Assembly: GCA_017849555.1 (NCBI GenBank)
Contig: JAFIGU010000036.1
Location: 22,241-86,240, forward strand
Source: Sphingomonas sp.
Lineage (GTDB): Bacteria; Pseudomonadota; Alphaproteobacteria; Sphingomonadales; Sphingomonadaceae
Direction of reading: 5' to 3'
DNA length: 64,000 bases
This document shows positions 1 to 64,000 of the stretch, one piece after another. The position numbers were made by a program, and so were the translations under genes. Positions within the stretch are counted from its first letter, which is position 1. Every line of letters starts with the position of its first letter. The notes beneath the pieces are model-generated. The model did no database searches and had not been told where the DNA came from. It saw only the letters and a program-made list of their open reading frames with translations.

Positions 1-2
1 CC

Positions 3-197
3 CCGCTCGCCGCGATCAACGACCGCGAGGCGCGGGTGCGAGTGGTGATCGACACCGATCTCGCCGAGGCCGCGCAGGTCAATGTTCACCCGTTGCGCAA
101 CACCGCGACGGTGGGGCTGCCGGGTGCGACGCTGCGCGCATTGCTTGCCGGCTGGGGGCACGAGCCGCTCGTGGCGACGATCCCGCAGCGCGGCTGA
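3..197 (+). CDS. Prolyl-tRNA editing protein (ProXp/YbaK-like), C-terminal part
   Basis: This is the last 64 residues of a gene whose start lies outside the window. The visible part reads AAINDREARVRVVIDTDL, then VHPLRNTATVGLP and GHEP near the stop. That is the characteristic C-terminal half of the freestanding prolyl-tRNA deacylases (PrdX/ProXp-ala branch of the YbaK fold), which clear Ala mischarged onto tRNA-Pro in the cytoplasm. The frame is open from the first bases and ends in TGA at 195-197. The family assignment rests on the 'INDxxxxVxVVxD...HPLxNxAT' pattern. The exact editing substrate cannot be told from this fragment. Confidence 0.8.
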   Translation, partial: PLAAINDREARVRVVIDTDLAEAAQVNVHPLRNTATVGLPGATLRALLAGWGHEPLVATIPQRG

Positions 198-233
198 GCG
201 CCCTGCGGTTAATTGGGATCACGTCGAGCCGCC

Positions 234-263
234 CTTGCGCTCCCGGGAAGGCGGGAGCACAAG
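234..263. repeat. REP-like hairpin (CTTGCGCTCCCG...CGGGAGCACAAG)
   Basis: The arms GCTCCCG (239-245) and CGGGAGC (252-258) are extended by outer CTTG/CAAG (234-237/260-263) around a 6-base loop. It is the same family as the left end of the composite repeat at 1582-1680. It lies in the 134-bp convergent gap 198-331 and may also act as a transcription terminator. No gene is seen in that gap. Confidence 0.6.
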
Positions 264-331
264 GAAGAGCGCACCACCTCGGCAAAGACCGGGGTCCAGT
301 CGCGACCAGCTCCGGCCTGTGCCGGGGTGGA

Positions 332-1462
332 TCACTTCGTCAGATAGCGCGCCCGCAATGCCTTAATGTCGGCCTCGGTGAGCCCGAGCCCGTGGCGGAT
401 ATAATTGTCGAACGAGCCGTAGCGATGCTCGACCTCGTCGAACGCCGCCTGGATATAATCGGGGCGCACCGTCATCGCCGCTTCGAGATAGGCGGGTTTC
501 ATCGGCGACCCCGATTTGGCGAGCGCGGCGAGCGCCGCATCGTTCTTGGCGCGCAGATAGGTGTTGCTGAGCATATAATCGTGCAGCACCGTCTCACGCG
601 GGACACCGAGCAGGGTGAGGATCACCGCGCTGGCCCAGCCGGTGCGGTCCTTCCCAGCGGTGCAATGATAGAGCAGGGCATTGGTGCCCGGTGCTTCGAG
701 CTTCTGGAGCAGGTCGCGGTAGCCAGCGCGCGCGCTGGGCAGCGAGACGAACTCGCGGTTGGCGTCGACCAGCATCTCCGCGGCATGCCCGGAGGCGATC
801 GCCGCCATCGCGCCGCGCATGTCGCCGCCCAATGAGCCCTGGCTGTCCTTGGCGATATCGAGCACCAGCGGCTCGGCGCCCGCCGCGACGCGATCGGGTT
901 CGCGAGTGCGCTCGGCGACGGTGCGCAGATCGGCAATGGTGGTCAGTCCGAGTCTGCCCATCGCCGCGAGATCGGCATCGCTCAGCCGGTTGAGCTGATC
1001 CGAGCGATAGATCAGCCCCATCTTCACCCAGCGGCCGTCGCTGGTGCGATAGCCGCCGATGTCGCGCAAATTGGGCACCGTCGCGAGATGCAGCCCGCGA
1101 TCGGCGACGACCAGCGGCTCGCCTTCCGCGGGAACGAGCGTGAAGAACCAGCGATGATCGGGGGCGAGCCCATCGACCGTCACCGCGGCGGTACCCAGCC
1201 CCTCCGCCACCGGCTTGCCGGTCGATACCGGATCGGGGCGCTCGCTGGCGAAGACGCGTACCGTGCCGGCATTCTGCCCGGTCCATTCGATGCGGTAGCC
1301 GCCGCCCGCGCGGGTGACCGAGGCGGCGGTGAACGGGATCGCGGCGACCCGTGCGGCGGCGGGGCGTGCGACTTGCGCCTTGCCGCGGGCGATCAGCGGG
1401 GCGGGGGCCGATACGGCCAAGGCCAGCGCCGTCGCGCCGATCAGTTTCCGCGAGATGTTCAT
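332..1462 (-). CDS. Exported tyrosine-protein phosphatase (Y_phosphatase3 family)
   Basis: This 376-residue protein has an N-terminal signal-like stretch (MNISRKLIGATALALAVSAP), so it is probably periplasmic. A fibronectin-like N-terminal region precedes the catalytic domain. The domain starts around NLRDIGGYRT and carries the CX5R loop HCTAGKDRTG at residues 266-275 (Cys267, Arg273). This is the layout of the bacterial PTP/dual-specificity family related to Mycobacterium PtpB, which can also act on phosphoinositides. Downstream residues up to the C-terminal RARYLTK have the usual alpha-helical lid character. It reads away from the alpha/beta hydrolase neighbour with a 243-bp gap holding a repeat, so it is probably monocistronic. 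The substrate is unknown. Confidence 0.85.
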   Translation of the reverse strand: MNISRKLIGATALALAVSAPAPLIARGKAQVARPAAARVAAIPFTAASVTRAGGGYRIEWTGQNAGTVRVFASERPDPVSTGKPVAEGLGTAAVTVDGLAPDHRWFFTLVPAEGEPLVVADRGLHLATVPNLRDIGGYRTSDGRWVKMGLIYRSDQLNRLSDADLAAMGRLGLTTIADLRTVAERTREPDRVAAGAEPLVLDIAKDSQGSLGGDMRGAMAAIASGHAAEMLVDANREFVSLPSARAGYRDLLQKLEAPGTNALLYHCTAGKDRTGWASAVILTLLGVPRETVLHDYMLSNTYLRAKNDAALAALAKSGSPMKPAYLEAAMTVRPDYIQAAFDEVEHRYGSFDNYIRHGLGLTEADIKALRARYLTK

Positions 1463-1581
1463 CGATTGCCTCCGCCGGTTAGCCCTCGGCGCCCGTTTCC
1501 GCTGGGCGAGCGGCGTGAGTCAACCGCTTTGCGTAGGCGTGTGTGAATTTTTCTCCGCAAATCGGCGCACCGTTGGGGCAA

Positions 1582-1680
1582 CCTTGTGCTCCCGCGAAGG
1601 CGGGAGCCCAGACTGGGTCCCCGCCTTGGGTTCCCGTCAAAGTACTACTTTGACGGGGCCCCTTCGCGGGGGACACAAGG
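1582..1680. repeat. Composite palindromic repeat with nested hairpin
   Basis: The outer arms CCTTGTG.CTCCCGCGAAGG (from 1582) and CCTTCGCGGGGGACACAAGG (to 1680) are inverted. A perfect inner hairpin has arms CCCGTCAAAGT (1633-1643) and ACTTTGACGGG (1647-1657) around the loop ACT. The left end matches the single hairpin at 234-263. It has no coding content and looks like a nested REP/BIME-type element in the 243-bp gap between the start of the phosphatase and the end of the hydrolase. Confidence 0.65.
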
Positions 1681-1705
1681 GGGATCACATTTCGCGCCCG
1701 ATGCG

Positions 1706-2755
1706 CTAGCGCCGCGCCCAGGCGCAGATGCCGAGCGTCGCGCCCTTTGCCACCAATCCCTCCGCTTCTGCCTTGGCCACCGCCCGCGTCTTGCCGGCCT
1801 CACAGATCACACTCTGGTCGGCGAAACCGGCGAGTTCGATCAGCACCTGATCCCAGTGGCGATATTGCACGTCATGCGCTTCGCCGGGGAAGACGCGGAA
1901 CGAGGCGACATTGGGATAATGGCTGCGCCAATATTCGGCCTGGTCGATCTTCACCAAGGGATCGGCGCCGCCCTGATAGATATGCACCGGCGCGGTGACC
2001 TTCGAGACATCGGGGGCGGGGCCGCAATAGCGCAGCATCTCCGCCGCCTCGGGGGTGGGATCGCCCATCTGGCCGCGGATGAAGAAGGTGCGTGCGCCTT
2101 CCTCATAAGCGCGATCGGAGAAGCCGGGGATGCGGAAGGTCGGGCTGTTGGCGGGGAAGGCCCACCAGCTTTGCGGGTTCTGTACCGAGGATCTGACCCC
2201 CGCGGTGGCCTGTTCGAGCGATACCTTGCACCGCGCCGAGCCCGCCGAGGTGGCGGCAGTGGCGAGCATATGGACCGAGATCAACCGCTCGGGCATCGCC
2301 CCGGCGACCGCCGCCATATACGGCCCGCCGCCCGAGATCGCGACTCCGGCGAAGCGCTTGACCGCGAGATGATCGAGCACCGCGCGCACCTCACCGGCAT
2401 AATCGGCAAACCCCCAATCGGGCTTGAATGCGGTGTCGCCGAAGCCGTTACGCTCGACGGTGATGAAGCGCAGCTTGAGCTGCTGGCGCAATGTCTTGAG
2501 GAAATCGGTCATCCCCGCAGCGCGCGCGCTGGTGCCTGTGCCGCCGATGAACAGGACGGTGCGGCCGCCGGCCTCGCCGGTGTCGGTATAATGGACCACC
2601 CGGCCGGACGGCAGGGTCAGCGACTGCACCGCCGGGCCGAAATCGTCGAAGTCGGACTGGATCGCGCCGATCGCCGGCACCGAGGGCGGATCGGCCAGCG
2701 CCGGGGTCGCCCCGATCAACATGGCCGGCAGCGCGAGCAATCCGATCTTCATCAT
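1706..2755 (-). CDS. Exported alpha/beta hydrolase
   Basis: This 349-residue protein has a Sec signal peptide (MMKIGLLALPAMLIGATPALA), which places it in the periplasm. The fold is a classic alpha/beta hydrolase: an oxyanion region FIGGTGTSARA, then a nucleophile elbow AISGGGPYM (Ser), and a C-terminal catalytic-His region GEAHDVQYRHWDQ. The acid is probably in the GGADPLVKID segment. Two Cys near the C-terminus could form a disulfide. It stands 23 bp upstream of the stop of the carnitine dehydrogenase gene on the same strand, so read-through from the carnitine operon is possible. Esterase, lipase or peptidase activity cannot be separated from sequence alone. Confidence 0.8.
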   Translation of the reverse strand: MMKIGLLALPAMLIGATPALADPPSVPAIGAIQSDFDDFGPAVQSLTLPSGRVVHYTDTGEAGGRTVLFIGGTGTSARAAGMTDFLKTLRQQLKLRFITVERNGFGDTAFKPDWGFADYAGEVRAVLDHLAVKRFAGVAISGGGPYMAAVAGAMPERLISVHMLATAATSAGSARCKVSLEQATAGVRSSVQNPQSWWAFPANSPTFRIPGFSDRAYEEGARTFFIRGQMGDPTPEAAEMLRYCGPAPDVSKVTAPVHIYQGGADPLVKIDQAEYWRSHYPNVASFRVFPGEAHDVQYRHWDQVLIELAGFADQSVICEAGKTRAVAKAEAEGLVAKGATLGICAWARR

Positions 2756-2778
2756 CCTCTCCTCTTTATCGTTTTCGA

Positions 2779-4260
2779 CTATTTCCCCGGCATCGAAATC
2801 CGTCGCCCGGCGCCGTCGGGCGGGGCAAGCCCGGCCTGCGCCTTGGCCAGCGCCGCGACCTTTGCGGCGGGCGTCCCCGAGGCGGGGCCGCCACGCCCGG
2901 TCCTGGCGTCGACGTGGAGCAGCATCTGTTCGGCGGTCGCGACGCAGGCGCCGTCGCTCGCGCGCGACAGGCTGTGGAAGACGTGGAGCCGTTTCTCGGC
3001 CGCGCCGAGGATCTGGGTCGTCGCGGCGAGGCGGTCGCCGGCCTTGGTCTCGCCGAGATGCCGGATATGCGTCTCGACCGTATACCAGCTCCCGCCGTTC
3101 GCGAGATAATCGGCGTCGACCGACAGATAGCGCAGCAACGCATCGGTCGTATCGCCGAACACCTGCAGATAGCGGTGCTCGGTCATATGGCCGTTATAGT
3201 CGATCCAGTCGGCCGCGACTGGCGCCTCGTGCAGCGCGAGCGGCCTCGTCTCGTCCACCTCGGTCGCCGGGGCGGGCAGCTTCGCCATCAGCGCGCGAGC
3301 ATAATCGGCGAGCGTCTTGCCCGCGCCATAATCCTCGCCGCGCAGCCCCGAGAGCACCGCGATCAGCGCGTCGTCGCGGATTCGCTCCAGCTCGCGGATC
3401 GAGGTGCCGCCGGCCTGATCGTCGGATTGCTCGGCGACGCGATCGACCAAGGCATCGGTCAGCTCGGGCGCCTCCAGCTTGGTCCAGGGCAATTTCAGCG
3501 CGGGGCCGAATTGCGCGAGGAAATGCCGCATCCCCGCCTCGCCGCCGGCGACGCGATAGATCAGGAAGGTGCCCATGAACGACCAGCGCAGCCCCGCGCC
3601 GTAGCGGATCGCGTCGTCGATCTCCTCGGTGGTGGCGATGCCGTCGTTGACCAGCCACAAGGCCTCGCGCCACAACGCCTCGAGCAGGCGATCGGCGATG
3701 AAGCCGTCGATCTCCTTGCGGACGTGGAGCGGATGCATCCCGAGCGAGATGTAGAAATCCGCCGCCCATTGCTTGGTCGCGTCGGAGGTCGCCGCGCCGC
3801 CGCAGATCTCGACCAGCGGGAGCAGATAGACCGGGTTGAACGGATGCCCGACCACCAGCCGCTCGGGATGCGCCATCCCCGATTGCAGCCGCGTCGGGAG
3901 CAGCCCGGAAGTCGACGAGCCGATCACCACATCGGGACGGGTCGCGCGATCGATGCGGCCGAGGACGTCGATCTTGAGGTCCTCGCGCTCGGGCAGGCTC
4001 TCCTGGACGAAATCGGCATCGGCGACGGCATCCTCGACCGAAGAGGCGAGCCGCAACTTGCCCTCGGCGGGAAGCCCCGCCGGGATCAACCGCTGCCACG
4101 CGCGCCGCGCGCCGGCGAGCACCGTCTCCACCTTGCGCCCGATCTCGGGATCGGGATCGAAGATCGCGACGTCGATGCCGTTGAGCAGCAGCCGCGCCGC
4201 CCAGCCGGCGCCGATCACCCCACCGCCGACCAGCCCGGCCTTGCGCACCGAGGCGATCAT
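2779..4260 (-). CDS. lcdH: L-carnitine dehydrogenase fused to a 4HBT thioesterase domain
   Basis: This 493-residue two-domain enzyme begins with a 3-hydroxyacyl-CoA dehydrogenase-type NAD domain: a GGGVIGAGW dinucleotide loop at 12-20, the SSTSGL motif near 115, and catalytic-region HPFNP at 139-143. The 6-phosphogluconate-like C domain reaches about residue 325. From about 340 a hot-dog thioesterase domain follows, with the 4HBT signature DYNGHM at 354-359. This fusion is known for rhizobial carnitine dehydrogenases. The first domain oxidises L-carnitine to 3-dehydrocarnitine, and the second hydrolyses betainyl-CoA to glycine betaine. The enzyme for the step in between is encoded just upstream (BKACE; the genes are 1 bp apart). 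The same order of activities in one operon supports the assignment strongly. Confidence 0.85.
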
Positions 4261-4261
4261 G

Positions 4262-5167
4262 TCAGGCGGCCTTCCAGAGCTTGAGATTCTCGCGCACCTC
4301 GGCCGGGCCCATCACGCGGACGTTCATCGCCTCGATGATCGTCTTCGCGCGGGTGACGAGATCGGCGTTCGACGCCTTCACCCCGCGCTGGAGATAGAGA
4401 TTATCCTCCAGCCCAACGCGGACGTTGCCCCCCGCCAGCACCGCCATCGCGACGAACGGCAATTGCCGCGAGCCGATCGAGAAGCCGGAGAAGATCGCGC
4501 CCTCGGGCAATTGGTTGACCAGCGCCATCGTCGTCATCGGATCGTCGGGCGCCCCATAGGGGATGCCGAGGCACAGCTGGATCATCAGTGGGTTATCGAG
4601 CAGCCCTTCCTTGATGAGATCCTTGACGAAGACGAGATGACCGAAGTCGAACACTTCGAGCTCGGGGCGGACGCCGAGTTCCTGCACCCGCTTGGCCATC
4701 GCGCGCAGGTGGCTGGGGGTGTTGGTCATCACATAATCGCCGGCCGAGAAATTCATCGTGCCGCAATCGAGCGTGCAGATTTCGGGCAGCAATTCCTCGA
4801 CATGCACCAGCCGCTCGAGCGGGCCGACCATATCGGTGCCCTTCGGGTCGAGCGGCAGCGGGTTCTCGCCGGGACCGAACACCACGTCACCGCCCATCCC
4901 GGCGGTGAGGTTGATGATGACGTCGGTGTCCGACGCGCGGATCCGCTCGACCACTTCGCGATACAGCGCGGGATCGCGGCTCGCGGCGCCGGTTTCGGGA
5001 TCGCGGACGTGGATATGCGCGATCGCCGCGCCCGCCTTGGCCGCCTCGATCGAGGCGTCGGCGATCTGCGCGGGGGTGATCGGAAGCCCGGGATGCCGGC
5101 TGGCGGTATCGCCCGATCCGGTGACCGCGCAGGTGATGAACACTTCGCTTTGCATGGGGCTTTGCAT
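4262..5167 (-). CDS. Beta-keto acid cleavage enzyme (BKACE/DUF849), dehydrocarnitine:acetyl-CoA type
   Basis: This 301-residue protein is of normal length for the family. It shows the BKACE hallmarks [11 protein letters not shown] near the N-terminus, [23 protein letters not shown], and the metal-binding [10 protein letters not shown]. BKACEs use Zn and acetyl-CoA to split a beta-keto acid into acetoacetate and a new acyl-CoA. Next to a carnitine dehydrogenase-thioesterase the expected reaction is 3-dehydrocarnitine + acetyl-CoA to betainyl-CoA + acetoacetate. The start at 5167 has a GAGAGG five bases upstream; a second in-frame ATG at 5155 is possible. It is the first gene of the operon, transcribed from the divergent region shared with the AraC-type regulator. 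Confidence 0.85.
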
Positions 5168-5211
5168 GTGGGCCTCTCGCTAATCTGCGAGGAAATCTGC
5201 GCCGCGTTTCG

Positions 5212-5259
5212 ATATTACGTGGGGCATTAAACGACATTGTTGGTGCATTTTACGACAAT
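5212..5259. promoter_or_regulatory. AraC-type direct-repeat operator and carnitine operon promoter
   Basis: Two 15-bp direct repeats, GCATTAAACGACATT (5224-5238) and GCATTTTACGACAAT (5245-5259), lie 21 bp apart, i.e. two helical turns on one face. On the minus strand a TAATAT -10 box (5217-5212) lies just downstream. The proximal repeat then overlaps the -35 position, which itself is poor (ACAATG). This is the geometry of a class II AraC-activated promoter. The operator sits between the BKACE start (5167) and the regulator start (about 5266-5278). Confidence 0.65.
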
Positions 5260-5265
5260 ATGTGA

Positions 5266-6243
5266 TTGGTGTTGTTCATGGCCGACGGCATCGAGACGGT
5301 GGATTTCCTGTTGGTCGAGGGCTTTTCGGCGCTCGCCTTCTTCTCCGCGGTCGAGCCGCTGCGCGTCGCCAACCGCATCGCCGGGCGGACGATCTTCGCC
5401 TGGCGACTCCACGCCGAAGACGGCGCGCCGGTCGCCGCGTCGAGCGGGATGCGCTTCCCGGTCGATCGCGCGCTGGCCGAGGTCACCGCGCCGGGCACGC
5501 TGATCGTCTGCGCCGGTTTCCGCCCCGACAAGGCGATCGGCCGTGCCGGGCTCGCGACGCTGCGCCGCTTCGCGCACGACGGCGGCCGGCTGGGCGCGCT
5601 CGATACCGGGGTGGAAATCCTCGCGCGCGCCGGGGTCGCCGGACGCGGGCCGGTGGCGATCCACTGGGAGGCGGCGCCCGAATTTCGCGAGCGCTGGGCG
5701 GACATCCCCGTCACCGACGCGCTCTACGCTATCGGCGAGCGGGTGTTCACCTGCGCCGGGGGGACGGCGGCGCTCGACATGATGCTCGAACGGCTCGCCG
5801 ACAGCCACGGTCGCGCCTTCGCACATGCCGTCTCGGAACAGTTCATCCACGATCGCATCCGCCGCGCCGGCGAGGCGCAACGCATGGCGCTCGACCGCCG
5901 GCTCGCGGTGCGCAACCGCGCGGTGCTGGGGGTGATCGCGGTGATGGAGGCGCATCTCGACGCGCCGCTCGCCTCGCCCGCGCTCGCGGCGCGCGCCGGG
6001 CTGTCGGTGCGGCAGGTCGAGCGGTTGTTCGACACGCATCTCGGGATGGCGCCACAGGATTATTACCGGCGGTTGCGGGTCGAGCGCGCCCGCGCGCTGA
6101 TTGAGACGACCGACCTCAAGGTGCTCGATATCGCGCTGGCAACCGGGTTCGACTCGGCCTCGGCGCTGGCGCGGGTATTCCGTCGGACGTTCGGCACGAG
6201 CCCGGCGTCGCTGCGCAAGCAATCTCCGTCAGCCCGGCCCTAA
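5266..6243 (+). CDS. GlxA/CdhR-type AraC-family regulator of carnitine catabolism
   Basis: This protein of about 325 residues has an N-terminal DJ-1/PfpI-like domain (VDFLLVEGFSALAFFSAVEPLRVANRI onward in the first 35 residues). Its C-terminal AraC domain has two helix-turn-helices (SPALAARAGLSVRQVERLF and VLDIALATGFDSASALARVF, the latter followed by RRTFGTSPA). This is the architecture of CdhR, the carnitine catabolism activator of Pseudomonas. It is divergent from the BKACE-carnitine dehydrogenase operon and faces a pair of 21-bp-spaced direct repeats. The reading starts with TTG at 5266 and an ATG at 5278 is the more ordinary candidate; neither has a clear Shine-Dalgarno. The ligand may be carnitine or glycine betaine (inference). 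Confidence 0.8.
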   Translation: MVLFMADGIETVDFLLVEGFSALAFFSAVEPLRVANRIAGRTIFAWRLHAEDGAPVAASSGMRFPVDRALAEVTAPGTLIVCAGFRPDKAIGRAGLATLRRFAHDGGRLGALDTGVEILARAGVAGRGPVAIHWEAAPEFRERWADIPVTDALYAIGERVFTCAGGTAALDMMLERLADSHGRAFAHAVSEQFIHDRIRRAGEAQRMALDRRLAVRNRAVLGVIAVMEAHLDAPLASPALAARAGLSVRQVERLFDTHLGMAPQDYYRRLRVERARALIETTDLKVLDIALATGFDSASALARVFRRTFGTSPASLRKQSPSARP

Positions 6244-6360
6244 GCCGGGATGACGGGGCGCGCAACAACCCCCTTGCTAACCTCGTTCGACCCACCCCAG
6301 CATCGCGTGCGTATACGGGCGCGCACTGGAGCGACGCCTGACCATATGGGGGAGCGGGCT

Positions 6361-7743
6361 ATGTCCAGTCAGCCGCTGATCGAAGTGCGTTCGATCGATT
6401 TCGTCCCGCTGGAAGAGCGGCACGGCAAGGTTTGGCATCTCTGGCCGATCTGGTTCGCCGGGGATGCGCATCTTGCGACGCTTGCCACCGGCGCGCTGGG
6501 CATCGCGATGGGGGCCAATCTGTTCTGGTCGATCGTCGCGATCGTCGGCGGGTGCGCGCTCGGCACTTTCTTCATGGCCTTCCACGCCGCGCAGGGGCCG
6601 CAGCTCGGCCTGCCGCAGATGATCCAGTCGCGCCCGCAGTTCGGGCATCTCGGCGCGCTGCTGGTATGGGGCGTCGCACTGGTCACTTATATCGGATATA
6701 ACGCCTTTAATCAGGTTCTTGCGGGCCAGACGATGCACGAGCTGGCCGGGCTGCCGACCCGCCCGACGATGGTGGTGTTCACGCTGATCGGGCTCGCCGT
6801 CGCATTCGTCGGCAACGATCTGATCCACACCGCGCAGCGCATGCTGGCCTTCACGCTGATCGTGATCCTCGCCGCGTTCAGCATCGGCGCGCTGATCGCG
6901 GTGCCGCTCCCTGCGGGGCAGCTCGATCCGGCGCGTTTCCTGCTCGTGCCGTTCATGATGCAATTTTTCGCGGCGGCCGCCTATCAACTGAGCTGGTCAA
7001 TCTACGTCTCTGATTATTCGCGCTATTTGCCACCGAATGTCGGGGTGAAGGCGGCCTTTTGGTGGACCTTCGCCGGGGCGATGCTCGGCGGGGTGTGGAT
7101 GATGCTGGTCGGCGCGCTCGCGGTCGCGGCCTTTCCGCAGATGAACGTGATCGCCGCGGCGCGCGCGGTGGGCGACGCGATCGTCCCCGGCTTCGGCACG
7201 GTGCTGCTGGTGGTCGCCTTCGCCAGCCTGATCACCGCCACGTCGCTCAATTTCTACGGCGCCTCGCTCACCCTGCTCAGCATCGCCGACGCATTCCGCA
7301 AAGTCGCGGCGACGGTGAAGAACCGGGTGATTTCGCTGCTGATCGTGATGCTTGCCTCTTCGGCCTTGTCCTTCTCGGCCTCGGGCAGCTTCATGCACCA
7401 GTACGAATTGCTGCTGTCGATCCTGATCTATCTGTTCACGCCGTGGACCGCGATCAATCTGGTCGACTTCTACATTGTTCGAAAACAACATTATTCGATC
7501 CCCGACATCTTCGATCCCGACGGCATCTACGGCCGGTGGAATGCAGCGGGGCTGATCGCCTATCTCATCGGCTTCGTGGTGATGGTGCCGTTCTTCAGCA
7601 CGCATCTGTTCACCGGCGCGGCCGCGAAGGCGATCGGGGGGATCGACGTCTCGATGCTGGTCGGCCTGCCGGTCTCGGCAATCGCCTATCTGTGGCTGTG
7701 CCGGCGCGAAAAGATCGGCGAGTTTGCGGCGCAGTCGACATGA
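6361..7743 (+). CDS. NCS1-family (purine/cytosine permease-like) transporter
   Basis: This protein of about 460 residues has roughly 12 hydrophobic segments. The family signature is seen in IWFAGDAHLATLATGALG in TM1 and in GPQLGLPQMIQSRPQFG, typical of CodB/PucI-type Na+- or H+-coupled permeases for nucleobases, hydantoins and related compounds. The start at 6361 is chosen because GGGGGAG lies seven bases upstream; an upstream in-frame ATG at 6346 overlaps that ribosome site. It follows the AraC-type regulator by about 117 bp on the same strand. A role in uptake of a quaternary amine or a nitrogen heterocycle is possible, but the substrate cannot be read from the sequence. Confidence 0.8.
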   Translation: MSSQPLIEVRSIDFVPLEERHGKVWHLWPIWFAGDAHLATLATGALGIAMGANLFWSIVAIVGGCALGTFFMAFHAAQGPQLGLPQMIQSRPQFGHLGALLVWGVALVTYIGYNAFNQVLAGQTMHELAGLPTRPTMVVFTLIGLAVAFVGNDLIHTAQRMLAFTLIVILAAFSIGALIAVPLPAGQLDPARFLLVPFMMQFFAAAAYQLSWSIYVSDYSRYLPPNVGVKAAFWWTFAGAMLGGVWMMLVGALAVAAFPQMNVIAAARAVGDAIVPGFGTVLLVVAFASLITATSLNFYGASLTLLSIADAFRKVAATVKNRVISLLIVMLASSALSFSASGSFMHQYELLLSILIYLFTPWTAINLVDFYIVRKQHYSIPDIFDPDGIYGRWNAAGLIAYLIGFVVMVPFFSTHLFTGAAAKAIGGIDVSMLVGLPVSAIAYLWLCRREKIGEFAAQST

Positions 7744-7837
7744 ACTATTAGGAAAACGCGACTTGACCATAAGAGGCCCTGCTGAATAGCCTTCGGTCAA
7801 GCCCATTTCAGAACAAGACGAACCGTAACAAAGACAG

Positions 7838-7872
7838 CCCGAAGACCGGCCCTCCAGCGGCCGTTTTTCGGG
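7838..7872 (+). terminator. Rho-independent terminator between permease and TBDR
   Basis: The stem CGGCC (7847-7851)/GGCCG (7859-7863) with a 7-base loop is followed by TTTTT (7864-7868). An outer CCCGAA/TTCGGG pair extends the hairpin. It lies in the 181-bp gap after the NCS1 permease and 53 bp before the TBDR start. It therefore either ends the permease transcript or attenuates the TBDR transcript. Confidence 0.6.
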
Positions 7873-7924
7873 AAGGGGGATCGGCGCGCTGCGTTGATCG
7901 ACAGGCTTATCGATAGGGGGGAAT

Positions 7925-10216
7925 ATGCTTCGACATCAGCTTCTTGCCGGGGTCGCACTGGTTGGCGCGCTCGGGCTGCCTGCACTGCCCGCCACGGCGC
8001 AGACGCAACCGCGCACGCCCGACGGCGCGATGCAGGAGGATATCGTCGTCTACGGCAAGGGCGAGACTCGCCAGGTCCAGACGCTGACCGCCGCCGACAT
8101 TTCTGCCGCCGCGCCGGGCACCAGCGCGCTCAAAGTGCTCGAAAAGCTGCCGAGCGTCTCGTTCCAGTCGGCCAATGCGCTGGGCACCAACGAATGGTCG
8201 ACGCGCATCGCGGTGCGCGGCTTCACGCAGAACCAATTGGGCTTCACGCTCGACAATGTGCCGCTCGGTGACATGAGCTATGGCAATTTCAACGGCCTGC
8301 ACATCAGCCGCGCGATCGCTTCGGAGAATATCGCGCGCTCGACGCTGGCGCAGGGCACCGGCTCGCTCGATACCGCGTCGAGTTCCAACCTCGGCGGCAC
8401 GCTGCAATTCTTCAGTAAGGCGCCCGAGGATGTGATGGGCGGCGATGTCGAGGCGAGCTATGGCAGCGAGAACGCCTATCGCCTGTTCGGCCGGATCGAG
8501 ACCGGTGATCTCGGCGGCGGGGTGAAGGGCTATGTCAGCGGCTCGTGGCTCGATTCGCCGAAATGGAAGGGGCAGGGCAAACAGCAGGCGTGGTCGGTCA
8601 ACAGCAAGTTGGTCGTGCCGCTCGATACACGCGGCAGCATCAGCGCCTTCGTCAATTATTCGGACTTCAAGGACGACGACTATATGGATACGTCGCTCGC
8701 CCTGATCAAGAAATACGGCTGGGACTGGGATTATATCCGCAACGATTACCCGACCGCGCTGGCGATCGCGAAGAACCTCCAGTCCGATCTGGTGAACTAT
8801 ACGGGATATTGCGCGAAATATCCCGGTTACTCCCAGACGATCTGCGCCGACGATACCTATTATAACGGCTACGGCCTACGCAAGGATCTGCTGGTCGGCG
8901 CCAATCTGGACTATAAGTTCAGCGATACGGTTTCGATCAAGCTGACCCCCTATTTCCACCGCAACCGCGGCATCGGCACGTGGTGGACGCCTTATACCCC
9001 CACGCCGGGCGGCGCCGCGCTGTCGATCCGCTCGACCGCTTATGCGATCAACCGCGGGGGCGCGACCGGCGGGCTGACGTTCCACTTCGGCGACCACCAG
9101 ATCGAGGTCGGCGGATGGTTCGAGCGCAACGGCTATACGCTGACGCGCGAATTCTTCCCGTTGGCGAACAGCAATGTGTCGAGCATCGACAATCGGCAAT
9201 GGCCGGAGAACCCGTTCTATATCCAATATCAATACGATATGACGATCACCACGGGCCAATATTATGTTCAGGATACCTGGCAGGTGACGCCCGATTTCAA
9301 GATTACCGCGGGCTTCAAGGGGCTGGATGTCAAGATCGTCAATAAGTACGATCCGGTCAGCCAAGCGTCGGCGGCGTCGCGCGATACGAGCGGCACGCTC
9401 GAATCGAAGAAGATGTTCCTGCCGCAGGTCGGGTTGAACTACAGCTTCTCCAACGCCGTCGAGGCGTTCGCCGGCTATGCCGAGAATATGCGTGCCTATA
9501 CGACCGAACCGTTCGTGACCAACCAAGCGGGCTTCCAGGCGATCCAGGGCAAGATCAAGCCGGAAACCTCATGGACGCTCGAAGGCGGCCTGCGTTTCCA
9601 TCTGCCGAACTTCGACGGATCGCTCGCCGGCTATCACGTCAAGTTCAGCAACCGGCTGCTGTCGGTCCAGCCGTGCGCGATCGTGGTCGGATGCGCCTCG
9701 GTCCTGTCGAACGTCGGTTCGGTGACGACCAACGGCGCCGAGCTGGCGGGCACCTATCACCTGACCCACGCGCTCTCGCTCTACGGCTCCTACGCTTATA
9801 CCGACGCACAATATGACGATGATGTGCTGAGCGGGCAGGTGTGGGCGACCAAGGGCAAGCAGGTCGTCAGCATTCCGAAGCATCTCGCCAACGGCGAGAT
9901 CGCCTATGACGACGGCTCGATCATCGCGCGCATCGCGGCCAACTATCAGAGCCGGCGCTATTATACCTATACCAATGACGCGAGCGTGCCGGGCCGGGTG
10001 CTGGTCGATTTCGCGCTCGGCTATCGCTTCCACGATACCGGCAGCGCACTCGACGGGCTGGAGATTCAGGGCAATGTGACCAACGTGTTCGACAAGAAAT
10101 ATGTCGGCACATTGGGGCAGAACGGCTTCGCTTTCTCCGATCCGGGCGGCACGCTGCAATCGATGCTGGTTGGCGCGCCGCGGCAGGCGTTCATCACGCT
10201 GCGCAAGAAGTTCTGA
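7925..10216 (+). CDS. TonB-dependent receptor
   Basis: This 763-residue outer-membrane receptor has a signal peptide (MLRHQLLAGVALVGALGLPALPATAQ). A plug domain (EDIVVYGKGETRQVQTLTAADI, then a TBDR plug core with VRGFTQNQLGFTLDNVPLG) comes next, then a 22-strand-type barrel ending in the outer-membrane signature ...RQAFITLRKKF. The start is preceded by AGGGGGGAAT. No STN signalling domain is present. It is followed by an MHS-family symporter and a nitrilase, which suggests that the three genes import and process one small molecule. A strong terminator follows at 10242. The short palindrome TATCGATA at 7909-7916 overlaps the ribosome-site region and may be an operator or chance. Confidence 0.85.
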   Translation: MLRHQLLAGVALVGALGLPALPATAQTQPRTPDGAMQEDIVVYGKGETRQVQTLTAADISAAAPGTSALKVLEKLPSVSFQSANALGTNEWSTRIAVRGFTQNQLGFTLDNVPLGDMSYGNFNGLHISRAIASENIARSTLAQGTGSLDTASSSNLGGTLQFFSKAPEDVMGGDVEASYGSENAYRLFGRIETGDLGGGVKGYVSGSWLDSPKWKGQGKQQAWSVNSKLVVPLDTRGSISAFVNYSDFKDDDYMDTSLALIKKYGWDWDYIRNDYPTALAIAKNLQSDLVNYTGYCAKYPGYSQTICADDTYYNGYGLRKDLLVGANLDYKFSDTVSIKLTPYFHRNRGIGTWWTPYTPTPGGAALSIRSTAYAINRGGATGGLTFHFGDHQIEVGGWFERNGYTLTREFFPLANSNVSSIDNRQWPENPFYIQYQYDMTITTGQYYVQDTWQVTPDFKITAGFKGLDVKIVNKYDPVSQASAASRDTSGTLESKKMFLPQVGLNYSFSNAVEAFAGYAENMRAYTTEPFVTNQAGFQAIQGKIKPETSWTLEGGLRFHLPNFDGSLAGYHVKFSNRLLSVQPCAIVVGCASVLSNVGSVTTNGAELAGTYHLTHALSLYGSYAYTDAQYDDDVLSGQVWATKGKQVVSIPKHLANGEIAYDDGSIIARIAANYQSRRYYTYTNDASVPGRVLVDFALGYRFHDTGSALDGLEIQGNVTNVFDKKYVGTLGQNGFAFSDPGGTLQSMLVGAPRQAFITLRKKF

Positions 10217-10241
10217 TCGTTACGCTTCGGCGCGACGGAAG

Positions 10242-10273
10242 GCCCCGTGCGGCACGCGCCGCGCGGGGCTTTT
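10242..10273 (+). terminator. Rho-independent terminator after the TBDR
   Basis: The arms GCCCCGTGCGGC (10242-10253) and GCCGCGCGGGGC (10258-10269) form a 12-bp stem with one mismatch and an ACGC loop, followed directly by TTTT. It lies 25 bp after the TBDR stop. Confidence 0.75.
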
Positions 10274-10363
10274 CGCTATTAGGCCGCATAACCGTTGATC
10301 CCGGCGCCGAAACGGTGTTGCTGGCGGGCGATATCGCCACGTCCAGCCAGAAAGACCGCCCTG

Positions 10364-11698
10364 ATGCATCAAACCGCCGGTGCCCGAACGGCACCCCGCC
10401 AGCAACAAGGGCGTCTGTGGTCGATCTTGGGCGGATCGGCGGGCAATCTGGTCGAATGGTACGACTGGTACGTCTATTCGGCGTTCACGCTCTATTTCGC
10501 GCCGGCCTTTTTCCCGGCGAGCGACCGCACCTCGCAATTGCTCAACGCCGCGGCGATCTTCGCGGTCGGCTTCCTGATGCGGCCGATCGGCGCGTGGCTG
10601 ATGGGGCTCTACGCCGACCGCCACGGGCGCCGCGCCGCGCTGACGCTGTCGGTGACCCTGATGTGCGCCGGGTCGCTGCTGATCGCGCTGACCCCGTCGT
10701 TCGCGACGATCGGCGTGATGGCGCCGATCGTGCTGCTCGCCGCGCGGCTGATGCAGGGGCTGTCGGTCGGCGGCGAATATGGCGCCAGCGCGGTCTATCT
10801 CAGCGAGATGGCGGGGAAGAAGCATCGCGGATTCTTCTCCAGCTTCCAATATGTCACGCTGATCGCGGGGCAATTGGTCGCGCTATGCGTGCTCCTCATC
10901 CTCCAGGGCGTGTTGAGCGAGGCGGAACTCCATCTGTGGGGCTGGCGCATCCCGTTCGCGATCGGCGGAATGCTGGCCTTCGCGGTCTTCTACCTGCGGC
11001 GCGGGATGGACGAGACCGACTCGTTCCGCCGGGTCGAGGAAAGCCGCGCCGAGCGGGTCAGCAGCCTCAAATTGATGCGCGATCATCCACGCGAGGTGCT
11101 GCTGGTGATGGCGCTCACCGCGGGGGGGACGCTCGCTTTCTACACCTATAGCGTCTACCTCCAGAAATTCCTCGTCAACACTTCGGGCTTTTCGGTGCAG
11201 ACCGCCTCGCGGGTGATGACTGCGGCGCTGTTCATCTACATGCTGCTCCAGCCGCTCGCGGGGGCATTGTCCGATCGGATCGGGCGCAAGCCGCTGATGA
11301 TCGCCTTCGGCATCGCCGGGGTATTGGGCACGGTGCCATTGTTCACCGCGCTGGAGACGGTATCGAATTCGTTCAACGCCTTCCTGCTGGTGCTCGCCGC
11401 GCTGGTGGCGGTGACCGGCTATACCTCGATCAACGCGGTCGTGAAGGCGGAGCTGTTCCCGGCCGATATCCGCACGCTCGGCGTCGCGCTGCCTTATGCA
11501 TTGGCCAACACATTGTTCGGCGGGACCGCGGAATATGTCGCCTTGTGGTTCAAGCGTGCCGGGTTCGAGAAGGGCTTCTATTGGTATGTCACCGCGATGA
11601 TCGGCCTGTCGCTGATCGTCTATCTGCGGATGCGCGAGACGCATCACAGTGGCACGCTGGCGGTGGAATATGCCGAGGCCGAAGGGAAGGGTGAATGA
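10364..11698 (+). CDS. MFS transporter, metabolite:H+ symporter (KgtP-like) family
   Basis: This 444-residue integral membrane protein has 12 predicted helices. It has the MHS-family opening [23 protein letters not shown], the A-motif region [12 protein letters not shown] between TM2 and TM3, [21 protein letters not shown], and a late segment [25 protein letters not shown] typical of alpha-ketoglutarate and related dicarboxylate symporters. ATG 10364 is preferred; the open frame upstream has no conserved sequence. The stop overlaps the nitrilase start (ATGA at 11695-11698), so the two genes are translationally coupled. The substrate is therefore likely the nitrile/amide or the acid produced or used by that enzyme (inference). 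Confidence 0.85.
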
Positions 11699-12618
11699 GC
11701 CAGAGAACGATCGCCGCGCTGCAGATCGGTGCGTCGCCCGACGGCACCGAGGCGACGCTGGCGCAGATCCTGTCGTTCGAGGGGGCGATCGCCGATGCGG
11801 GCGCCGATCTCGTCGTGCTGCCCGAAGCCGTGCTCGGGGGCTATCCCAAGGGCGAATGGTTCGGCACGCGGCTCGGCTATCGCCTGCCCGAGGGGCGCGA
11901 GGCGTTCGCGCGCTATCACGCCAGGGCGATCGACCTGCCGGGGCCGGAGACCGCCGAACTGGCGGCGCTGTCGCAGCGCACCGGCGCGAGCCTTGTCGTC
12001 GGGGTGATCGAGCGCGACGGCGGGACGCTTTACTGCACCGCCTTGTTCTTCACCCCGGCCGAGGGGCTGGTCGCCAAACACCGCAAATTGATGCCGACCG
12101 GGACCGAGCGGCTGATCTGGGGGCAGGGCGACGGCTCGACGCTGCCGGTGGTGGAGACCGGCGCGGGGCGGGTCGGCACCGCGATCTGCTGGGAAAACCA
12201 TATGCCGCAATTGCGGCTGGCGATGTACGCCAAGGGCATCGACATATGGGCCGCGCCGACGGTCGACGAGCGCGAGATCTGGCAATGTTCGATGCGGCAT
12301 ATCGCGCATGAGGGGCGCTGCTTCGTGGTCAGCGCGTGCCAGGTGCAGCCGTCGCCCGCGACGCTCGGCCTCGATCTGCCCGGCTGGGACGCCGATCGCC
12401 CGCTGATCCGCGGCGGCAGCCTGATCGCCGATCCGCTGGGCGAAATGCTCGCCGGCCCGCTCTACAACGAGACCGGGCTGGTCGCCGCGACGATCGACAC
12501 CGGCGCGATCGTGCGCGGGCGCTACGATTTCGATGTCGTGGGCCATTATGCCCGCCCGGACGTTTTCTCGCTGACCGTGGACGAGCGCGCGCGGGCGGCG
12601 GTGCGCTTCACGCGCTGA
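11695..12618 (+). CDS. Nitrilase-family carbon-nitrogen hydrolase
   Basis: This 307-residue cytoplasmic enzyme has the complete Glu-Lys-Cys catalytic set of the superfamily: Glu44 in [14 protein letters not shown], Lys131 in KHRKLMPTG, and Cys165 in [11 protein letters not shown]. The CWENHMP context and the length fit true nitrilases (branch 1), which convert a nitrile to acid plus ammonia, better than amidases. It overlaps the MHS transporter by four bases and sits downstream of a TBDR. This gives a possible receptor-transporter-hydrolase chain for an organonitrile or cyano compound. The specificity is not deducible. Confidence 0.85.
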
Positions 12619-12634
12619 GGCGGGAAGATCGCGC

Positions 12635-13354
12635 ATGCGAACCTATCGCATCCGGCATTATCGGATCGACTGGGGGCTCAGCGCCCTGCTCGGGTTGCAG
12701 GTGCTGACGCTGTTCGTCGCGGTACCGCTCAACACGCAATATGCCGGCGCGCATCTGTTGCTCGACGGGTGCCGGCTGGGATTCGCTCTGGTCTGCGTCA
12801 CCGTGCTGACGCGACATCGGCTGCTCCAGTTGTTGCTCCTGCTTTCGCTGGCGGCGCCGCTGTTCGGGCCGCTCGTCGCGCGGCGATTGCTGCTCGATAT
12901 CGGGATCGATGCCAGCCCCGGCTTCCAGCACGGGGTGATCGAGGTCGCCGCCTTCTGCTTCAACGCGGCGGTGACGGCGCTGGTCGCGCGGCACGTCTTC
13001 GGGCCCGGGCGGGTGACCGTCCATCGCATCCAGGGCGCCGTGCTGATCTATCTCAACATCGCCGCGCTGTTCGCGATCGCCTTCAATGCGATCCTCACCC
13101 ACTCGCCGGGCGCATTGGTCTCGACCACTGCGACCCCGCTCGCGCTGGGGCAGGGGGAGCGGACCGCGGTGCTGACCTATTTCAGCCTCGCGACGCTCAC
13201 CACCACCGGTTATGGCGATATCGTGCCGGTGCTGCCGCTGGCGCGCAGCCTCGCCAATCTGGAGGCGGTGATCGGGCAATTGTTTCCCGCGACATTGCTC
13301 GCGCGGATCGTGGCGCTCCAGCTCGAACATAGCCGGCGCACCCCGGATGCGTGA
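12635..13354 (+). CDS. Two-pore-helix K+ channel-like membrane protein
   Basis: This 239-residue protein has several hydrophobic N-terminal helices. Its C-terminal ion channel module has the K+ selectivity filter TTTGYGD at 189-195, between helices at about 133-152 and 205-228. This is the Ion_trans_2 layout. No RCK/cyclic-nucleotide domain is attached. The start lies 16 bp after the nitrilase stop, so it may be co-transcribed. Its TGA (13352-13354) abuts the convergent bioA stop at 13355 with no spacing. A role in potassium flux is likely, but the physiological context is not apparent. Confidence 0.75.
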   Translation: MRTYRIRHYRIDWGLSALLGLQVLTLFVAVPLNTQYAGAHLLLDGCRLGFALVCVTVLTRHRLLQLLLLLSLAAPLFGPLVARRLLLDIGIDASPGFQHGVIEVAAFCFNAAVTALVARHVFGPGRVTVHRIQGAVLIYLNIAALFAIAFNAILTHSPGALVSTTATPLALGQGERTAVLTYFSLATLTTTGYGDIVPVLPLARSLANLEAVIGQLFPATLLARIVALQLEHSRRTPDA

Positions 13355-14608
13355 TCAAAGCGCAGAGATCGCCTCGGCAATCGCATCATAAGCACGATCG
13401 AGATCGTCGTCGCCGATGCAATAAGGCGGCATGACATAGACGGTATTGCCGAGCGGACGGAGCAGCAGGTCGCGCTCGCGGAAATGCGCGAGGAGCCGCG
13501 GGGCGAGGTTGGAGAGATAGCCGCCGCCCGCCGGATCGACGAGATCGACCGCCGCGATCGTCCCGATCGACCGCGGGTTGGCCACCCCGGGCAGCGGGGC
13601 GAGCCGCGCCAGCCGTTGCGCCTGCCGCGCCGCGAGATCGGCGATCCGCGCCGTCACCGGCTCGTCGCGCCAGACCGCGAGATTGGCATTGGCCGCCGCG
13701 CAGGCGATCGGATTGGCGGTGTAGCTCGACGAATGGAAGAACATCCGCGCGCGATCGGGCGAGAGATGCGCCTCGTAGATCGCCGCGCTCGCCAGCGTCA
13801 CCGCGAGCGGGATCGCCCCGCCGGTCAGCCCCTTTGAGAGGCACAGGATATCGGGCACCACCCTGGCCTGTTCGCATGCCAGCAACGTGCCGGTGCGGCC
13901 CCAGCCGGTCATCACCTCGTCGGCGATGAACAGCACGTCGTGTCGCGCGCAGATCGCGCGCATCTCCGCCAGCACCCACGGCGGGTAGATCAGCATCCCG
14001 CCCGCGCCGAGCACCAAAGGCTCGACGATCAGCGCGGCGGGCGCCTCGCGGCACGCCGCCTCGAGCGCGTCGAGCGTCGCCTGTTCGTTGCCGGCGGTGG
14101 GAAAGGGGAGCGTGCCGACATCGAACAGCAATGGCGTATAAGGCGCGTTGAACACCCCGCGTTCGCCGACCGACATCGCGCCGATCGTATCGCCGTGATA
14201 GCTATGCTCCATCACCAGGATGCGGTGCCGCGCCGTGCCGCGATTGGCCCAATAGCCGAGCGCCATCTTGAGCGCGACCTCGACGCTGGTCGAACCCGAG
14301 TCGGAGAAGAATACATAGCCGAGCGAGGGCGGCATGATCGCGGTGAGCCCGCGCGCGAGCGTCTCGGCGGGTTCGTGGGTCCAGCCGGCGAAGATGATCT
14401 GGTCGAGCTTCGTCGTCTGCTCGGCGATCGCGGCCATGATGCGCGGATGGCAATGGCCGTGCGTCGTCACCCACCAGGAGGAGATGCCGTCGATTACCCG
14501 TCGCCCGTCGGCGGTGTAGAGCGCGGCCCCCTCGGCATGGGTGACGAGGGGAATCGGCTCGTTCAGGCCGTGCTGGGTGAAGGGGTGCCAGATCGGCGAG
14601 CGCGTCAT
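13355..14608 (-). CDS. bioA: Adenosylmethionine-8-amino-7-oxononanoate aminotransferase
   Basis: BioA transfers the amino group of S-adenosylmethionine to 8-amino-7-oxononanoate (KAPA), giving DAPA in biotin synthesis. The 417-residue sequence is full length, with IWHPFTQHG at the start, [15 protein letters not shown], and [15 protein letters not shown]. It also has [14 protein letters not shown], the [14 protein letters not shown] Asp region and the PLP lysine in LSKGLTGG. These are diagnostic of the bioA branch of class III aminotransferases. It is the last gene of bioF-bioD-bioA, overlapping bioD by four bases (ATGA at 14605-14608). Confidence 0.95.
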
Positions 14609-15234
14609 CGGAAATCCCTCGGATCGAAATGCGCGGCGAAGGCCGCCGCCAGCGTGTCACGGTCGAGCGGATCGAGCAGCGGCAGCCGGCCGAGTCGCTT
14701 GACCTGGCCGATGCTGGCGATCGTCTCCTCGCTGTCGGGCTGCGGGTCGCCGATGAAGGCGATGCCGAGGATCGGCACGTCGCGCCGGCGCAGCGCCTCG
14801 ATCGACAGCAAGCTGTGGTTGATCGTGCCGAGCGCGGTCCGCGCGACGATCACCACCGGCGCGCGCCAATGCGCGAACAGATCGGCGAACAGCAAGGTGC
14901 GCGACACCGGCACCATCACCCCGCCGGCGCCCTCGATCACCAGCGGCCCCGCCACTTCGGGAACAGCGAGCCGCGCCAGTTCGATCGTCACCCCGTCGAT
15001 CTCCGCCGCGCGGTGCGGCGAGCATGGCGTGGTCAGGCGATAGGCCTCGGGCAGAGCGCGGTCGGGCGACAGGCCGGCGAGTGCCGCGGCGCGCTCGATA
15101 TCGCCTTCGGGATCGACCCCGGCCTGCACCGGTTTCCAATAATAAGCCCCGAGCGCCCCCGCCAAAGCGGCGGAGAAGATCGTCTTGCCGACATCGGTGT
15201 CGGTGCCGGTGACGACGATCCGAGGATGGGTCAT
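14605..15234 (-). CDS. bioD: Dethiobiotin synthetase
   Basis: BioD closes the ureido ring of DAPA with CO2 and ATP. The 209-residue protein begins [18 protein letters not shown], whose [10 protein letters not shown] is the family P-loop. YYWKPVQAG and the [12 protein letters not shown] motif follow. The start at 15234 is chosen because it forms an ATGA overlap with the bioF stop, and because sequence further upstream is not BioD-like. Gene order and overlaps show translational coupling in the biotin operon. bioB and bioC are not in the window. Confidence 0.93.
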
Positions 15235-16355
15235 GAGCGGCATGTCCTGATCGTATCGGCGAGTGCGACGATGTCGGCCTCGGCGACGTTGAGGGTGATC
15301 GAGATGCGCAGCCGCGCGGTGCCGGCCGGGACGGTGGGGGGACGGATACCGCGCACGTCGAAGCCCGCCGCCTGCACCCCCGCCGCCAGCGCCATCGCCG
15401 GGGCGTCCTCGCCAATCACCAGCGGCAGGATCTGCGATCCGGTCGGCGCCACGCCGCAATCGGCCAAGGTGCGCTCGGCAAAGGCGATCAGCGCGGCGAG
15501 CCGCGTGCGGCGTTCGGGCTCGTCGGCGAGGATGTTCAGGCTCTCGCGCACCGCGGCGGCGATCAGCGGCGAAGGGGCGGTCGAGAAGATGAAGCCGCGC
15601 CCGCGATTGATCAGGAAATCGCGCACCACGCGCGGGCCGCAGATCAGCGCGCCCTCGCACCCCAGTGCCTTGCCGCAGGTGCGCAGGGTGACGACGTCTT
15701 CACGCCCTTCGAGCGGTGCGGCGAGCCCGCGGCCGCGATCACCGAACACCCCCGTGGCATGTGCCTCGTCGATCAGCAAAATCGCCTCGTGCTGCGCGGC
15801 GATCGCGGCGAGATCGTCGAGCGGGGCACGGTCGCCGTCCATGCTGTACAGGCTTTCGACCGCGATCCACGGCCGCCCGATGCCGCCAGCGGCGCGCCAG
15901 CGGCGGATCGCCTCGTCGAACGCGCCCGCATCGTTATGCGCCGCCGCGACACGCTCGGCGCGGGCGAGCCGCATCCCCTCATGCGCGCTGGCATGGACCA
16001 GATCGTCGTGGACGATCAGGTCGCCGCGCTGCGGCAGCGTCGAGAGCAATGCGGCGTTGGCGGTGTAGCCGCTTGAGAAGAACAAGGCCGATTCGCTGCC
16101 GAAGAACGCCGCCGCCTCCGCCTCGAGCGCCTCGTGCTCGGCATCATTGCCGCGCAGCAGCCGCGAGCCGCCCGAACCGACCGGCACGCCCCGTGCCAGC
16201 GCCGCCGCCACCCCGGCGCGCAGCCGCGGCGCATCGGCCAGCCCGAGATAGTCGTTGGACGAGAAATCGCGCCCGGTGCGGGGCTGCAAATGCCGCAACC
16301 GCGTGCGGTCGGCGAGGGCGCTGAGATCGCGTTGCTGGGCGGCGAGGAGACTCAT
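15231..16355 (-). CDS. bioF: 8-amino-7-oxononanoate synthase
   Basis: BioF condenses pimeloyl-ACP/CoA with L-alanine to give KAPA. The 374-residue protein has the alpha-oxoamine synthase pattern: [64 protein letters not shown], and the PLP-lysine site [14 protein letters not shown]. It is the first gene of the bioFDA operon. The upstream intergenic region (16356-16506) carries the perfect palindrome at 16421-16439. No match to the BioR-type site (TTATMKATAA) is seen there. Confidence 0.94.
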
Positions 16356-16420
16356 GAGCGCGCGCTATAGCGCATTGCGGCCGCGGCGCACCTCATCCAA
16401 TGTACGAAAACCGGGAGTCT

Positions 16421-16439
16421 AAGTTTACGGTGTAAACTT
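16421..16439. promoter_or_regulatory. Perfect inverted repeat, candidate operator
   Basis: AAGTTTACggtGTAAACTT has 8-bp perfect arms and a 3-bp spacer in the 151-bp divergent gap between bioF (minus) and the YciB-like gene (plus). A TTGACG (16445-16450) lies just beside it and could be a -35 box for the rightward gene. The form suits a dimeric TetR- or GntR-type repressor, but no such regulator gene is adjacent. Confidence 0.5.
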
Positions 16440-16506
16440 TTTGATTGACGCGCTTCGCGAGGCGTGTCAGATCGATGTTAACAGTGATAATATCAAGGGT
16501 CCCGAG

Positions 16507-17064
16507 ATGCTCCGCCAATTGAAATTCGCCGCCGGTCCGCTGCTGCTCGATTCGCTCGGGGTGATCATCTTTGCGGTGCTGATGGCGCTTCATGCCAGCG
16601 TGTTGGTCGCGACGATATGCGGGGCGACGATCGCGGTGGGAATGGTCGTCAGCGATATCGTGTGGGGCAAGCCGGTGCCGGCGATGCAATGGCTCAGCCT
16701 CGCGCTGGTGGTCGTGTCCGCAGGCGCGACTTTGCTGACGCATGACCCGCGCTTCGTGATGGCCAAGCCCTCGATCATCTATTGGGTGGTGGGATGCGCG
16801 ATGCTCCGCCCCGGCTGGCTGAACCGCTATGTCATCCCCGAGGAATTCGCGGTGATCGGCGATCTGATGACCGCATTTGGCTATGTCTGGGCCGGGCTGA
16901 TGTTCGTCACCGGGATCGCCAACCTCGTGATCGCGATCGCCTTCCCGCAATGGTGGCTGACCTTCCTCGCGATCTTTCCCACTGCGTCGAAAGTCGTGCT
17001 GTTCGCGGTGCATTTCGCCACGTTGCGCATCATCGGACGGCGCCGGGTGCGCGCCGCCGCCTGA
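16507..17064 (+). CDS. YciB/IspZ-like inner-membrane protein
   Basis: This 185-residue protein has five or six hydrophobic helices. It resembles the septation/YciB (IspA/IspZ) family in size and in features such as LKFAAGPLLLDSLGVIIF, SDIVWGKPVPAMQWLSLALVV, LTHDPRFVMAKPSIIYWVVG and an aromatic WLNRYVIPEEFAVI segment. YciB proteins affect envelope integrity and division in gamma-proteobacteria. The ATG at 16507 has AAGGG eight bases upstream and is preferred over an upstream in-frame TTG at 16441. It is divergent from the bio operon. The C-terminal RRRVRAAA tail is probably cytoplasmic. Confidence 0.65.
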   Translation: MLRQLKFAAGPLLLDSLGVIIFAVLMALHASVLVATICGATIAVGMVVSDIVWGKPVPAMQWLSLALVVVSAGATLLTHDPRFVMAKPSIIYWVVGCAMLRPGWLNRYVIPEEFAVIGDLMTAFGYVWAGLMFVTGIANLVIAIAFPQWWLTFLAIFPTASKVVLFAVHFATLRIIGRRRVRAAA

Positions 17065-17067
17065 GCT

Positions 17068-17703
17068 TTACTGCGGCTTCTTCAGCGTTTCGTCCAACGC
17101 CTTCGCGCTACGGCTGACGATCGCGTCCGCCTGCGCCGCCACCGCGAGGAATTCAGCCTTCGAGACCGGCGTATAATTGCAGCCGACGAACAGGGTGGTG
17201 TTCGCCGCGTCGGGCTTGGCCTCGCCGCCGAACAGCAATTCGAGCGAGTTATCGGTCGGGGCGAAGGCACCGAGCATCGGCCCCTCTTCATCGGTGATGA
17301 AGCGATAATATTGCTCGGTGATGCGGATCGGGGCGCGTTCCAGCTTCTGATCGCGGACGATCGCGTCGGCCGCCTCGCGCGGCAGCTCCACCACCACCCA
17401 TTGTTTGAGGAACGACAACGTATCGACGCTGCGCCCGAAAACCTCGATCGGCCGGTCGAGGCGATAGGTCCACAGCCCGAGCATCCCCGGATGCCCGTTG
17501 TCCGACACCGGCTTGAGCCACGCCGGCCGCTGCTTGTTGCTGAACAATGCCTCGCCGAATGCGCCGAGCGTCGCGAGATCACCACGGCATTCGATCGTCC
17601 GCTGCAACGCCTCCGGCGACAGCTCGGGCTCCGCCGCAACCGCCGGAGCGGCGAGCAGCAACGTCAGGATCGCCGGGATGATACGCAACTGAAACTCCGT
17701 CAT
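17068..17703 (-). CDS. Exported hypothetical protein
   Basis: This is a 211-residue protein of a family I do not recognise. It has a Sec signal peptide (RIIPAILTLLLAAPAVAAE), so it should be periplasmic or secreted. The mature part has two cysteines (IECRGD and VGCNYTP) that could pair, and is rich in mixed alpha/beta sequence without a known catalytic motif. It stops 3 bp from the YciB-like stop (convergent) and is divergent from the marR gene across a 78-bp gap. Codon use is like its neighbours. Confidence 0.6.
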   Translation of the reverse strand: MTEFQLRIIPAILTLLLAAPAVAAEPELSPEALQRTIECRGDLATLGAFGEALFSNKQRPAWLKPVSDNGHPGMLGLWTYRLDRPIEVFGRSVDTLSFLKQWVVVELPREAADAIVRDQKLERAPIRITEQYYRFITDEEGPMLGAFAPTDNSLELLFGGEAKPDAANTTLFVGCNYTPVSKAEFLAVAAQADAIVSRSAKALDETLKKPQ

Positions 17704-17754
17704 TATTTACGTCCGCCTAGCCGCACGACTGGGCGCACGCCACCGTTCCAATCG

Positions 17755-17799
17755 TTGACAGCGAGATGCCCGTCCCACTAGATGATGCATATGCATCAT
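17755..17799 (+). promoter_or_regulatory. marR promoter with perfect 18-bp operator over the start codon
   Basis: A consensus -35 TTGACA lies at 17755-17760. ATGATGCATATGCATCAT (17782-17799) is a perfect 18-bp palindrome that contains the first three candidate start codons of the MarR-family gene (17782, 17785, 17791). A -10 box at the usual spacing (about 17778-17783, CTAGAT) is weak. No Shine-Dalgarno precedes the ATGs. The arrangement suggests autoregulation and perhaps a leaderless mRNA beginning at or near ATG 17791. Confidence 0.6.
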
Positions 17800-18237
17800 G
17801 ATACCGACTCGCTGACCGCGCTGCCCTGTATCTGTACCGCGCTGCGCAAAGCCTCGCGAGCCGTGACCCGCGCCTATGACGAGGTGATGGAAGAGGCGGG
17901 GATGTCGGTCGCGCAATTCTCGATCCTGCGGCACCTCGCGCGGCACGGCCCGCTCCCGCTCAGCCGGCTCGCCGAATTGCTGGTGATGGAACGCACCACG
18001 CTCTACCGCGCCCTCGGCCCGATCGAACGGCACGGCTGGGTGACGATCGCCGAGGGGGCGGGGCGCGCCAAGATCGCGACGCTCAGCCCGGCCGGGCATC
18101 AGGCGATCGCCGACGCCACCGCAGGCTGGGCGAAAGTGCAGACCGCGATGCTCGAACAGATCGGCGCCGACGACTGGCAGGAGCTGGAAGCGGCGCTGGC
18201 GCGGATCGTCGCCGCGACGCGGGAATGCGGCGCATGA
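17782..18237 (+). CDS. MarR-family transcriptional regulator
   Basis: This 151-residue protein has the winged-helix core SVAQFSILRHLARHGPLPLSRLAELLVMERTTLYRALGPIERHGWVTIAEGAGRAKIATLSPAG, typical of MarR. Helices at both ends would form the dimer interface. The start could be 17782, 17785 or 17791, all inside an 18-bp palindrome that is a likely self-operator. It overlaps the MFS gene by four bases (ATGA at 18234), which in turn overlaps the PEP mutase-like gene. The regulator thus probably controls an uptake-and-catabolism operon for a small acid or aromatic ligand (inference). Confidence 0.85.
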   Translation: MMHMHHDTDSLTALPCICTALRKASRAVTRAYDEVMEEAGMSVAQFSILRHLARHGPLPLSRLAELLVMERTTLYRALGPIERHGWVTIAEGAGRAKIATLSPAGHQAIADATAGWAKVQTAMLEQIGADDWQELEAALARIVAATRECGA

Positions 18238-19523
18238 GCCGGATGCTCCACCGCACCGGGCTGGTGCCGAGACGGGTTCATATCTTCCTGGTTGTCGCGG
18301 CGACGTTCGTCGCGCTGCTCGTATCGGCGGGGCTCCGCGCGACCCCCGGGGTGTTGATGCAGCCGCTCGAACTGCATTTCGGCTGGGACCGCGCGACGAT
18401 CTCCTTCGCCGCGGCGGTCGGCATCTTCCTGTATGGGCTGGTCGGGCCGTTCGCGGCGGCGTTGATGATGACGTTCGGGATCAGGCGGACGATGCTCGGC
18501 GGGCTGATGCTGATGGCCGGCGCGACCTTCGCCAGCCTGTGGATGCGCGAGCCGTGGCATTATGTGCTGAGCTGGGGCGTGATCTCCGGGATCGGCAGCG
18601 GGGCGGTCGCTTCGGTGCTCGGCGCGGCGATCGTCAACCGCTGGTTCGCGACGCGCCAGGGGCTGGTGATGGGGCTGCTCAGCGCGAGCACCGCGACCGG
18701 GGCCTTGGTGTTCCTGCCGCTCCTCGCCTGGCTCTCGACCGGCGGCGCATGGCGCCCGGTGGTGATGGCGGTGAGCCTTGCCTGCCTCGCGCTGGTGCCG
18801 ATCGTCGCGCTGGTGGTGCCCGAACGGCCCGGCGACATCGGCACCGGCCGCTTCGGCGAAGAGCCGGGGAGCGCGCCGCCCGCGCCGCTCAAACAGGCGG
18901 GCACCGCCGGGCTGGCGATCTCGGTGCTGCTGCGCGCGGGGCGCAAGCCGGTGTTCTGGCTGTTGTTCGGTACCTTCTTCGTTTGCGGGCTCACCACCAA
19001 CGGGCTGGTCGGCACGCATATGATCGCCTTTTGCGGCGATCACGGCATCGCGCCGGTCGCCGCGGCGGGCTTGCTGTCGATGATGGGATTGTTCGATCTC
19101 GTCGGCACCACCGCCTCGGGCTGGCTGACCGACCGCTATGATCCGCGCAAGCTGCTCGCGGTCTATTACGGGCTGCGCGGGCTGTCGCTCGTTGCCCTGC
19201 CGTTCCTCAACTTCGACACGATGAGCCTGACGATCTTCGCGATCTTCTACGGGCTCGATTGGATCGCGACCGTCCCGCCGACGGTCAAGCTCGCCAATGA
19301 TGCGTTCGGCGAGCAGGAAGCGCCGATCGTGTTCGGCTGGATCCAGACCGGGCACCAGCTCGGTGCGGCGCTCGCGGCGTTCGGTGCAGGGGTGATCCGC
19401 GAGGCGACCGGGACCTATCTTCCCGCCTTCGTTGTTGCGGGCGCGACCGGTGTGATCGCCGCCGGGCTGCTGCTAGGCTGGATTTCGCGCACGCAATTTC
19501 ACGACCGGAGACACATCGCATGA
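18234..19523 (+). CDS. MFS transporter (OFA/monocarboxylate-type)
   Basis: This protein of about 429 residues has 12 transmembrane segments. The N-terminal HIFLVVAATFVALLVSAGLRATPGVLMQPLELHFGW and the RxxP-containing loop are typical of the monocarboxylate/oxalate-formate antiporter branch of MFS. GIGSGAVASVLGAAIVNRWFATRQGLVMG is the conserved TM4-5 region. The start at 18234 is chosen for the 4-base overlap with marR; an in-frame ATG at 18225 is alternative. It is coupled by ATGA to the following PEP mutase/isocitrate lyase-like gene. Import of a carboxylic acid for that enzyme is plausible. Confidence 0.8.
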   Translation: MSRMLHRTGLVPRRVHIFLVVAATFVALLVSAGLRATPGVLMQPLELHFGWDRATISFAAAVGIFLYGLVGPFAAALMMTFGIRRTMLGGLMLMAGATFASLWMREPWHYVLSWGVISGIGSGAVASVLGAAIVNRWFATRQGLVMGLLSASTATGALVFLPLLAWLSTGGAWRPVVMAVSLACLALVPIVALVVPERPGDIGTGRFGEEPGSAPPAPLKQAGTAGLAISVLLRAGRKPVFWLLFGTFFVCGLTTNGLVGTHMIAFCGDHGIAPVAAAGLLSMMGLFDLVGTTASGWLTDRYDPRKLLAVYYGLRGLSLVALPFLNFDTMSLTIFAIFYGLDWIATVPPTVKLANDAFGEQEAPIVFGWIQTGHQLGAALAAFGAGVIREATGTYLPAFVVAGATGVIAAGLLLGWISRTQFHDRRHIA

Positions 19524-20269
19524 CGAGCATCGCCGACGCCCGCCTTCGCTTTCGCAAGCTGCACGAAAGCGGATTCTTCATCCTGCCCAATGCGTGGGAC
19601 GCGGGCAGCGCGGTGCGGCTCGCCGCGCTCGGCTTTCAGGCGATCGCCTCGACCAGCTCGGGCGCGGCCTGGGCCGCGGGCAAGGAAGACGGGCAATTGA
19701 CCCGCGACGAGGTGCTCGCGCACCTGCGCCTGCTGGTCGGCGCGACCGATCTGCCGGTCAACGCCGATTTCGAGAACGGCTTCGCCGATGCCCCTGAGGA
19801 TGTCGCAGCAAACGTCAGGCTGGCGATCGATACCGGGGTGGCCGGGCTGTCGATCGAGGATTGGTCGGGCAGCGCGCTTTACGACACCGGGCTTGCGGTC
19901 GAGCGGATCGCCGCGGCGCGCGAGGCGATCGACGCGACCGGCCAGGATGTGATGCTCGTCGGGCGCAGCGAGAATTTCCGCGTGCCGGGGATGAGCGCCG
20001 CCGACAGCATCGCGCGCGCGGTGGCCTATGCCGAAGCGGGGGCGGATTGCCTGTTCGTGCCGGTTATCGAGGATCGCGGCGCGGTCGCCGAGCTGATCGC
20101 CGCGGTCGCGCCCAGGCCGGTCAATGTGCTGGTGCACGATTATGACGGGCGCATCGCGGAATTCGCCCGGCTCGGCGCGCGCCGCTGCAGCGTCGGCGGC
20201 AGCCTCGCCAAGGCGAGCTGGAATGCATTCGACGCGGCGGCACGCACGCTGAAAGGATGCGCGCCCTAG
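19520..20269 (+). CDS. PEP mutase/isocitrate lyase superfamily enzyme
   Basis: This 249-residue alpha/beta-barrel enzyme has the superfamily's opening FILPNAWDAGSAVRLAALGFQAIASTS, NADFENGFADAPEDVA (metal-binding Asp/Glu region), GLSIEDWSG and VGRSENF. It has the length and motifs of the 'isocitrate lyase/phosphoenolpyruvate mutase family' proteins, which mostly act as C-C lyases on 2-substituted malates or oxaloacetate. The mechanism-defining KKCGH loop of isocitrate lyase is not present. It is the third gene of the marR-MFS operon. Its TAG overlaps the convergent TBDR stop within CTAG (20266-20269). Confidence 0.75.
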   Translation: MTSIADARLRFRKLHESGFFILPNAWDAGSAVRLAALGFQAIASTSSGAAWAAGKEDGQLTRDEVLAHLRLLVGATDLPVNADFENGFADAPEDVAANVRLAIDTGVAGLSIEDWSGSALYDTGLAVERIAAAREAIDATGQDVMLVGRSENFRVPGMSAADSIARAVAYAEAGADCLFVPVIEDRGAVAELIAAVAPRPVNVLVHDYDGRIAEFARLGARRCSVGGSLAKASWNAFDAAARTLKGCAP

Positions 20270-22731
20270 AAACGATAGGCGACATCGAGGCTGGCGGTAC
20301 GGGGCAATGCGTTCCACACCTGCCCGACACCGGCCGGCCCCGAGGCGATCCGCGCCGGTACTTTATCGTCGAGCAGATTCCTGATCGACAACCCAGCATT
20401 CCAGCGCGCCTGTTCGACGAGCAATTGAAGGTCGAGCTGGGTGCGCGGCGCGGTCCGCTCGAAATAGGGATCGGTGCGGTTGAAGGCGGTGTTCATCGCC
20501 GAGGTGTAGCCGAAGTCGATGCGGGCGACTGCGTTGGTGGTGGTGGACAGCGGTTCGCGGCGCTGCATCCCCAGCGCGAAGGCGAGCAGCGGCACGTTGG
20601 GCAGGCGATCGCCCTTGCGCGCGATGATCCCGCTCGTGTCGATCGGCTGGTTCCGCGACAGCCGCGCGTCGGTCAGGCTGGCGCGGCCCTCGATCGTCGT
20701 GCGCGGATCGGCGACGACGGTCAGCTCCAGCTCAGCGCCGTGGATCGCCGCGCTGCCCGCATTGCTGTTATAGGCGAAGGCGCCATTTGCGCTCGACACC
20801 GGATAGATCATGTCCGACCAGTCGATGCGATAGACATCGGCATTGATGCTGACCCGGCGATCGAACGCGCTGGACTTGACCCCCAGTTCGTAGCTCCACA
20901 GCCGATCCGCGCGATAGACGCGCAGCCCGGGGGCGAGCAGCGGAATGATATTGACCCCACCCGGCCGGTAGCCCTGCGACGCCTCGGCATAGACCAGCAA
21001 TGCCTCCGCCGGATGCCACGACAGCAACGCCTTGAGATTGCTCCCGATCTCCCGGCTGGCATAGCGCCCGCCCTGCAGCGCACCGGTGCCGGTGATCGGA
21101 TTGGGGATATCGACATTGCCCCCCGAGGCGCGGACGTAGCGGAACAGCCGCCCGCCGAGCGTCAGCGCCAGCGCGCGGGTCAGCCCCTGCGTCCATTCGC
21201 CGAACAGCGCCTGTTGCGACAACACGCTGTCGAGATAGCGCAGCCCGGTGACGTCGAGCGGGCGCGGCATGATGCCGGTCGCCGCATCGACCTTGAGCGC
21301 GTAGCTCGCGATATGCTCGCGCCGCCGCTCGAGATAGGCGCCGACGGTCCATTTGGCGGCGCCCGATCCGGTCGAGGAGAAACGCAGCTCCGCGCTCCAG
21401 TCGGCGACCCGCATCGGCTGATAGAGGATGCCGGGCAAGCGGCTGTCGACGAACGACCCGAACGCAGCGACCTGCGCGGCGGAGCAATTTTCGGTCGCCG
21501 CGAGCGCGAAGAAGCTGCGGCAGATCGCGGGATCGTCGCGCTGGCCGGAGAGGACCCCCGTGTAATCGATCTCGCGAACGATGTTCCACGTATAATGCGA
21601 GACGGTGGCCAGCGCGGTGACCCCGCCCAGATCGTGTCGCGCGGTAAGATTGTAGAGCGTCAGGTCGTTGCGCTGCGGGGTGCGCGCGCTCTGGTCGTTG
21701 ATGTTGCGCCCCTGCGCGCGATACCAGAAGGCCGCGTCGCTGATCCGCGTGCGCTGGACGATCGCGCTGCCCTGGATGCTGGTGCCGTCCTGCGGGCCCC
21801 AGGCGAGGGTGAAGCGCCCGCCGCTCTTGTCGGTCCGCCCGCCGTGGTCGAGATCGAGATGGTCGTTGCGGATCACCCCGCCGGCGCGCCGTGCATAGAG
21901 CGACATCCGCGCCGCGAGCTGATCGGCGACGATCGGCGCGTTGAGCGTCAGCGAGGCACTGTCGCCCGGCCCCGCCCCGCTGGTCTGTTCGACACCGGCA
22001 CGCGCCTCGCCGTGCCACGCGGCCGGATCGGGCTGGTTGAAGATGACGCGCACCACGCCGCCCATCGCGCTCGCGCCGTATAACGTGCCCTGCGGCCCGC
22101 GCAGCAGCTCAACGCGATCGATATCGACCAGATCGAGATCGGGGGCAAAGGCGCTGGGATCGAAGGTCGTCCCGCCGGGGCCGCTGATCGCGCTTTCGTC
22201 ATAATAGATGCCGACGGTCGGCTCGCCCGCGCTGGCGAGGCCGCGGATCAGCAGCCGCTGCTGACCCGTCCCGGTATCCACCACGCTCAGTTCGGGATGC
22301 CGGCGCGCCAGCGTGCGAATGTCGTGCACCCCGCGGTCGGCGAGCACGTTGCCCCGCTCGACGCTCATGCTCAGCGGGGTTTCGGCCATCACGGTTTCGC
22401 GCTTCAGCGCGGTGACGATCACCGGCTGGTTGTCGGCCTCGGCGGCGGGCGGCGGCGCACGGCTCGGCGCGCGCGGGACGATCAGCAAGGTGCCGCCGGG
22501 CAGCCAGCGCGCCTCCAGCGCGTTATCGCGCAACAGCCATCCGAGCAGTTTCTTCGCATCGGCGGCGTGCGTCGTGCGCTTGATCGAGCGCCCGCGCACC
22601 AGCGCCGGATCGAACAGCAATTGCCAGCCGGCTTGCCGCGCGAGATCCGTCAGCGCCGTCGCGAGCGGGCCGGGGCGCAATGTGACGGTCCGTCCTTGCG
22701 CCGCCGGCGCGGCGGCCGCCTGCGCCGGCAA
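20266..22731 (-). CDS. TonB-dependent receptor with N-terminal STN signalling domain
   Basis: From TTG 22731 this reads 821 residues. An STN (secretin/TonB N-terminus) domain lies at about 12-90 (TVTLRPGPLATALTDLARQAGWQLLFDPALVRG). A plug follows with QPVIVTALKRE and a ...GVVRVIFNQPD end, then a barrel ending in the AYRF terminus. It is divergent from a FecI-type sigma factor and FecR, so it is the receptor of a cell-surface signalling system. The TTG start would remove the signal peptide. In the same frame upstream, codons for VSAAFLSAALPAQA form a good h-region and cleavage site. The frame stays open back to a TAA at 22825-22827 with no ATG, GTG or TTG. CTG at 22804-22806 would give MERRISILHPSP..., a plausible true start. 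It is closely similar to the TBDR at 26219. Confidence 0.8.
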   Translation of the reverse strand: MPAQAAAAPAAQGRTVTLRPGPLATALTDLARQAGWQLLFDPALVRGRSIKRTTHAADAKKLLGWLLRDNALEARWLPGGTLLIVPRAPSRAPPPAAEADNQPVIVTALKRETVMAETPLSMSVERGNVLADRGVHDIRTLARRHPELSVVDTGTGQQRLLIRGLASAGEPTVGIYYDESAISGPGGTTFDPSAFAPDLDLVDIDRVELLRGPQGTLYGASAMGGVVRVIFNQPDPAAWHGEARAGVEQTSGAGPGDSASLTLNAPIVADQLAARMSLYARRAGGVIRNDHLDLDHGGRTDKSGGRFTLAWGPQDGTSIQGSAIVQRTRISDAAFWYRAQGRNINDQSARTPQRNDLTLYNLTARHDLGGVTALATVSHYTWNIVREIDYTGVLSGQRDDPAICRSFFALAATENCSAAQVAAFGSFVDSRLPGILYQPMRVADWSAELRFSSTGSGAAKWTVGAYLERRREHIASYALKVDAATGIMPRPLDVTGLRYLDSVLSQQALFGEWTQGLTRALALTLGGRLFRYVRASGGNVDIPNPITGTGALQGGRYASREIGSNLKALLSWHPAEALLVYAEASQGYRPGGVNIIPLLAPGLRVYRADRLWSYELGVKSSAFDRRVSINADVYRIDWSDMIYPVSSANGAFAYNSNAGSAAIHGAELELTVVADPRTTIEGRASLTDARLSRNQPIDTSGIIARKGDRLPNVPLLAFALGMQRREPLSTTTNAVARIDFGYTSAMNTAFNRTDPYFERTAPRTQLDLQLLVEQARWNAGLSIRNLLDDKVPARIASGPAGVGQVWNALPRTASLDVAYRF

Positions 22732-22889
22732 CGCGGCGGACAGGAACGCCGCCGAAACGGGGAAAAGGCGCGGGGACGGGTGAAGAATCGAAATGCGCCT
22801 TTCCAGCGGTGGCCGATGGCCATGTTATCCAAAGCTTACTTGGGTTGCACCGTTGACAGGCGCGCGCGCGACCGATTTATTTCACATCC

Positions 22890-23441
22890 GTGACCAATCT
22901 CCCCGATGGGATATCAGGCGGCTCTCACGGCCTGCTCGCCCCGCCGCAACCGGCGGCGGGCGCGGCCGCGCCGTTCCTGTCCTATCTCGGTGCGATCCGC
23001 GCCTTCGTCTCGAAACGGGTGCATCCCAACGATCTCGACGATGTGGTGCAGGATGTCGCGCTCAAGATGCACCAGCGCGCGGGGCGCGACGGGGTGGAGA
23101 ATGTCCAGGGCTATCTGTTCCAGGTCGCGCGCAGCGTGCTCGCCGATCACGGGCGACGCAGCCGCGCCGGGCAGGCGGGGCTGCACGATCCGCTCGAGGA
23201 TCATAACCACCCGGTCGAAACCTGCCCGCCGGACCGCATCCTGGAGAACCGGCAGGAATTGCAGCTGATGCTCGCGGCGCTGCGCGATCTGCCCGATCGC
23301 GCCCGCCAAGCATTTGTTCTTCATCGATTTGAACATATGAGCTACGCGGACATCGCGCGGCATATGAACATCTCGGTCAGCGCGGTTGAAAAGAATATCA
23401 TGCGCGCGATGAGGCAACTGACCGCATGTCGGCAGAAATGA
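22890..23441 (+). CDS. FecI-type ECF sigma factor
   Basis: This 183-residue protein has sigma-70 region 2 (AIRAFVSKRVHPNDLDDVVQDVALKMHQ...VQGYLFQVARSVLADHGRR). Region 4 follows (LRDLPDRARQAFVLHRFEHMSYADIARHMNISVSAVEKNIMRAMRQL). This matches the FecI/PvdS iron-starvation/CSS group. GTG at 22890 is the apparent start. It overlaps fecR, whose ATG at 23438 shares ATGA with its stop. It should direct RNA polymerase to the divergent STN-TBDR promoter and possibly its own, once freed by FecR after ligand binding. Confidence 0.88.
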   Translation: MTNLPDGISGGSHGLLAPPQPAAGAAAPFLSYLGAIRAFVSKRVHPNDLDDVVQDVALKMHQRAGRDGVENVQGYLFQVARSVLADHGRRSRAGQAGLHDPLEDHNHPVETCPPDRILENRQELQLMLAALRDLPDRARQAFVLHRFEHMSYADIARHMNISVSAVEKNIMRAMRQLTACRQK

Positions 23442-24412
23442 CGATGACGAACGCGAGCGACGAGGCGGCGCGCTGGTATGCGCGCCGGCACGCCGCTGCG
23501 CCGACCACGGCGGAGCAGGCAGCGTTCGAGGCGTGGCGCAACGGCAGCGCGGCGAATGCCGAAGCCTGGGCGGCGACCGAAGCGACGCATGACGCGCTCG
23601 GCGGGCTCGCCGCCTTGCCTGAGATGACAGCGCTGCGCAGCGCGGCGCGCCGGCCGGCGGCGCCCCGGTTCGCGTCGTGGCGGATCGCCGCATCGGTCGC
23701 CGCGCTCGTCGCGGGGGCGGCGGGGACGTACAGCCTGATATCGCATCGCGCGCCGACCACCACCGCCCCCGCGGTGGCCGCGGTCGCGCATTATCGCACC
23801 GCGATCGGCGAGCAGCGCATCGTCGCACTGGCCGACGGCACGCGGATGACGCTCAACACCGATTCGCAGATCGACGTCCCGGCGTGGCAAAGCGAGCGCC
23901 GCATCCGGCTGCTGCGCGGCGAGGGCTATTTCGAGGTCGCCAAGGACAAAAGCCACCCGTTCGTCGTCGAAACCGGCGCGGGCGATGTCGTCGCGGTGGG
24001 CACCGCCTTTGCGGTGCGCAAGGCGGGGCGCGGCTTCAGCGTCGCGCTGGCCGAGGGCAAGGTGCGCGTGACGATCCCCGCGATCGCCGAACCCGCGCTG
24101 CTCACCCCGGGCGAGCGGCTCGCCTATGACGGCGTGGCGGTGAAGCGCGAGACGAGCGGCGCGGGCGAAGCGACGACGTGGCTGGCGGGCAATCTCACCT
24201 TCCGCGATACCGTGCTCGGCGATGCGATCGCGGAGATGAACCGCTATTCGCCGCGTAAGATCGTGCTTGACGACCCCGCCGCCGCGCACCGCAAGCTGAC
24301 CGGGGTGTTCCGCACCGGCGACGTCGCAACCTTCGTCGCGGCGGTGACGGCTTATGGCATGGCGCGCATCGAGCGCGAGGATGCGGCGGAGATCCGATTG
24401 AAGGGGGCGTAA
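23426..24412 (+). CDS. FecR-type anti-sigma/signal-transducing protein
   Basis: This 328-residue protein has an N-terminal cytoplasmic DUF4880 segment (DEAARWYARRHAAAPTTAEQAAFEAWRNGSAANAEAW). A single transmembrane helix follows (about residues 85-105, SWRIAASVAALVAGAAGTYSLI). The periplasmic FecR domain is ALADGTRMTLNTDSQIDVPAW...GEGYFEVAKDKSHPFVVETGAGDVVAVGTAFAVR. A C-terminal STN-like/DUF4974 module (NLTFRDTVLGDAIAEMNRY...LTGVFRTGDVATFVAAV) contacts the receptor. ATG 23438, overlapping the sigma stop, is an alternative start. It couples receptor occupancy to sigma release. Confidence 0.88.
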   Translation: MSAEMTMTNASDEAARWYARRHAAAPTTAEQAAFEAWRNGSAANAEAWAATEATHDALGGLAALPEMTALRSAARRPAAPRFASWRIAASVAALVAGAAGTYSLISHRAPTTTAPAVAAVAHYRTAIGEQRIVALADGTRMTLNTDSQIDVPAWQSERRIRLLRGEGYFEVAKDKSHPFVVETGAGDVVAVGTAFAVRKAGRGFSVALAEGKVRVTIPAIAEPALLTPGERLAYDGVAVKRETSGAGEATTWLAGNLTFRDTVLGDAIAEMNRYSPRKIVLDDPAAAHRKLTGVFRTGDVATFVAAVTAYGMARIEREDAAEIRLKGA

Positions 24413-24415
24413 CCT

Positions 24416-24497
24416 CCGTTCGCCCTGAGCTTGTCGAAGGGCTGCACTTCTGCCGACGAAGAAAAGTACAGGGCTTCGACAAGCTCAGCCCGAACGG
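24416..24497. repeat. REP-type inverted repeat (CCTGAGCTTGTCGAAGG family)
   Basis: The 27-base arms at 24416-24442 and 24471-24497 are inverted, with a few mismatches around CCGTTCG...CTGAGCTTGTCGAAG. They surround a 28-base centre that is itself partly palindromic. The same family occurs at 42729-42811. It sits directly after fecR. Confidence 0.8.
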
Positions 24498-24529
24498 ATT
24501 CTATTGTATCTACCGTATCGACAGGTTTC

Positions 24530-24559
24530 GGGAGCCGGGATCGAGCGACCCCGGCTCCC
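24530..24559. terminator. Hairpin between fecR and the M20 hydrolase (convergent)
   Basis: GGGAGCCGGG (24530-24539) and CCCGGCTCCC (24550-24559) form a perfect 10-bp stem with a 10-base loop, 5 bp from the M20 gene stop. No T-run follows on either strand, so termination efficiency is uncertain. Confidence 0.5.
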
Positions 24560-24564
24560 GCACC

Positions 24565-26040
24565 TTATTGCGCCGGCGGGTCGCGATAATCGAGCGCCGG
24601 CTTACGATCGCCGAGCATCGCCGCATATTTGAAGTCCTTGCCGCGCCGCTCGACCAATTCGGCCTTGGCCTTGGCCAGCACGTCGGGGCTTTGCAGCAGT
24701 TCGGCGCCCATCAGCGTCAGCGCCGAGGCCGCGACCGAGGCGCCCTTCACCCCGAGCGAGGTGCCGCTGGCGGCGGAGGATTGCCAGCTGTGCGCCGGGG
24801 TCCCCGGCACCCAGGTGGTGGTGGAAATCCCCATCGTCGGCACCGTCCAGCTCACATCGGCGACATCGGTCGACCCGTTGAGCTGCTCTTCGGCGCTCGG
24901 CGGCAGGATCGGGGTCGGATCGAGCAGCCCGGCATGCGGCAAATTCTTCGCCATCTGCGCCGCGAAGGCGGTCTGCTCGGCATCCCAGGGCGCGATCGGC
25001 ACCTTGCTGAAATTGCGCTCGGCGACCTCGAGCAGGGTCTTGTTGGGCAGCAATGAATAGACCCCGCCGGTGATCTCATAATCGCTCGTCGTATCGGTGG
25101 CGATTGCCGCGCCCTTCGATGCCTTCACCACTCGCGCCCAGACGTCGCGGACGATCTGCGGATCGGCCTGGCGGACGTAATAATAGACTTCGGCGAAATC
25201 GGGGACGACATTGGGCGCCTTGCCGCCCGAGGTGATGACATAATGGATGCGGGTCTTGTCGGGGATATGCTCGCGCAGATGCTCGACCGCGATGTTCATC
25301 ACCTGCACCCCGTCGAGCGCTGAGCGCCCCTGATCGGGCGCCGCGGCGGCGTGCGCGGAGACGCCGTGGAAGCGGAACTTGCCGCTGATATTGGCCATCG
25401 AAGGCGTGACGGTATAACTGTTGTTGTCGCCCGGGTGCCAATGCAGCACCGCGTCGACATCGTTGAACAGCCCGTCGCGCACCAGATAGACCTTGCCCGA
25501 TCCGCCTTCCTCGGCCGGCGAGCCATAGACGCGGACCTCGCCCTTCACCTTATTGGCAGCCATCCACTCCTTGAGCGCGACCGCCGAGGCGACCGAGGCC
25601 GCGCCGAACAGATTATGCCCGCAACCGTGAGCGGCATTCTTCCCCGGCGTCCCCTTGCGATCGGGCACCGCCGCCTGCGACAGCCCCGGCAGCGCGTCAT
25701 ATTCGGCGAGGATGCCGATCACCGGCCCGTCGCCGTTGCGGAAGCTGGCGACGAAGGCGGTCGGCATCCCGGCGACCCCGGCGCGCACGGTGAACCCCGC
25801 CTTGCGCAGCCGATCCTGCAGCAAGGCGCTGCTCTTCTCCTCCTTGTAGCCGACTTCGGCGAGGTTCCAGATCGCCAGCGCGTCGCTCGACAGCGCGGGC
25901 TCCTGCTTCTTCGATGCCGCGAGCAATTGCGCGCGCTGCGCGTCCGTCAGCGGCGCCGCTTGCGCCGTACCCGCCAAAGCCAGCGCCCCGAGCGTGGCCG
26001 CCAGGCCGGTCGTCATCCTCAATCCCCGTGTCACGCGCAT
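24565..26040 (-). CDS. Exported M20-family amidohydrolase (AbgB-like)
   Basis: This protein of about 491 residues has a signal peptide (MRVTRGLRMTTGLAATLGALALAGTAQA). It has the M20 peptidase core: GILAEYDALPGLSQ, KNAAHGCGHNLFGAAS (metal-binding HGCGHN), SPAEEGGSGK (catalytic Glu and metal Glu) and DAVLHWHPGDNN. The closest known type is the p-aminobenzoyl-glutamate hydrolase B subunit, but here it is exported and without an AbgA partner. The start at 26040 has GGGAGG five bases upstream; ATG 26055 is also in frame. It lies between two paralogous TBDRs, next to the FecIR system, so it may process an N-acyl-amino-acid ligand before uptake (inference). Confidence 0.85.
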   Translation of the reverse strand: MRVTRGLRMTTGLAATLGALALAGTAQAAPLTDAQRAQLLAASKKQEPALSSDALAIWNLAEVGYKEEKSSALLQDRLRKAGFTVRAGVAGMPTAFVASFRNGDGPVIGILAEYDALPGLSQAAVPDRKGTPGKNAAHGCGHNLFGAASVASAVALKEWMAANKVKGEVRVYGSPAEEGGSGKVYLVRDGLFNDVDAVLHWHPGDNNSYTVTPSMANISGKFRFHGVSAHAAAAPDQGRSALDGVQVMNIAVEHLREHIPDKTRIHYVITSGGKAPNVVPDFAEVYYYVRQADPQIVRDVWARVVKASKGAAIATDTTSDYEITGGVYSLLPNKTLLEVAERNFSKVPIAPWDAEQTAFAAQMAKNLPHAGLLDPTPILPPSAEEQLNGSTDVADVSWTVPTMGISTTTWVPGTPAHSWQSSAASGTSLGVKGASVAASALTLMGAELLQSPDVLAKAKAELVERRGKDFKYAAMLGDRKPALDYRDPPAQ

Positions 26041-26090
26041 CGCGCCCTCCCTCATCGTTCAGTCAGGAAGGACGGGCCGCACCGGATTTT

Positions 26091-26130
26091 CCTCACCCCG
26101 CGCAAAAAAATTTTCGGCTGCGGGGTGAGG
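26091..26130. promoter_or_regulatory. Perfect 11-bp inverted repeat in divergent promoter region
   Basis: CCTCACCCCGC (26091-26101) and GCGGGGTGAGG (26120-26130) flank an 18-base AT-rich centre (AAAAAAATTTT). It lies between the divergent M20 hydrolase (26040) and TBDR (26219) starts and could be an operator for both or a transcript-end hairpin. Confidence 0.45.
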
Positions 26131-26218
26131 GGACGCCGCGCGCCCGCGTCTTGGATCGCGACGGGGACGGCAATCAACGCCGCCGCCCCGATCGAAAACC
26201 AGACAAGGGGGGTTAGTC

Positions 26219-28510
<2,292 letters not shown>

Positions 28511-28517
28511 CCGCTAC

Positions 28518-28548
28518 GGGGTCGCGCGGCCGATCGGCGCGCGGCCCC
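28518..28548. terminator. Hairpin between convergent TBDR and MocR genes
   Basis: GGGGTCGCGC (from 28518) and GCGCGGCCCC (to 28548) pair with one mismatch around a GC-rich centre in the 38-bp gap. It probably serves both genes. Confidence 0.45.
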
Positions 28549-29934
28549 TCACAACGCCCGCGCGAGCGCGGCGAACACCGCATCGTCGTCGCTCATCGCG
28601 ACGTTGAAGCGCATCCGGTCGTTCCACAATCCACCGGCGCTGAACACCTTGCCCGGCGCGAGCACCAGCCCCTGCGCCAGCGCCGCCTCGGCCAGCGCCA
28701 CCGCATCGCAACCGTCGGGCAGCTTCGCCCAGACGAAGATCCCGGCATTGGGCTCGATCCACGGTTCCAGCCCCGCGGCGCGGAGGCGGCGCAAGGTGCC
28801 CGCCATCGCGCGGGCCAGCCGGGTGCGGATCGTTTCGACATGGCGGCGGTAGCTGCCGTCGGTCAGCACTGAATGGAGCAAGGTGGCGGCGAGCGGATTG
28901 CCCGACATCGAAGTGGCGATGCGCAGATCGGCGAGCGCCTCGATCCAGTCGGCGCGCGCCGCGATATGCCCGCAGCGCATCGCGGCCGAGAGCGACTTGG
29001 AAAAGCTGCCGATGCGGATCACGCGATCGAGCCCGTCGAATGCGGCGAGCCGCGGGGCGGGGGAGATTTCGAAATCGGCGAAGATATCGTCCTCCACCAC
29101 GATCAGGTCATGCGCCTCGGCGAGCCTGAGCAGGCGGTGCGCGATCGGCGCGGCGAGCGTCGCGCCGGTCGGATTGTGGATGCCCGAATTGGTCAGGTAG
29201 AAGCGCGGGCGGTGGGTTTCGAGCGCCTCCGCAAAGCGCGCGATATCGGGGCCGTGCGGGGTCATCGGCACCCCGATCGCGGTCACGCGATGCGCGCGCA
29301 TCAGCGCGAGGAAATTGAAATAACATGGATCGTCGACCAGCACGGTATCGCCGGGTTCGAGCAGGAAACGACAGATGAGATCGAGCGCATGCGTCCCGCT
29401 GTCGGTCAGCATGATCTGATCGAGCCCGGCCTCGATCCCCTGATCGGCCAGCCGCCGTGCGAGCAACGCGCGCAATCGCGACGAGCCGAGCGGGGAATCG
29501 TAACCGGTCAGCGTGCCGGCCGACCCGCGCGCCGCGGCGCGCAGCCCCTTGCGGATCGCGTCGCTCGCGAGCCATTCGTCGGGCAGCCAGCCGCACCCCG
29601 GCATCATCGCGCCACGATTCTCCGCGAGCGACTGGCGCAGCATCCACAAGGGATCGACCTGCCGCGCGGCCGCCACATCGGGGCGATCGAGCGTCAGCGG
29701 CGCGAGCGGCGCGGTGACGTAAAAGCCCGAGCCGGGGCGCGCGCGGATCGCACCCTCCGCCGCCAGCCGGTCATAGGCCTCGACGATCGTCGATTTGGAG
29801 AAGCCGGTGGTCTCGGCCATCGCGCGGACGGATGGGAGGCGCGCGCCGGGGGTCAGCGTCCGCCGCGCGATCCGCTCGCGGACGATCCGCATCACCTGCC
29901 CGGTGCGGGTTTCCGCGCGTGCGGCGCTGGCCAT
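28549..29934 (-). CDS. MocR/GabR-type regulator (GntR HTH + class I aminotransferase domain)
   Basis: This protein of about 461 residues has an N-terminal winged-helix GntR domain (TGQVMRIVRERIARRTLTPGARLPSVRAMAETTGFSKSTIVEAYDRLAAEGAIRARPGSGFYV). A fold-type I PLP domain follows, with TDSGTHALDLICRFLLEPGDTVLVDDPCYFNF, TNSGIHNPTG and the PLP lysine in IGSFSKSLSAAMRCG. MocR proteins are transcription factors that sense PLP or amino-compound ligands. The start at 29934 has GGAG nearby and begins MASAARAETRTG. An open frame extends to 30012 but overlaps the intergenic operator. It is divergent from the PhzF gene, its likely target. Confidence 0.85.
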   Translation of the reverse strand: MASAARAETRTGQVMRIVRERIARRTLTPGARLPSVRAMAETTGFSKSTIVEAYDRLAAEGAIRARPGSGFYVTAPLAPLTLDRPDVAAARQVDPLWMLRQSLAENRGAMMPGCGWLPDEWLASDAIRKGLRAAARGSAGTLTGYDSPLGSSRLRALLARRLADQGIEAGLDQIMLTDSGTHALDLICRFLLEPGDTVLVDDPCYFNFLALMRAHRVTAIGVPMTPHGPDIARFAEALETHRPRFYLTNSGIHNPTGATLAAPIAHRLLRLAEAHDLIVVEDDIFADFEISPAPRLAAFDGLDRVIRIGSFSKSLSAAMRCGHIAARADWIEALADLRIATSMSGNPLAATLLHSVLTDGSYRRHVETIRTRLARAMAGTLRRLRAAGLEPWIEPNAGIFVWAKLPDGCDAVALAEAALAQGLVLAPGKVFSAGGLWNDRMRFNVAMSDDDAVFAALARAL

Positions 29935-29952
29935 CGTATTGATCTCCGGATC

Positions 29953-29986
29953 GGTACAGTTTGTACTTATCGTATCGAACTGTCCC
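29953..29986. promoter_or_regulatory. Candidate MocR operator/promoter region
   Basis: The half-sites GGTACAGTT (29953-29961) and AACTGTCCC (29978-29986) are inverted with one mismatch, centred between the MocR start (29934) and the phzF-like start (30046). The position suits a regulator acting on both divergent genes. Confidence 0.4.
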
Positions 29987-30045
29987 TGTTCGCGCCAGCC
30001 GCGGCACGGCATCGCGGGTCACGCATCGCCAAGAGGAGAAAATTC

Positions 30046-30888
30046 ATGCCCCATCGCCCGTTCAGCCTTGTCGACGTGTTCGGCAGCGCGGATTTCAGCG
30101 GCAATCCGCTCGCGGTGATCGCCGATGCGCAAGGGCTGACGACCGAGGAGATGCAGCGCATCGCGCAGTGGCTCAACCTCTCCGAGACGACCTTCCTGGT
30201 ACCGACGACCGACGCGGCGGCGGATTATCACGTGCGCATCTTCACCCTGGCGCACGAATTGCCGTTCGCGGGGCATCCTACGCTCGGCACCTGCCATGCC
30301 TGGCTCGAAGCGGGCGGGCAGCCCCAGCGTGACGGGGTCGTCGTCCAGCAATGCGGCGCGGGGCTGATCGAGCTGCGCCGCGCCGCCGACGGCAATCTCG
30401 CCTTCCGCGCCCCGCCGCTGGTCCGCAGCGGCACCCCGAGCGAGGCGGAGATCACCGAGGTCGCCGAGGTGCTGCGGATCGATCGCGCGGCGATCGTCGA
30501 CGCCCAATGGGTCGATAACGGCCCGGGCTGGATCGCGGTGATGCTCGGATCGGCGGAGGCGGTGCTGGCGCTGGAGCCCGCACGACACCACGCGCAGCGG
30601 ATCGATATCGGCGTGGTCGGCCCGCATGCGCCGGGCGACGCGGTCGCGTTCGAGCTGCGCGCGATCTTCAGCGACGCGCACGGCGCGCTGATCGAGGATC
30701 CGGTGACCGGCAGCCTCAACGCCTCGGTCGGCCAGTGGTTGTTCGCCAGCGGCCGCGCGCGCGGCTCCTATGTCGCGGCGCAGGGCACGCGCCGCGGGCG
30801 CGCCGGGCGGATCGCGGTTTCGCAGGATGCGGACGGCGACGTGTGGGTCGGCGGGCGCACCGTCACGATGTTCGCCGGGCAGCGGTAA
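30046..30888 (+). CDS. PhzF-family isomerase/epimerase
   Basis: This 280-residue protein has the PhzF fold signatures: FSLVDVFGSADFSGNPLAVI at the start, LNLSETTFLV (catalytic Glu), FTLAHELPFAGHPTLGT, and EDPVTGSLNASVGQWL in the second domain half. PhzF proteins catalyse hydrogen shifts or epimerisations. No phenazine genes are present here, so the substrate is likely another amino acid-like compound, matching regulation by the divergent MocR protein. The start has the strong ribosome site AAGAGGAGAA and replaces a longer open frame that runs antisense through the MocR gene. Confidence 0.85.
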   Translation: MPHRPFSLVDVFGSADFSGNPLAVIADAQGLTTEEMQRIAQWLNLSETTFLVPTTDAAADYHVRIFTLAHELPFAGHPTLGTCHAWLEAGGQPQRDGVVVQQCGAGLIELRRAADGNLAFRAPPLVRSGTPSEAEITEVAEVLRIDRAAIVDAQWVDNGPGWIAVMLGSAEAVLALEPARHHAQRIDIGVVGPHAPGDAVAFELRAIFSDAHGALIEDPVTGSLNASVGQWLFASGRARGSYVAAQGTRRGRAGRIAVSQDADGDVWVGGRTVTMFAGQR

Positions 30889-30894
30889 GGCCGG

Positions 30895-31341
30895 TTACTC
30901 CGCGATGATCGCCTGCTCGATCGCGGTGGTGGGATGTTTGACGAGATCCTTGGCGATCTCGCCGACGATGCGATCCTTGACCGCCGGATCGAGCTGGCCG
31001 CGCAATTCACCCAAAGTGCGCGGATCCGCAACGACGATCAGCGCGTCGAACGCCTGTTGCAGCGCCTGATCGCGCAGGAAAGCGGCGGTTTCGGCGGCGA
31101 AGCTCTTCTTCTCCTGCGCGTGAAAGTCGGTCTCGGCATAAGCGCTGCGGCGCGTCGCCCCCGACAGCGAGAACGAGGTCCGCCCCGGCCGGTCGCTCTT
31201 CTGGTCGCGGTCGGGCGGGTTCACGTCTTCGAGCATGTTGACCGGCTCGAGATGGGGGTAAGTGGCGTCGCCGCTGTTGCGGAACAGCAGCCGTTTCTGG
31301 CCGTCGGTGACGAGTACATGGGTCGCATGCGCAAGCCGCAT
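30895..31341 (-). CDS. Host-attachment-family protein (baeRF12-like)
   Basis: This 148-residue soluble protein begins MRLAHATHVLVTDGQKRLLFRN and ends with a conserved VADPRTLGELRGQL...VGEIAKDLVKHPTTAIEQAI segment. These are the marks of the 'host attachment protein' family (archaeo-eukaryotic release factor-like fold), named after an Agrobacterium attachment locus and widespread in alphaproteobacteria. The function is not firmly known. GGAGAA precedes the start at 31341. It stands alone: 6 bp from the convergent PhzF stop and 68 bp from the RDD gene stop on the same strand. Confidence 0.75.
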   Translation of the reverse strand: MRLAHATHVLVTDGQKRLLFRNSGDATYPHLEPVNMLEDVNPPDRDQKSDRPGRTSFSLSGATRRSAYAETDFHAQEKKSFAAETAAFLRDQALQQAFDALIVVADPRTLGELRGQLDPAVKDRIVGEIAKDLVKHPTTAIEQAIIAE

Positions 31342-31409
31342 CGCCGTTCTCCTTCCGATTTTCGCTTTGCTTCTGCAACGCTTGCACGGGGGAGAGGGTT
31401 GCGATGCGG

Positions 31410-32279
31410 CTAATTGCCGAACTTGTTCTGCCGCCGCCGGCCGACGAGCAGCCCGCTTTCCAGCCGCGCGCATAACGCAAGATAATAATCGGTCAGGAAA
31501 CCGAGATCGTCGCCGTCGTCGGCGATATTGGCCTTGCGGCGGATCGTCGCCGCCACCGTGGCGACCGCGCTCGGCCGGCCGCCGCGCAGCACGTCTTCCA
31601 GCGTCTGCAGCTCGTAGACGCCGTAAAGCGCGAGCGCGGCATCCGAGAAATGTCGTCGCGCGCGATCGGGCGCGGGGCCGATATCGGCGGCGAGCTTGCC
31701 GCCCGGCGCGTGGATCACCCATGTCCCCGCGACGAGATCGCCGGCGCGCAGCCGATCGCGGTTGAACAGCGGGAAGAACAGGAAAATCCCGCTCCACGCC
31801 AGCGCGAAGAGCGCAAGGAACGCATCCGCCGTGCCCTGCGCGGTCTGCGCGGCGAGGAACGACAGCGGCAGGAACAGCTCGATCTCCCGCAATGCGTTGC
31901 GCGCGATCACCGCCCCGGCGGTCAGCCGCGCGCCGTCCCGCGCGACCACGCGCAACCCCATCGCGCGCTTCCCCGGGGTGGCGCCGCGCCCGCTCATCTC
32001 GAACAGCACGAACCAGCCGTTGCGCAGCATGAACGCGCCGATCAGCCACAGGATGACGAGCAGTTCGGAGCGGGTGGCGATCGCCGCCCAGCCGATCACC
32101 AGCGTCGCGACGACCAATATGACCAGGATCAGCGCGACATCGAGCGCGAAGGCGGCGATCCGCGCGCCGGTTGCGCCGAGTTCGAGCCGTAGGTCGACCC
32201 CCTCCGGCGTGATGAAGGTCCGGCGCAGCGCATCCGGCCCGGCGGCGCGCGCGCGCCTAGGTCCGAACGGCCAGCGCAC
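31410..32279 (-). CDS. RDD-family membrane protein
   Basis: This protein of about 289 residues has an N-terminal segment TFITPEGVDLRLELGATGARIAAFALDVALILVI, the RDD family's 'RxxAxxxD' helix. A second helix (LLVILWLIGAFMLRNGWFVLF) and GRGATPGKRAMGLRVVARDG are also diagnostic. The C-terminal half (about residues 200-289) is soluble. It is the last gene of the MoxR operon, and its GTG overlaps the SpoIIM-like stop by 23 bases. RDD proteins are proposed transporters or channels; in this operon context the role is envelope-related and otherwise unknown. Confidence 0.8.
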   Translation of the reverse strand: MRWPFGPRRARAAGPDALRRTFITPEGVDLRLELGATGARIAAFALDVALILVILVVATLVIGWAAIATRSELLVILWLIGAFMLRNGWFVLFEMSGRGATPGKRAMGLRVVARDGARLTAGAVIARNALREIELFLPLSFLAAQTAQGTADAFLALFALAWSGIFLFFPLFNRDRLRAGDLVAGTWVIHAPGGKLAADIGPAPDRARRHFSDAALALYGVYELQTLEDVLRGGRPSAVATVAATIRRKANIADDGDDLGFLTDYYLALCARLESGLLVGRRRQNKFGN

Positions 32280-33279
32280 GCCGCCTCCCCAGCCCGTAGA
32301 AATAGACCAGCCAGCCGACCAGCATCGCCGCGCCGATCGCCGCGCGCATGCCGTCGGTGCGCACCACCTGACGCCCGATCCCTTCGAGCACCCCGGCCAC
32401 CGCGAGCATCACCACCGCGCCGATCATCGCGGTCGCCGCGGTCCGCCCGGCGGTGATCGCGGCGTCCATCCGGTCGGCACGGCCGGGGAAGGCGATCGCA
32501 GTGCCGATCCGCATCCCCGCCGCGCCCGAGATGATGATCGCGAACAGCTCGGTCGTGCCGTGGATCGACAGCCAGGCGGCAAAGCTCAGCCCGAGCCCCT
32601 TGGGGGTGAAGACCGCGAACATCGCCCCGAGCATCAGCCCGTTATAGAGGATCAGCAATATGGTCGGCACCGCCAGCGCAAAGCCCAGCGCGAAGGAAAA
32701 GATCGCGATCTGCGCATTATGCCCGAACAGGAAGGCGGCAAAGGTGGCGAGCCCGTCGCTGGCATGCGGATAGAGCGTGGCGCGCAGCGCGGCGATCGAG
32801 GCCGAAGGATCGCGCCCGCCCGCCAGCCCCTTGGGGATGACGCCGTAGAACCAGCCGGGATCGCTCCGCACGAGGATATAGGCCGCGATCGCCCCCGCGA
32901 CGGTGATCAGCGCCATCGCCAGCGTCTCGCGCCACAGCGACGCGACCGCACCGGGCCAGCCGCGCGCGAAAAACCCGCCCAGCTCGCGCGCCGCCGAGGT
33001 CGGCACGCCATAGACCTGGAAATAGGCGCGCGCACACAATTGCTCGAGATAGGTGATCAATGCGCGATCGAGCGAGGTCTCGCGTGCCACCGACAGCGAC
33101 GACAAGGTGGTGCGATAGAGCAGGGGGAGCGCGAGCAGGTCGTCGTCGGAGATCGCGCGCAGCGAGCGTTTCTCGATCCGCGAGACCAATGCCTCCAGCC
33201 GCTCCCAATCAGCGGCATGGGCGGCGCGGAAGCGGCTGGCGTTGAGCAGGATCGGTTGATCCTCGACGCGCGCGGTCAC
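32257..33279 (-). CDS. SpoIIM-like (DUF95) membrane protein
   Basis: This 340-residue protein has an N-terminal soluble helical part (to about residue 100). A block of hydrophobic helices follows, with FFARGWPGAVASLWRETLAMALITVAGAIAAYIL and SIHGTTELFAIIISGAAGMRIG typical of stage II sporulation protein M/DUF95. It is encoded between the DUF58 and RDD genes; GTG 33279 forms a 4-base overlap with the DUF58 stop. Genes of this family regularly accompany MoxR-DUF58 pairs in non-sporulating bacteria, where the function is undefined. Confidence 0.8.
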   Translation of the reverse strand: MTARVEDQPILLNASRFRAAHAADWERLEALVSRIEKRSLRAISDDDLLALPLLYRTTLSSLSVARETSLDRALITYLEQLCARAYFQVYGVPTSAARELGGFFARGWPGAVASLWRETLAMALITVAGAIAAYILVRSDPGWFYGVIPKGLAGGRDPSASIAALRATLYPHASDGLATFAAFLFGHNAQIAIFSFALGFALAVPTILLILYNGLMLGAMFAVFTPKGLGLSFAAWLSIHGTTELFAIIISGAAGMRIGTAIAFPGRADRMDAAITAGRTAATAMIGAVVMLAVAGVLEGIGRQVVRTDGMRAAIGAAMLVGWLVYFYGLGRRRALAVRT

Positions 33280-34586
33280 AGCAAGTTCCTCCGCTTGAGA
33301 TCGATATAGCCGTGGACCAGCCGATCGCCGACGCGATCATGCTCGCTTTCGATGACATGCGCGCCGAGATGGCGCAGCCGGGTCAGCACCAGCAGCCGAT
33401 CGCGCAGCAGCGCCGCCGCGGTGACCGCGCGGGTGACGTCGGCAGGGGTTTCGGGGGCGCGGTCGACGATCGTCTCCAGTTCCTCGTCGCGCAGCACGAC
33501 GATCAGGATGAGATGCTTCTTCATCAGCCGCGCCACCGCGCGGACGAGGAAATCGGCCGAGGTGAGATCGGTGAATTCGGTGAACAGCACGATCATCGAG
33601 CGCCGCGTCAGCCGCGCGGCGAGCGTGGTGAGCGCGAAGGTGTAATTGGTTTCCTCATTGCTGTAGTCGATCGTCGCGGCGAGGTGCTGCAGCTCGGGAA
33701 ACGCCGCCGCGCCGCCGATGAACCCGCTCGAGATACGCGGGCGCGCATCGAAGGCGGAAAGCGCGATGCGGTCGCCGAGCTTGAGCGCGACCCAGCCGCA
33801 CAGAAGCGCCCCTATCACCGCACGATCGACCCGCGGCATTCCCGCGACCGGCTCCGACATCTGGCGCCCGGCGTCGATCGCGAAGACGATCTGGCTGTTG
33901 CGCTCGCTGTGGAATTCCTTGGCGTGGAGCTTGTGGAAACGCGCCGATTGCTTCCAGTCGATCGCGCGCCGGTCCATCCCGGCGCGAAATTCGACGAGCG
34001 CGTGGAAATCGGTGCCGTCGCCGCGATCGGCCTGCGCGACCAGCCCCTGCAGCGCGTGCCGCTGAAACAATTGCGCGCCGCGGTCCTGTATCGCCTGGAT
34101 ATCGGGGAGGATCGCCAGTCGCCGCTCCCCGGCAAGCCGCCGCTGATGCCAGACGAGCCCGAGCGGCCCGGTCCAGCGCAGCCACAGGTCCCGAAACGCC
34201 GCCGTCCCACGCCGCACCGGGGTCAGCGTCAGAGCGCCGATCCCTTCGCCCCCGAGCAGCGCGACCCCGATACGTCCGTCATCCTCGATCGCGACGAGCG
34301 GATCGGGCGAAAGCGCCCCCTCGACCCGCCGCGGCGGCCGTTGGCCGGCAATGCCGACGATCACCGGCACGTCGAGCGGGGCGCCGATCGCCGCACTGCG
34401 CGGCAGCACCAGCTCGGCGGTCGCGCGCGCGGCACCGAGCAGCGCGTCGGCGAGGACCAGCAGCAACAATGCGGGCGGCCACAGCAATGCGAGCTGCCAA
34501 CGCCCGGGCAGCGCGACGGCGAGCGCCAACGCCAGCGGCGCGCCGGCAACCGCGCCGATCACCGCAAGGCGCGTGGGATAGATCAA
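33276..34586 (-). CDS. DUF58 domain protein (VWA-like)
   Basis: This 436-residue protein has two N-terminal transmembrane helices (about residues 7-50), a beta-rich middle part, and the DUF58 signature [45 protein letters not shown] in the last half. That segment leads into a von Willebrand A-like fold with an incomplete MIDAS. DUF58 proteins are the standard partners of MoxR ATPases. The start is TTG, overlapping the MoxR stop (TTGA at 34583-34586), so translation is coupled. Confidence 0.85.
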
Positions 34587-35539
34587 CGCGGCGCCTCGAT
34601 CGTCTCGATGATCCCGTTCACCACATCCTCGATCGCGCGCCCGCCGATCTCGGCCGCCGGCGACAGCGTCAGGCGATGACGCAGCAGCGCGGGGGCGAGC
34701 GCCTTCACATCGTCGGGGATGACGAAATCGCGCGCGTCGAGCGCGGCGCGCGCCCGCGCGGCTCCGGCGAGCATCGCCCCGGCGCGGGGAGAGGCGCCGC
34801 TTTCCAGATCGGCGACGTCGCGCGTCCCGCGCACCAGCGCGACGACATAATCGGTCACCTCGTCGATCAGCCGCACCTGCGCGACCGCCGCGATCGCCGC
34901 CGCGATCGTCGCGCTGTCGGCGCAGCGCGTGACGCCCCAGTCGGCGGGCGACATCGCCGCCTGCCGCGCACCGTGGGTCGCGACGATGCGGCGCTCCTCC
35001 TCGGCGCTGGGATAATCGACCGCCTGTTTGAACAGGAAGCGATCGAGCTGCGCCTCGGGCAGCGGATAGACGCCCTGCTGCTCGATCGGATTCTGCGTCG
35101 CGACCACCATGAAATGCTCGCTCAGCCGCAGGCTCTCGCCGTCGATCGTCACGGTGCGTTCCTGCATCGCCTCGAGCAAGGCGGCCTGCGTCTTGGGCGG
35201 GGTGCGGTTGATTTCGTCAGCGAGCAGCAATTCGGTGAAGATCGGGCCGCGCGTCAGCGTGAAGGACGAGGTCTGGAAGTTGAACAGATTGGCGCCGATG
35301 ATGTCGCCCGGCATCAGATCGGGGGTAAACTGGATGCGGCCGAACTGCAGCCCGATCGCCTCGGCGAAGCTGTGCGCGAGCAACGTCTTGGCGGTGCCCG
35401 GCGGGCCTTCGAGCAGGATATGCCCGCCGGCGAACAGCGCGACGAGCATCAGGTCGACGGTCGCTTCCTGCCCGACGACCGCCTTGCCGATTTCGCCGCG
35501 GATCGCCCGGCCGAGCGCCTGAACTTCTTCAACCGTCAC
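34583..35539 (-). CDS. MoxR-type AAA+ ATPase
   Basis: This protein of about 318 residues has Walker A GPPGTAKT, Walker B LLADEINR, sensor 1 [26 protein letters not shown] and the MoxR lid. These ATPases act as chaperones that load cofactors or mature partner proteins carrying VWA domains. The start GTG at 35539 gives GGAGG seven bases upstream and a 4-base GTGA overlap with the DUF4350 stop; GTG 35554 is also in frame. It is in the middle of the six-gene operon with DUF58, DUF4129, DUF4350, SpoIIM-like and RDD genes. Confidence 0.9.
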
Positions 35540-36750
35540 CGTCTTTCCTCCCACAACCAGTGATTGAGCGCGCGCGCGGCGCCCAAGATATCCTCACGCC
35601 GGTCGGCACGTTCCGCCGCCGCGAACAGCTCGGTGAAGCGCGTATCGCCGCCGAGGCCGTCGAGATAGGCGTCGGCCTCGGCATCGCGCAGCCCCGCAGG
35701 CACGCCGAACACCGCGCGCGCGCGATCGCGGATCAGCGCGGCATAGCGATATCCCAGCGACGCCTCGCGACCGGCGCGCCGAACCAGCGCGGCGGTATTG
35801 TCGATCAGCGCGACCTTGCCGAAGGCGATCGCGCGAGCGCGTGGGCGCGGCGCGCCGAACCGGGTCACCGCCTGCCACCCGGCGAGCGCCAGCGCGACCG
35901 CGAGCAGGATCGTCGCGCCGACGAACGGCGGGACGAACATCAGCTTCAACGGGCTGCGGCCGCGCGCGAGATCGTTGGTCACCACGTCGAAGGCGATCCC
36001 CGACACGCCGGGCGCGTTGAGGTGATCGAGCAGCGCCAGCGCCGCGCGCGCGTGGGGCAGATCGCGGATCCCGTGGTTCGACAGGAGATCGGGGTCGGCG
36101 AGCACGTAGCGCTTCGTGTCGTGGATCCGCCCGAGGACGATATGCCCGCGCTCGTCGGTCAGCAGCGGATCGAGCAGCGGCGTCGCGGCGATCGCCTGCA
36201 ACGGTCGCGGCGCGGCGACCGCGAGCAGCTTCGGCATGCCCCCCACCGGCACCAGCGGCCGCCCGAACCTCTTGACCCGCCCGACGCGCAGCCGCGTCGC
36301 CGGCGCCAGGACGCCTTCGGGCTCGCCGGCGGGCAGCAGCCCGACGATATTGACCCAGCCGGGATTGTCCTGATCGGCCGCCGTCAGCCATTTCGGCAAC
36401 ACGATCAGCGTCGGCAGATTGGTGCGGGCGGCAAGGATCTTGGTCATATCCGCCGCGCCACGCTCGGGGGTGATGACGAGCAGATTGTCGGTATCCCAAT
36501 CCGCTTCGTCGCGGATGATGCTGGGATAGCGCCCGGTCGCCCGCGCCAGCTCGACCAGCCCGGCATAGCCCGTCGACGCCTTGGACAAAGCGTGCGATCC
36601 CGCGGGCGCGCCGCCACTGCCGAGATCGGGCGCGAACGCCCCGAGCAGCAGCGAGCCGACGAAACCGATGACGCCGACCGCGAGCAGCAGCGCGACCGTG
36701 ACCGGCCGGAAGAGCGCGGGTCTGTCGCGGCCGCTCGCCAGATCGCTCAT
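35536..36750 (-). CDS. DUF4350 domain membrane protein
   Basis: This protein of about 404 residues has one N-terminal helix ([23 protein letters not shown]), then an extracytoplasmic DUF4350-like domain ([45 protein letters not shown]). A second helix follows at about 280-300 ([20 protein letters not shown]) and then a cytoplasmic tail. The start at 36750 gives an ATGA overlap with the DUF4129 stop. DUF4350 proteins accompany MoxR/DUF58/DUF4129 genes; the biochemical role is unknown. Confidence 0.75.
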
Positions 36751-37514
36751 CCGCGCCACGCCTGATTAAGGGCGAGATCGGCATAAGCCGCCCGCGCGAC
36801 GCGCCAGTCGTCGCCGCCGACCGGCCGCCCGCCGAACAGACTGCGCTCGACCAGCGCCGCGATCGATGCGAACAATCCGCGCACCGCCGGCGGCAGGGCC
36901 TCGGCGCGGGCGAGCTCGCGACTGGTCAGCGCCGGACGGACGAGCTGCGGTCGCCGTCGCGCGATATCCTCGACCGACCGGAACAGCAAGTGGTGGACCG
37001 CTTCGGCGTAATGCCCTTCGGCGGCGAGCGCATCGGCTTCCTCCAGCCAGGCGCGCGCCGGGCCGGCCTCGGGCGCCCATATCTCCTCGGCCGCCGTGGC
37101 CTCGACCTTCCGCCGCCGCCGCGGCCGTCGCGGCAGCCGCCATTCGCCGCCGCGCGCGCGATCGACGATCATCCACACCAGCCCGGCGGCGAGCAGCACG
37201 ATCAGCGTCCACAGCAGGATCCGCGCATAAGGCGCGTCGGGCATCAGGCTGGAGATCCAGCGCAGGAAACGCCCCACCGGCGCCAGCGCGTCGCCGATCC
37301 ACTCCGCCAGCTTGCGCAGCCAGGCGGGCGGCTCGGGCGGCTTGGGCGGGCGCGTGAAGTCGAACTGGATCGACGCATCGGCGCGCATCGCCTGATGCGC
37401 CGCCACGAGCGGATCGGCCGCCGCCGCTGGTTGAACCTGTCCCCCGATAACGCCCTCCCCGAGCGAGGATCGCACGGTTGCCCCGGAGCTTAGCGAAGCG
37501 CGGACATCGCGCAA
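36747..37514 (-). CDS. DUF4129 domain protein, first gene of the MoxR operon
   Basis: This protein of about 255 residues has a transmembrane helix (ARILLWTLIVLLAAGLVWMIV) near residue 105 and a C-terminal DUF4129 region: ALAAEGHYAEAVHHLLFRSVEDIARR...LTSRELARAEALP...LFASIAALVERSLFGG. The N-terminus is uncertain. The frame opens at TTG 37514, but GTG 37475 is a candidate and the first 30 residues look non-coding. A transglutaminase domain, present in some relatives, is absent. Translation couples to the next gene by a 4-base overlap. Confidence 0.7.
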   Translation of the reverse strand: MRDVRASLSSGATVRSSLGEGVIGGQVQPAAAADPLVAAHQAMRADASIQFDFTRPPKPPEPPAWLRKLAEWIGDALAPVGRFLRWISSLMPDAPYARILLWTLIVLLAAGLVWMIVDRARGGEWRLPRRPRRRRKVEATAAEEIWAPEAGPARAWLEEADALAAEGHYAEAVHHLLFRSVEDIARRRPQLVRPALTSRELARAEALPPAVRGLFASIAALVERSLFGGRPVGGDDWRVARAAYADLALNQAWRG

Positions 37515-37606
37515 CCGGCTGGTAAAAAATGTTTACAATCAATTCGCTGGACAGCGCCCCGCATCGGGCGCAGGTTCGCCGCAGCTTAACCTTGGGGGCA
37601 GGGCGC

Positions 37607-38407
37607 ATGGCGACACAGGCTTTCGGTGAAGAACAACGCGCGCTGTCGGTCGGCAAGGCGTTCTCGCGCGGGTTCGACGCGATCCGCGCTTATCCGCTGC
37701 AGACGTTGGGGCCGATCTTCGTGCTGACGGTGGTTCCGGGGCTGCTGTTCCAGACTTTGGGGGTCAACGCGCTGATGGCTGCCGCGGCGCGGGGGACCGC
37801 GCCGCCCCCGGTGGGGCTGATCATCATCGGCGGGATTCTGCTTTCGCTGCTGTGGGGGACCGCGCTCGGTGCGGTGATCCAGGCAACGCTCGCTTATGCC
37901 GAAGGGCGCAAGCCCGAGCTGGGCGAGATGCTTCGCGCGGCTGTCGCACGGTGCGTGCCGCTGGTGATCGTCTATCTGCTTTACACGCTTGCGATCATGG
38001 TCGGTTTTTTGCTGTTCATCGTTCCCGGCATCTTCATTGCGACGATGTGGTCGATGGCCATGGTCGCCGTGGTGGCGGAGCGGCCGGGGGTGTTCGGCGC
38101 GTTCGGACGCAGCGCGAGGCTGACCAAGGGCGCACGCTGGAAGATACTAGGCGTCTTCGTGGCAATGTTTGTCATCTACATCATCGTCTTAAGTTTTGCG
38201 GGGCTGACGGGCGCAGCCTCGACCATGTCGCTCGCCTCGCTTCAGGCCGCCCCGCAGGCGAGCGTTGGCATCGGACAAATCATCATCGCGCTGATCAACG
38301 CGCTGTTGACGACCTGGATGGCGGCGATGTTCACCTCGCTGTTCATCGAATTGCGCGAGTGGAAGGAAGGGCCGGATACCAGCCGGCTGAGCGATATCTT
38401 CGCCTGA
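37607..38407 (+). CDS. Multi-pass membrane protein of unknown function
   Basis: This 266-residue protein has about six helices: TLGPIFVLTVVPGLLFQTLGV, VGLIIIGGILLSLLWGTALGAV, VIVYLLYTLAIMVGFLLFIVPGIFIATMWSMAMVAVV and later segments. It resembles YciC-like/'glycerophosphoryl diester phosphodiesterase membrane domain' proteins in the FIVPGIFIATMWSMAMVAVVAERPGVFGAFGRSARLTKG pattern, which is shared by that group. It is divergent from the MoxR operon. ATG 37607 has GGGGGCAGGG upstream, and the longer open frame to 37529 is not conserved-looking. Confidence 0.65.
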   Translation: MATQAFGEEQRALSVGKAFSRGFDAIRAYPLQTLGPIFVLTVVPGLLFQTLGVNALMAAAARGTAPPPVGLIIIGGILLSLLWGTALGAVIQATLAYAEGRKPELGEMLRAAVARCVPLVIVYLLYTLAIMVGFLLFIVPGIFIATMWSMAMVAVVAERPGVFGAFGRSARLTKGARWKILGVFVAMFVIYIIVLSFAGLTGAASTMSLASLQAAPQASVGIGQIIIALINALLTTWMAAMFTSLFIELREWKEGPDTSRLSDIFA

Positions 38408-38418
38408 TCGTCTCGGCG

Positions 38419-38700
38419 TCAGCGGCGGCGGGATTTCCGCTGTGTCGCTGGGCGCAACAACAAGGCGGCCGCCAGCGCCTCGATCGCCAGCGCGCCGATC
38501 CAGCTGGTGATCGCGCGCGCCTGTTCGCCGCCCGAGGGAAGCAGCAGAAACGATAAGGCGAGCAGCGCGAAGCCGGCGCAGCGCAGCGCGCGGCGGCGCG
38601 TTGCGGTCCAGCGCCGCCCGAGCCACTGATCGGCCTGACGCGGGGTCGCCAGCGCGATCGCGAGCAACGCGGCGAAGGAGGCGAGCAGCGCGGGCGTCAT
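38419..38700 (-). CDS. DUF3325-like small membrane protein
   Basis: This 93-residue protein begins MTPALLASFAALLAIALATPRQADQWLGRR and has three hydrophobic helices. It matches the DUF3325 proteins found at the end of siderophore-receptor operons. The ATG at 38700 overlaps the PepSY stop (ATGA 38697-38700). Function unknown; co-occurrence suggests a part in ferric-siderophore reduction or uptake in the inner membrane. Confidence 0.75.
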   Translation of the reverse strand: MTPALLASFAALLAIALATPRQADQWLGRRWTATRRRALRCAGFALLALSFLLLPSGGEQARAITSWIGALAIEALAAALLLRPATQRKSRRR

Positions 38701-40166
38701 GCGGTGGCGCGCCGGCCGCCGGCGCGGCGCGCGGCGAAGACGAAGCCGGCGGCCAGCGCCAGCGCGATCAGCGCCACCGTCAAATGCAACCGATCGAGCC
38801 GCATCGATCGGGTGATCAGGTCGGTCAGCGGGATCGCCGCGCAGGCGGCGGCGGTAACGGTGAGGATCTCGCGCCACGCGCGCCGCGCCGGGCGAAGCGC
38901 GGCATAGATCAATATCGCCCCCCACAGCCAGAACATCACCCGCACTTCCGTCGCCGCACGCTGCGCCAGATCGATCGGCAACAGGCGGTTGGCGAGGAAG
39001 AAAGCGGCGAAAGCGAGCGGCGTTCCCGCGACGATCGCGATGTTGAGCCGCTCGACGATCGCAAAGCCCAGCCCCTGCCGCTGCGCCCGGCGTTTCTCGG
39101 TCCATAGCACCAGCCCGGCGCCGATCAGCGCGGTCAGCATCAGGCCGCACACGAAATAGAGCCAGCGCGTCAGCGTCTCGCCGAAGCGTGCGGTGTGCAG
39201 CGCGTAGAGGAAGTTGAAGGTGCGCAGCGCGGGGCGTCTTTCGACATGCGCGGCGATCGGGCGGCCGGTGGTGCCGTCGAAGCTGATCACCTGACGCTGA
39301 ATGCCGATGCGCTGGTCCTCGCCGCTCGTCACCGACACCACAGCCGCCGCGTCGCCGGGGTTGAGGATGGCGATCTGCGCGATATCGCTGCCGAAAAACC
39401 GCTTCGCCTTGCCGAGCATCGGCGCGATCGGCGCCAGCGGGGCGGGGACGTGTCGCGCCGGGCGATCGACCGCGGCGGGATAAAGATCCTTCCACACCGC
39501 CGCCATATCGCCGCGATAGAGCGACGAGGCGCCCCACGGCATGATGAGATTGGCCAGCGTCAGCGCGCCGGTGAAGGCAATCATCAGATGAAACGGCAGC
39601 GCGGTGACCGCGAGTACATTATGCGCGTCGAGCCAGCTTCGTTGGCCCTTGCCGGCACGGAAGGTGAAGAAGTCGACGAAGAAGCGGCGATGCGCGACGA
39701 TTCCGGTGATCAGCGCGAGCAGCATCGCGACCGCCGCCGCGCCGGCCAGCACCCGGCCCCAGGGGAAGGGGAGTTCGAGCTCGAAATGCAGCCGATAGAA
39801 GAAATCGCCGCCCAGCGTATCGCGCACCGTCGCCGGATCGCCGGTTTTGGGGTCGAGCCATTTCTGCGCGAAATCGCCGCCGGGCGCGGTCCACACGGCA
39901 TAGCTGGTCGCCGATCGCCGGTCGGCGGGCTGGATATACCACGCGGGCGATGTCGCGGCATGCTTGCCCAGCCAGTGCACCGCCGCGCTGCCCGCGGTGA
40001 CGCTGGCGGCCGCGCAGCATCGCGCCTCGGGCCGCATCCAATTGCCGATCTCGCTGCGGAAGACGCTGAGCGTCCCGGCCAAAGCGATGACGAACAGCAG
40101 CCAGCCGACGATCAGCCCCGCCCAATCGTGGAGCCAGGTCATCGCGTTCCGGAAGCCGGGCTTCAC
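38697..40166 (-). CDS. PepSY-associated TM domain protein (siderophore-iron reductase-like)
   Basis: This protein of about 489 residues has the PepSY_TM layout: WLHDWAGLIVGWLLFVIALAGTLSVFRSEIGNWMRPE at the start, then helices near the middle and the C-terminus, with a large periplasmic loop. Conserved His in DWAG/LHF-like segments could bind haem. Relatives such as FpvG act in inner-membrane reduction of siderophore iron. GTG at 40166 overlaps the DUF3649 stop (GTGA) and is preferred. ATG MTWLHDW further in is an alternative. It is the third gene of the receptor operon. Confidence 0.8.
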   Translation of the reverse strand: MKPGFRNAMTWLHDWAGLIVGWLLFVIALAGTLSVFRSEIGNWMRPEARCCAAASVTAGSAAVHWLGKHAATSPAWYIQPADRRSATSYAVWTAPGGDFAQKWLDPKTGDPATVRDTLGGDFFYRLHFELELPFPWGRVLAGAAAVAMLLALITGIVAHRRFFVDFFTFRAGKGQRSWLDAHNVLAVTALPFHLMIAFTGALTLANLIMPWGASSLYRGDMAAVWKDLYPAAVDRPARHVPAPLAPIAPMLGKAKRFFGSDIAQIAILNPGDAAAVVSVTSGEDQRIGIQRQVISFDGTTGRPIAAHVERRPALRTFNFLYALHTARFGETLTRWLYFVCGLMLTALIGAGLVLWTEKRRAQRQGLGFAIVERLNIAIVAGTPLAFAAFFLANRLLPIDLAQRAATEVRVMFWLWGAILIYAALRPARRAWREILTVTAAACAAIPLTDLITRSMRLDRLHLTVALIALALAAGFVFAARRAGGRRATA

Positions 40167-40459
40167 GGCCGCCACCCCGCGGCGAACGCGAGCCCCGCGA
40201 GCAGCGAAGCGGCGATCGCCAGCCCGATCCACGCCCGGAGCGCGGTGCGCGCGTAAAAGCACGCCATCATCACGATCGGCAGCCCGAGCAGCGCGATCAT
40301 CGTCGCGACGATGCTCGCTTCCTCACGCGACAAGGGCAGCGTCCAGGCGACCGCGACTGCCAGCAGCACCGATACGCCATAGCCCCCCGCGACCGCCGCG
40401 ACGCTGCGCGACAACACCGCAAGACGATAACGCGCGGAGATCGGGCGGGCATTTCTCAC
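40163..40459 (-). CDS. DUF3649-like membrane protein
   Basis: This 98-residue protein begins VRNARPISARYRLAVLSRSVAAVAGGYGVSVLLAVAVAWTLPLSREEASIVATMIALLG and has three helices. The 'SR..AA..GGY' start and 'LPLSREEA..A' are family marks. GTG 40459 overlaps the receptor stop (GTGA 40456-40459). It is part of the TBDR-DUF3649-PepSY-DUF3325 iron uptake unit. Confidence 0.75.
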   Translation of the reverse strand: MRNARPISARYRLAVLSRSVAAVAGGYGVSVLLAVAVAWTLPLSREEASIVATMIALLGLPIVMMACFYARTALRAWIGLAIAASLLAGLAFAAGWRP

Positions 40460-42615
40460 CAGCGGAACCCGATCGTTCCCTGCACGGTGCGGCGCTGCCC
40501 GTACCAGCACCAGCCGACCGAGCTGAGGTAGCAGCTGGTGAGATATTTGCGGTCGAAGATATTGGCCGCGTTGAGGCCGATCTCCAGCCCCTTGAGGCTC
40601 GGGTTGGCGCGGCCGAGATCGTAGCGCAGGAGCGCGTCGAACAATGTGTAGGACGGGGTGTGGCTGTCGCTGCCGGCGTAAACCTTGTCGACCCAGCGCA
40701 ACCCGCCGCCCAGCTTCAGTCCCGCCAGCGGCCCGGCCTCGGGTGCCCAGTCGAGGTTGAAGGCGGCGTTGCCCCGGCCGACCCCGATCAGCCCCTTGCC
40801 GATATTGGCGGGATCGGCATCCGCCACCGTCTTGACGATCTGGTGGCTGAACGCGGCGCGGGCGGTGAAGCCGTGCGGCAGCGGCACGGTCGCTTCGGCC
40901 TCGACGCCTTGCGAGCGCACTTTGCCCGATTGGGTCGAATAGACGCTGTTGGGCACGGCGGTGAGCAAATTGGTCTGCTCGATGCGGAACCACGCGGCGG
41001 TAAGCAGGATCGCGGTGCCCGGCGGCTGGTATTTCACCCCCGCCTCGATCTGTCGCCCGAGCGACGGGCTGGCGCCGGTCGTGGTGCCGTCGCCGCGCAG
41101 GACCTGGCCGAGCTGCGGCTGGAACGAGGTCGAGTAACTGACATAGGGTGCGATGCCGATCGACGTCATATACAGCGCGCCCGCGCGCCAGGTGAATTTT
41201 CGGTCGCGCTGGGAGGCGCCATTTTCGGTCTCGGCCCAGTCATGCCGCCCGCTCAGCGTGACGCGCAGCCCGCCCCAGCTGATCTGATCCTGCGCATAGA
41301 GCCCGGTCTGGCGAAGCTTCGCGTCATATGATCCCGGGGTGCCGATCGCGCCGGGGGTGAGCGGCACGGGCGTGGTCCCGTAAACCGGGTGGAAGGCGTT
41401 GATCGGGGTGACCGCAATGCCGTTCACGGTATCGCCGAACGCCGCGATCTCGGTCGAATGCGCGACCTGCCGATCGACGCCGATCATCACCTGATGCGTA
41501 AGCGGCCCGGTGCGGAACCGCCCGCTCAGCTGATTGTCGAACGTCCAGTTGTTGAGCTTTTCGTCGGTGGCATAAGCCGCGCGGCCGAAGGTGGTGAGCG
41601 TCGCGTCGGTCGCGACGCCGGTCTGATAGATCGCGCCGAGATCGGTCGAGGCATATTGGTAGCGGCCGCTCGAGCGGAACGCCCAATCCTCGCCGAACCG
41701 GTGGGTCAAGATATAGGTCAGCGCGGCCTGTTCGCGGCGGAAGAAATCGCCCGGCTCGCCGTCGGCGAATTGCGTGGCGATCTTGCCGTTGGGGTTCGCG
41801 AAGAGCGTGCCGAGCGCGGGGGCGCTGCCGTAATTGCCGTTCTGCGGATCATGCGAATAGGCCGCCAGCACGGTAAGGCTGGTATCGCTTCCCGCACCGA
41901 TCGTGACCGCGCCGCTCACCGTCGCGCGGCGGCGCTTGCCGAAGCTCTGCTGCGTATCGGCGCCGTTGACCGCGCCATAGAGCCGCCACAGCACGTTCCG
42001 ATCGATCCGCCCGCCGATATCGGCATCGACGTTATAGAGGTTATAGGTGCCGTAGGTTCCTGAGACCGCGCCGTAAAACTGTTGATCGAGCGGCAATTTG
42101 CTGGAGATCGCCACCAGCCCGCCGGGGCTAGACTGGCCGTAAAGCACCGAGGCCGGCCCCTTGACCACCTCGATCCGGTCGATCCGCGATACGTCGACCT
42201 GCGGATTGGCATAGCCGGTCGGGCTGTCGAATACCCTGAGCCCGTCGAGATAGCGCGGCGCATCGAAGCCGCGCAGCTTGAACTGATCGTAGATCTCGGC
42301 ATTGGCGCCGCGCGATTCGGGAGTGACCCCGGCGACATAGCGCAGCGCCTGATTGAGATTGGCGAGCCCGAGCTGGCTGATATCCGCGCTGCTCACGACG
42401 CTGATCGACTGCGGCGTCTCGACGATCGGGGTATCCGATTTGGTGCCCGAGGATGCCTGCCCGACGACACGCTCCCCACGCACCACCACTTCGTCGGCAT
42501 TGTCGGCGGGGGCGGCATCGTCGGTGGCGAGCGGCGCCGCGATCGCGGCTGTGCTCGCGGTCGACGCCAGCAATATCGCGCCTACGAACAGGGAGTTGCG
42601 GGGTCGCGCACGCAT
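40456..42615 (-). CDS. TonB-dependent siderophore receptor
   Basis: This protein of about 719 residues has a signal peptide (MRARPRNSLFVGAILLASTASTAAIA). The siderophore-receptor plug has DEVVVRGERVV, DTPIVETPQSISVVS, FKLRGFDAPRYLDGLRVFD and VEVVKGPASVLYGQSSPGGLVAISSKLP, and the barrel ends GTIGFRW. ATG 42615 has GAGG before it and is preferred to 42675. A Fur-box-like site lies at 42657-42678. The operon partners are typical of ferric-siderophore uptake. Which siderophore is used cannot be told; no synthesis genes are present, so it may be a xenosiderophore. Confidence 0.9.
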   Translation of the reverse strand: MRARPRNSLFVGAILLASTASTAAIAAPLATDDAAPADNADEVVVRGERVVGQASSGTKSDTPIVETPQSISVVSSADISQLGLANLNQALRYVAGVTPESRGANAEIYDQFKLRGFDAPRYLDGLRVFDSPTGYANPQVDVSRIDRIEVVKGPASVLYGQSSPGGLVAISSKLPLDQQFYGAVSGTYGTYNLYNVDADIGGRIDRNVLWRLYGAVNGADTQQSFGKRRRATVSGAVTIGAGSDTSLTVLAAYSHDPQNGNYGSAPALGTLFANPNGKIATQFADGEPGDFFRREQAALTYILTHRFGEDWAFRSSGRYQYASTDLGAIYQTGVATDATLTTFGRAAYATDEKLNNWTFDNQLSGRFRTGPLTHQVMIGVDRQVAHSTEIAAFGDTVNGIAVTPINAFHPVYGTTPVPLTPGAIGTPGSYDAKLRQTGLYAQDQISWGGLRVTLSGRHDWAETENGASQRDRKFTWRAGALYMTSIGIAPYVSYSTSFQPQLGQVLRGDGTTTGASPSLGRQIEAGVKYQPPGTAILLTAAWFRIEQTNLLTAVPNSVYSTQSGKVRSQGVEAEATVPLPHGFTARAAFSHQIVKTVADADPANIGKGLIGVGRGNAAFNLDWAPEAGPLAGLKLGGGLRWVDKVYAGSDSHTPSYTLFDALLRYDLGRANPSLKGLEIGLNAANIFDRKYLTSCYLSSVGWCWYGQRRTVQGTIGFRW

Positions 42616-42656
42616 CGGAACCTCATCAGCAAGGGAAGTGCTGTGCGCCCTTAAGC

Positions 42657-42678
42657 TAATGAGAGTGATTCGCAATCT
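42657..42678 (-). promoter_or_regulatory. Fur-box-like site upstream of siderophore receptor
   Basis: On the minus strand the sequence reads GATTGCGAATCACTCTCATTA. It resembles the proteobacterial Fur box core (GATAATGATAATCATTATC-type; AATCACTCTCATT half well conserved). It lies about 42 bp upstream of the receptor start, in an AT-rich stretch that could hold the promoter. Confidence 0.6.
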
Positions 42679-42728
42679 TATTTTTGCGATTTCGTCATTT
42701 CGATGAAACGGTAAGCGGGATCACCTCT

Positions 42729-42811
42729 CCCCGTTCGCCCTGAGCTTGTCGAAGGGCGTCTTGCCGTTTGCGAGTTGGGGCCGCCCTTCGACAGGCTCAG
42801 GGCGAACGGGG
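42729..42811. repeat. REP-type inverted repeat (CCTGAGCTTGTCGAAGG family), long arms
   Basis: The 29-base arms at 42729-42757 and 42783-42811 are inverted with one mismatch, around a 25-base centre. Same family as 24416-24497. It separates the siderophore operon promoter from the SMR gene leader in the 369-bp region 42616-42984. Confidence 0.8.
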
Positions 42812-42844
42812 AATGCTCTGAATCTTCCTCGCCACCCGCCGCGC

Positions 42845-42984
42845 AACAGCGGCTGCGCAGCAGAGGAGGAGCGCCCTGGTGGACAGACAGGCGACAAGCG
42901 CCTATCGGGCCGCCGGCGCGCGCCTCTTTCGGGTTTCCGGCCGTCGCGCCTTTTCATCCGAGCCCGCAGAAATGGAGATACCCG
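42845..42984 (+). promoter_or_regulatory. Structured 5' leader of the SMR exporter gene
   Basis: A GC-rich leader has several potential stems. Near its end GGCGCG (42915-42920) can pair with CGCGCC (42945-42950), directly followed by TTTT (42951-42954), like an intrinsic terminator 30 bp before the start. Alternative pairings include the self-complementary GGCGCGCGCC (42915-42924) and GGCC/GGCC segments. I do not recognise the known guanidine riboswitch motifs (no paired ACGR loops). Confidence 0.35.
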
Positions 42985-43305
42985 ATGGCGTGGCTCGTCC
43001 TCGGCATTGCCGTGATCACCGAAATCATCTGGGCGCTCAGCCTCAAATGGGCGGCGACCCAGGCCAGCTGGCTCGCCTCGTCGGTGCCGATCGCGCTGAG
43101 CTTCGTCAACATGGGGCTGCTCGCGCTTGCGATGCGCGGGCTGCCGGCGGGAACGGCCTATGCGGTCTGGACCGGGTTGGGCGCGGTCGGCGTCACGATC
43201 TTCGGCGTGATGTTGTTCGGCGAAAAGCTCAATCCGGTGCAGGCCGGGTTTATCGGGCTGATCATCGTCGGCGTTGTCGGCACCAAATTCTTCGCCACCG
43301 CCTGA
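42985..43305 (+). CDS. sugE: SMR-family exporter (SugE/Gdx type)
   Basis: This 106-residue protein has four helices and the SMR core MAWLVLGIAVITEIIWALSLKWA with the essential membrane Glu (TEIIWA). LPAGTAYAVWTGLGAVGVTIFGVMLFGEKL, characteristic of the SugE/Gdx guanidinium exporter branch rather than EmrE, follows. ATG 42985 is chosen because GGAG precedes it and the protein starts at the usual position; the longer open frame is leader DNA. A hairpin follows at 43336. If Gdx, it exports guanidinium ion in exchange for protons. Confidence 0.8.
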   Translation: MAWLVLGIAVITEIIWALSLKWAATQASWLASSVPIALSFVNMGLLALAMRGLPAGTAYAVWTGLGAVGVTIFGVMLFGEKLNPVQAGFIGLIIVGVVGTKFFATA

Positions 43306-43335
43306 GCCGGATCCGGCAAAATTTAGCTTCTGTCC

Positions 43336-43366
43336 CCGTCATGCCGGGTCAAGCCCGGCATGACGG
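43336..43366. terminator. Perfect 13-bp hairpin (CCGTCATGCCGGG family)
   Basis: The arms CCGTCATGCCGGG (43336-43348) and CCCGGCATGACGG (43354-43366) surround a TCAAG loop, between the convergent SMR and S9 peptidase genes. It is a common dispersed repeat hairpin in alphaproteobacteria and probably a bidirectional terminator. Confidence 0.6.
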
Positions 43367-43386
43367 CGAAGGGCCCAAGCCGGCGA

Positions 43387-45447
43387 CTATTTCGCGGCCT
43401 CCGGCGACGCGCGATAGCGATCGAACCAGGCGATGATCGCGGCGGCCTTGGACGCGCTCTGCGAGGGGCGGGCGGTGAAGCCGCCGTGGCTCGCGCCCGG
43501 CACCTTGACCAGCGCGGTTGGCACGCCGCGGATCTGCAGCGCGGCATAATATTGCTCGCTCTCACTTACCGGGGTGCGATAATCCTCGCTGCCGACCACC
43601 ACCAGCGTCGGCGTCTTGACGTTGCCGACAAGGCTGAGCGGCGAGCGGTTCCAATAGCTCATCGGATCCTCCCACGGCTTCTTGGTGAACCAATAACGTG
43701 AGGTGAAGACGGTATTGTCCATCGTCAGCGCCTCGCTCGCCCAGTTGATCACCGGCTTCTGCGTCGCCGCCGCCTTGAAGCGATCGGTCTTGCCGACGAT
43801 CCACGCAGTGAGCACGCCGCCGCCCGACCCGCCGGTGACGAACAGATTGTTGGGATCGGCGGTGCCGTCGGCGATCGCGGCGTCGACCGACGCGATCAGA
43901 TCGTCATAATCCTGGCTGGGATAATTCTTGTCGATCAGATTGGCGAATTCGGCGCCGTAAGAGGTCGATCCGCGCGGGTTGGTCCACAGCACCGCATAGC
44001 CGGCGGCGGCGTAAAGCTGGACGTCGCTGGCGAAGCTCGGGCCATAAGCGCTGTTCGGGCCGCCGTGGATTTCGAGGATCAGCGGCACTTTCTGCCCCGG
44101 CTGGCGACCCGGCGGGGTGGCGAGCCAGGCGTCGATCGCGCGCCCGTCCGGCGCGGTGACCGCGATCTTGCGCACCGGGGCGAGCGCCTTCGCCTCGAGC
44201 AGGTTGGCGTTGAGGTTGGTCAGCCGCCGCGCCTTGCCGCCGGACGACACCCAGACGTCCGCTGGGGCACTGGCGTCGCCGCCGGTATAGGCCACCACGC
44301 CGCCGCGCGAGACCGAAAAGCTGCCCCCGGTATAGGGACGATCGATCCCGCCGCCGGCGATATTGTCGACGATCGGCGACAGATGCCCGTCGAGCGAGAT
44401 CCGCGCGAGCTTGCGTTTCCCGTGATCGTCGTAGCTGGCGTAGAGGCTCTTGCCGTCGCCCGCCCATTGCGCATCCTCGATCGAGCGGTCGAGCGAGGCG
44501 GTCAGCGAGCGCGGCGCGTCGGCCGCGCGGCCGCCGACATAGAGCTGGTTATTTTCATAGCTGCGCCGATGATCGTCGAACCCGATCCACGCGATGCGCG
44601 CGCCGTCGGGGGAGAAGAGCGGCGCTTCGTCCGGCCCGTCGCGGGTGGTAAGGGTGCGCAGCTCCCCGCTCGCGACATCGACCGCGAAGACGTCGCTGTT
44701 CATCACCTGCCGCTCGGCATCGGGGCCGCGGATCGCCGAGAACAGGATCGTGCGGCCGTCCTGGCTCCACGACAGCGGGCCATTGTCGTCGAACTTGCCG
44801 AACGTGAGCTGGCGCGCGCCGCCGCCGTCGGCCGAAACGACGAAGAGATGATCGTTGCCGGGCTTGATATAGCCGCCGCCGTCGGCGCGATAATTGACGC
44901 GATCGATCACCTCGAGCGGCTCGGCCCATTTCGCGCCCTCGGGCTTGGCGGGCGGCTTGCCGAGCCGCATCGGCTCGCCCGCCACCGTCGCGATATAGGC
45001 GAGCCGCCGGCCGTCGGGCGACCAGGCGAGCGCATTGGGATCGTTGGGCAACGTGGTCACCCGCGTCGCCCCCTCGCTGCCGAGCCAGCGAACGAACAAT
45101 TGCGGGTGCGCGCCGTCCGACGCGACATAAGCGATACGCGTGCCGTCGGGCGACCAGCGCGGGTTGGAGCCGCTCGCGGCGAATGGCGTCTGGCGGCCGC
45201 TGGCGACGTCGATCAGCCACAAGGAGGATTGCATCCGGTCGCTCATCACGTCGCCCGAGCGGCGGACATAGACGATCGTCCGCCCGTCCGGGCTGATCTG
45301 CGGATCGGCGGCGATCGAAAGCTGGAACAGGTCGCTTCCGGTGAAGGCGCGGGTGGGGCCATCCGCCGCGGCGGTGGCCGCCGGGGTTTCCGCCAGCGCG
45401 GGCGCGGCGGTGGTGACAAGAAGAAGAGCAGCGAGCAGGCGCATCAC
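43387..45447 (-). CDS. Exported S9-family peptidase (acylaminoacyl-peptidase-like)
   Basis: This 686-residue protein has a signal peptide (MMRLLAALLLVTTAAPALA). It has an N-terminal WD40-like beta-propeller of PD40 repeats (DPQISPDGRTIVYVRRSGD and similar in the first 400 residues). The C-terminal alpha/beta hydrolase domain has the nucleophile elbow VTGGSGGGVLTAW, VVGSEDYRTP (Asp) and PGASHGGF (His). This is the prolyl oligopeptidase family S9C layout, probably periplasmic, and it degrades short peptides. It is separate from the prolidase-like amidohydrolase by a 188-bp gap without recognisable genes. Full length; start has good signal context. Confidence 0.88.
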   Translation of the reverse strand: MMRLLAALLLVTTAAPALAETPAATAAADGPTRAFTGSDLFQLSIAADPQISPDGRTIVYVRRSGDVMSDRMQSSLWLIDVASGRQTPFAASGSNPRWSPDGTRIAYVASDGAHPQLFVRWLGSEGATRVTTLPNDPNALAWSPDGRRLAYIATVAGEPMRLGKPPAKPEGAKWAEPLEVIDRVNYRADGGGYIKPGNDHLFVVSADGGGARQLTFGKFDDNGPLSWSQDGRTILFSAIRGPDAERQVMNSDVFAVDVASGELRTLTTRDGPDEAPLFSPDGARIAWIGFDDHRRSYENNQLYVGGRAADAPRSLTASLDRSIEDAQWAGDGKSLYASYDDHGKRKLARISLDGHLSPIVDNIAGGGIDRPYTGGSFSVSRGGVVAYTGGDASAPADVWVSSGGKARRLTNLNANLLEAKALAPVRKIAVTAPDGRAIDAWLATPPGRQPGQKVPLILEIHGGPNSAYGPSFASDVQLYAAAGYAVLWTNPRGSTSYGAEFANLIDKNYPSQDYDDLIASVDAAIADGTADPNNLFVTGGSGGGVLTAWIVGKTDRFKAAATQKPVINWASEALTMDNTVFTSRYWFTKKPWEDPMSYWNRSPLSLVGNVKTPTLVVVGSEDYRTPVSESEQYYAALQIRGVPTALVKVPGASHGGFTARPSQSASKAAAIIAWFDRYRASPEAAK

Positions 45448-45635
45448 AATCCCCGGTTATGGTTTTGATGGCGAGAGAAATGCGGCGCGGCATCGCCGCT
45501 GGCAAGCGCGATATTGGCGCCGGATCGCTCTCGCCGGGATGTCGGAATAATTCTTACGCCGCCGGGCGCGAGGGCGTTCTAAAATATCGTTAGAGCTTTG
45601 GGTGCACTGCGATTTTCATCGATTGCCGATCGCGC

Positions 45636-47018
45636 TCAATGCGCGGAGCGCTCGTAAATTGCGCCGTCCTTCATGACGAAGCGGACCTTGCGTAACGCGC
45701 CGACCGACGCGAGCGGGTTCCCCTCGACCGCGATCAGATCGGCCAGCATGCCCGGCTTCACCGCGCCGATCCGATCCGCCATGCCGAACATCGCCGCATT
45801 GCCCGAGGTCGCCGCGATCGCGACTTGCGCCGGCGACATGCCCGCGGCCACCATCGCTTCGGCCTCGCGTGCATTGTCGCCATGCGCGAAGACGCCGACG
45901 TCCCCGCCGAGGCAGATCGCCACGCCCGCCTTCATCGCCGCGGCGAAGGCGCGGCGCGATTCCGCGACACCGGCGGGTGCCGGGTCGCCGCCATTCCACC
46001 CCTGATAGCGCGCGATCGCCTCCGATGCGGAAAGCGTCGGGCAGAGACCGGTCCCGCGCGCCTTCATCAACGCGAAAATCTCGGCATTTCCCTCGCCGCC
46101 GTGCTCGATCGTATCGACCCCCGCCAGAATCGCGCGGCGCATCCCTTCGGCGGTATGCGCATGTGCGGCGACCTTGCGCCCGGCGCTGTGCGCCGCCTCG
46201 ACCGCGGCGGCCATTTCGGATTGCAGATAGGTGGGGCGGCTCGGCTCCCCGGTGCCCCAGCGATAATCGGCATAGAGCTTGACCACATCGGCGCCCGCCG
46301 CGATTTGCCGCCGGACCGCAGTGACCAGATCGGGCCCGTCGGCCTGCTCGGCGCCGAGCGGGGTCGCCACGCCCGGCTCGAACCCGCGCGGCCCGTAGGA
46401 GCCAGTGGCGACGAGCGCGCGGCTGGCGATCAGCATCCGCGGCCCGGGAACGATATCCTGCTCGATCGCCTGCTTGAGCCCAGCATCGGCATAGCCGGCG
46501 CCTTCGGTGCCGAGATCGCGGACGGTGGTGAACCCGGCCATGAGCGTGCGCCGCGCCGCGACGGTGGCGCGCACCGTGCGCAGCGCGATCGCCTCGTGCA
46601 GCACCTGCTGATCCCACGGCGTTTCGTTATAGGGGTGCAGGAAAAGGTGCGAATGCCCCTCGATCATCCCCGGCATCAGCGTCGTGCCGGGCAGATCGAT
46701 GATCCTGGCGTCGGCAGGCGGCGAAACCGTCGCGCCGACCGCCTCGATCCGGTTGCCGCGCACCAGCACCGCCCATCCGCGATGGAGCACGGTCGTCGCG
46801 CCGTCGAAAATCGCGTCGGGCTTCAACAGATAGACCCCGCGGTCCGATTCCTGCGCCGTTGCGGCGTGGATCGGGGCGAGCGTGAAAACCAGCATCGCCG
46901 CGATCAACCGCACGATCGCGCTCGTTACGAATGCGGCCCCGCGCGCGCTGTCGGCGATTACCCTGTTCAAATCCCCAGCCCCCATTGTCGATCTAGCCAT
47001 CCCTCTCGCGACGACCAT
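45636..47018 (-). CDS. Exported amidohydrolase (Xaa-Pro/Xaa-Arg dipeptidase-like)
   Basis: This protein of about 460 residues belongs to the metal-dependent amidohydrolase superfamily: GHSHLFLHP (HxH), VVKLYADYRWG (carboxylated Lys), AAHAHTAEG, and IEHGGEGN (His), with CLGGDVGVF near the end (catalytic Asp). These features match the Sgx9260-type prolidases of caulobacters and sphingomonads. A signal-like stretch (SAIVRLIAAMLVFTLAPIHAATA) follows about 30 residues of uncertain leader, so the true start may lie inside: 47018, 47000 and 46985 are all in-frame ATGs without good ribosome sites. It is 45 bp downstream of the GH31 gene and possibly co-transcribed. Confidence 0.8.
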   Translation of the reverse strand: MVVARGMARSTMGAGDLNRVIADSARGAAFVTSAIVRLIAAMLVFTLAPIHAATAQESDRGVYLLKPDAIFDGATTVLHRGWAVLVRGNRIEAVGATVSPPADARIIDLPGTTLMPGMIEGHSHLFLHPYNETPWDQQVLHEAIALRTVRATVAARRTLMAGFTTVRDLGTEGAGYADAGLKQAIEQDIVPGPRMLIASRALVATGSYGPRGFEPGVATPLGAEQADGPDLVTAVRRQIAAGADVVKLYADYRWGTGEPSRPTYLQSEMAAAVEAAHSAGRKVAAHAHTAEGMRRAILAGVDTIEHGGEGNAEIFALMKARGTGLCPTLSASEAIARYQGWNGGDPAPAGVAESRRAFAAAMKAGVAICLGGDVGVFAHGDNAREAEAMVAAGMSPAQVAIAATSGNAAMFGMADRIGAVKPGMLADLIAVEGNPLASVGALRKVRFVMKDGAIYERSAH

Positions 47019-47063
47019 CAGATCAGGAAACCGGCCGGGTGTACAGGCGGGCGCGCCGGTCGA

Positions 47064-49133
47064 TTATCCGTGCATCAGGGAGCAGAAAAGCTCGGCGTGG
47101 CGGCTTCCTTCGCGCCAGAACACGGGCGGACGGCCGAAGGGGGCAGGGGTCTCGACGGTCGATCCGCCGGCATGTCGATCGCCGGACCAGAGGTGTACCC
47201 ACGTCGCGCCGGCGGGCAGATAGACCGCGCGGCTGTCCACACCCGCCTCGATCACCGGGGCGACGATCAGATCGCGGCCATAGCCATATTGCGTCTCGAT
47301 GCCCCAGCAATCGGCGTCATCCTCCCAGTCGAGGAACAGCGGGCGTTGCAACGGCAGCCCGGTCGCGACCGCCTCCTCGCACAAGGCGGCGACATAGGGC
47401 GCCAACCGTGCATGGACCCTGGTCATCGCGGCGAAATGGGCGAGGACTTCAGGATCGCCGTCGATCTGCAGATTGTCGTCCGGCCTATTCCCCTCGTGGC
47501 TGCGCATGACCGGCGAGAAGGCGCAGAGTTCGCTCCATCGCATCAGCAGTTCGGGGGTGCGGACGTTGCCATACAGGCTGGTGTATCCGCCGAGATCGCT
47601 ATGGTGGTACGCGTTCCCCACCATACCGGCAGAAAGCGCGGCGCGAATGACTGTGCCGATCCCGTCATGGCGGGAGAAGTCGACGCTCTGGTCGCCAGCC
47701 CAGAGCAACGGGCAGTAACGGCCGACATCGGTGTAGCCGGCGCGCATGAAGAACAATGCCTCGCCGGTCTTTCCGCGCGAGGCGATCGCGCGCGCGTTGA
47801 CCTCGGCCCAGATCGTCGGCCAGGCATTATGCGCGAGCATGCCGTCGGTGCCGTCGTGGAGGCGGATGTCGGTGGGGAGATATTCCCCGAAATCGGCCAT
47901 CCAGCCCGACAGGCCGATATCGAGCATCTCGCGCCCGATCACGCGCTCGGCGAACCAGTTCGCCGCGGCGGGATTGGTGAAATCGACGATGCCGCAATCA
48001 AATTCGCCGAAATCGACGATATAGGGCTCGTCGGCATCGAGCCGGCGCGCGAGCAACCCGGCATCGACCGCCTCGACATAGAGATCGCCGTCCACCGCGA
48101 GATACGGATTGACATAGCCGAGAAAGCGGATGCCGCGCGCGTTCAGCGCCGCGATGCGCTCGCGCAATGCCGGATAACGCGCGTCATTGGCTTTCCAGTC
48201 CCAGAACAGGCGCTTGCCGAAGCTCGTCTCGCGCAGCCCGACCCAATCCTCGCACCATAATCCGGTCACCACCGCGCCGGCGGCGATGATCGCTTCCATC
48301 CGCGCGAAGCTTTCCATGCCTTGCTTGAGCCCGAGGATCGCGCCCTCATAAGCCCAGGCGGGCAGCGGCGGCTGGCGGCCGAACCTCGTCGACAGGATCC
48401 CGGCCAGCTCGGCGAAGCGATCCGCCGCGAGCAGCTCGATCCGCGCAGGGATCTCCCATGCCTCGATCTCGTGGAACGCCGGATCGCGGAAATCGAAACA
48501 GGCATAGGCGGTGGTATCGAGGTGGAGCGCATAATGCCGCGAGGAGACATAGGTCGGCTGCGGATAATTGGTGTTCCAATAATCGCCGCCCGAGCGCCCG
48601 TCGCGGTCGCACTGGAAGGTCAGCAGAGTCGATTTGTCGCGACCGACGCCCGGCTCCGAGGTCCATAGCGGGAAGCGCCGGCCCGCGAGGTCGAAATAGG
48701 ACAATTGCTCGCCGCCGCCCCACAGGCGTTCGCCGGGCTGCGCGACGCAGCGCAGCCACAATCGGTTGAGGCGATCGGCCAGCGCGGTGAGGGCAAGCGC
48801 GCCGCCCTCCACGGTGATCGCGAGCAGCGGATCGCCGCCCGGCGTCGCCGCCAGCGCGACCGTCGCCCCGTCGATCAGCGCATGGCGCAGCGGAATGCGC
48901 GCATCGAGCCGGTCGGACAGGAAATAATTGCCGCGATACATGTCGACGTCGGCGCGGCCCTCGCCGACGAAGACCGCGGGATCGTCCGGCCGGTGGCGCA
49001 GCACGAGCGCCGCGCCGATCGACAGATCGAAGCCACCGTCGACGGCGCGCAGGCGCAGGTCGCTCGCGCCGCTGGCAAGCGCGCCGGCGACGGTGGTGCC
49101 GCCGACCGGCGGTCGCGAACTATCCTCGGCCAT
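47064..49133 (-). CDS. GH31 sulfoquinovosidase (SmoI/YihQ-type)
   Basis: This 689-residue cytoplasmic protein has no signal peptide. The family hallmark LWGGGEQLSYFDLAGRRFPLWTSEPGVGRDK is shared with E. coli YihQ. Residue set: nucleophile Asp414 in GWMADFGEYLPTD; acid/base Asp481 in AGDQSVDFSRHDG; Tyr517 in HHSDLGGYTSL; Arg308 and Trp311 in TSFGKRLFW. Lys270 (GLKQG) and Glu295 (CEDW) replace the Gln262/Gln288 pair of E. coli, the 'KE' variant known from the Agrobacterium enzyme. These residues bind the sulfonate, so release of sulfoquinovose from SQ-glycerol or SQDG glycosides is the expected reaction. GGAAAGGAAG precedes the start. It is the third gene after the reductase and monooxygenase genes. 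Confidence 0.85.
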   Translation of the reverse strand: MAEDSSRPPVGGTTVAGALASGASDLRLRAVDGGFDLSIGAALVLRHRPDDPAVFVGEGRADVDMYRGNYFLSDRLDARIPLRHALIDGATVALAATPGGDPLLAITVEGGALALTALADRLNRLWLRCVAQPGERLWGGGEQLSYFDLAGRRFPLWTSEPGVGRDKSTLLTFQCDRDGRSGGDYWNTNYPQPTYVSSRHYALHLDTTAYACFDFRDPAFHEIEAWEIPARIELLAADRFAELAGILSTRFGRQPPLPAWAYEGAILGLKQGMESFARMEAIIAAGAVVTGLWCEDWVGLRETSFGKRLFWDWKANDARYPALRERIAALNARGIRFLGYVNPYLAVDGDLYVEAVDAGLLARRLDADEPYIVDFGEFDCGIVDFTNPAAANWFAERVIGREMLDIGLSGWMADFGEYLPTDIRLHDGTDGMLAHNAWPTIWAEVNARAIASRGKTGEALFFMRAGYTDVGRYCPLLWAGDQSVDFSRHDGIGTVIRAALSAGMVGNAYHHSDLGGYTSLYGNVRTPELLMRWSELCAFSPVMRSHEGNRPDDNLQIDGDPEVLAHFAAMTRVHARLAPYVAALCEEAVATGLPLQRPLFLDWEDDADCWGIETQYGYGRDLIVAPVIEAGVDSRAVYLPAGATWVHLWSGDRHAGGSTVETPAPFGRPPVFWREGSRHAELFCSLMHG

Positions 49134-49158
49134 CGCTTCCTTTCCCCGGCGCGCCTTG

Positions 49159-50229
49159 TCAGTCCAGCGTCAACGGCGCGTGCTGCAGCCGCGGCAGGAC
49201 GTGGCGCGCGAAAAGATCCGCCTCGGCGATATGCGGATAGCCCGAGAGAATGAAGGCCTCGATCCCCATGTCCTGATACATGCGCAATTTGGCGAGCACC
49301 TGATCGGCATCGCCGACGATCGCCGCGCCGCAGCCGGAGCGCGCGCGCCCGACCCCGGTCCAGAGGTTCTCCTCGGCATAGCCGTCGTCGGTCGCGCCCT
49401 CGCGCAGCGCGGTCTGCGCGGCGACCCCGGTCGAGGCGGTATCGAGCGACTTGTTGCGGATCGCCTCGCCGCTCGCCGCATCGAGCTTGGAGAGCAGCCG
49501 GTCGGCGGCGCTCCGCGCCTCCGCCTCGGTCTCGCGCACCACGACATGTGCGCGATAGCCGAAGCACAAGGTGCGCCCGTGCTTCGCCGCGCGCGCGCGC
49601 ATGTCCTCCATGATCCCGCGCACGACTTCCTTCTTGTCGGGCCACATCAGATAGACGTCGCAGCCCTGCGCCGCGGCCTCGCGCGCGTCTTCGGAAAGCC
49701 CGCCGAAATAGAGCGGCGGGCATTTGCCCGACACGGTCCTGACCCCGGGGGGATCGAGCTTGAGCTGCCAGAATTCGCCCTGATGATCGAGCGGCTCGCC
49801 GTTGAGCAAGGTCTTCAGGATCCGCATCGCCTCGAGCGTGCGCGCGTAACGCGGCGCCGATGCCAGTTTCTCGCCGGGCAGATCGGAGGAGATGATGTTG
49901 ACGGTGAGCCGCCCGCCGAGGATGCGATCGATCGTCGCGATCTGCCGCGCGAGCTGCGGCGGCCAGCTCTCGCCGATGCGGACCGCCATCAGCAGGCGGA
50001 GGCGACGGAGCATCGGCGCGATCGCGGCGGCGAAGGCGGTGGTGTCGATGCCGAGCGCATAGCCCGAGGGGAGCAGGATATTGTCGAATCCGCCGGTCTC
50101 CGCCTGGAGGACGATATCGCGACAATGCTCCCAGCTCGATCGCAGCATCGCATCGGGCGTGCCGAGAAATTCATAATCATCGTCGCAGAGTGCGGAGAAC
50201 CAACTGACTTCGCACTGGCCGTTCGTCAT
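49159..50229 (-). CDS. SsuD-type FMNH2-dependent sulfonate monooxygenase (candidate SQ monooxygenase, SmoC-like)
   Basis: This 356-residue luciferase-like monooxygenase is clearly SsuD-related: YEFLGTPDAM, RLRLLMAVRIGESWPPQLARQIATIDR, PLYFGGLSEDAREAAAQGCDVYLMW, NLWTGVGRARSGCGAAIVGD and IEAFILSGYPHIAEAD. The position of SsuD active-site Cys54 (PTGRSC) is PSGYAL here, so substrate or peroxide handling differs. With the neighbouring sulfoquinovosidase it fits SmoC, which opens the C-S bond of sulfoquinovose to give 6-oxo-glucose and sulfite. The start at 50229 overlaps the reductase stop (ATGA). No flavin reductase gene is near; one elsewhere must supply FMNH2. Confidence 0.8.
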   Translation of the reverse strand: MTNGQCEVSWFSALCDDDYEFLGTPDAMLRSSWEHCRDIVLQAETGGFDNILLPSGYALGIDTTAFAAAIAPMLRRLRLLMAVRIGESWPPQLARQIATIDRILGGRLTVNIISSDLPGEKLASAPRYARTLEAMRILKTLLNGEPLDHQGEFWQLKLDPPGVRTVSGKCPPLYFGGLSEDAREAAAQGCDVYLMWPDKKEVVRGIMEDMRARAAKHGRTLCFGYRAHVVVRETEAEARSAADRLLSKLDAASGEAIRNKSLDTASTGVAAQTALREGATDDGYAEENLWTGVGRARSGCGAAIVGDADQVLAKLRMYQDMGIEAFILSGYPHIAEADLFARHVLPRLQHAPLTLD

Positions 50230-51134
50230 GGCAGTCTCTCTCCAAGGCTCGCCTCGAGGACGGCGTACCATTGGGCGCGGGTCCAGCGGGGCGTATAGGC
50301 GTCCGGCAGCTTTGCGATCCGGGACGGATTCTGGGTGCCGGCGATCGGGATGATCCCGGCGGGATGCGCCATGATCCAGCTATAGGCGGCAGCGGCGCGA
50401 TCGACCGCGGCCTCCTCGGCCTTGGCGTCGAGCAGCGCGGCGACCGCGCGGGCGCGATCGTCCTGCGGCGCGGCGATCCGCCCGCCCCCGAGCGGGGACC
50501 AGGCGAGCACGCTCATCCGCTCGGTCATCGCCTGATCGAGCAGCCCGTTGAATAAAGGCGCGGTGGCGAGCGGGGAGAATTCCGGCTGGTGGCTGGCGAG
50601 CGGGACGGGGAGGAAGGCGGCCAGCGCCGCGGCCTGCGCCGGCGTGTGATTGGAGACGCCGACCGCAACGATCTTGCCGGCTTGCCGCGCGTCGTCGAGC
50701 GCGCGCGCCACCTCTTGCGGATGCGCGAGCAGATCGGGGCGGTGGATCTGATAAAGGTCGATCCGCTCGCACCCGAGCCGCGCGAGCGACGCATCGATCG
50801 CCTGCGCAAGATAGGCGCGGCTCGAATCATACGGCACGCCGAGCCGGATGCCACCCTTGCTGGCGAGGATCATGCGGTCGCGCAGTGCCGGGGCCTCGCG
50901 GAGCACCTTGCCGAGCAATTCCTCGGCCGCGCCAAACGGCTGGCCATTATCGGGGCCGTAGATGTCCGCGGTATCGAGCAACGTGATGCCGGCGCCCAGC
51001 GCCGCCTCGACCCGCGCCCGGGCGAGCGCGACGTCATCCCCGGCGAACCGCCACATTCCCCACGCCAGCGTGCTGACGGTGATGCCCGATTGACCGAGCG
51101 ACGCAAAGCGATCTGGCGTTTTGAGATAGGACAC
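50226..51134 (-). CDS. Aldo/keto reductase (candidate 6-oxo-glucose reductase, SmoB-like)
   Basis: This TIM-barrel AKR of about 302 residues has LLDTADIYGPDNG (catalytic Asp-Tyr region), ASKGGIRLG (Lys), IDLYQIHRPDLL (His), VAVGVSNHTP and IIPIAGTQNPSRI for NAD(P). It is the YdhF-like subclass, as is the known SmoB. In the sulfo-SMO route this enzyme reduces 6-oxo-glucose to glucose. The start GTG 51134 (VSYLKTPDRFASLGQSG) is preferred; the open frame continues to ATG 51200 but crosses the promoter and operator (51126-51141). First gene of the reductase-monooxygenase-sulfoquinovosidase operon. Confidence 0.75.
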   Translation of the reverse strand: MSYLKTPDRFASLGQSGITVSTLAWGMWRFAGDDVALARARVEAALGAGITLLDTADIYGPDNGQPFGAAEELLGKVLREAPALRDRMILASKGGIRLGVPYDSSRAYLAQAIDASLARLGCERIDLYQIHRPDLLAHPQEVARALDDARQAGKIVAVGVSNHTPAQAAALAAFLPVPLASHQPEFSPLATAPLFNGLLDQAMTERMSVLAWSPLGGGRIAAPQDDRARAVAALLDAKAEEAAVDRAAAAYSWIMAHPAGIIPIAGTQNPSRIAKLPDAYTPRWTRAQWYAVLEASLGERLP

Positions 51135-51141
51135 CGTTGTC
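51126..51141. promoter_or_regulatory. LacI-type operator, site 1 (reductase operon)
   Basis: ATAGGACACCGTTGTC contains the palindromic core GACACCGTTGTC with a central CG, as usual for LacI-family operators. It covers the reductase GTG start and lies 146 bp from the divergent TBDR start. It matches site 2 at 54961-54976 in 14 of 16 positions. Confidence 0.6.
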
Positions 51142-51286
51142 TTATCGCAGCGATCTGGTCTAAAGAAAAGCCGGAAAAGATATCCGCGGCGCCGGTCCAT
51201 CCCGGCCGAATCCGGTCGAACGACAGCTAAGTCGCTGTTAGATAGAGCGTTTCACGCGCCGAAATTGGGGAAGGGGAGAGTTCTGT

Positions 51287-53626
51287 ATGTCCAAGCATCG
51301 CCTTTTGAGCGCCGGCCTGATGGCGAGCTGCGCGTTCATCGCGCTCGCCGCTCCAGCCTATGCCCAGGTCGAAACCGCGCCCGCGCCTGCCGAGCTGGCG
51401 GCAAATTCTGGTGATATCGTTGTCACCGCGCAGAAGCGCAGCGAACGGTTGCAGGACGTGCCGCTCGCGGTCTCGGTCGTCGGCGGGGCGATGCTGGAAA
51501 GCACCGGCAAGCCGAGCATCGAAAGCGCGGCGACGCTCGTTCCGGCGCTGAACTTCCAGAAATCGGGGACGACGCTCAATCAGTCGCTGTTCCTGCGCGG
51601 AGTCGGCACCACTACCTTCTCGATCGCCGGCGAACCGTCCGTATCGGCCGTGGTGGATGGGGTCGTCTATGCGCGCTCCGGCGAGGCGTTCGGCGATCTG
51701 GTCGATATCGAGCGGCTCGAGGTGCTGCGCGGCCCGCAGGGGACGTTGTTCGGCAAGAACGCCTCGGCGGGGGTGATCAACGTCGTGACCGTCCAGCCCA
51801 AGCCGGGTTTCGGCGGCTATGTCGAGGGCCAGTGGTTTTCCAACGGCAATGAGGCGCGCGTCCGCGGCGCGCTCAACGTGCCGCTCAGCGATACATTGCT
51901 GACCCGCGTCACCGGCTTCTACGGCCATTATGACGGCAATATCCGCAACCTTGCGACGGGCGGGCGCGTCAACGGCTATGAACATTACGGTTTCCGCGGC
52001 CAGGTCAAATGGATGCCGAGCGCATCGACCACGATTTCGCTGATCGCGGATTATCACCGCAACGACGACAATTGCTGCGCCGAGCTGATCGGCACCGGCC
52101 CGCTCAACGCCGCGGGCGCAGCGATCTCCAGCCCGGCCTTTGCGGTATTGCCGACGCCACGCGGCGACCGGACACGCGCGGTCAACCAGAATTACGTCAC
52201 CCGCACCCGCGAAACCGGGTGGGGCGTCTCGGCACAGATCGATACCGAGCTCGGCACGCAGACGGTGACCAGCATCACCGCCTATCGCAATTACAAGAAC
52301 ACCGAGATCCGCGACGGCGATTTCCTGCCCGCGGCCTATGTCGGCTTCCCGCAGCTGCAGGATTTCGGGCCGCAGACCAGCAACACCTTCAGCCAGGAAT
52401 TGCGGCTGACCTCGCCGTCGAAGCAATTCCTCTCCTATGTCATCGGGCTCTATTATTCGCGCGCGGAGTCCGAACGGATCTTCTCGCGCTCGGTCGTTTC
52501 ATGCGGCACGGCGGCGCCGGCGACGCTGATCCCGTGCGGCACGCCCGGCGCGCCGGCAACGACCACGCCTTATGGCATCGCCGATTTCGGGTCGGTGTTC
52601 AAAAATATCGCGGCGTTCGGGCAAGCGACGGCGAATTTCACCAGCCGCTTCCGCTTCATCGGCGGGCTGCGCTGGACGGGCGACCAGCTCGATGTGTTCC
52701 ACAGCCGCACCACCACGCTCGCCGGCCCCGGCATCCAGCCGAGCTTCCCGACGACGCCGACCGGCACCGGCGCCCCCGCGACGATCTTCACCGGCAAGGC
52801 GACCAATACCAATGTGTCGGGCAAGGCGACGCTGCAATATGATCTCTCGCCGGAGGTCGTCGCCTATGGCGGCTATACCCGCGGCTATAAGGGGCCGGCG
52901 TTCAACGTTTTCTATAATCTCACCGCGACCGGCACCAATGTCATTGCACCCGAAACCTCGAACAGCTACGAGATCGGGCTGAAGAGCAATCTTCTGGGTG
53001 GCGCGCTGGTGCTCAACCTCGCGGCCTTCTACGCTAAATATTACAATTTCCAGGCCAATAACCCCGATCTCGTCGCGGGGGTGGTGGTCACCCGCTTCAC
53101 CAATGCTGGCGAAGTTTCAACCCGCGGCATCGAGGCGGATCTGATATTGCGCCCGGCGACCGATCTCTCGATCTCGGGCGGGCTGGCTTATACCGACGCC
53201 AAGGTCGACCAGTTCTTCCGCGCACCCGGCGCGCCGGTCAGCGCGGTGATTCCGGCGGGCACCTCGCTGCCGTTCGCGCCCAAGTGGAAGGGCTCGCTCA
53301 GCGCCGATTATCGCTGGCGGACCGGCGGGCCGGTCGATCTCTTCCTTGGCGCGCAGGGAAGCTATCAGTCGAAGCAGCTCGCGCTCTTCTCGCCCGATGC
53401 GGTGCAGCGCCAGTTGGGGACGATCCACGGCTATGCCCTGGTCAATCTCTCGGCGGGGGTAGGGGATCGCGACGATCGCTATCGGCTGACCTTCCAGGTC
53501 CGCAACCTGTTCGACCAGAGCTTCGCCGCGGCGATCCAGAATGGCGGCCCCTCGGGGTCGTATCGCTATCAGATCCCGCGCGATGCCGATCGCTATTACG
53601 GGGTTACCGCTCGCGTGAACTTCTGA
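51287..53626 (+). CDS. TonB-dependent receptor, sulfoquinovose locus
   Basis: This 779-residue receptor has a signal peptide (MSKHRLLSAGLMASCAFIALAAPAYAQ), TonB box-like GDIVVTAQKRSERLQDVPLAV, a plug with FLRGVGTTTFSIAGEPSVSAVVDGV and VEVLRGPQGTLFGKNASAGVINVVT-type conserved stretches, and a barrel ending YYGVTARVNF. It is divergent from the reductase-monooxygenase-GH31 operon and convergent with the MFS gene. It would carry sulfoquinovosyl glycerol or another SQ-glycoside across the outer membrane (inference from neighbours). The start has AAGGGGAGAG upstream. Terminator at 53649. Confidence 0.85.
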   Translation: MSKHRLLSAGLMASCAFIALAAPAYAQVETAPAPAELAANSGDIVVTAQKRSERLQDVPLAVSVVGGAMLESTGKPSIESAATLVPALNFQKSGTTLNQSLFLRGVGTTTFSIAGEPSVSAVVDGVVYARSGEAFGDLVDIERLEVLRGPQGTLFGKNASAGVINVVTVQPKPGFGGYVEGQWFSNGNEARVRGALNVPLSDTLLTRVTGFYGHYDGNIRNLATGGRVNGYEHYGFRGQVKWMPSASTTISLIADYHRNDDNCCAELIGTGPLNAAGAAISSPAFAVLPTPRGDRTRAVNQNYVTRTRETGWGVSAQIDTELGTQTVTSITAYRNYKNTEIRDGDFLPAAYVGFPQLQDFGPQTSNTFSQELRLTSPSKQFLSYVIGLYYSRAESERIFSRSVVSCGTAAPATLIPCGTPGAPATTTPYGIADFGSVFKNIAAFGQATANFTSRFRFIGGLRWTGDQLDVFHSRTTTLAGPGIQPSFPTTPTGTGAPATIFTGKATNTNVSGKATLQYDLSPEVVAYGGYTRGYKGPAFNVFYNLTATGTNVIAPETSNSYEIGLKSNLLGGALVLNLAAFYAKYYNFQANNPDLVAGVVVTRFTNAGEVSTRGIEADLILRPATDLSISGGLAYTDAKVDQFFRAPGAPVSAVIPAGTSLPFAPKWKGSLSADYRWRTGGPVDLFLGAQGSYQSKQLALFSPDAVQRQLGTIHGYALVNLSAGVGDRDDRYRLTFQVRNLFDQSFAAAIQNGGPSGSYRYQIPRDADRYYGVTARVNF

Positions 53627-53648
53627 TCGCTTCGCGATGTATCATATT

Positions 53649-53678
53649 GGCCCTTCCCGCGCACCTGCGGGGAGGGCC
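53649..53678. terminator. Bidirectional terminator between TBDR and MFS genes
   Basis: GGCCCTTCCCGC (53649-53660) and GCGGGGAGGGCC (53667-53678) form a 12-bp stem with one G-T pair and a 6-base loop, in the 69-bp gap between convergent stops. Confidence 0.65.
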
Positions 53679-53695
53679 GTTTCATCGGGCGACGA

Positions 53696-54937
53696 TCAAT
53701 GCCCGGCAAAAACCGGGCGGGCCGCATCCGGCTCGGCGAGTTCGAGCTTCGGCACCAGAAGCTGGATGAGCAGCAGCCCGACGAGATAGGACCCTGCGCA
53801 AACATAGAGCAGCGGCGCATAGCCATAGCCGCGTTCGAGCGAGAAGCCGGCGGCCTCGATCATCGCCATGCCCGAAAGATTGCCGGCGAAGGCGCCGATG
53901 CCGATCGCGGTGCCGATCATCCGCGCCGGGAAGATATCCGCGGTCATCCCGAACACATTGGTCGAGAACCCCTGATGCGCAAAGAGCCCGAGGCCGAGCA
54001 GCGCCGCGGCGGCCCAGGCATCGTCGACGTGGAGAACCAGCGCCACCGGCAGGATCAGCAAAGCATAGAGCAGCATCGATCCCTTGCGCGCGCGGTTCAT
54101 CTCGACCCCGCGCGACAGCAGCCAGGTCGGCAGGATGCCGCCGCTCAGCGATCCCAGCGCGGCGAGCGTATAGACCCATGCGATCGGCACGCCGAGCTCG
54201 CCCTGCGACAGCCCGAACACGCGGTGGAAAAGATCGGGCATGAAGAACAGCAGGAACCACCAGCATTGGTCGGAAAATGCCTTCGCCGCGATGATCGCCC
54301 ATTGCCGACGGTCGCGGAGCAGTGATGCCCAGGGCACGCGTTGCGCCGGGATATCGGTAGCAGCGGGCGCGGTCCGCGGCGTCACCGCAAGCCACGCGAC
54401 CACCCATACCAACCCGAGTCCACCCGCGATCAGGAACGCAGCGCGCCACCCCAGCCATAGCGCCAGCGGAGGGATCGAAAGCGGCGCGACGACCGCGCCG
54501 AAATTCGCCGCCATATTGCCGATGCCCAGCATCAGCGACCGTTTCTCGGGCGGGAAATAGGTCGCGGCGGTCTTCACCTGCGCCGGGGTGCCGATCGACT
54601 CGGCGACGCCGAGCGCGGCGCGCGCGGCGACGAACCCGCCGACCGTGGTGACGAAGGCATGCGCCATCCCGGCGATGCTCCACGCGCCCACCCCGATCGC
54701 GAAACCGCGGCGCAATCCAATGCGGTCGATGAACCAGCCGGTGCCGAGGAACGCCACCGCGGCACTGAACTGGAACGCCGACGCCATATGGCTGTAATCG
54801 CGATTGGACCAGCCGAACTCCTGTTCAAGCAGGGGCTTGAGCAGCGCGATGATCTGCCGATCGACATAATTGAGCATGATGGCGATGAACGCCAGCCCGA
54901 CGATAAGCCATTGTCGGATGCCGATCCGCTGCGTCAC
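53696..54937 (-). CDS. MFS transporter, ACS/ExuT-like, sulfoquinovose locus
   Basis: This 413-residue, 12-helix protein begins MTQRIGIRQWLIVGLAFIAIMLNYVDRQIIALLKPLLEQEFGWSNRDYSHMASAFQFSAAVAFLGTGWFIDRIGLRRGFAIGVGAWSIA. This is the anion:cation symporter branch (ExuT, GudP type) that moves acidic sugars. A sulfosugar is a reasonable substrate. GTG 54937 is chosen because GGAGAGG lies 3-9 bases upstream; the longer open frame to 55108 crosses the operator and the end of the LacI gene. A LacI-type operator lies 24 bp upstream. Confidence 0.85.
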   Translation of the reverse strand: MTQRIGIRQWLIVGLAFIAIMLNYVDRQIIALLKPLLEQEFGWSNRDYSHMASAFQFSAAVAFLGTGWFIDRIGLRRGFAIGVGAWSIAGMAHAFVTTVGGFVAARAALGVAESIGTPAQVKTAATYFPPEKRSLMLGIGNMAANFGAVVAPLSIPPLALWLGWRAAFLIAGGLGLVWVVAWLAVTPRTAPAATDIPAQRVPWASLLRDRRQWAIIAAKAFSDQCWWFLLFFMPDLFHRVFGLSQGELGVPIAWVYTLAALGSLSGGILPTWLLSRGVEMNRARKGSMLLYALLILPVALVLHVDDAWAAAALLGLGLFAHQGFSTNVFGMTADIFPARMIGTAIGIGAFAGNLSGMAMIEAAGFSLERGYGYAPLLYVCAGSYLVGLLLIQLLVPKLELAEPDAARPVFAGH

Positions 54938-54960
54938 GATCCTCTCCGCTCCCCCGCCGT

Positions 54961-54976
54961 ATAGGACAACGATGTC
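54961..54976. promoter_or_regulatory. LacI-type operator, site 2 (transporter)
   Basis: ATAGGACAACGATGTC has the palindromic core GACAACGATGTC and sits between the LacI gene stop (54996) and the MFS start (54937). It shares 14 of 16 positions with site 1 upstream of the reductase operon. Confidence 0.65.
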
Positions 54977-54995
54977 ACAGAGAAAGCCGCGATGG

Positions 54996-56024
54996 TCAAG
55001 CGGCGGGGGGTGCGGTCGATTCCCTGACGACGATCTCGTGGCCGAGGCGTCGTTCCCCTTCGGCGGCGGGGTCGAGCAATTGGTCCGCGGCGGCGGCGGC
55101 CATCGCACGGACCGGCTGGCGCACCGTGGTCAGCGCCGGCCACACCGCCTGCGCGAGCGGGGCATCGTCGAAACCAGTGACCGACAGCCTTTCGGGCACC
55201 GCAATGCCCCGGCGATGCGCGGCGGCCAGCACCCCCGCGGCGAGATCGTCGCTCGACGCGACGATCGCGGTGGGCGGGGCAGGGAGGTCGAGCAGCGCGT
55301 CAGCCGCGGCGCGCCCGGAGTCGAAATCGAACTGGCCCTGCCGCACATAATCGAGATCGACATCGACGCCGGCGCTGGAAAGCGCCCGGACATGCCCCGC
55401 CAGCCTTTGCCCCGACGCGGCATAGCCGCGATCGCCGACGATGAAGCCGATGCGGTGATGGCCGAGCGACAGCAGATAGGACGTCATGTCGAACGCCGCC
55501 CGCTCATTGTCCATCAGGACGGCGCGCGCGGATTGCAGCGGCCCGCCGGGCTGCAACCGCACGAACGGAATCGAGCGCCGCTCCAGCTCGTCGATCACCC
55601 GCCGGTCGTCGCAGGCGGGCGGGGCGAGGATCAACCCGTCGGGATGCGCCTGATCGATCAGCGCGACGATATCGTCGAGCAGCGTGGGCGAGGACCGATC
55701 ATAGGGCTGGGCGATCATCCGCACATGCGCCGCGGCGCACCGCTCGCGCACCCCGGCCTGGATCTCGTAGACGTACCACGGATTGGGGTTATCGCAGATC
55801 AGCGCGACCTGATGCGATCGCCGACCCTTTAGCGCGCGCGCGGCGTCGCTCGGTTGGAAGCCGATCTCGGCCATCACCTCCAACACCCGCTTGCGCTTTT
55901 CCGCGCTGACATATTGCTGATCGTTGATGACGCGCGACACGGTCTTGATCGACACGCCGGCGATCCTCGACACGTCGCGGATCGTCGGGCGCTGATTGAC
56001 CGCAGGCGGAAGAGCGCTGTTCAT
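54996..56024 (-). CDS. LacI-family regulator of the sulfoquinovose locus
   Basis: This protein of about 342 residues has the N-terminal LacI helix-turn-helix and hinge (PTIRDVSRIAGVSIKTVSRVINDQQYVSAEKRKRVLEVMAEIGFQPSDAARALKGRRS). The periplasmic-binding-like effector domain has VALICDNPNPWYVYEIQAGV, LGHHRIGFIVGDRGY and VTGFDDAPLAQAVWPALTTVRQP. ATG 56024 gives a standard N-terminus; the open frame upstream to 56129 is not conserved. It lies directly upstream of the MFS gene, and a LacI-type operator is found at two places in the locus. The effector is probably SQ or a derivative. Confidence 0.87.
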   Translation of the reverse strand: MNSALPPAVNQRPTIRDVSRIAGVSIKTVSRVINDQQYVSAEKRKRVLEVMAEIGFQPSDAARALKGRRSHQVALICDNPNPWYVYEIQAGVRERCAAAHVRMIAQPYDRSSPTLLDDIVALIDQAHPDGLILAPPACDDRRVIDELERRSIPFVRLQPGGPLQSARAVLMDNERAAFDMTSYLLSLGHHRIGFIVGDRGYAASGQRLAGHVRALSSAGVDVDLDYVRQGQFDFDSGRAAADALLDLPAPPTAIVASSDDLAAGVLAAAHRRGIAVPERLSVTGFDDAPLAQAVWPALTTVRQPVRAMAAAAADQLLDPAAEGERRLGHEIVVRESTAPPAA

Positions 56025-56186
56025 CCCGAGGGCATAGGGAAGATCGGGTCCGCGCGAAAGCATCTGGCGTGCATGCTTATGGGCGGAGATGCCGTCCCCC
56101 CTCGATGCAAGGTGATTTATCACGCGCACGATTGATTCCGGTCAATTGCTGGTGCGTTCAAGCCCAACGCGCATCAGATTGACGGA

Positions 56187-57722
56187 TCAAAACATCCTCG
56201 CCGGCCCGGTCGATTGCGGTCCGCGCCCGGGAATTTTCAGATCGCCGCCGACAGGAACGGTTGCATCGGGCGAGACGCGAATGACGCCGATGCCATTCTC
56301 GATAGAGATTTTCGTCCCGAACGGCTCGGAATATTTTTGAAGGTTGGTCAGTATCTTTCTGGCCATCGCCGGCGACGGCGTTTGAGGAATGCTTGATCGG
56401 GACCAGGGCGTCCTGGACGCATCCGCCCCCAGATCCACCGGATAGATTCTGATCTCGACCAGCTTTCCATCCACATATTTGGTCTTCGCGACATATGCCG
56501 TCAGATTGATCTCCTGCTGAAGCCAGTCGTTGCCCAGTTCGATCGCCTCGATATTGGTCAGATTAAGCGCGTTGGGCGGAGAATCGTCGCTGCCGAAGCG
56601 CTGCACCGAGAAATTGCCGTGATTGTAGAAAATCGGCCGCCCTTTGTAGATTTCGATGCCCTGCATGGTATGATTTCCGTGCCCCACGTACATATCCATC
56701 CCGTTGTCGACGAGCTGATGCACCAGATCAACGAGATAGTCGGGCGGGTAATGATCCTGCGAATAAGCCTGATAGGCGTATCGGTTTTCGTGCACATGCA
56801 TCGTGAACATCACGAAATCCGAATATTCCTTGGCGTTGCGGACGGCCAGCAGTTGCGACTGAACATCGGCGGGGTTCATCTCATAATGGAAGGCGCCCGG
56901 CTTCTCGCCGACCATATAATTCTTGCCGAGAAACTCGAGCTTGCCGGGCTCGTCGTGCGGCAATCCTGTCGGGCGCGCGACATCGGGCTCGTTGCGGCGG
57001 TCTAGAATCGACTGGCGAATGGCGCGGAGCTGCTCGAGCTGTTCGGCGGTGACCACGTTCCAGACGGTGAGGCGAAGCGGGTTCATGCCCGGCACTTCGC
57101 CGACGTCATTGCCGTTCTTGTTGCGCGCGATCGGACCATCGGCGACCGCGCCAACCGGGAAGGCCGCGATCGCGGCGACGCGCCCCTGCGGCAATTCCTG
57201 GAACACCGGCTGACGCGCAATCGAGAGGTTGGGGCCGTAGCCGGGCCGCTTGATCCCGACCGCGTCGAGCCATTTGATCGTCGAAACCTGCGCCGCCTCG
57301 CCGCCATCGGCCTCGCCCGGCGCGACGATATCGAAACCGAGATCGGCAAGCGATTGCGCCAGCTCCTTGGGCGCCCAGTTATTGCCATAGCCATTGACGC
57401 CGGCCCATTCCCGTCGATCGACGAGAAAGCCCTCCAGATTGCCGATCGTGGTATCGGCCGACCTCAGCACTTCCTTGATTTCCGGGCTGATCCGCTGATC
57501 CGCGGGCTCCTGGAACAGCAGATCGCCGGTGGATGCGACCACGAACGTCCCGCTCATCTTGTTCCGCAGCTCCTTCGAAAGGCCGCGCCATTGGAAGGTC
57601 GCTCTGTCGGGCGCGGCGCGGAACGGCTGCGCGGCGGCGTCGCTCATCGTAACGAGCATTGCGGCCGCGATGATCGATTGGGTGGCGAGACGCCGCGAGA
57701 AGGCTGACCGGTTCATAGACAA
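56187..57722 (-). CDS. Exported CapA-family protein
   Basis: This 511-residue protein has a signal peptide (SRRLATQSIIAAAMLVTMSDAAAQ). The CapA/PgsA metallophosphatase-like fold shows VVASTGDLLFQEP, DTTIGNLEGFLVDRREW, FDIVAPGEADGG (where family members usually have AxNNHxxD), FVMFTMHVHENRY, DMYVGHGNHTMQGIEIYKGRPIFYNHGNFS. CapA proteins are implicated in poly-gamma-glutamate synthesis or in phosphoester hydrolysis. No capB/capC is near; an exported hydrolase role in a nutrient cluster with the MHS symporter (start 59029) and TBDR is as likely. ATG 57716 is an alternative start. The 162-bp gap 56025-56186 beyond its stop shows no gene. Confidence 0.8.
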   Translation of the reverse strand: MSMNRSAFSRRLATQSIIAAAMLVTMSDAAAQPFRAAPDRATFQWRGLSKELRNKMSGTFVVASTGDLLFQEPADQRISPEIKEVLRSADTTIGNLEGFLVDRREWAGVNGYGNNWAPKELAQSLADLGFDIVAPGEADGGEAAQVSTIKWLDAVGIKRPGYGPNLSIARQPVFQELPQGRVAAIAAFPVGAVADGPIARNKNGNDVGEVPGMNPLRLTVWNVVTAEQLEQLRAIRQSILDRRNEPDVARPTGLPHDEPGKLEFLGKNYMVGEKPGAFHYEMNPADVQSQLLAVRNAKEYSDFVMFTMHVHENRYAYQAYSQDHYPPDYLVDLVHQLVDNGMDMYVGHGNHTMQGIEIYKGRPIFYNHGNFSVQRFGSDDSPPNALNLTNIEAIELGNDWLQQEINLTAYVAKTKYVDGKLVEIRIYPVDLGADASRTPWSRSSIPQTPSPAMARKILTNLQKYSEPFGTKISIENGIGVIRVSPDATVPVGGDLKIPGRGPQSTGPARMF

Positions 57723-57739
57723 CTCCTGAGCGGGAAGGG

Positions 57740-59029
57740 TTAGGCGATGCCAGCCGCGGCGCGCTTAGCCGCGCCACGCGAGAGGAGGAGCGTTGCGAGG
57801 AGACTGATCGTCGCCGCCGCGGAGAGCCACGCCCCCGGCATCGCGGGATTGTCGGTTGCCGCGATCAGATAGGTCGCGAGAGCCGGGGTGAACCCGCCGA
57901 AAATCGCGGTGGCCAGGCTGTAGGCCAGCGAGAAGCCGGCCGTTCGCACGCGGGGCGGCATGACCTCGGTCAGATAGACGATCATCGCGCCGTTATAGCC
58001 CGCGTAGATAAGCGCGAGCCACAACTCGACCGCGAGCAATCGGCCGAAGCTCGGCTGCGCGGCGAGCCAGCTCAGCGCCGGATAGCCCGAGACGATCGCG
58101 AGAAGCGCGCAGGTTATCAGCAGAGGCTGACGGCCGACCCGATCGGACAGCGCCCCCATGATCGGCAGCAGCGCAAAGTTGCTGAGGCCGACACATAAGG
58201 TGACCAACATCGCACTCGTCGGCGATAGATCGAGGACGCTGCTGCCATAGGTCGGGGTATAGGCGGTGATCATGTAGAAGAAGACCGTCGTCATCACCGC
58301 CATCAGCGCGCCAAGGACGATGGTCGGCAGGTTCCGGCCGACGCTCGCGAACACCTGCGATGCGGTCGGGCGCACCTTCTGCGCTTCAAATTCGGCGGTT
58401 TCCTGGAGCAGGCGTCGGATGATGAAGAGGAAGGGGATCAGCGCCGATCCGATGAAGAACGGGATGCGCCAGCCCCATGCGTTGATTTGCTCGATCGGCA
58501 GCATGGCGTTGAGCACCAGGCCGATCAGCGCGGCGAAGACCACCGCGATCTGCTGGGAGGCCGATTGCCATGAGACATAGAAGCCCCGATTCCCCTTCGT
58601 CGCGATTTCCGACAGATAGACCGAGACGCCACCCACCTCGACGCCTGCGGACAGCCCCTGCACCAGGCGGCCGATCAGGACGAGGAAAGGCGCCACCAGC
58701 CCGATCTGGGCATAGCCCGGCATACAGGCGATCGAGAGGGTGCCCAGCCCCATCAGGGCCAGCGTCAGAAGCAATCCCTTCCGACGCCCGTGGCGGTCGA
58801 TATACGCGCCCAGCACGACAGCGCCGACCGGCCGCATGAGGAAGCCCGCGCCGAAGGTCATGAGCGACAGAAGGAGACTGGCGAACTCGTTGCTCGTCGG
58901 AAAGAAAGTCTCGCCAATGGCTTTGGCATAATAGCCGAACACCATGAAATCATACATTTCGAGGAAATTGCCGCTCGATACGATGAAGATCGACTTCACC
59001 TTTTCGCGCCGCTCGACTGAGCTCACCAT
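57740..59029 (-). CDS. MHS-family citrate/tricarballylate-type proton symporter
   Basis: This 429-residue, 12-helix protein opens with KVKSIFIVSSGNFLEMYDFMVFGYYAKAIGETFFP and has GAYIDRHGRRKGL, LVQGLSAGVEVGGVSVYLSEIATKGNRGFYVSWQSASQQIAVVFAA and AVELWLALIYAGYNGAMIVYLTEVMPPRVRTAGFSLAYS. These resemble CitA/TcuC citrate-proton symporters. It is co-directional with CapA (17-bp gap) and with the large TBDR upstream. Together with a TctD-type regulator this suggests uptake of a tri- or dicarboxylate. Confidence 0.85.
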   Translation of the reverse strand: MVSSVERREKVKSIFIVSSGNFLEMYDFMVFGYYAKAIGETFFPTSNEFASLLLSLMTFGAGFLMRPVGAVVLGAYIDRHGRRKGLLLTLALMGLGTLSIACMPGYAQIGLVAPFLVLIGRLVQGLSAGVEVGGVSVYLSEIATKGNRGFYVSWQSASQQIAVVFAALIGLVLNAMLPIEQINAWGWRIPFFIGSALIPFLFIIRRLLQETAEFEAQKVRPTASQVFASVGRNLPTIVLGALMAVMTTVFFYMITAYTPTYGSSVLDLSPTSAMLVTLCVGLSNFALLPIMGALSDRVGRQPLLITCALLAIVSGYPALSWLAAQPSFGRLLAVELWLALIYAGYNGAMIVYLTEVMPPRVRTAGFSLAYSLATAIFGGFTPALATYLIAATDNPAMPGAWLSAAATISLLATLLLSRGAAKRAAAGIA

Positions 59030-59077
59030 CAGGATGTCCTTAATGAAGCGATGATGTCGGATGACGGGAACGAGCGG

Positions 59078-61924
59078 TCAGAACATGAGCCGCACGCCGA
59101 CACGGAACGTGCGACCGACCTGATCGAACAGGTTGGGATCGGTCGGAAGGGGCGTCGCGCCGCCGACGATCGGATCATAGGGCGGATCCTTGTCGAGCAG
59201 ATTCTGGATGTTGAAATAGATTTCCTGCTCCTTCCCGAACCCTGGGATACGCAGGCTCAACTGCGCATCGACATAAGCCTGCGCCTTGATGTGGTTGAAA
59301 TCGGTATCGACGCCGAGGACGCGGGTCTTGTCCCAGGTCATGGGGCCGATGTACCGCACCTGGCTGAACGCTGCGAAGGGACCGACCTCGTAGTTCACCG
59401 TCATCGTGCCGCGCCAGTTGGGGAGCGACGCCGTGCCGTTCCCGGCATTGTCGATGGGTACGGCCACCAGTGGCGAGTAAGTGATATTGCGGTCCACGTA
59501 GCCGGCGATACCCCGGAGCGTCAGGCGTCCGGCGCTCTCCGGCAAGGGAATGCGGTAGCTGGCTTCGACATCGATGCCGCTGGTCTCCTGCCGTGTCAGG
59601 TTAAGGGGCGAGGTCCGAGTCTGGATGACGGCCTGCGTGACGAGATCGCGCGTAATAAAGGCACAACTTGCCGAGGTTCCGCCGCTGCGATTGCATTCGA
59701 CATTCGCGTCGGCGCCGCCGACATTGCCGATCGCATCCTTGATCTTGATGTCGTAATAATCGACCGCGAGGCTGAGATTGGGGATGAAGGACGGTCGATA
59801 GACCAGGCCGACGACCAAAGTGTCGGCGATCTCGGGCGTCAAATTCGCATTACCAAAGGTGAGATTCGGTACGGAGAGATAGGTCCGCCCCGTGCGAAGC
59901 GAATCGTCTATCGTGATGTTGTTCTGGCGACCCGTCGCGAAAAGCTCGGAAAGGTTGGGTGCCCGGATGTCGCGCGAACGGGTCCCGCGCAACCGGAGGC
60001 TGTCGAACAGCTGCTGCCAGTTCACGCCGGCTTTCCATGTGTTCACGCCGCCGCTGGTCGAATATTGCGTATGGCGACCAGCGACATTCAGATCGAAGCT
60101 GGGGCCGAGGAACGAATCCTTCAGGACGGGAATCTGAAGTTCGGCATAGACTTCCTTGATATTGTATTTGCCATAGAAATCCTGCTGATTGACCAGGCGA
60201 TAGGCACCCGCGTTGGACAGCGGGTCTGCGACGGTGCGGGCGGAAATTTCCCGCCACTCCGCGCCCACCGCCATCGAAAGCGGCCCGGCCGGCAGATCGA
60301 CGATCCGGCCGCTCAGGTTCGCATCGGCAGCCTTCTGGATGACGCGCGTGGTGAAGGTCGATGTGCCGAACACATAGTCGAGCGCGGCTTGTGATGGCGC
60401 ACCCTGGCCGAACGGGTTGAACGGCTGGCACCCCGCGGCCGCCGCAAGCACTGTCGCATCGGCACTGATCGTATCGGCACATACGATCTGACCACCGGAC
60501 GACACGGCATTGACGGCGCGCGTCATGTTCGCCCTGATCAGATTGTTGAACATGGGATTGACGTTGTTGTTGCGGCCATATTGGAACGAGACGTCCCAGT
60601 TCCAATCGCCGCCGATCCTGCCCGACGCGCCGAAGAGCCCGCGCATTGTTTCATTCTCGTTGTTCTGGACGGTGAGACCGCGCTCGAGCGTCAAGCGGTT
60701 GAGCAGAAAGCGAGGGACGCCGAGGGTCGTCATCTGCGCGACGAGCGCCGGCGCCGCCTGCGCGAGATAGGGATTGGTCCGCTGGATCGTCAGCGTGCCG
60801 GTGGTGGGGCTGCTCTGGAACGCCGCGACCGTTTTGCCGTATATACCCTGCGCGTAGAGCAGGAAATTGTCGGTCACCTCGAATTCGAGATGCCCGAACA
60901 ATGTTTTGCGTTCGAGCGGACGGAGAATTTCCTGGCCGGTCGAGACGCGGAAGCCGTCGCCGCCATTTTGCGATCCGCTGGTCACGCCGATGTCGCTGGC
61001 GATCGTCCCATAATCATAAGGCATCGGCGAACCGTTCGGCCCGAACGTGATCCCCAATATCTGGTTGTTCGCGGCAGCGGTCCCGCCCTGTCCGACGACG
61101 ACGAGGCCGCCGGGGGTGAACGGCGTGCGCAGATCGGTGCCGCGGACGAGCCGCGGGGTGCCCGCGGGGTTCGCCAGCTGGTTCGGCGCTGTACGGCGAA
61201 ATTCGCGGGCATTTCCCTGGACGCCGTCGTTTTTGAAATATTCGCCGGCAGCAACGATGTGCAGGCGATTGTCCAGAAAGCTGCCGCCATAGGTGAGTGC
61301 AGCCTTGCTCTCCGAACTGTCGCCACGCTGCGAAATGCCGAGCTGCAGATCGGCCTTGAACCCGACGAACCGCTTGTTGAGGATGAAGTTGACGACGCCA
61401 CCGACGGCATCCGAGCCATAAGCGGCGGACGCGCCCCCCGTGACGACATCGACGCGGTCGACCAGCCCCTGCGGGATCAGATTGACGTCGATCAGGTTGG
61501 TCGGATTGGACGGGACGAACCGGCGGCCATCGACCAGCGTCAGGGTGCGGCTGTTGCCCAGCGCGCGAAGGTTGAGGAAGTTTTGGCCGCCATTGGCCGT
61601 CCCACCGCCCTGGCTCGGCCCGCCGGTCGGCGTGAGGGCCGGTAACTGTCGCAGCCCTTCGGCGAGGGTCGACGGCGCGGCCGCGAGCAGGTCCGACTGG
61701 GAGACGGAGGTGACCGGAGTCGGGGAGTTATAGGTGCCCTGGATACGCGAGCCGGTGACGACGATCTCGCCGTGCGCGCCGTCGTCAGCCACCGTGCCGG
61801 GCACTTCCGTGCCGGCTTCACCCTCGGTCACCGGGGGCGTATTCTGCGGCGTCCGGGCAGTCGCAGGCATAGTCATGAGCAGCACGACGGCGGTGCCGCC
61901 GAGCAAAGCAGTGTAACCTTTCAT
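59078..61924 (-). CDS. Large TonB-dependent receptor
   Basis: This 948-residue receptor has a signal peptide (MKGYTALLGGTAVVLLMTMPATA), TonB box-like GEIVVTGSRIQG, a plug with FLNLRALGNSRTLTLVDGRRFVPSNPTNLIDVNLIPQGLVDRVDVVTGGASAAYGSDAVGGVVNFILN (the oar/SusC-like 'VDGRR' variety common in sphingomonads), and a C-terminus TFRVGVRLMF. ATG 61924 has AGGAGGGGGA upstream and is preferred over 61993. It is upstream of the MHS symporter and CapA genes, in the same direction, so they may form an operon after the binding-protein gene (20-bp gap). Confidence 0.85.
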   Translation of the reverse strand: MKGYTALLGGTAVVLLMTMPATARTPQNTPPVTEGEAGTEVPGTVADDGAHGEIVVTGSRIQGTYNSPTPVTSVSQSDLLAAAPSTLAEGLRQLPALTPTGGPSQGGGTANGGQNFLNLRALGNSRTLTLVDGRRFVPSNPTNLIDVNLIPQGLVDRVDVVTGGASAAYGSDAVGGVVNFILNKRFVGFKADLQLGISQRGDSSESKAALTYGGSFLDNRLHIVAAGEYFKNDGVQGNAREFRRTAPNQLANPAGTPRLVRGTDLRTPFTPGGLVVVGQGGTAAANNQILGITFGPNGSPMPYDYGTIASDIGVTSGSQNGGDGFRVSTGQEILRPLERKTLFGHLEFEVTDNFLLYAQGIYGKTVAAFQSSPTTGTLTIQRTNPYLAQAAPALVAQMTTLGVPRFLLNRLTLERGLTVQNNENETMRGLFGASGRIGGDWNWDVSFQYGRNNNVNPMFNNLIRANMTRAVNAVSSGGQIVCADTISADATVLAAAAGCQPFNPFGQGAPSQAALDYVFGTSTFTTRVIQKAADANLSGRIVDLPAGPLSMAVGAEWREISARTVADPLSNAGAYRLVNQQDFYGKYNIKEVYAELQIPVLKDSFLGPSFDLNVAGRHTQYSTSGGVNTWKAGVNWQQLFDSLRLRGTRSRDIRAPNLSELFATGRQNNITIDDSLRTGRTYLSVPNLTFGNANLTPEIADTLVVGLVYRPSFIPNLSLAVDYYDIKIKDAIGNVGGADANVECNRSGGTSASCAFITRDLVTQAVIQTRTSPLNLTRQETSGIDVEASYRIPLPESAGRLTLRGIAGYVDRNITYSPLVAVPIDNAGNGTASLPNWRGTMTVNYEVGPFAAFSQVRYIGPMTWDKTRVLGVDTDFNHIKAQAYVDAQLSLRIPGFGKEQEIYFNIQNLLDKDPPYDPIVGGATPLPTDPNLFDQVGRTFRVGVRLMF

Positions 61925-61944
61925 AAATCCCCCTCCTGGATTTC

Positions 61945-63045
61945 TCAAATCTGGTTGTCGGCGGGCGCGCTTTCGCCAATGGCTTCGCGCCATTTCCGGA
62001 CGAACCGCTCGAAGGTCATTGTGTCGATCGCCGCCATCAGCGCGGGGCCGACGCGGACCTCCCGCACATTGGTGCCGGCGAGCACCTTGTTTTCAGGCGC
62101 CATGTCGAGCCGCACCGGGCTCATATGATGCTTTTCGAGCAGCGACTGGCCCTCTCGCGACAGCATGAAGTCCAGAAAGAGCTTGGCGCTCGCCGGATGC
62201 GGGGCCTCGCGCGCGATCAGCGCCACGCGGGACATCATGAGGACATAATCGCGCGGAACGACGACCTTGAAATTGGGATCACGCGCCGCGCGCTCGAAGG
62301 CATAGGAGCCGATGATATTATAGGCGAGCGAGAGCTTCGCCGAACTCACCTGCTCGATCATGTCCTTGCTGGATTGGAACAATTGCGGACGGGCGCGGCC
62401 AACGGCGGCGATGAGATCCCATGCGTCGCTATCGACTTGGATGTCCTGGCTGACATACAGATAGCCGGTAGGGCTGCGTTCCGGATCATAGGATCCGATC
62501 CTGCCCGCCAGCGCGGGCGTCCGATGCAGGATCGTCGCGAGCTCATCATGCGAGGTCGGCACCGCGTCGCGCGTGAGCAGCCTTGGATTATAGCCCATGA
62601 CGATCGGCTCGGCGCTCACCGCATAGGCCTGGTCCTTCCAGACCGCCCAATCCGGGAGATGGTCGCTCTCGGTCGATCGATACGCCTGCGCATATCGGTC
62701 GTTCACAAGCTTGATCTGCAGGTCCATCGCCGAATTGATGACGACATCCGCGACGTTGCGGCCGCCGTCCGCCTCGCGCCGAAACCAGTCGTAGACGTCG
62801 CGCGCGGAAAGCGATCGATAGTCGACCTTGATGAAGGGATAACGGGCGGAAAAGGCCCGCAAAAGATCGGAGGCTTCATTCTCGTCGGTCGCGCTGTAAA
62901 TGACGAGCACACCCTCGCGCATTGCAATGCTGCGCAAGTCGCGAGTCTGCGCAACCACAATCGCGGCGCCGGCAAAGATGATCGCGAGCAGGATAGCGAT
63001 CGCCAGAAGTGATCGAGCACGAACCTGCGGCAGGTGATCCTGCAT
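61945..63045 (-). CDS. Membrane-anchored periplasmic binding protein (AfuA/PgtC-like)
   Basis: This protein of about 366 residues has an N-terminal hydrophobic segment (ARSLLAIAILLAIIFAGAAIVVAQ) that may stay as an anchor. The extracellular solute-binding fold has GVLVIYSATDENEASDLLRAFSARYPFIKVDY, RNVADVVINSAMDLQIKL and YDPERSPTGYLYVSQD, as in ferric-ion/phosphoglycerate-type binding proteins. There are no ABC permease or ATPase genes, so a sensing role (as for PgtC) is possible. The start at 63045 follows GGAGAGGAA. It is divergent from the response regulator at 63118 with a 72-bp shared gap. Confidence 0.75.
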   Translation of the reverse strand: MQDHLPQVRARSLLAIAILLAIIFAGAAIVVAQTRDLRSIAMREGVLVIYSATDENEASDLLRAFSARYPFIKVDYRSLSARDVYDWFRREADGGRNVADVVINSAMDLQIKLVNDRYAQAYRSTESDHLPDWAVWKDQAYAVSAEPIVMGYNPRLLTRDAVPTSHDELATILHRTPALAGRIGSYDPERSPTGYLYVSQDIQVDSDAWDLIAAVGRARPQLFQSSKDMIEQVSSAKLSLAYNIIGSYAFERAARDPNFKVVVPRDYVLMMSRVALIAREAPHPASAKLFLDFMLSREGQSLLEKHHMSPVRLDMAPENKVLAGTNVREVRVGPALMAAIDTMTFERFVRKWREAIGESAPADNQI

Positions 63046-63117
63046 TTCCTCTCCTTTGTCTGGAGCCCATATAAAATAGTTGCCTTTCGTGAGCCTTTCG
63101 TTCTCTCTGCAATCGTC

Positions 63118-63783
63118 ATGACCCGCATTCTGGTCGTCGAAGACGATGCCTCGCTCGCGAGAGCCCTGACCAACATGCTCTCGGCGGAGGGATATGCCGT
63201 CGATCAGGTCGGCTCGGGCGAAGCCGCGCTGGAGGTTCTGCAACTGGAACCCTATGGCGCGGTCGTGCTCGACATCGGCCTTCCGGACATGTCCGGCTTC
63301 GACCTGCTGTCCGCTTTCCGCCGGCAGGGGGGCGTGGCACCGGTGCTGGTATTGACGGCACGCGACGCGATCGCCGATCGCGTCCGCGGCCTCGATCAGG
63401 GAGCGGACGATTATCTCTCCAAGCCCTTCGACGGAACGGAACTGCTGGCGCGGCTCCGCGCGCTGATCCGCCGCGGCGCCGGCGACGCCAACCCCCAGCT
63501 CGTCGTCGGCACGCTGATCTGCGATCCGACCGCGCAAACCGCGGATGTCGGCGGCCGGCGTTTGAATTTGCCGAGGCGCGAATGGGCGGTGCTGCTCCAT
63601 CTCGCCATCAACAGCGGCAAGGTCGTGCCGAAGGACCGGCTTGCCGCTCAGGTCTTCTCGTTCGACGACGAGGTCGGCCCCAACGCCCTGGAAGTCTATG
63701 TCACGCGCCTGCGCAAGAAACTCGCGCCCGATGGACCGACCATCCGCAACCTGCGTGGCCTGGGCTATATGCTCGGGCCTTGA
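63118..63783 (+). CDS. OmpR/PhoB-family response regulator (TctD-like)
   Basis: This 221-residue protein has a receiver domain MTRILVVEDDASLARALTNMLSAEGYAVDQV with the Asp in GAVVLDIGLPDMSGF, Thr in VLTARDAI and Lys in YLSKPFDG. A winged-helix DNA-binding domain follows (NLPRREWAVLLHLAINSGKVVPKDRL, VEVYVTRLRKKL-type end, NLRGLGYMLG). ATG 63118 is the natural start. It sits divergent from the binding-protein gene. A kinase gene would be expected next, but only a 38-codon ORF follows in an overlapping TTGA. Confidence 0.87.
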   Translation: MTRILVVEDDASLARALTNMLSAEGYAVDQVGSGEAALEVLQLEPYGAVVLDIGLPDMSGFDLLSAFRRQGGVAPVLVLTARDAIADRVRGLDQGADDYLSKPFDGTELLARLRALIRRGAGDANPQLVVGTLICDPTAQTADVGGRRLNLPRREWAVLLHLAINSGKVVPKDRLAAQVFSFDDEVGPNALEVYVTRLRKKLAPDGPTIRNLRGLGYMLGP

Positions 63784-63896
63784 GCACCATATTGAACACG
63801 AGCCATTGGTCGCTGACCCGCCGCCAGCTCGTCGTCGTCGGGGGGTCGCTGACGCTGTTGGGGTCGGTTCCGGCTGAGGGCGAAATGACACCCTAA
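63780..63896 (+). pseudogene. Short ORF after the response regulator, possible truncated sensor kinase or exported protein
   Basis: A TTG start overlaps the regulator stop (TTGA at 63780-63783), giving 38 residues: MSTILNTSHWSLTRRQLVVVGGSLTLLGSVPAEGEMTP in segments. It has a charged segment then one hydrophobic helix, as at the start of a TctE-like kinase or a Tat signal (TRRQLVVVGGSL). The ORF stops at 63894-63896 without any further domain. A remnant of a kinase lost by deletion is one reading; a genuine small protein is another. Confidence 0.35.
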
Positions 63897-63948
63897 GCGA
63901 AACGGCAAGAAGGGGTGGGGAGCGGACATCGCGCCCCCGCCTTGCGTC

Positions 63949-63969
63949 ATCCTGAACTTGTTTCAGGAT
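63949..63969. repeat. REP-like hairpin (ATCCTGAACTTGTTTCAGGAT)
   Basis: ATCCTGAA (63949-63956) and TTCAGGAT (63962-63969) are inverted around CTTGT, part of the common 'GTCATCCTGAACTTGTTTCAGGATCC' repeat. It lies in the 217-bp stretch 63784-64000. Apart from the short ORF at 63780-63896, no gene is seen there; a 61-codon minus-strand ORF (63765-63950) has no coding character. Confidence 0.6.
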
Positions 63970-64000
63970 CCATCGGGCGATTGGTGCCGGAGCGTGGTGG

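Follow-up and report, generated by a model that had tools for sequence, protein, structure and literature searches.

A predicted sulfoquinovose catabolic locus in Sphingomonas linking sulfo-SMO-type enzymes to a TonB-dependent receptor and an MFS transporter under putative LacI-type control

Introduction

We describe a six-gene locus from a Sphingomonas sp. genome that, to judge from its sequence, very probably encodes sulfolytic catabolism of sulfoquinovose (SQ), the sugar component of plant sulfolipids, by the sulfo-SMO (sulfo-ASMO) pathway, with uptake through a TonB-dependent receptor (TBDR) and an MFS transporter (MFS), degradation by a GH31 enzyme, an SQ monooxygenase (SMO) and an aldo/keto reductase (AKR), and control by a LacI-family regulator (LacI). 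The sulfo-ASMO pathway of Novosphingobium aromaticivorans (SquD, SquF) was reportedly described by Liu et al. in 2021, and the Agrobacterium sulfo-SMO pathway (SmoA-I) is said to have been described by Sharma et al. in 2022. In their openly available parts, reviews present the pathway as biochemically characterized in both organisms (PMC9594981, PMC12890257) and SQ as among the most abundant organosulfur compounds (PMC12890257). Because the same pathway is reported in N. aromaticivorans and Agrobacterium, the chemistry of the present locus has precedents in close relatives, and a reading of it as a new pathway is not supported.

Organization of the locus

The locus lies in what we call the window, the whole stretch of 64,000 nucleotides that was analyzed. 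Its features are:

47064..49133, minus strand: GH31, supported by Pfam
49159..50271, minus strand (likely ATG start at 50229): SMO, supported by Pfam
50226..51200, minus strand (longest frame; likely GTG start at 51132-51134): AKR, supported by Pfam
51126..51145: predicted LacI-type operator ATAGGACACCGTTGTCTTAT, covering the likely start of AKR and located upstream of TBDR, which is divergent
51287..53626, plus strand: TBDR (PF00593, PF07715)
53696..~54937, minus strand: MFS, supported by Pfam
54961..54980: a further predicted operator ATAGGACAACGATGTCACAG, in the gap that follows the LacI stop and precedes the MFS start
54996..56024, minus strand: LacI-family regulator (PF00356, PF13377)

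The first-pass annotation had placed six genes here, and their coordinates were confirmed, with Pfam supporting each. AKR, SMO and GH31 form one minus-strand operon, TBDR is divergent from it, and MFS and LacI follow. The operon had been called coupled, and the description holds because the AKR stop and the SMO ATG (50229) overlap in ATGA, as seen on inspection of the sequence, and the end of SMO is separated from the start of GH31 by 25 bases. Translation of AKR probably starts not at 51200 but at the GTG at 51132-51134, which lies within a conserved operator, and that of MFS probably starts at the GTG at 54937.

The assembly holding the window (4.87 Mb, 97% complete, 4.8% contamination) comes from a sphingomonad, as had been proposed: its SMO shares 99% identity with the Sphingomonas lycopersici enzyme, and the six locus proteins are 98.8-100% identical to their counterparts there. 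A scan of ten proteins from the region 43.4 to 59.0 kb found no ABC component, and at E 1e-3 nothing in the window matched a UgpC-like ATPase, so that no counterpart of the Agrobacterium SmoEFGH transporter was detected there. Queries for the FMN reductase, the SorA-type enzyme, the PF03601 exporter, GH188 and glycerol kinase likewise had no match in the window.

Predicted enzymes of the pathway

GH31 is predicted to be a sulfoquinovosidase (SQase) of the SmoI/YihQ type. Its top phmmer matches among solved structures are 5ohy (972 bits) and 5ohs (970 bits), followed by 8r56, 6pnr and 5aed/5aee at 779-680 bits (named YihQ in part by their depositors), whereas the remaining solved GH31 enzymes score at most 153 bits, and on these scores an ordinary alpha-glucosidase or alpha-xylosidase was rejected. 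Model NF007746 gives 878 bits against a cut-off of 553, and 213 of 308 residues are identical over residues 212-519 of 5ohy. The first reading claimed the sulfoquinovosidase residues, and in the alignment to 5ohy five such residues are retained: R308, W311 and Y517, which we take to be the sulfonate contacts, and D414 and D481, which presumably serve catalysis; all five are, we assume, decisive in the Agrobacterium SQase. No signal peptide was seen by eye in GH31, which is probably cytoplasmic, and therefore a glycoside such as SQ-glycerol would need to be imported whole.

The best solved matches of SMO are 7olf (387 bits) and 7oh2 (377 bits), presumably SQ monooxygenases though their depositors' names differ, and the alkanesulfonate monooxygenases 7jv3 (229 bits) and 1m41 (205 bits) trail behind. 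The SsuD model TIGR03565 gives 256 bits, far below its cut-off of 518, and with the same ranking of structures this led us to reject SsuD as the identity of SMO. Residues R240, H242, R311 and Y345 are invariant in all nine sequences compared, and the score of 387 bits to 7olf stands against at least 624 bits to other SMOs of the genus. SMO is thus predicted to be an FMNH2-dependent SQ monooxygenase resembling SmoC and SquD.

The top solved matches of AKR are 7bby/7bbz (160 bits), presumably SmoB, and the next is 1og6 (YdhF; 139 bits); AKR is closer to SmoB by a modest margin only, which counts against our explanation. AKR appears to be a SmoB/SquF-like reductase, predicted to convert 6-oxo-glucose to glucose. 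For all three enzymes, the closest solved relatives are presumably the Agrobacterium sulfo-SMO enzymes or their kin, and these matches agree with the original identification of sulfo-SMO-type SQ catabolism. As expected of a sulfo-SMO locus, an SQase gene (GH31) lies in the operon. A 2026 study defines sulfo-SMO, in its openly available part, by SmoB and SmoC homologues encoded together, and counts Novosphingobium with predicted sulfo-SMO genes among the bacteria that actively assimilated SQ when mangrove and freshwater samples were incubated (PMC13372026); homologues of SmoB and SmoC are encoded together here.

Uptake genes and their occurrence in relatives

TBDR has no close solved relative, and its distant matches are named as siderophore, B12, heme and colicin/pesticin receptors. 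The nearest solved relative of MFS is the D-galactonate transporter DgoT (6e9n, 119 bits), and TIGR00893 gives 171 bits, below its cut-off of 395. The D-galactonate carrier presumably belongs to a symporter family whose members carry anionic sugars, and this kinship of MFS fits an anionic sulfosugar. By their linkage to the enzyme genes, TBDR is a putative outer-membrane importer and MFS a putative inner-membrane importer of SQ or SQ-glycerol.

When 84,980 species were scanned, with one genome per species, at least 579 SMO relatives were found, of which the best 80 were retained, a sample that leans to sphingomonads. Our counts are restricted to these 80 loci, L049-L128, since L029-L048 repeat some of those species. 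A heuristic gene caller had overlooked SMO in 7 of 100 loci, and counting was therefore by tblastn, with bit-score cut-offs of our choosing. Twenty-five of the 80 loci are shorter than 19 kb. Among the 55 loci that reach 19 kb (from the best 80 of at least 579), AKR was found in 52, MFS in 45, TBDR in 42, LacI in 36, the PF03601 exporter in 33, GH188 in 29, GH31 in 20, SorA in 13, glycerol kinase in 9 and UgpC in 2; a SorA-type enzyme or PF03601 exporter occurs in 34. Two counts from the same 55 of the best 80 speak against our explanation, since 13 loci are without TBDR and 6 without either SQase. The first-pass annotation was right that the uptake genes are unlike SmoEFGH, with TBDR and MFS here and no ABC component found. 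Its proposal of a special adaptation is not supported, and we rejected the idea that the uptake pair is peculiar to the present strain, since the pair is usual among the loci of the nearest named relatives (TBDR in 42 and MFS in 45 of 55, from the best 80 of at least 579). Both UgpC (ABC ATPase) loci among the best 80 of at least 579 belong to Rhizobium strains whose SMO is sphingomonad-like (73% identity), which suggests transfer with the transporter exchanged.

The two SQases were never found together in the best 80 of at least 579 loci, where 25 have GH31, 41 have GH188 and 14 have neither. Loss of the SQase in relatives without GH31 was considered and rejected, as the adjacent Gfo/Idh/MocA gene is GH188-like (top matches 8qc2/8qc3); the GH188 sulfonate residues R166, L170 and K172 are present in L033. 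A complementary distribution of the two families has already been published, according to the openly available part of that paper (PMC10755693).

The first reading had called for a search of other sphingomonad genomes, and a survey of 61 (37 of the genus, the present one included, and 24 of the order) found SMO and TBDR together in 21 of the 37 genus genomes. Cut-offs were chosen by us (SMO E 1e-60, TBDR E 1e-100, GH31 E 1e-80, GH188 E 1e-60), and at most the best 17 TBDR candidates were scored in each genome. SMO was detected in 22 of the 61 genomes, 21 of them in the genus; TBDR is in the same 21 and absent at its cut-off from the other 16, so that the two agree in 37 of 37 genus genomes (Fisher p ~8e-11, uncorrected for kinship). 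Each of the 21 SMO-positive genus genomes has exactly one SQase type, GH31 in 5 and GH188 in 16, and the 16 without SMO gave no TBDR, GH31 or GH188 at the cut-offs used. At the level of the order, TBDR matches occur in three genomes (G039, G048 and G057), of which only G057 also has SMO; GH188 outside the genus was detected in G057 and also in G042, which has no SMO. The best TBDR is on a different contig from SMO in G009 and G006, in the latter near contig ends. The matches in genomes without SMO and the separate contigs count against our explanation.

Predicted operators and LacI-type control

LacI-type control, as claimed in the first-pass annotation, is probable from predicted operators in the AKR/TBDR gap and before MFS. 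A first palindrome scan of intergenic regions gave nothing useful. Eight relatives with a short AKR-TBDR gap (S. lycopersici not counted) have a 20-base palindrome at the AKR start, and in seven of them it is ATAAGACACCGTTGTCTTAT, exactly or on the opposite strand; the copy in L051 has two mismatches. The operator at 51126-51145 has one mismatch to this conserved 20-mer, with no match in 100 shuffles, and is the sole genomic site when as many as three mismatches are allowed. The operator at 54961-54980, before MFS, has a perfect 12-base core and four mismatches to the 20-mer and so falls outside the genome-wide search, which was limited to three. A further perfect core at window position 15190 was set aside as probably due to chance, since it lies between two genes, recognized by eye as presumably biotin genes, and is without the AT-rich flanks of the other sites.

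Operator counts cover intervals from 250 bases before to 60 bases after the start of the tblastn match, with the core at no more than one mismatch. Among the named relatives (best 80 of at least 579), the core occurs in 46 of 72 intervals for AKR, 29 of 55 for MFS, 25 of 41 for GH188 and 20 of 37 for the PF03601 exporter, and in 20 of 543 control intervals before other genes. It is rarer in the same sample for TBDR (14/52) and GH31 (4/20), which counts against our explanation, and occurs for LacI in 2 of 47 and for SMO in 0 of 79. In L049 the match begins early, the true operator lies outside the interval and a different sequence was counted. A perfect core is present in 26 of 36 loci with LacI versus 4 of 19 without detected LacI (best 80 of at least 579); the exceptions on both sides count against our explanation, though in five of the 10 LacI loci that lack a perfect core, a site with one mismatch precedes AKR. 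At all 38 perfect-core sites near AKR in this sample, core bases 8-10 form a codon that is in frame with AKR and opens into it (28 ATG, 9 GTG, 1 CTG). The operator thus extends over the probable AKR start codon, and the AKR initiation region would be covered on repressor binding.

Flavin supply and sulfite handling

A flavin reductase had been reported absent from the window, and the locus-type FMN reductase of the relatives indeed has no match there. Nor did the SmoA-type family PF01613 have a match in the whole assembly, though 13 of 14 control genomes gave one. A candidate is the PF03358 FMN reductase on contig C81, which shares 46% identity with the reductase linked to a relative's locus; a PF03358 reductase lies inside the locus in 14 of the 55 relatives' loci of at least 19 kb (best 80 of at least 579). 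Clustering of the reductase is not required, because the N. aromaticivorans pathway is also without a clustered SsuE flavin reductase, as far as the openly available part of its description goes (PMC9594981). For sulfite, candidates are a SorA-type molybdoenzyme at C99 and a PF03601 exporter at C113, respectively 62% and 61% identical to the locus-linked homologues of a relative. The frame adjoining the SorA-type gene holds a CxxCH motif. No operator was found in the stretches examined near the three candidates.

Discussion

We propose that SQ-glycerol or SQ would cross the outer membrane via TBDR and the inner membrane via the MFS symporter, after which cytoplasmic GH31 would free SQ. By analogy with its homologues, SMO would use FMNH2 from a reductase encoded elsewhere to split the C-S bond of SQ, giving 6-oxo-glucose and sulfite, and AKR would reduce the former to glucose. 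Sulfite is probably oxidized or exported by genes elsewhere in the genome, and LacI probably represses the AKR-SMO-GH31 operon, TBDR and MFS via two operators.

Like the Agrobacterium sulfo-SMO pathway, the locus encodes homologues of SmoI, SmoC and SmoB, but it has TBDR and MFS, and no ABC transporter or PF01613 reductase was found. With the sulfo-ASMO pathway of N. aromaticivorans, as far as its available description goes, it shares an SQ monooxygenase, an AKR, the sphingomonad host and the lack of a clustered SsuE. Novosphingobium pentaromativorans (L143) also has GH31, LacI, AKR, SMO and TBDR, but in the order GH31-LacI-AKR-SMO, with TBDR divergent from GH31 and with glycerol-3-phosphate dehydrogenase and glycerol kinase following; MFS has no match in that stretch. 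The two glycerol genes beside SMO in this species would fit SQ-glycerol. Sphingomonas sp. Leaf17, which a figure legend from 2023 includes among SQ-degrading clusters (PMC10755693), has LacI, MFS, TBDR, AKR and SMO, but with the NAD-dependent GH188 in place of GH31 and with FMN reductase and exporter genes in the locus.

The assignment of the uptake genes is less firm than that of the enzymes. TBDR and MFS could carry another plant glycoside or a sugar acid while SQ enters via porins or other carriers and the enzymes act as stated, a reading for which the distance of the solved TBDR matches (siderophore, B12, heme and colicin/pesticin receptors), the nearness of MFS to the D-galactonate carrier and the 13 of 55 loci without TBDR (best 80 of at least 579) can be cited. 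However, TBDR and SMO agree in all 37 genus genomes whichever SQase is present, TBDR and the AKR-SMO-GH31 operon share one predicted intergenic operator, and a predicted operator stands before MFS, and we consider this reading unlikely. It is distinctly less likely still that the locus acts on a different sulfosugar, or that it scavenges sulfur during sulfate starvation instead of supplying carbon. LacI-type control, AKR, which would recover the carbon skeleton, the SQase in all 21 SMO-positive genus genomes and the SorA-type enzyme or PF03601 exporter in 34 of 55 loci (best 80 of at least 579), which points to an excess of sulfite, speak against this reading; on the other side, SMO belongs to the alkanesulfonate-monooxygenase superfamily (256 bits to TIGR03565), whose founding members serve sulfur supply. 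Chance adjacency of an ordinary alpha-glucosidase or alpha-xylosidase and SsuD, for which the title of NF007746 ("alpha-glucosidase") and similar names from several depositors might be invoked, is strongly disfavored and barely credible given the GH31 scores (680-972 bits to the YihQ-like group versus at most 153 to others), the retained sulfonate contacts, the SMO score below the SsuD cut-off and the linkage conserved across genera.

Beyond SQ catabolism itself, we hold with moderate confidence that TBDR and the DgoT-like MFS constitute a dedicated, energized uptake of sulfoquinovosides common to sphingomonads and related alphaproteobacteria, and that one LacI repressor regulates it jointly with desulfonation and also, in relatives, a putative sulfate exporter. 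In the open-licence literature searched (titles and beginnings of abstracts) there was no study of the present TBDR, and in the same open-licence literature we found no characterized TonB-dependent route for a sulfosugar; within that literature, the TBDR-MFS pair and its operator seem to have been little described.

In summary, the enzymes of this pathway are known, and sugar import and pathway switching in such bacteria are less so. If the proposed uptake is correct, it would provide a TonB-dependent route for a sulfosugar, and the linkage of TBDR and MFS together with the predicted operator makes uptake and control directly testable. SMO, AKR, either SQase and TBDR would together make a better set of markers by which such bacteria could be detected.

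Genes surrounding the AKR-SMO-GH31 operon

Closely following the gene for GH31, the putative sulfoquinovosidase, are two genes without an evident role in sulfoquinovose (SQ) metabolism, into which transcription from GH31 possibly reads through:

Within 43387-47018, same strand as GH31: Dpp5-like peptidase (model match below cut-off)
Within 43387-47018, same strand as GH31: Xaa-Pro-dipeptidase-like amidohydrolase (below cut-off)

Positions 56187-61993 of the window may constitute a separate uptake locus, with the following features:

Within 56187-61993: PGA_cap-domain protein (lasso-peptide epimerase model match below cut-off)
Within 56187-61993, adjoining the PGA_cap-domain protein: TcuC-type tricarballylate symporter (above cut-off)
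59078-61993, after this pair: large frame, by eye like a TonB-dependent receptor

A perfect copy of the 12-base core of the predicted LacI-type operator also occurs at position 15190, flanked by two genes that by eye resemble biotin genes and lacking the AT-rich flanks seen at the other sites; this copy is probably a chance occurrence.

SMO loci in other bacteria

In Novosphingobium pentaromativorans (L143, 13117-16157), genes for glycerol-3-phosphate dehydrogenase and glycerol kinase immediately follow that for the SQ monooxygenase (SMO), as would be expected if SQ-glycerol were the substrate. SMO relatives with 45-47% identity lie on Bacteroidota plasmids (L146, Emticicia; L147, Spirosoma) beside SusC/SusD-type or symporter genes, and these loci could represent a further uptake variant.

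In three Rhizobium strains, the aldo/keto reductase (AKR) query scored under its cut-off (L121 and L123) or the AKR annotation was absent from the stretch (L145). Their SMO is sphingomonad-like (73-74% identity to that of the window) and adjoins ABC sugar-transporter genes, which suggests horizontal transfer with exchange of the transporter.
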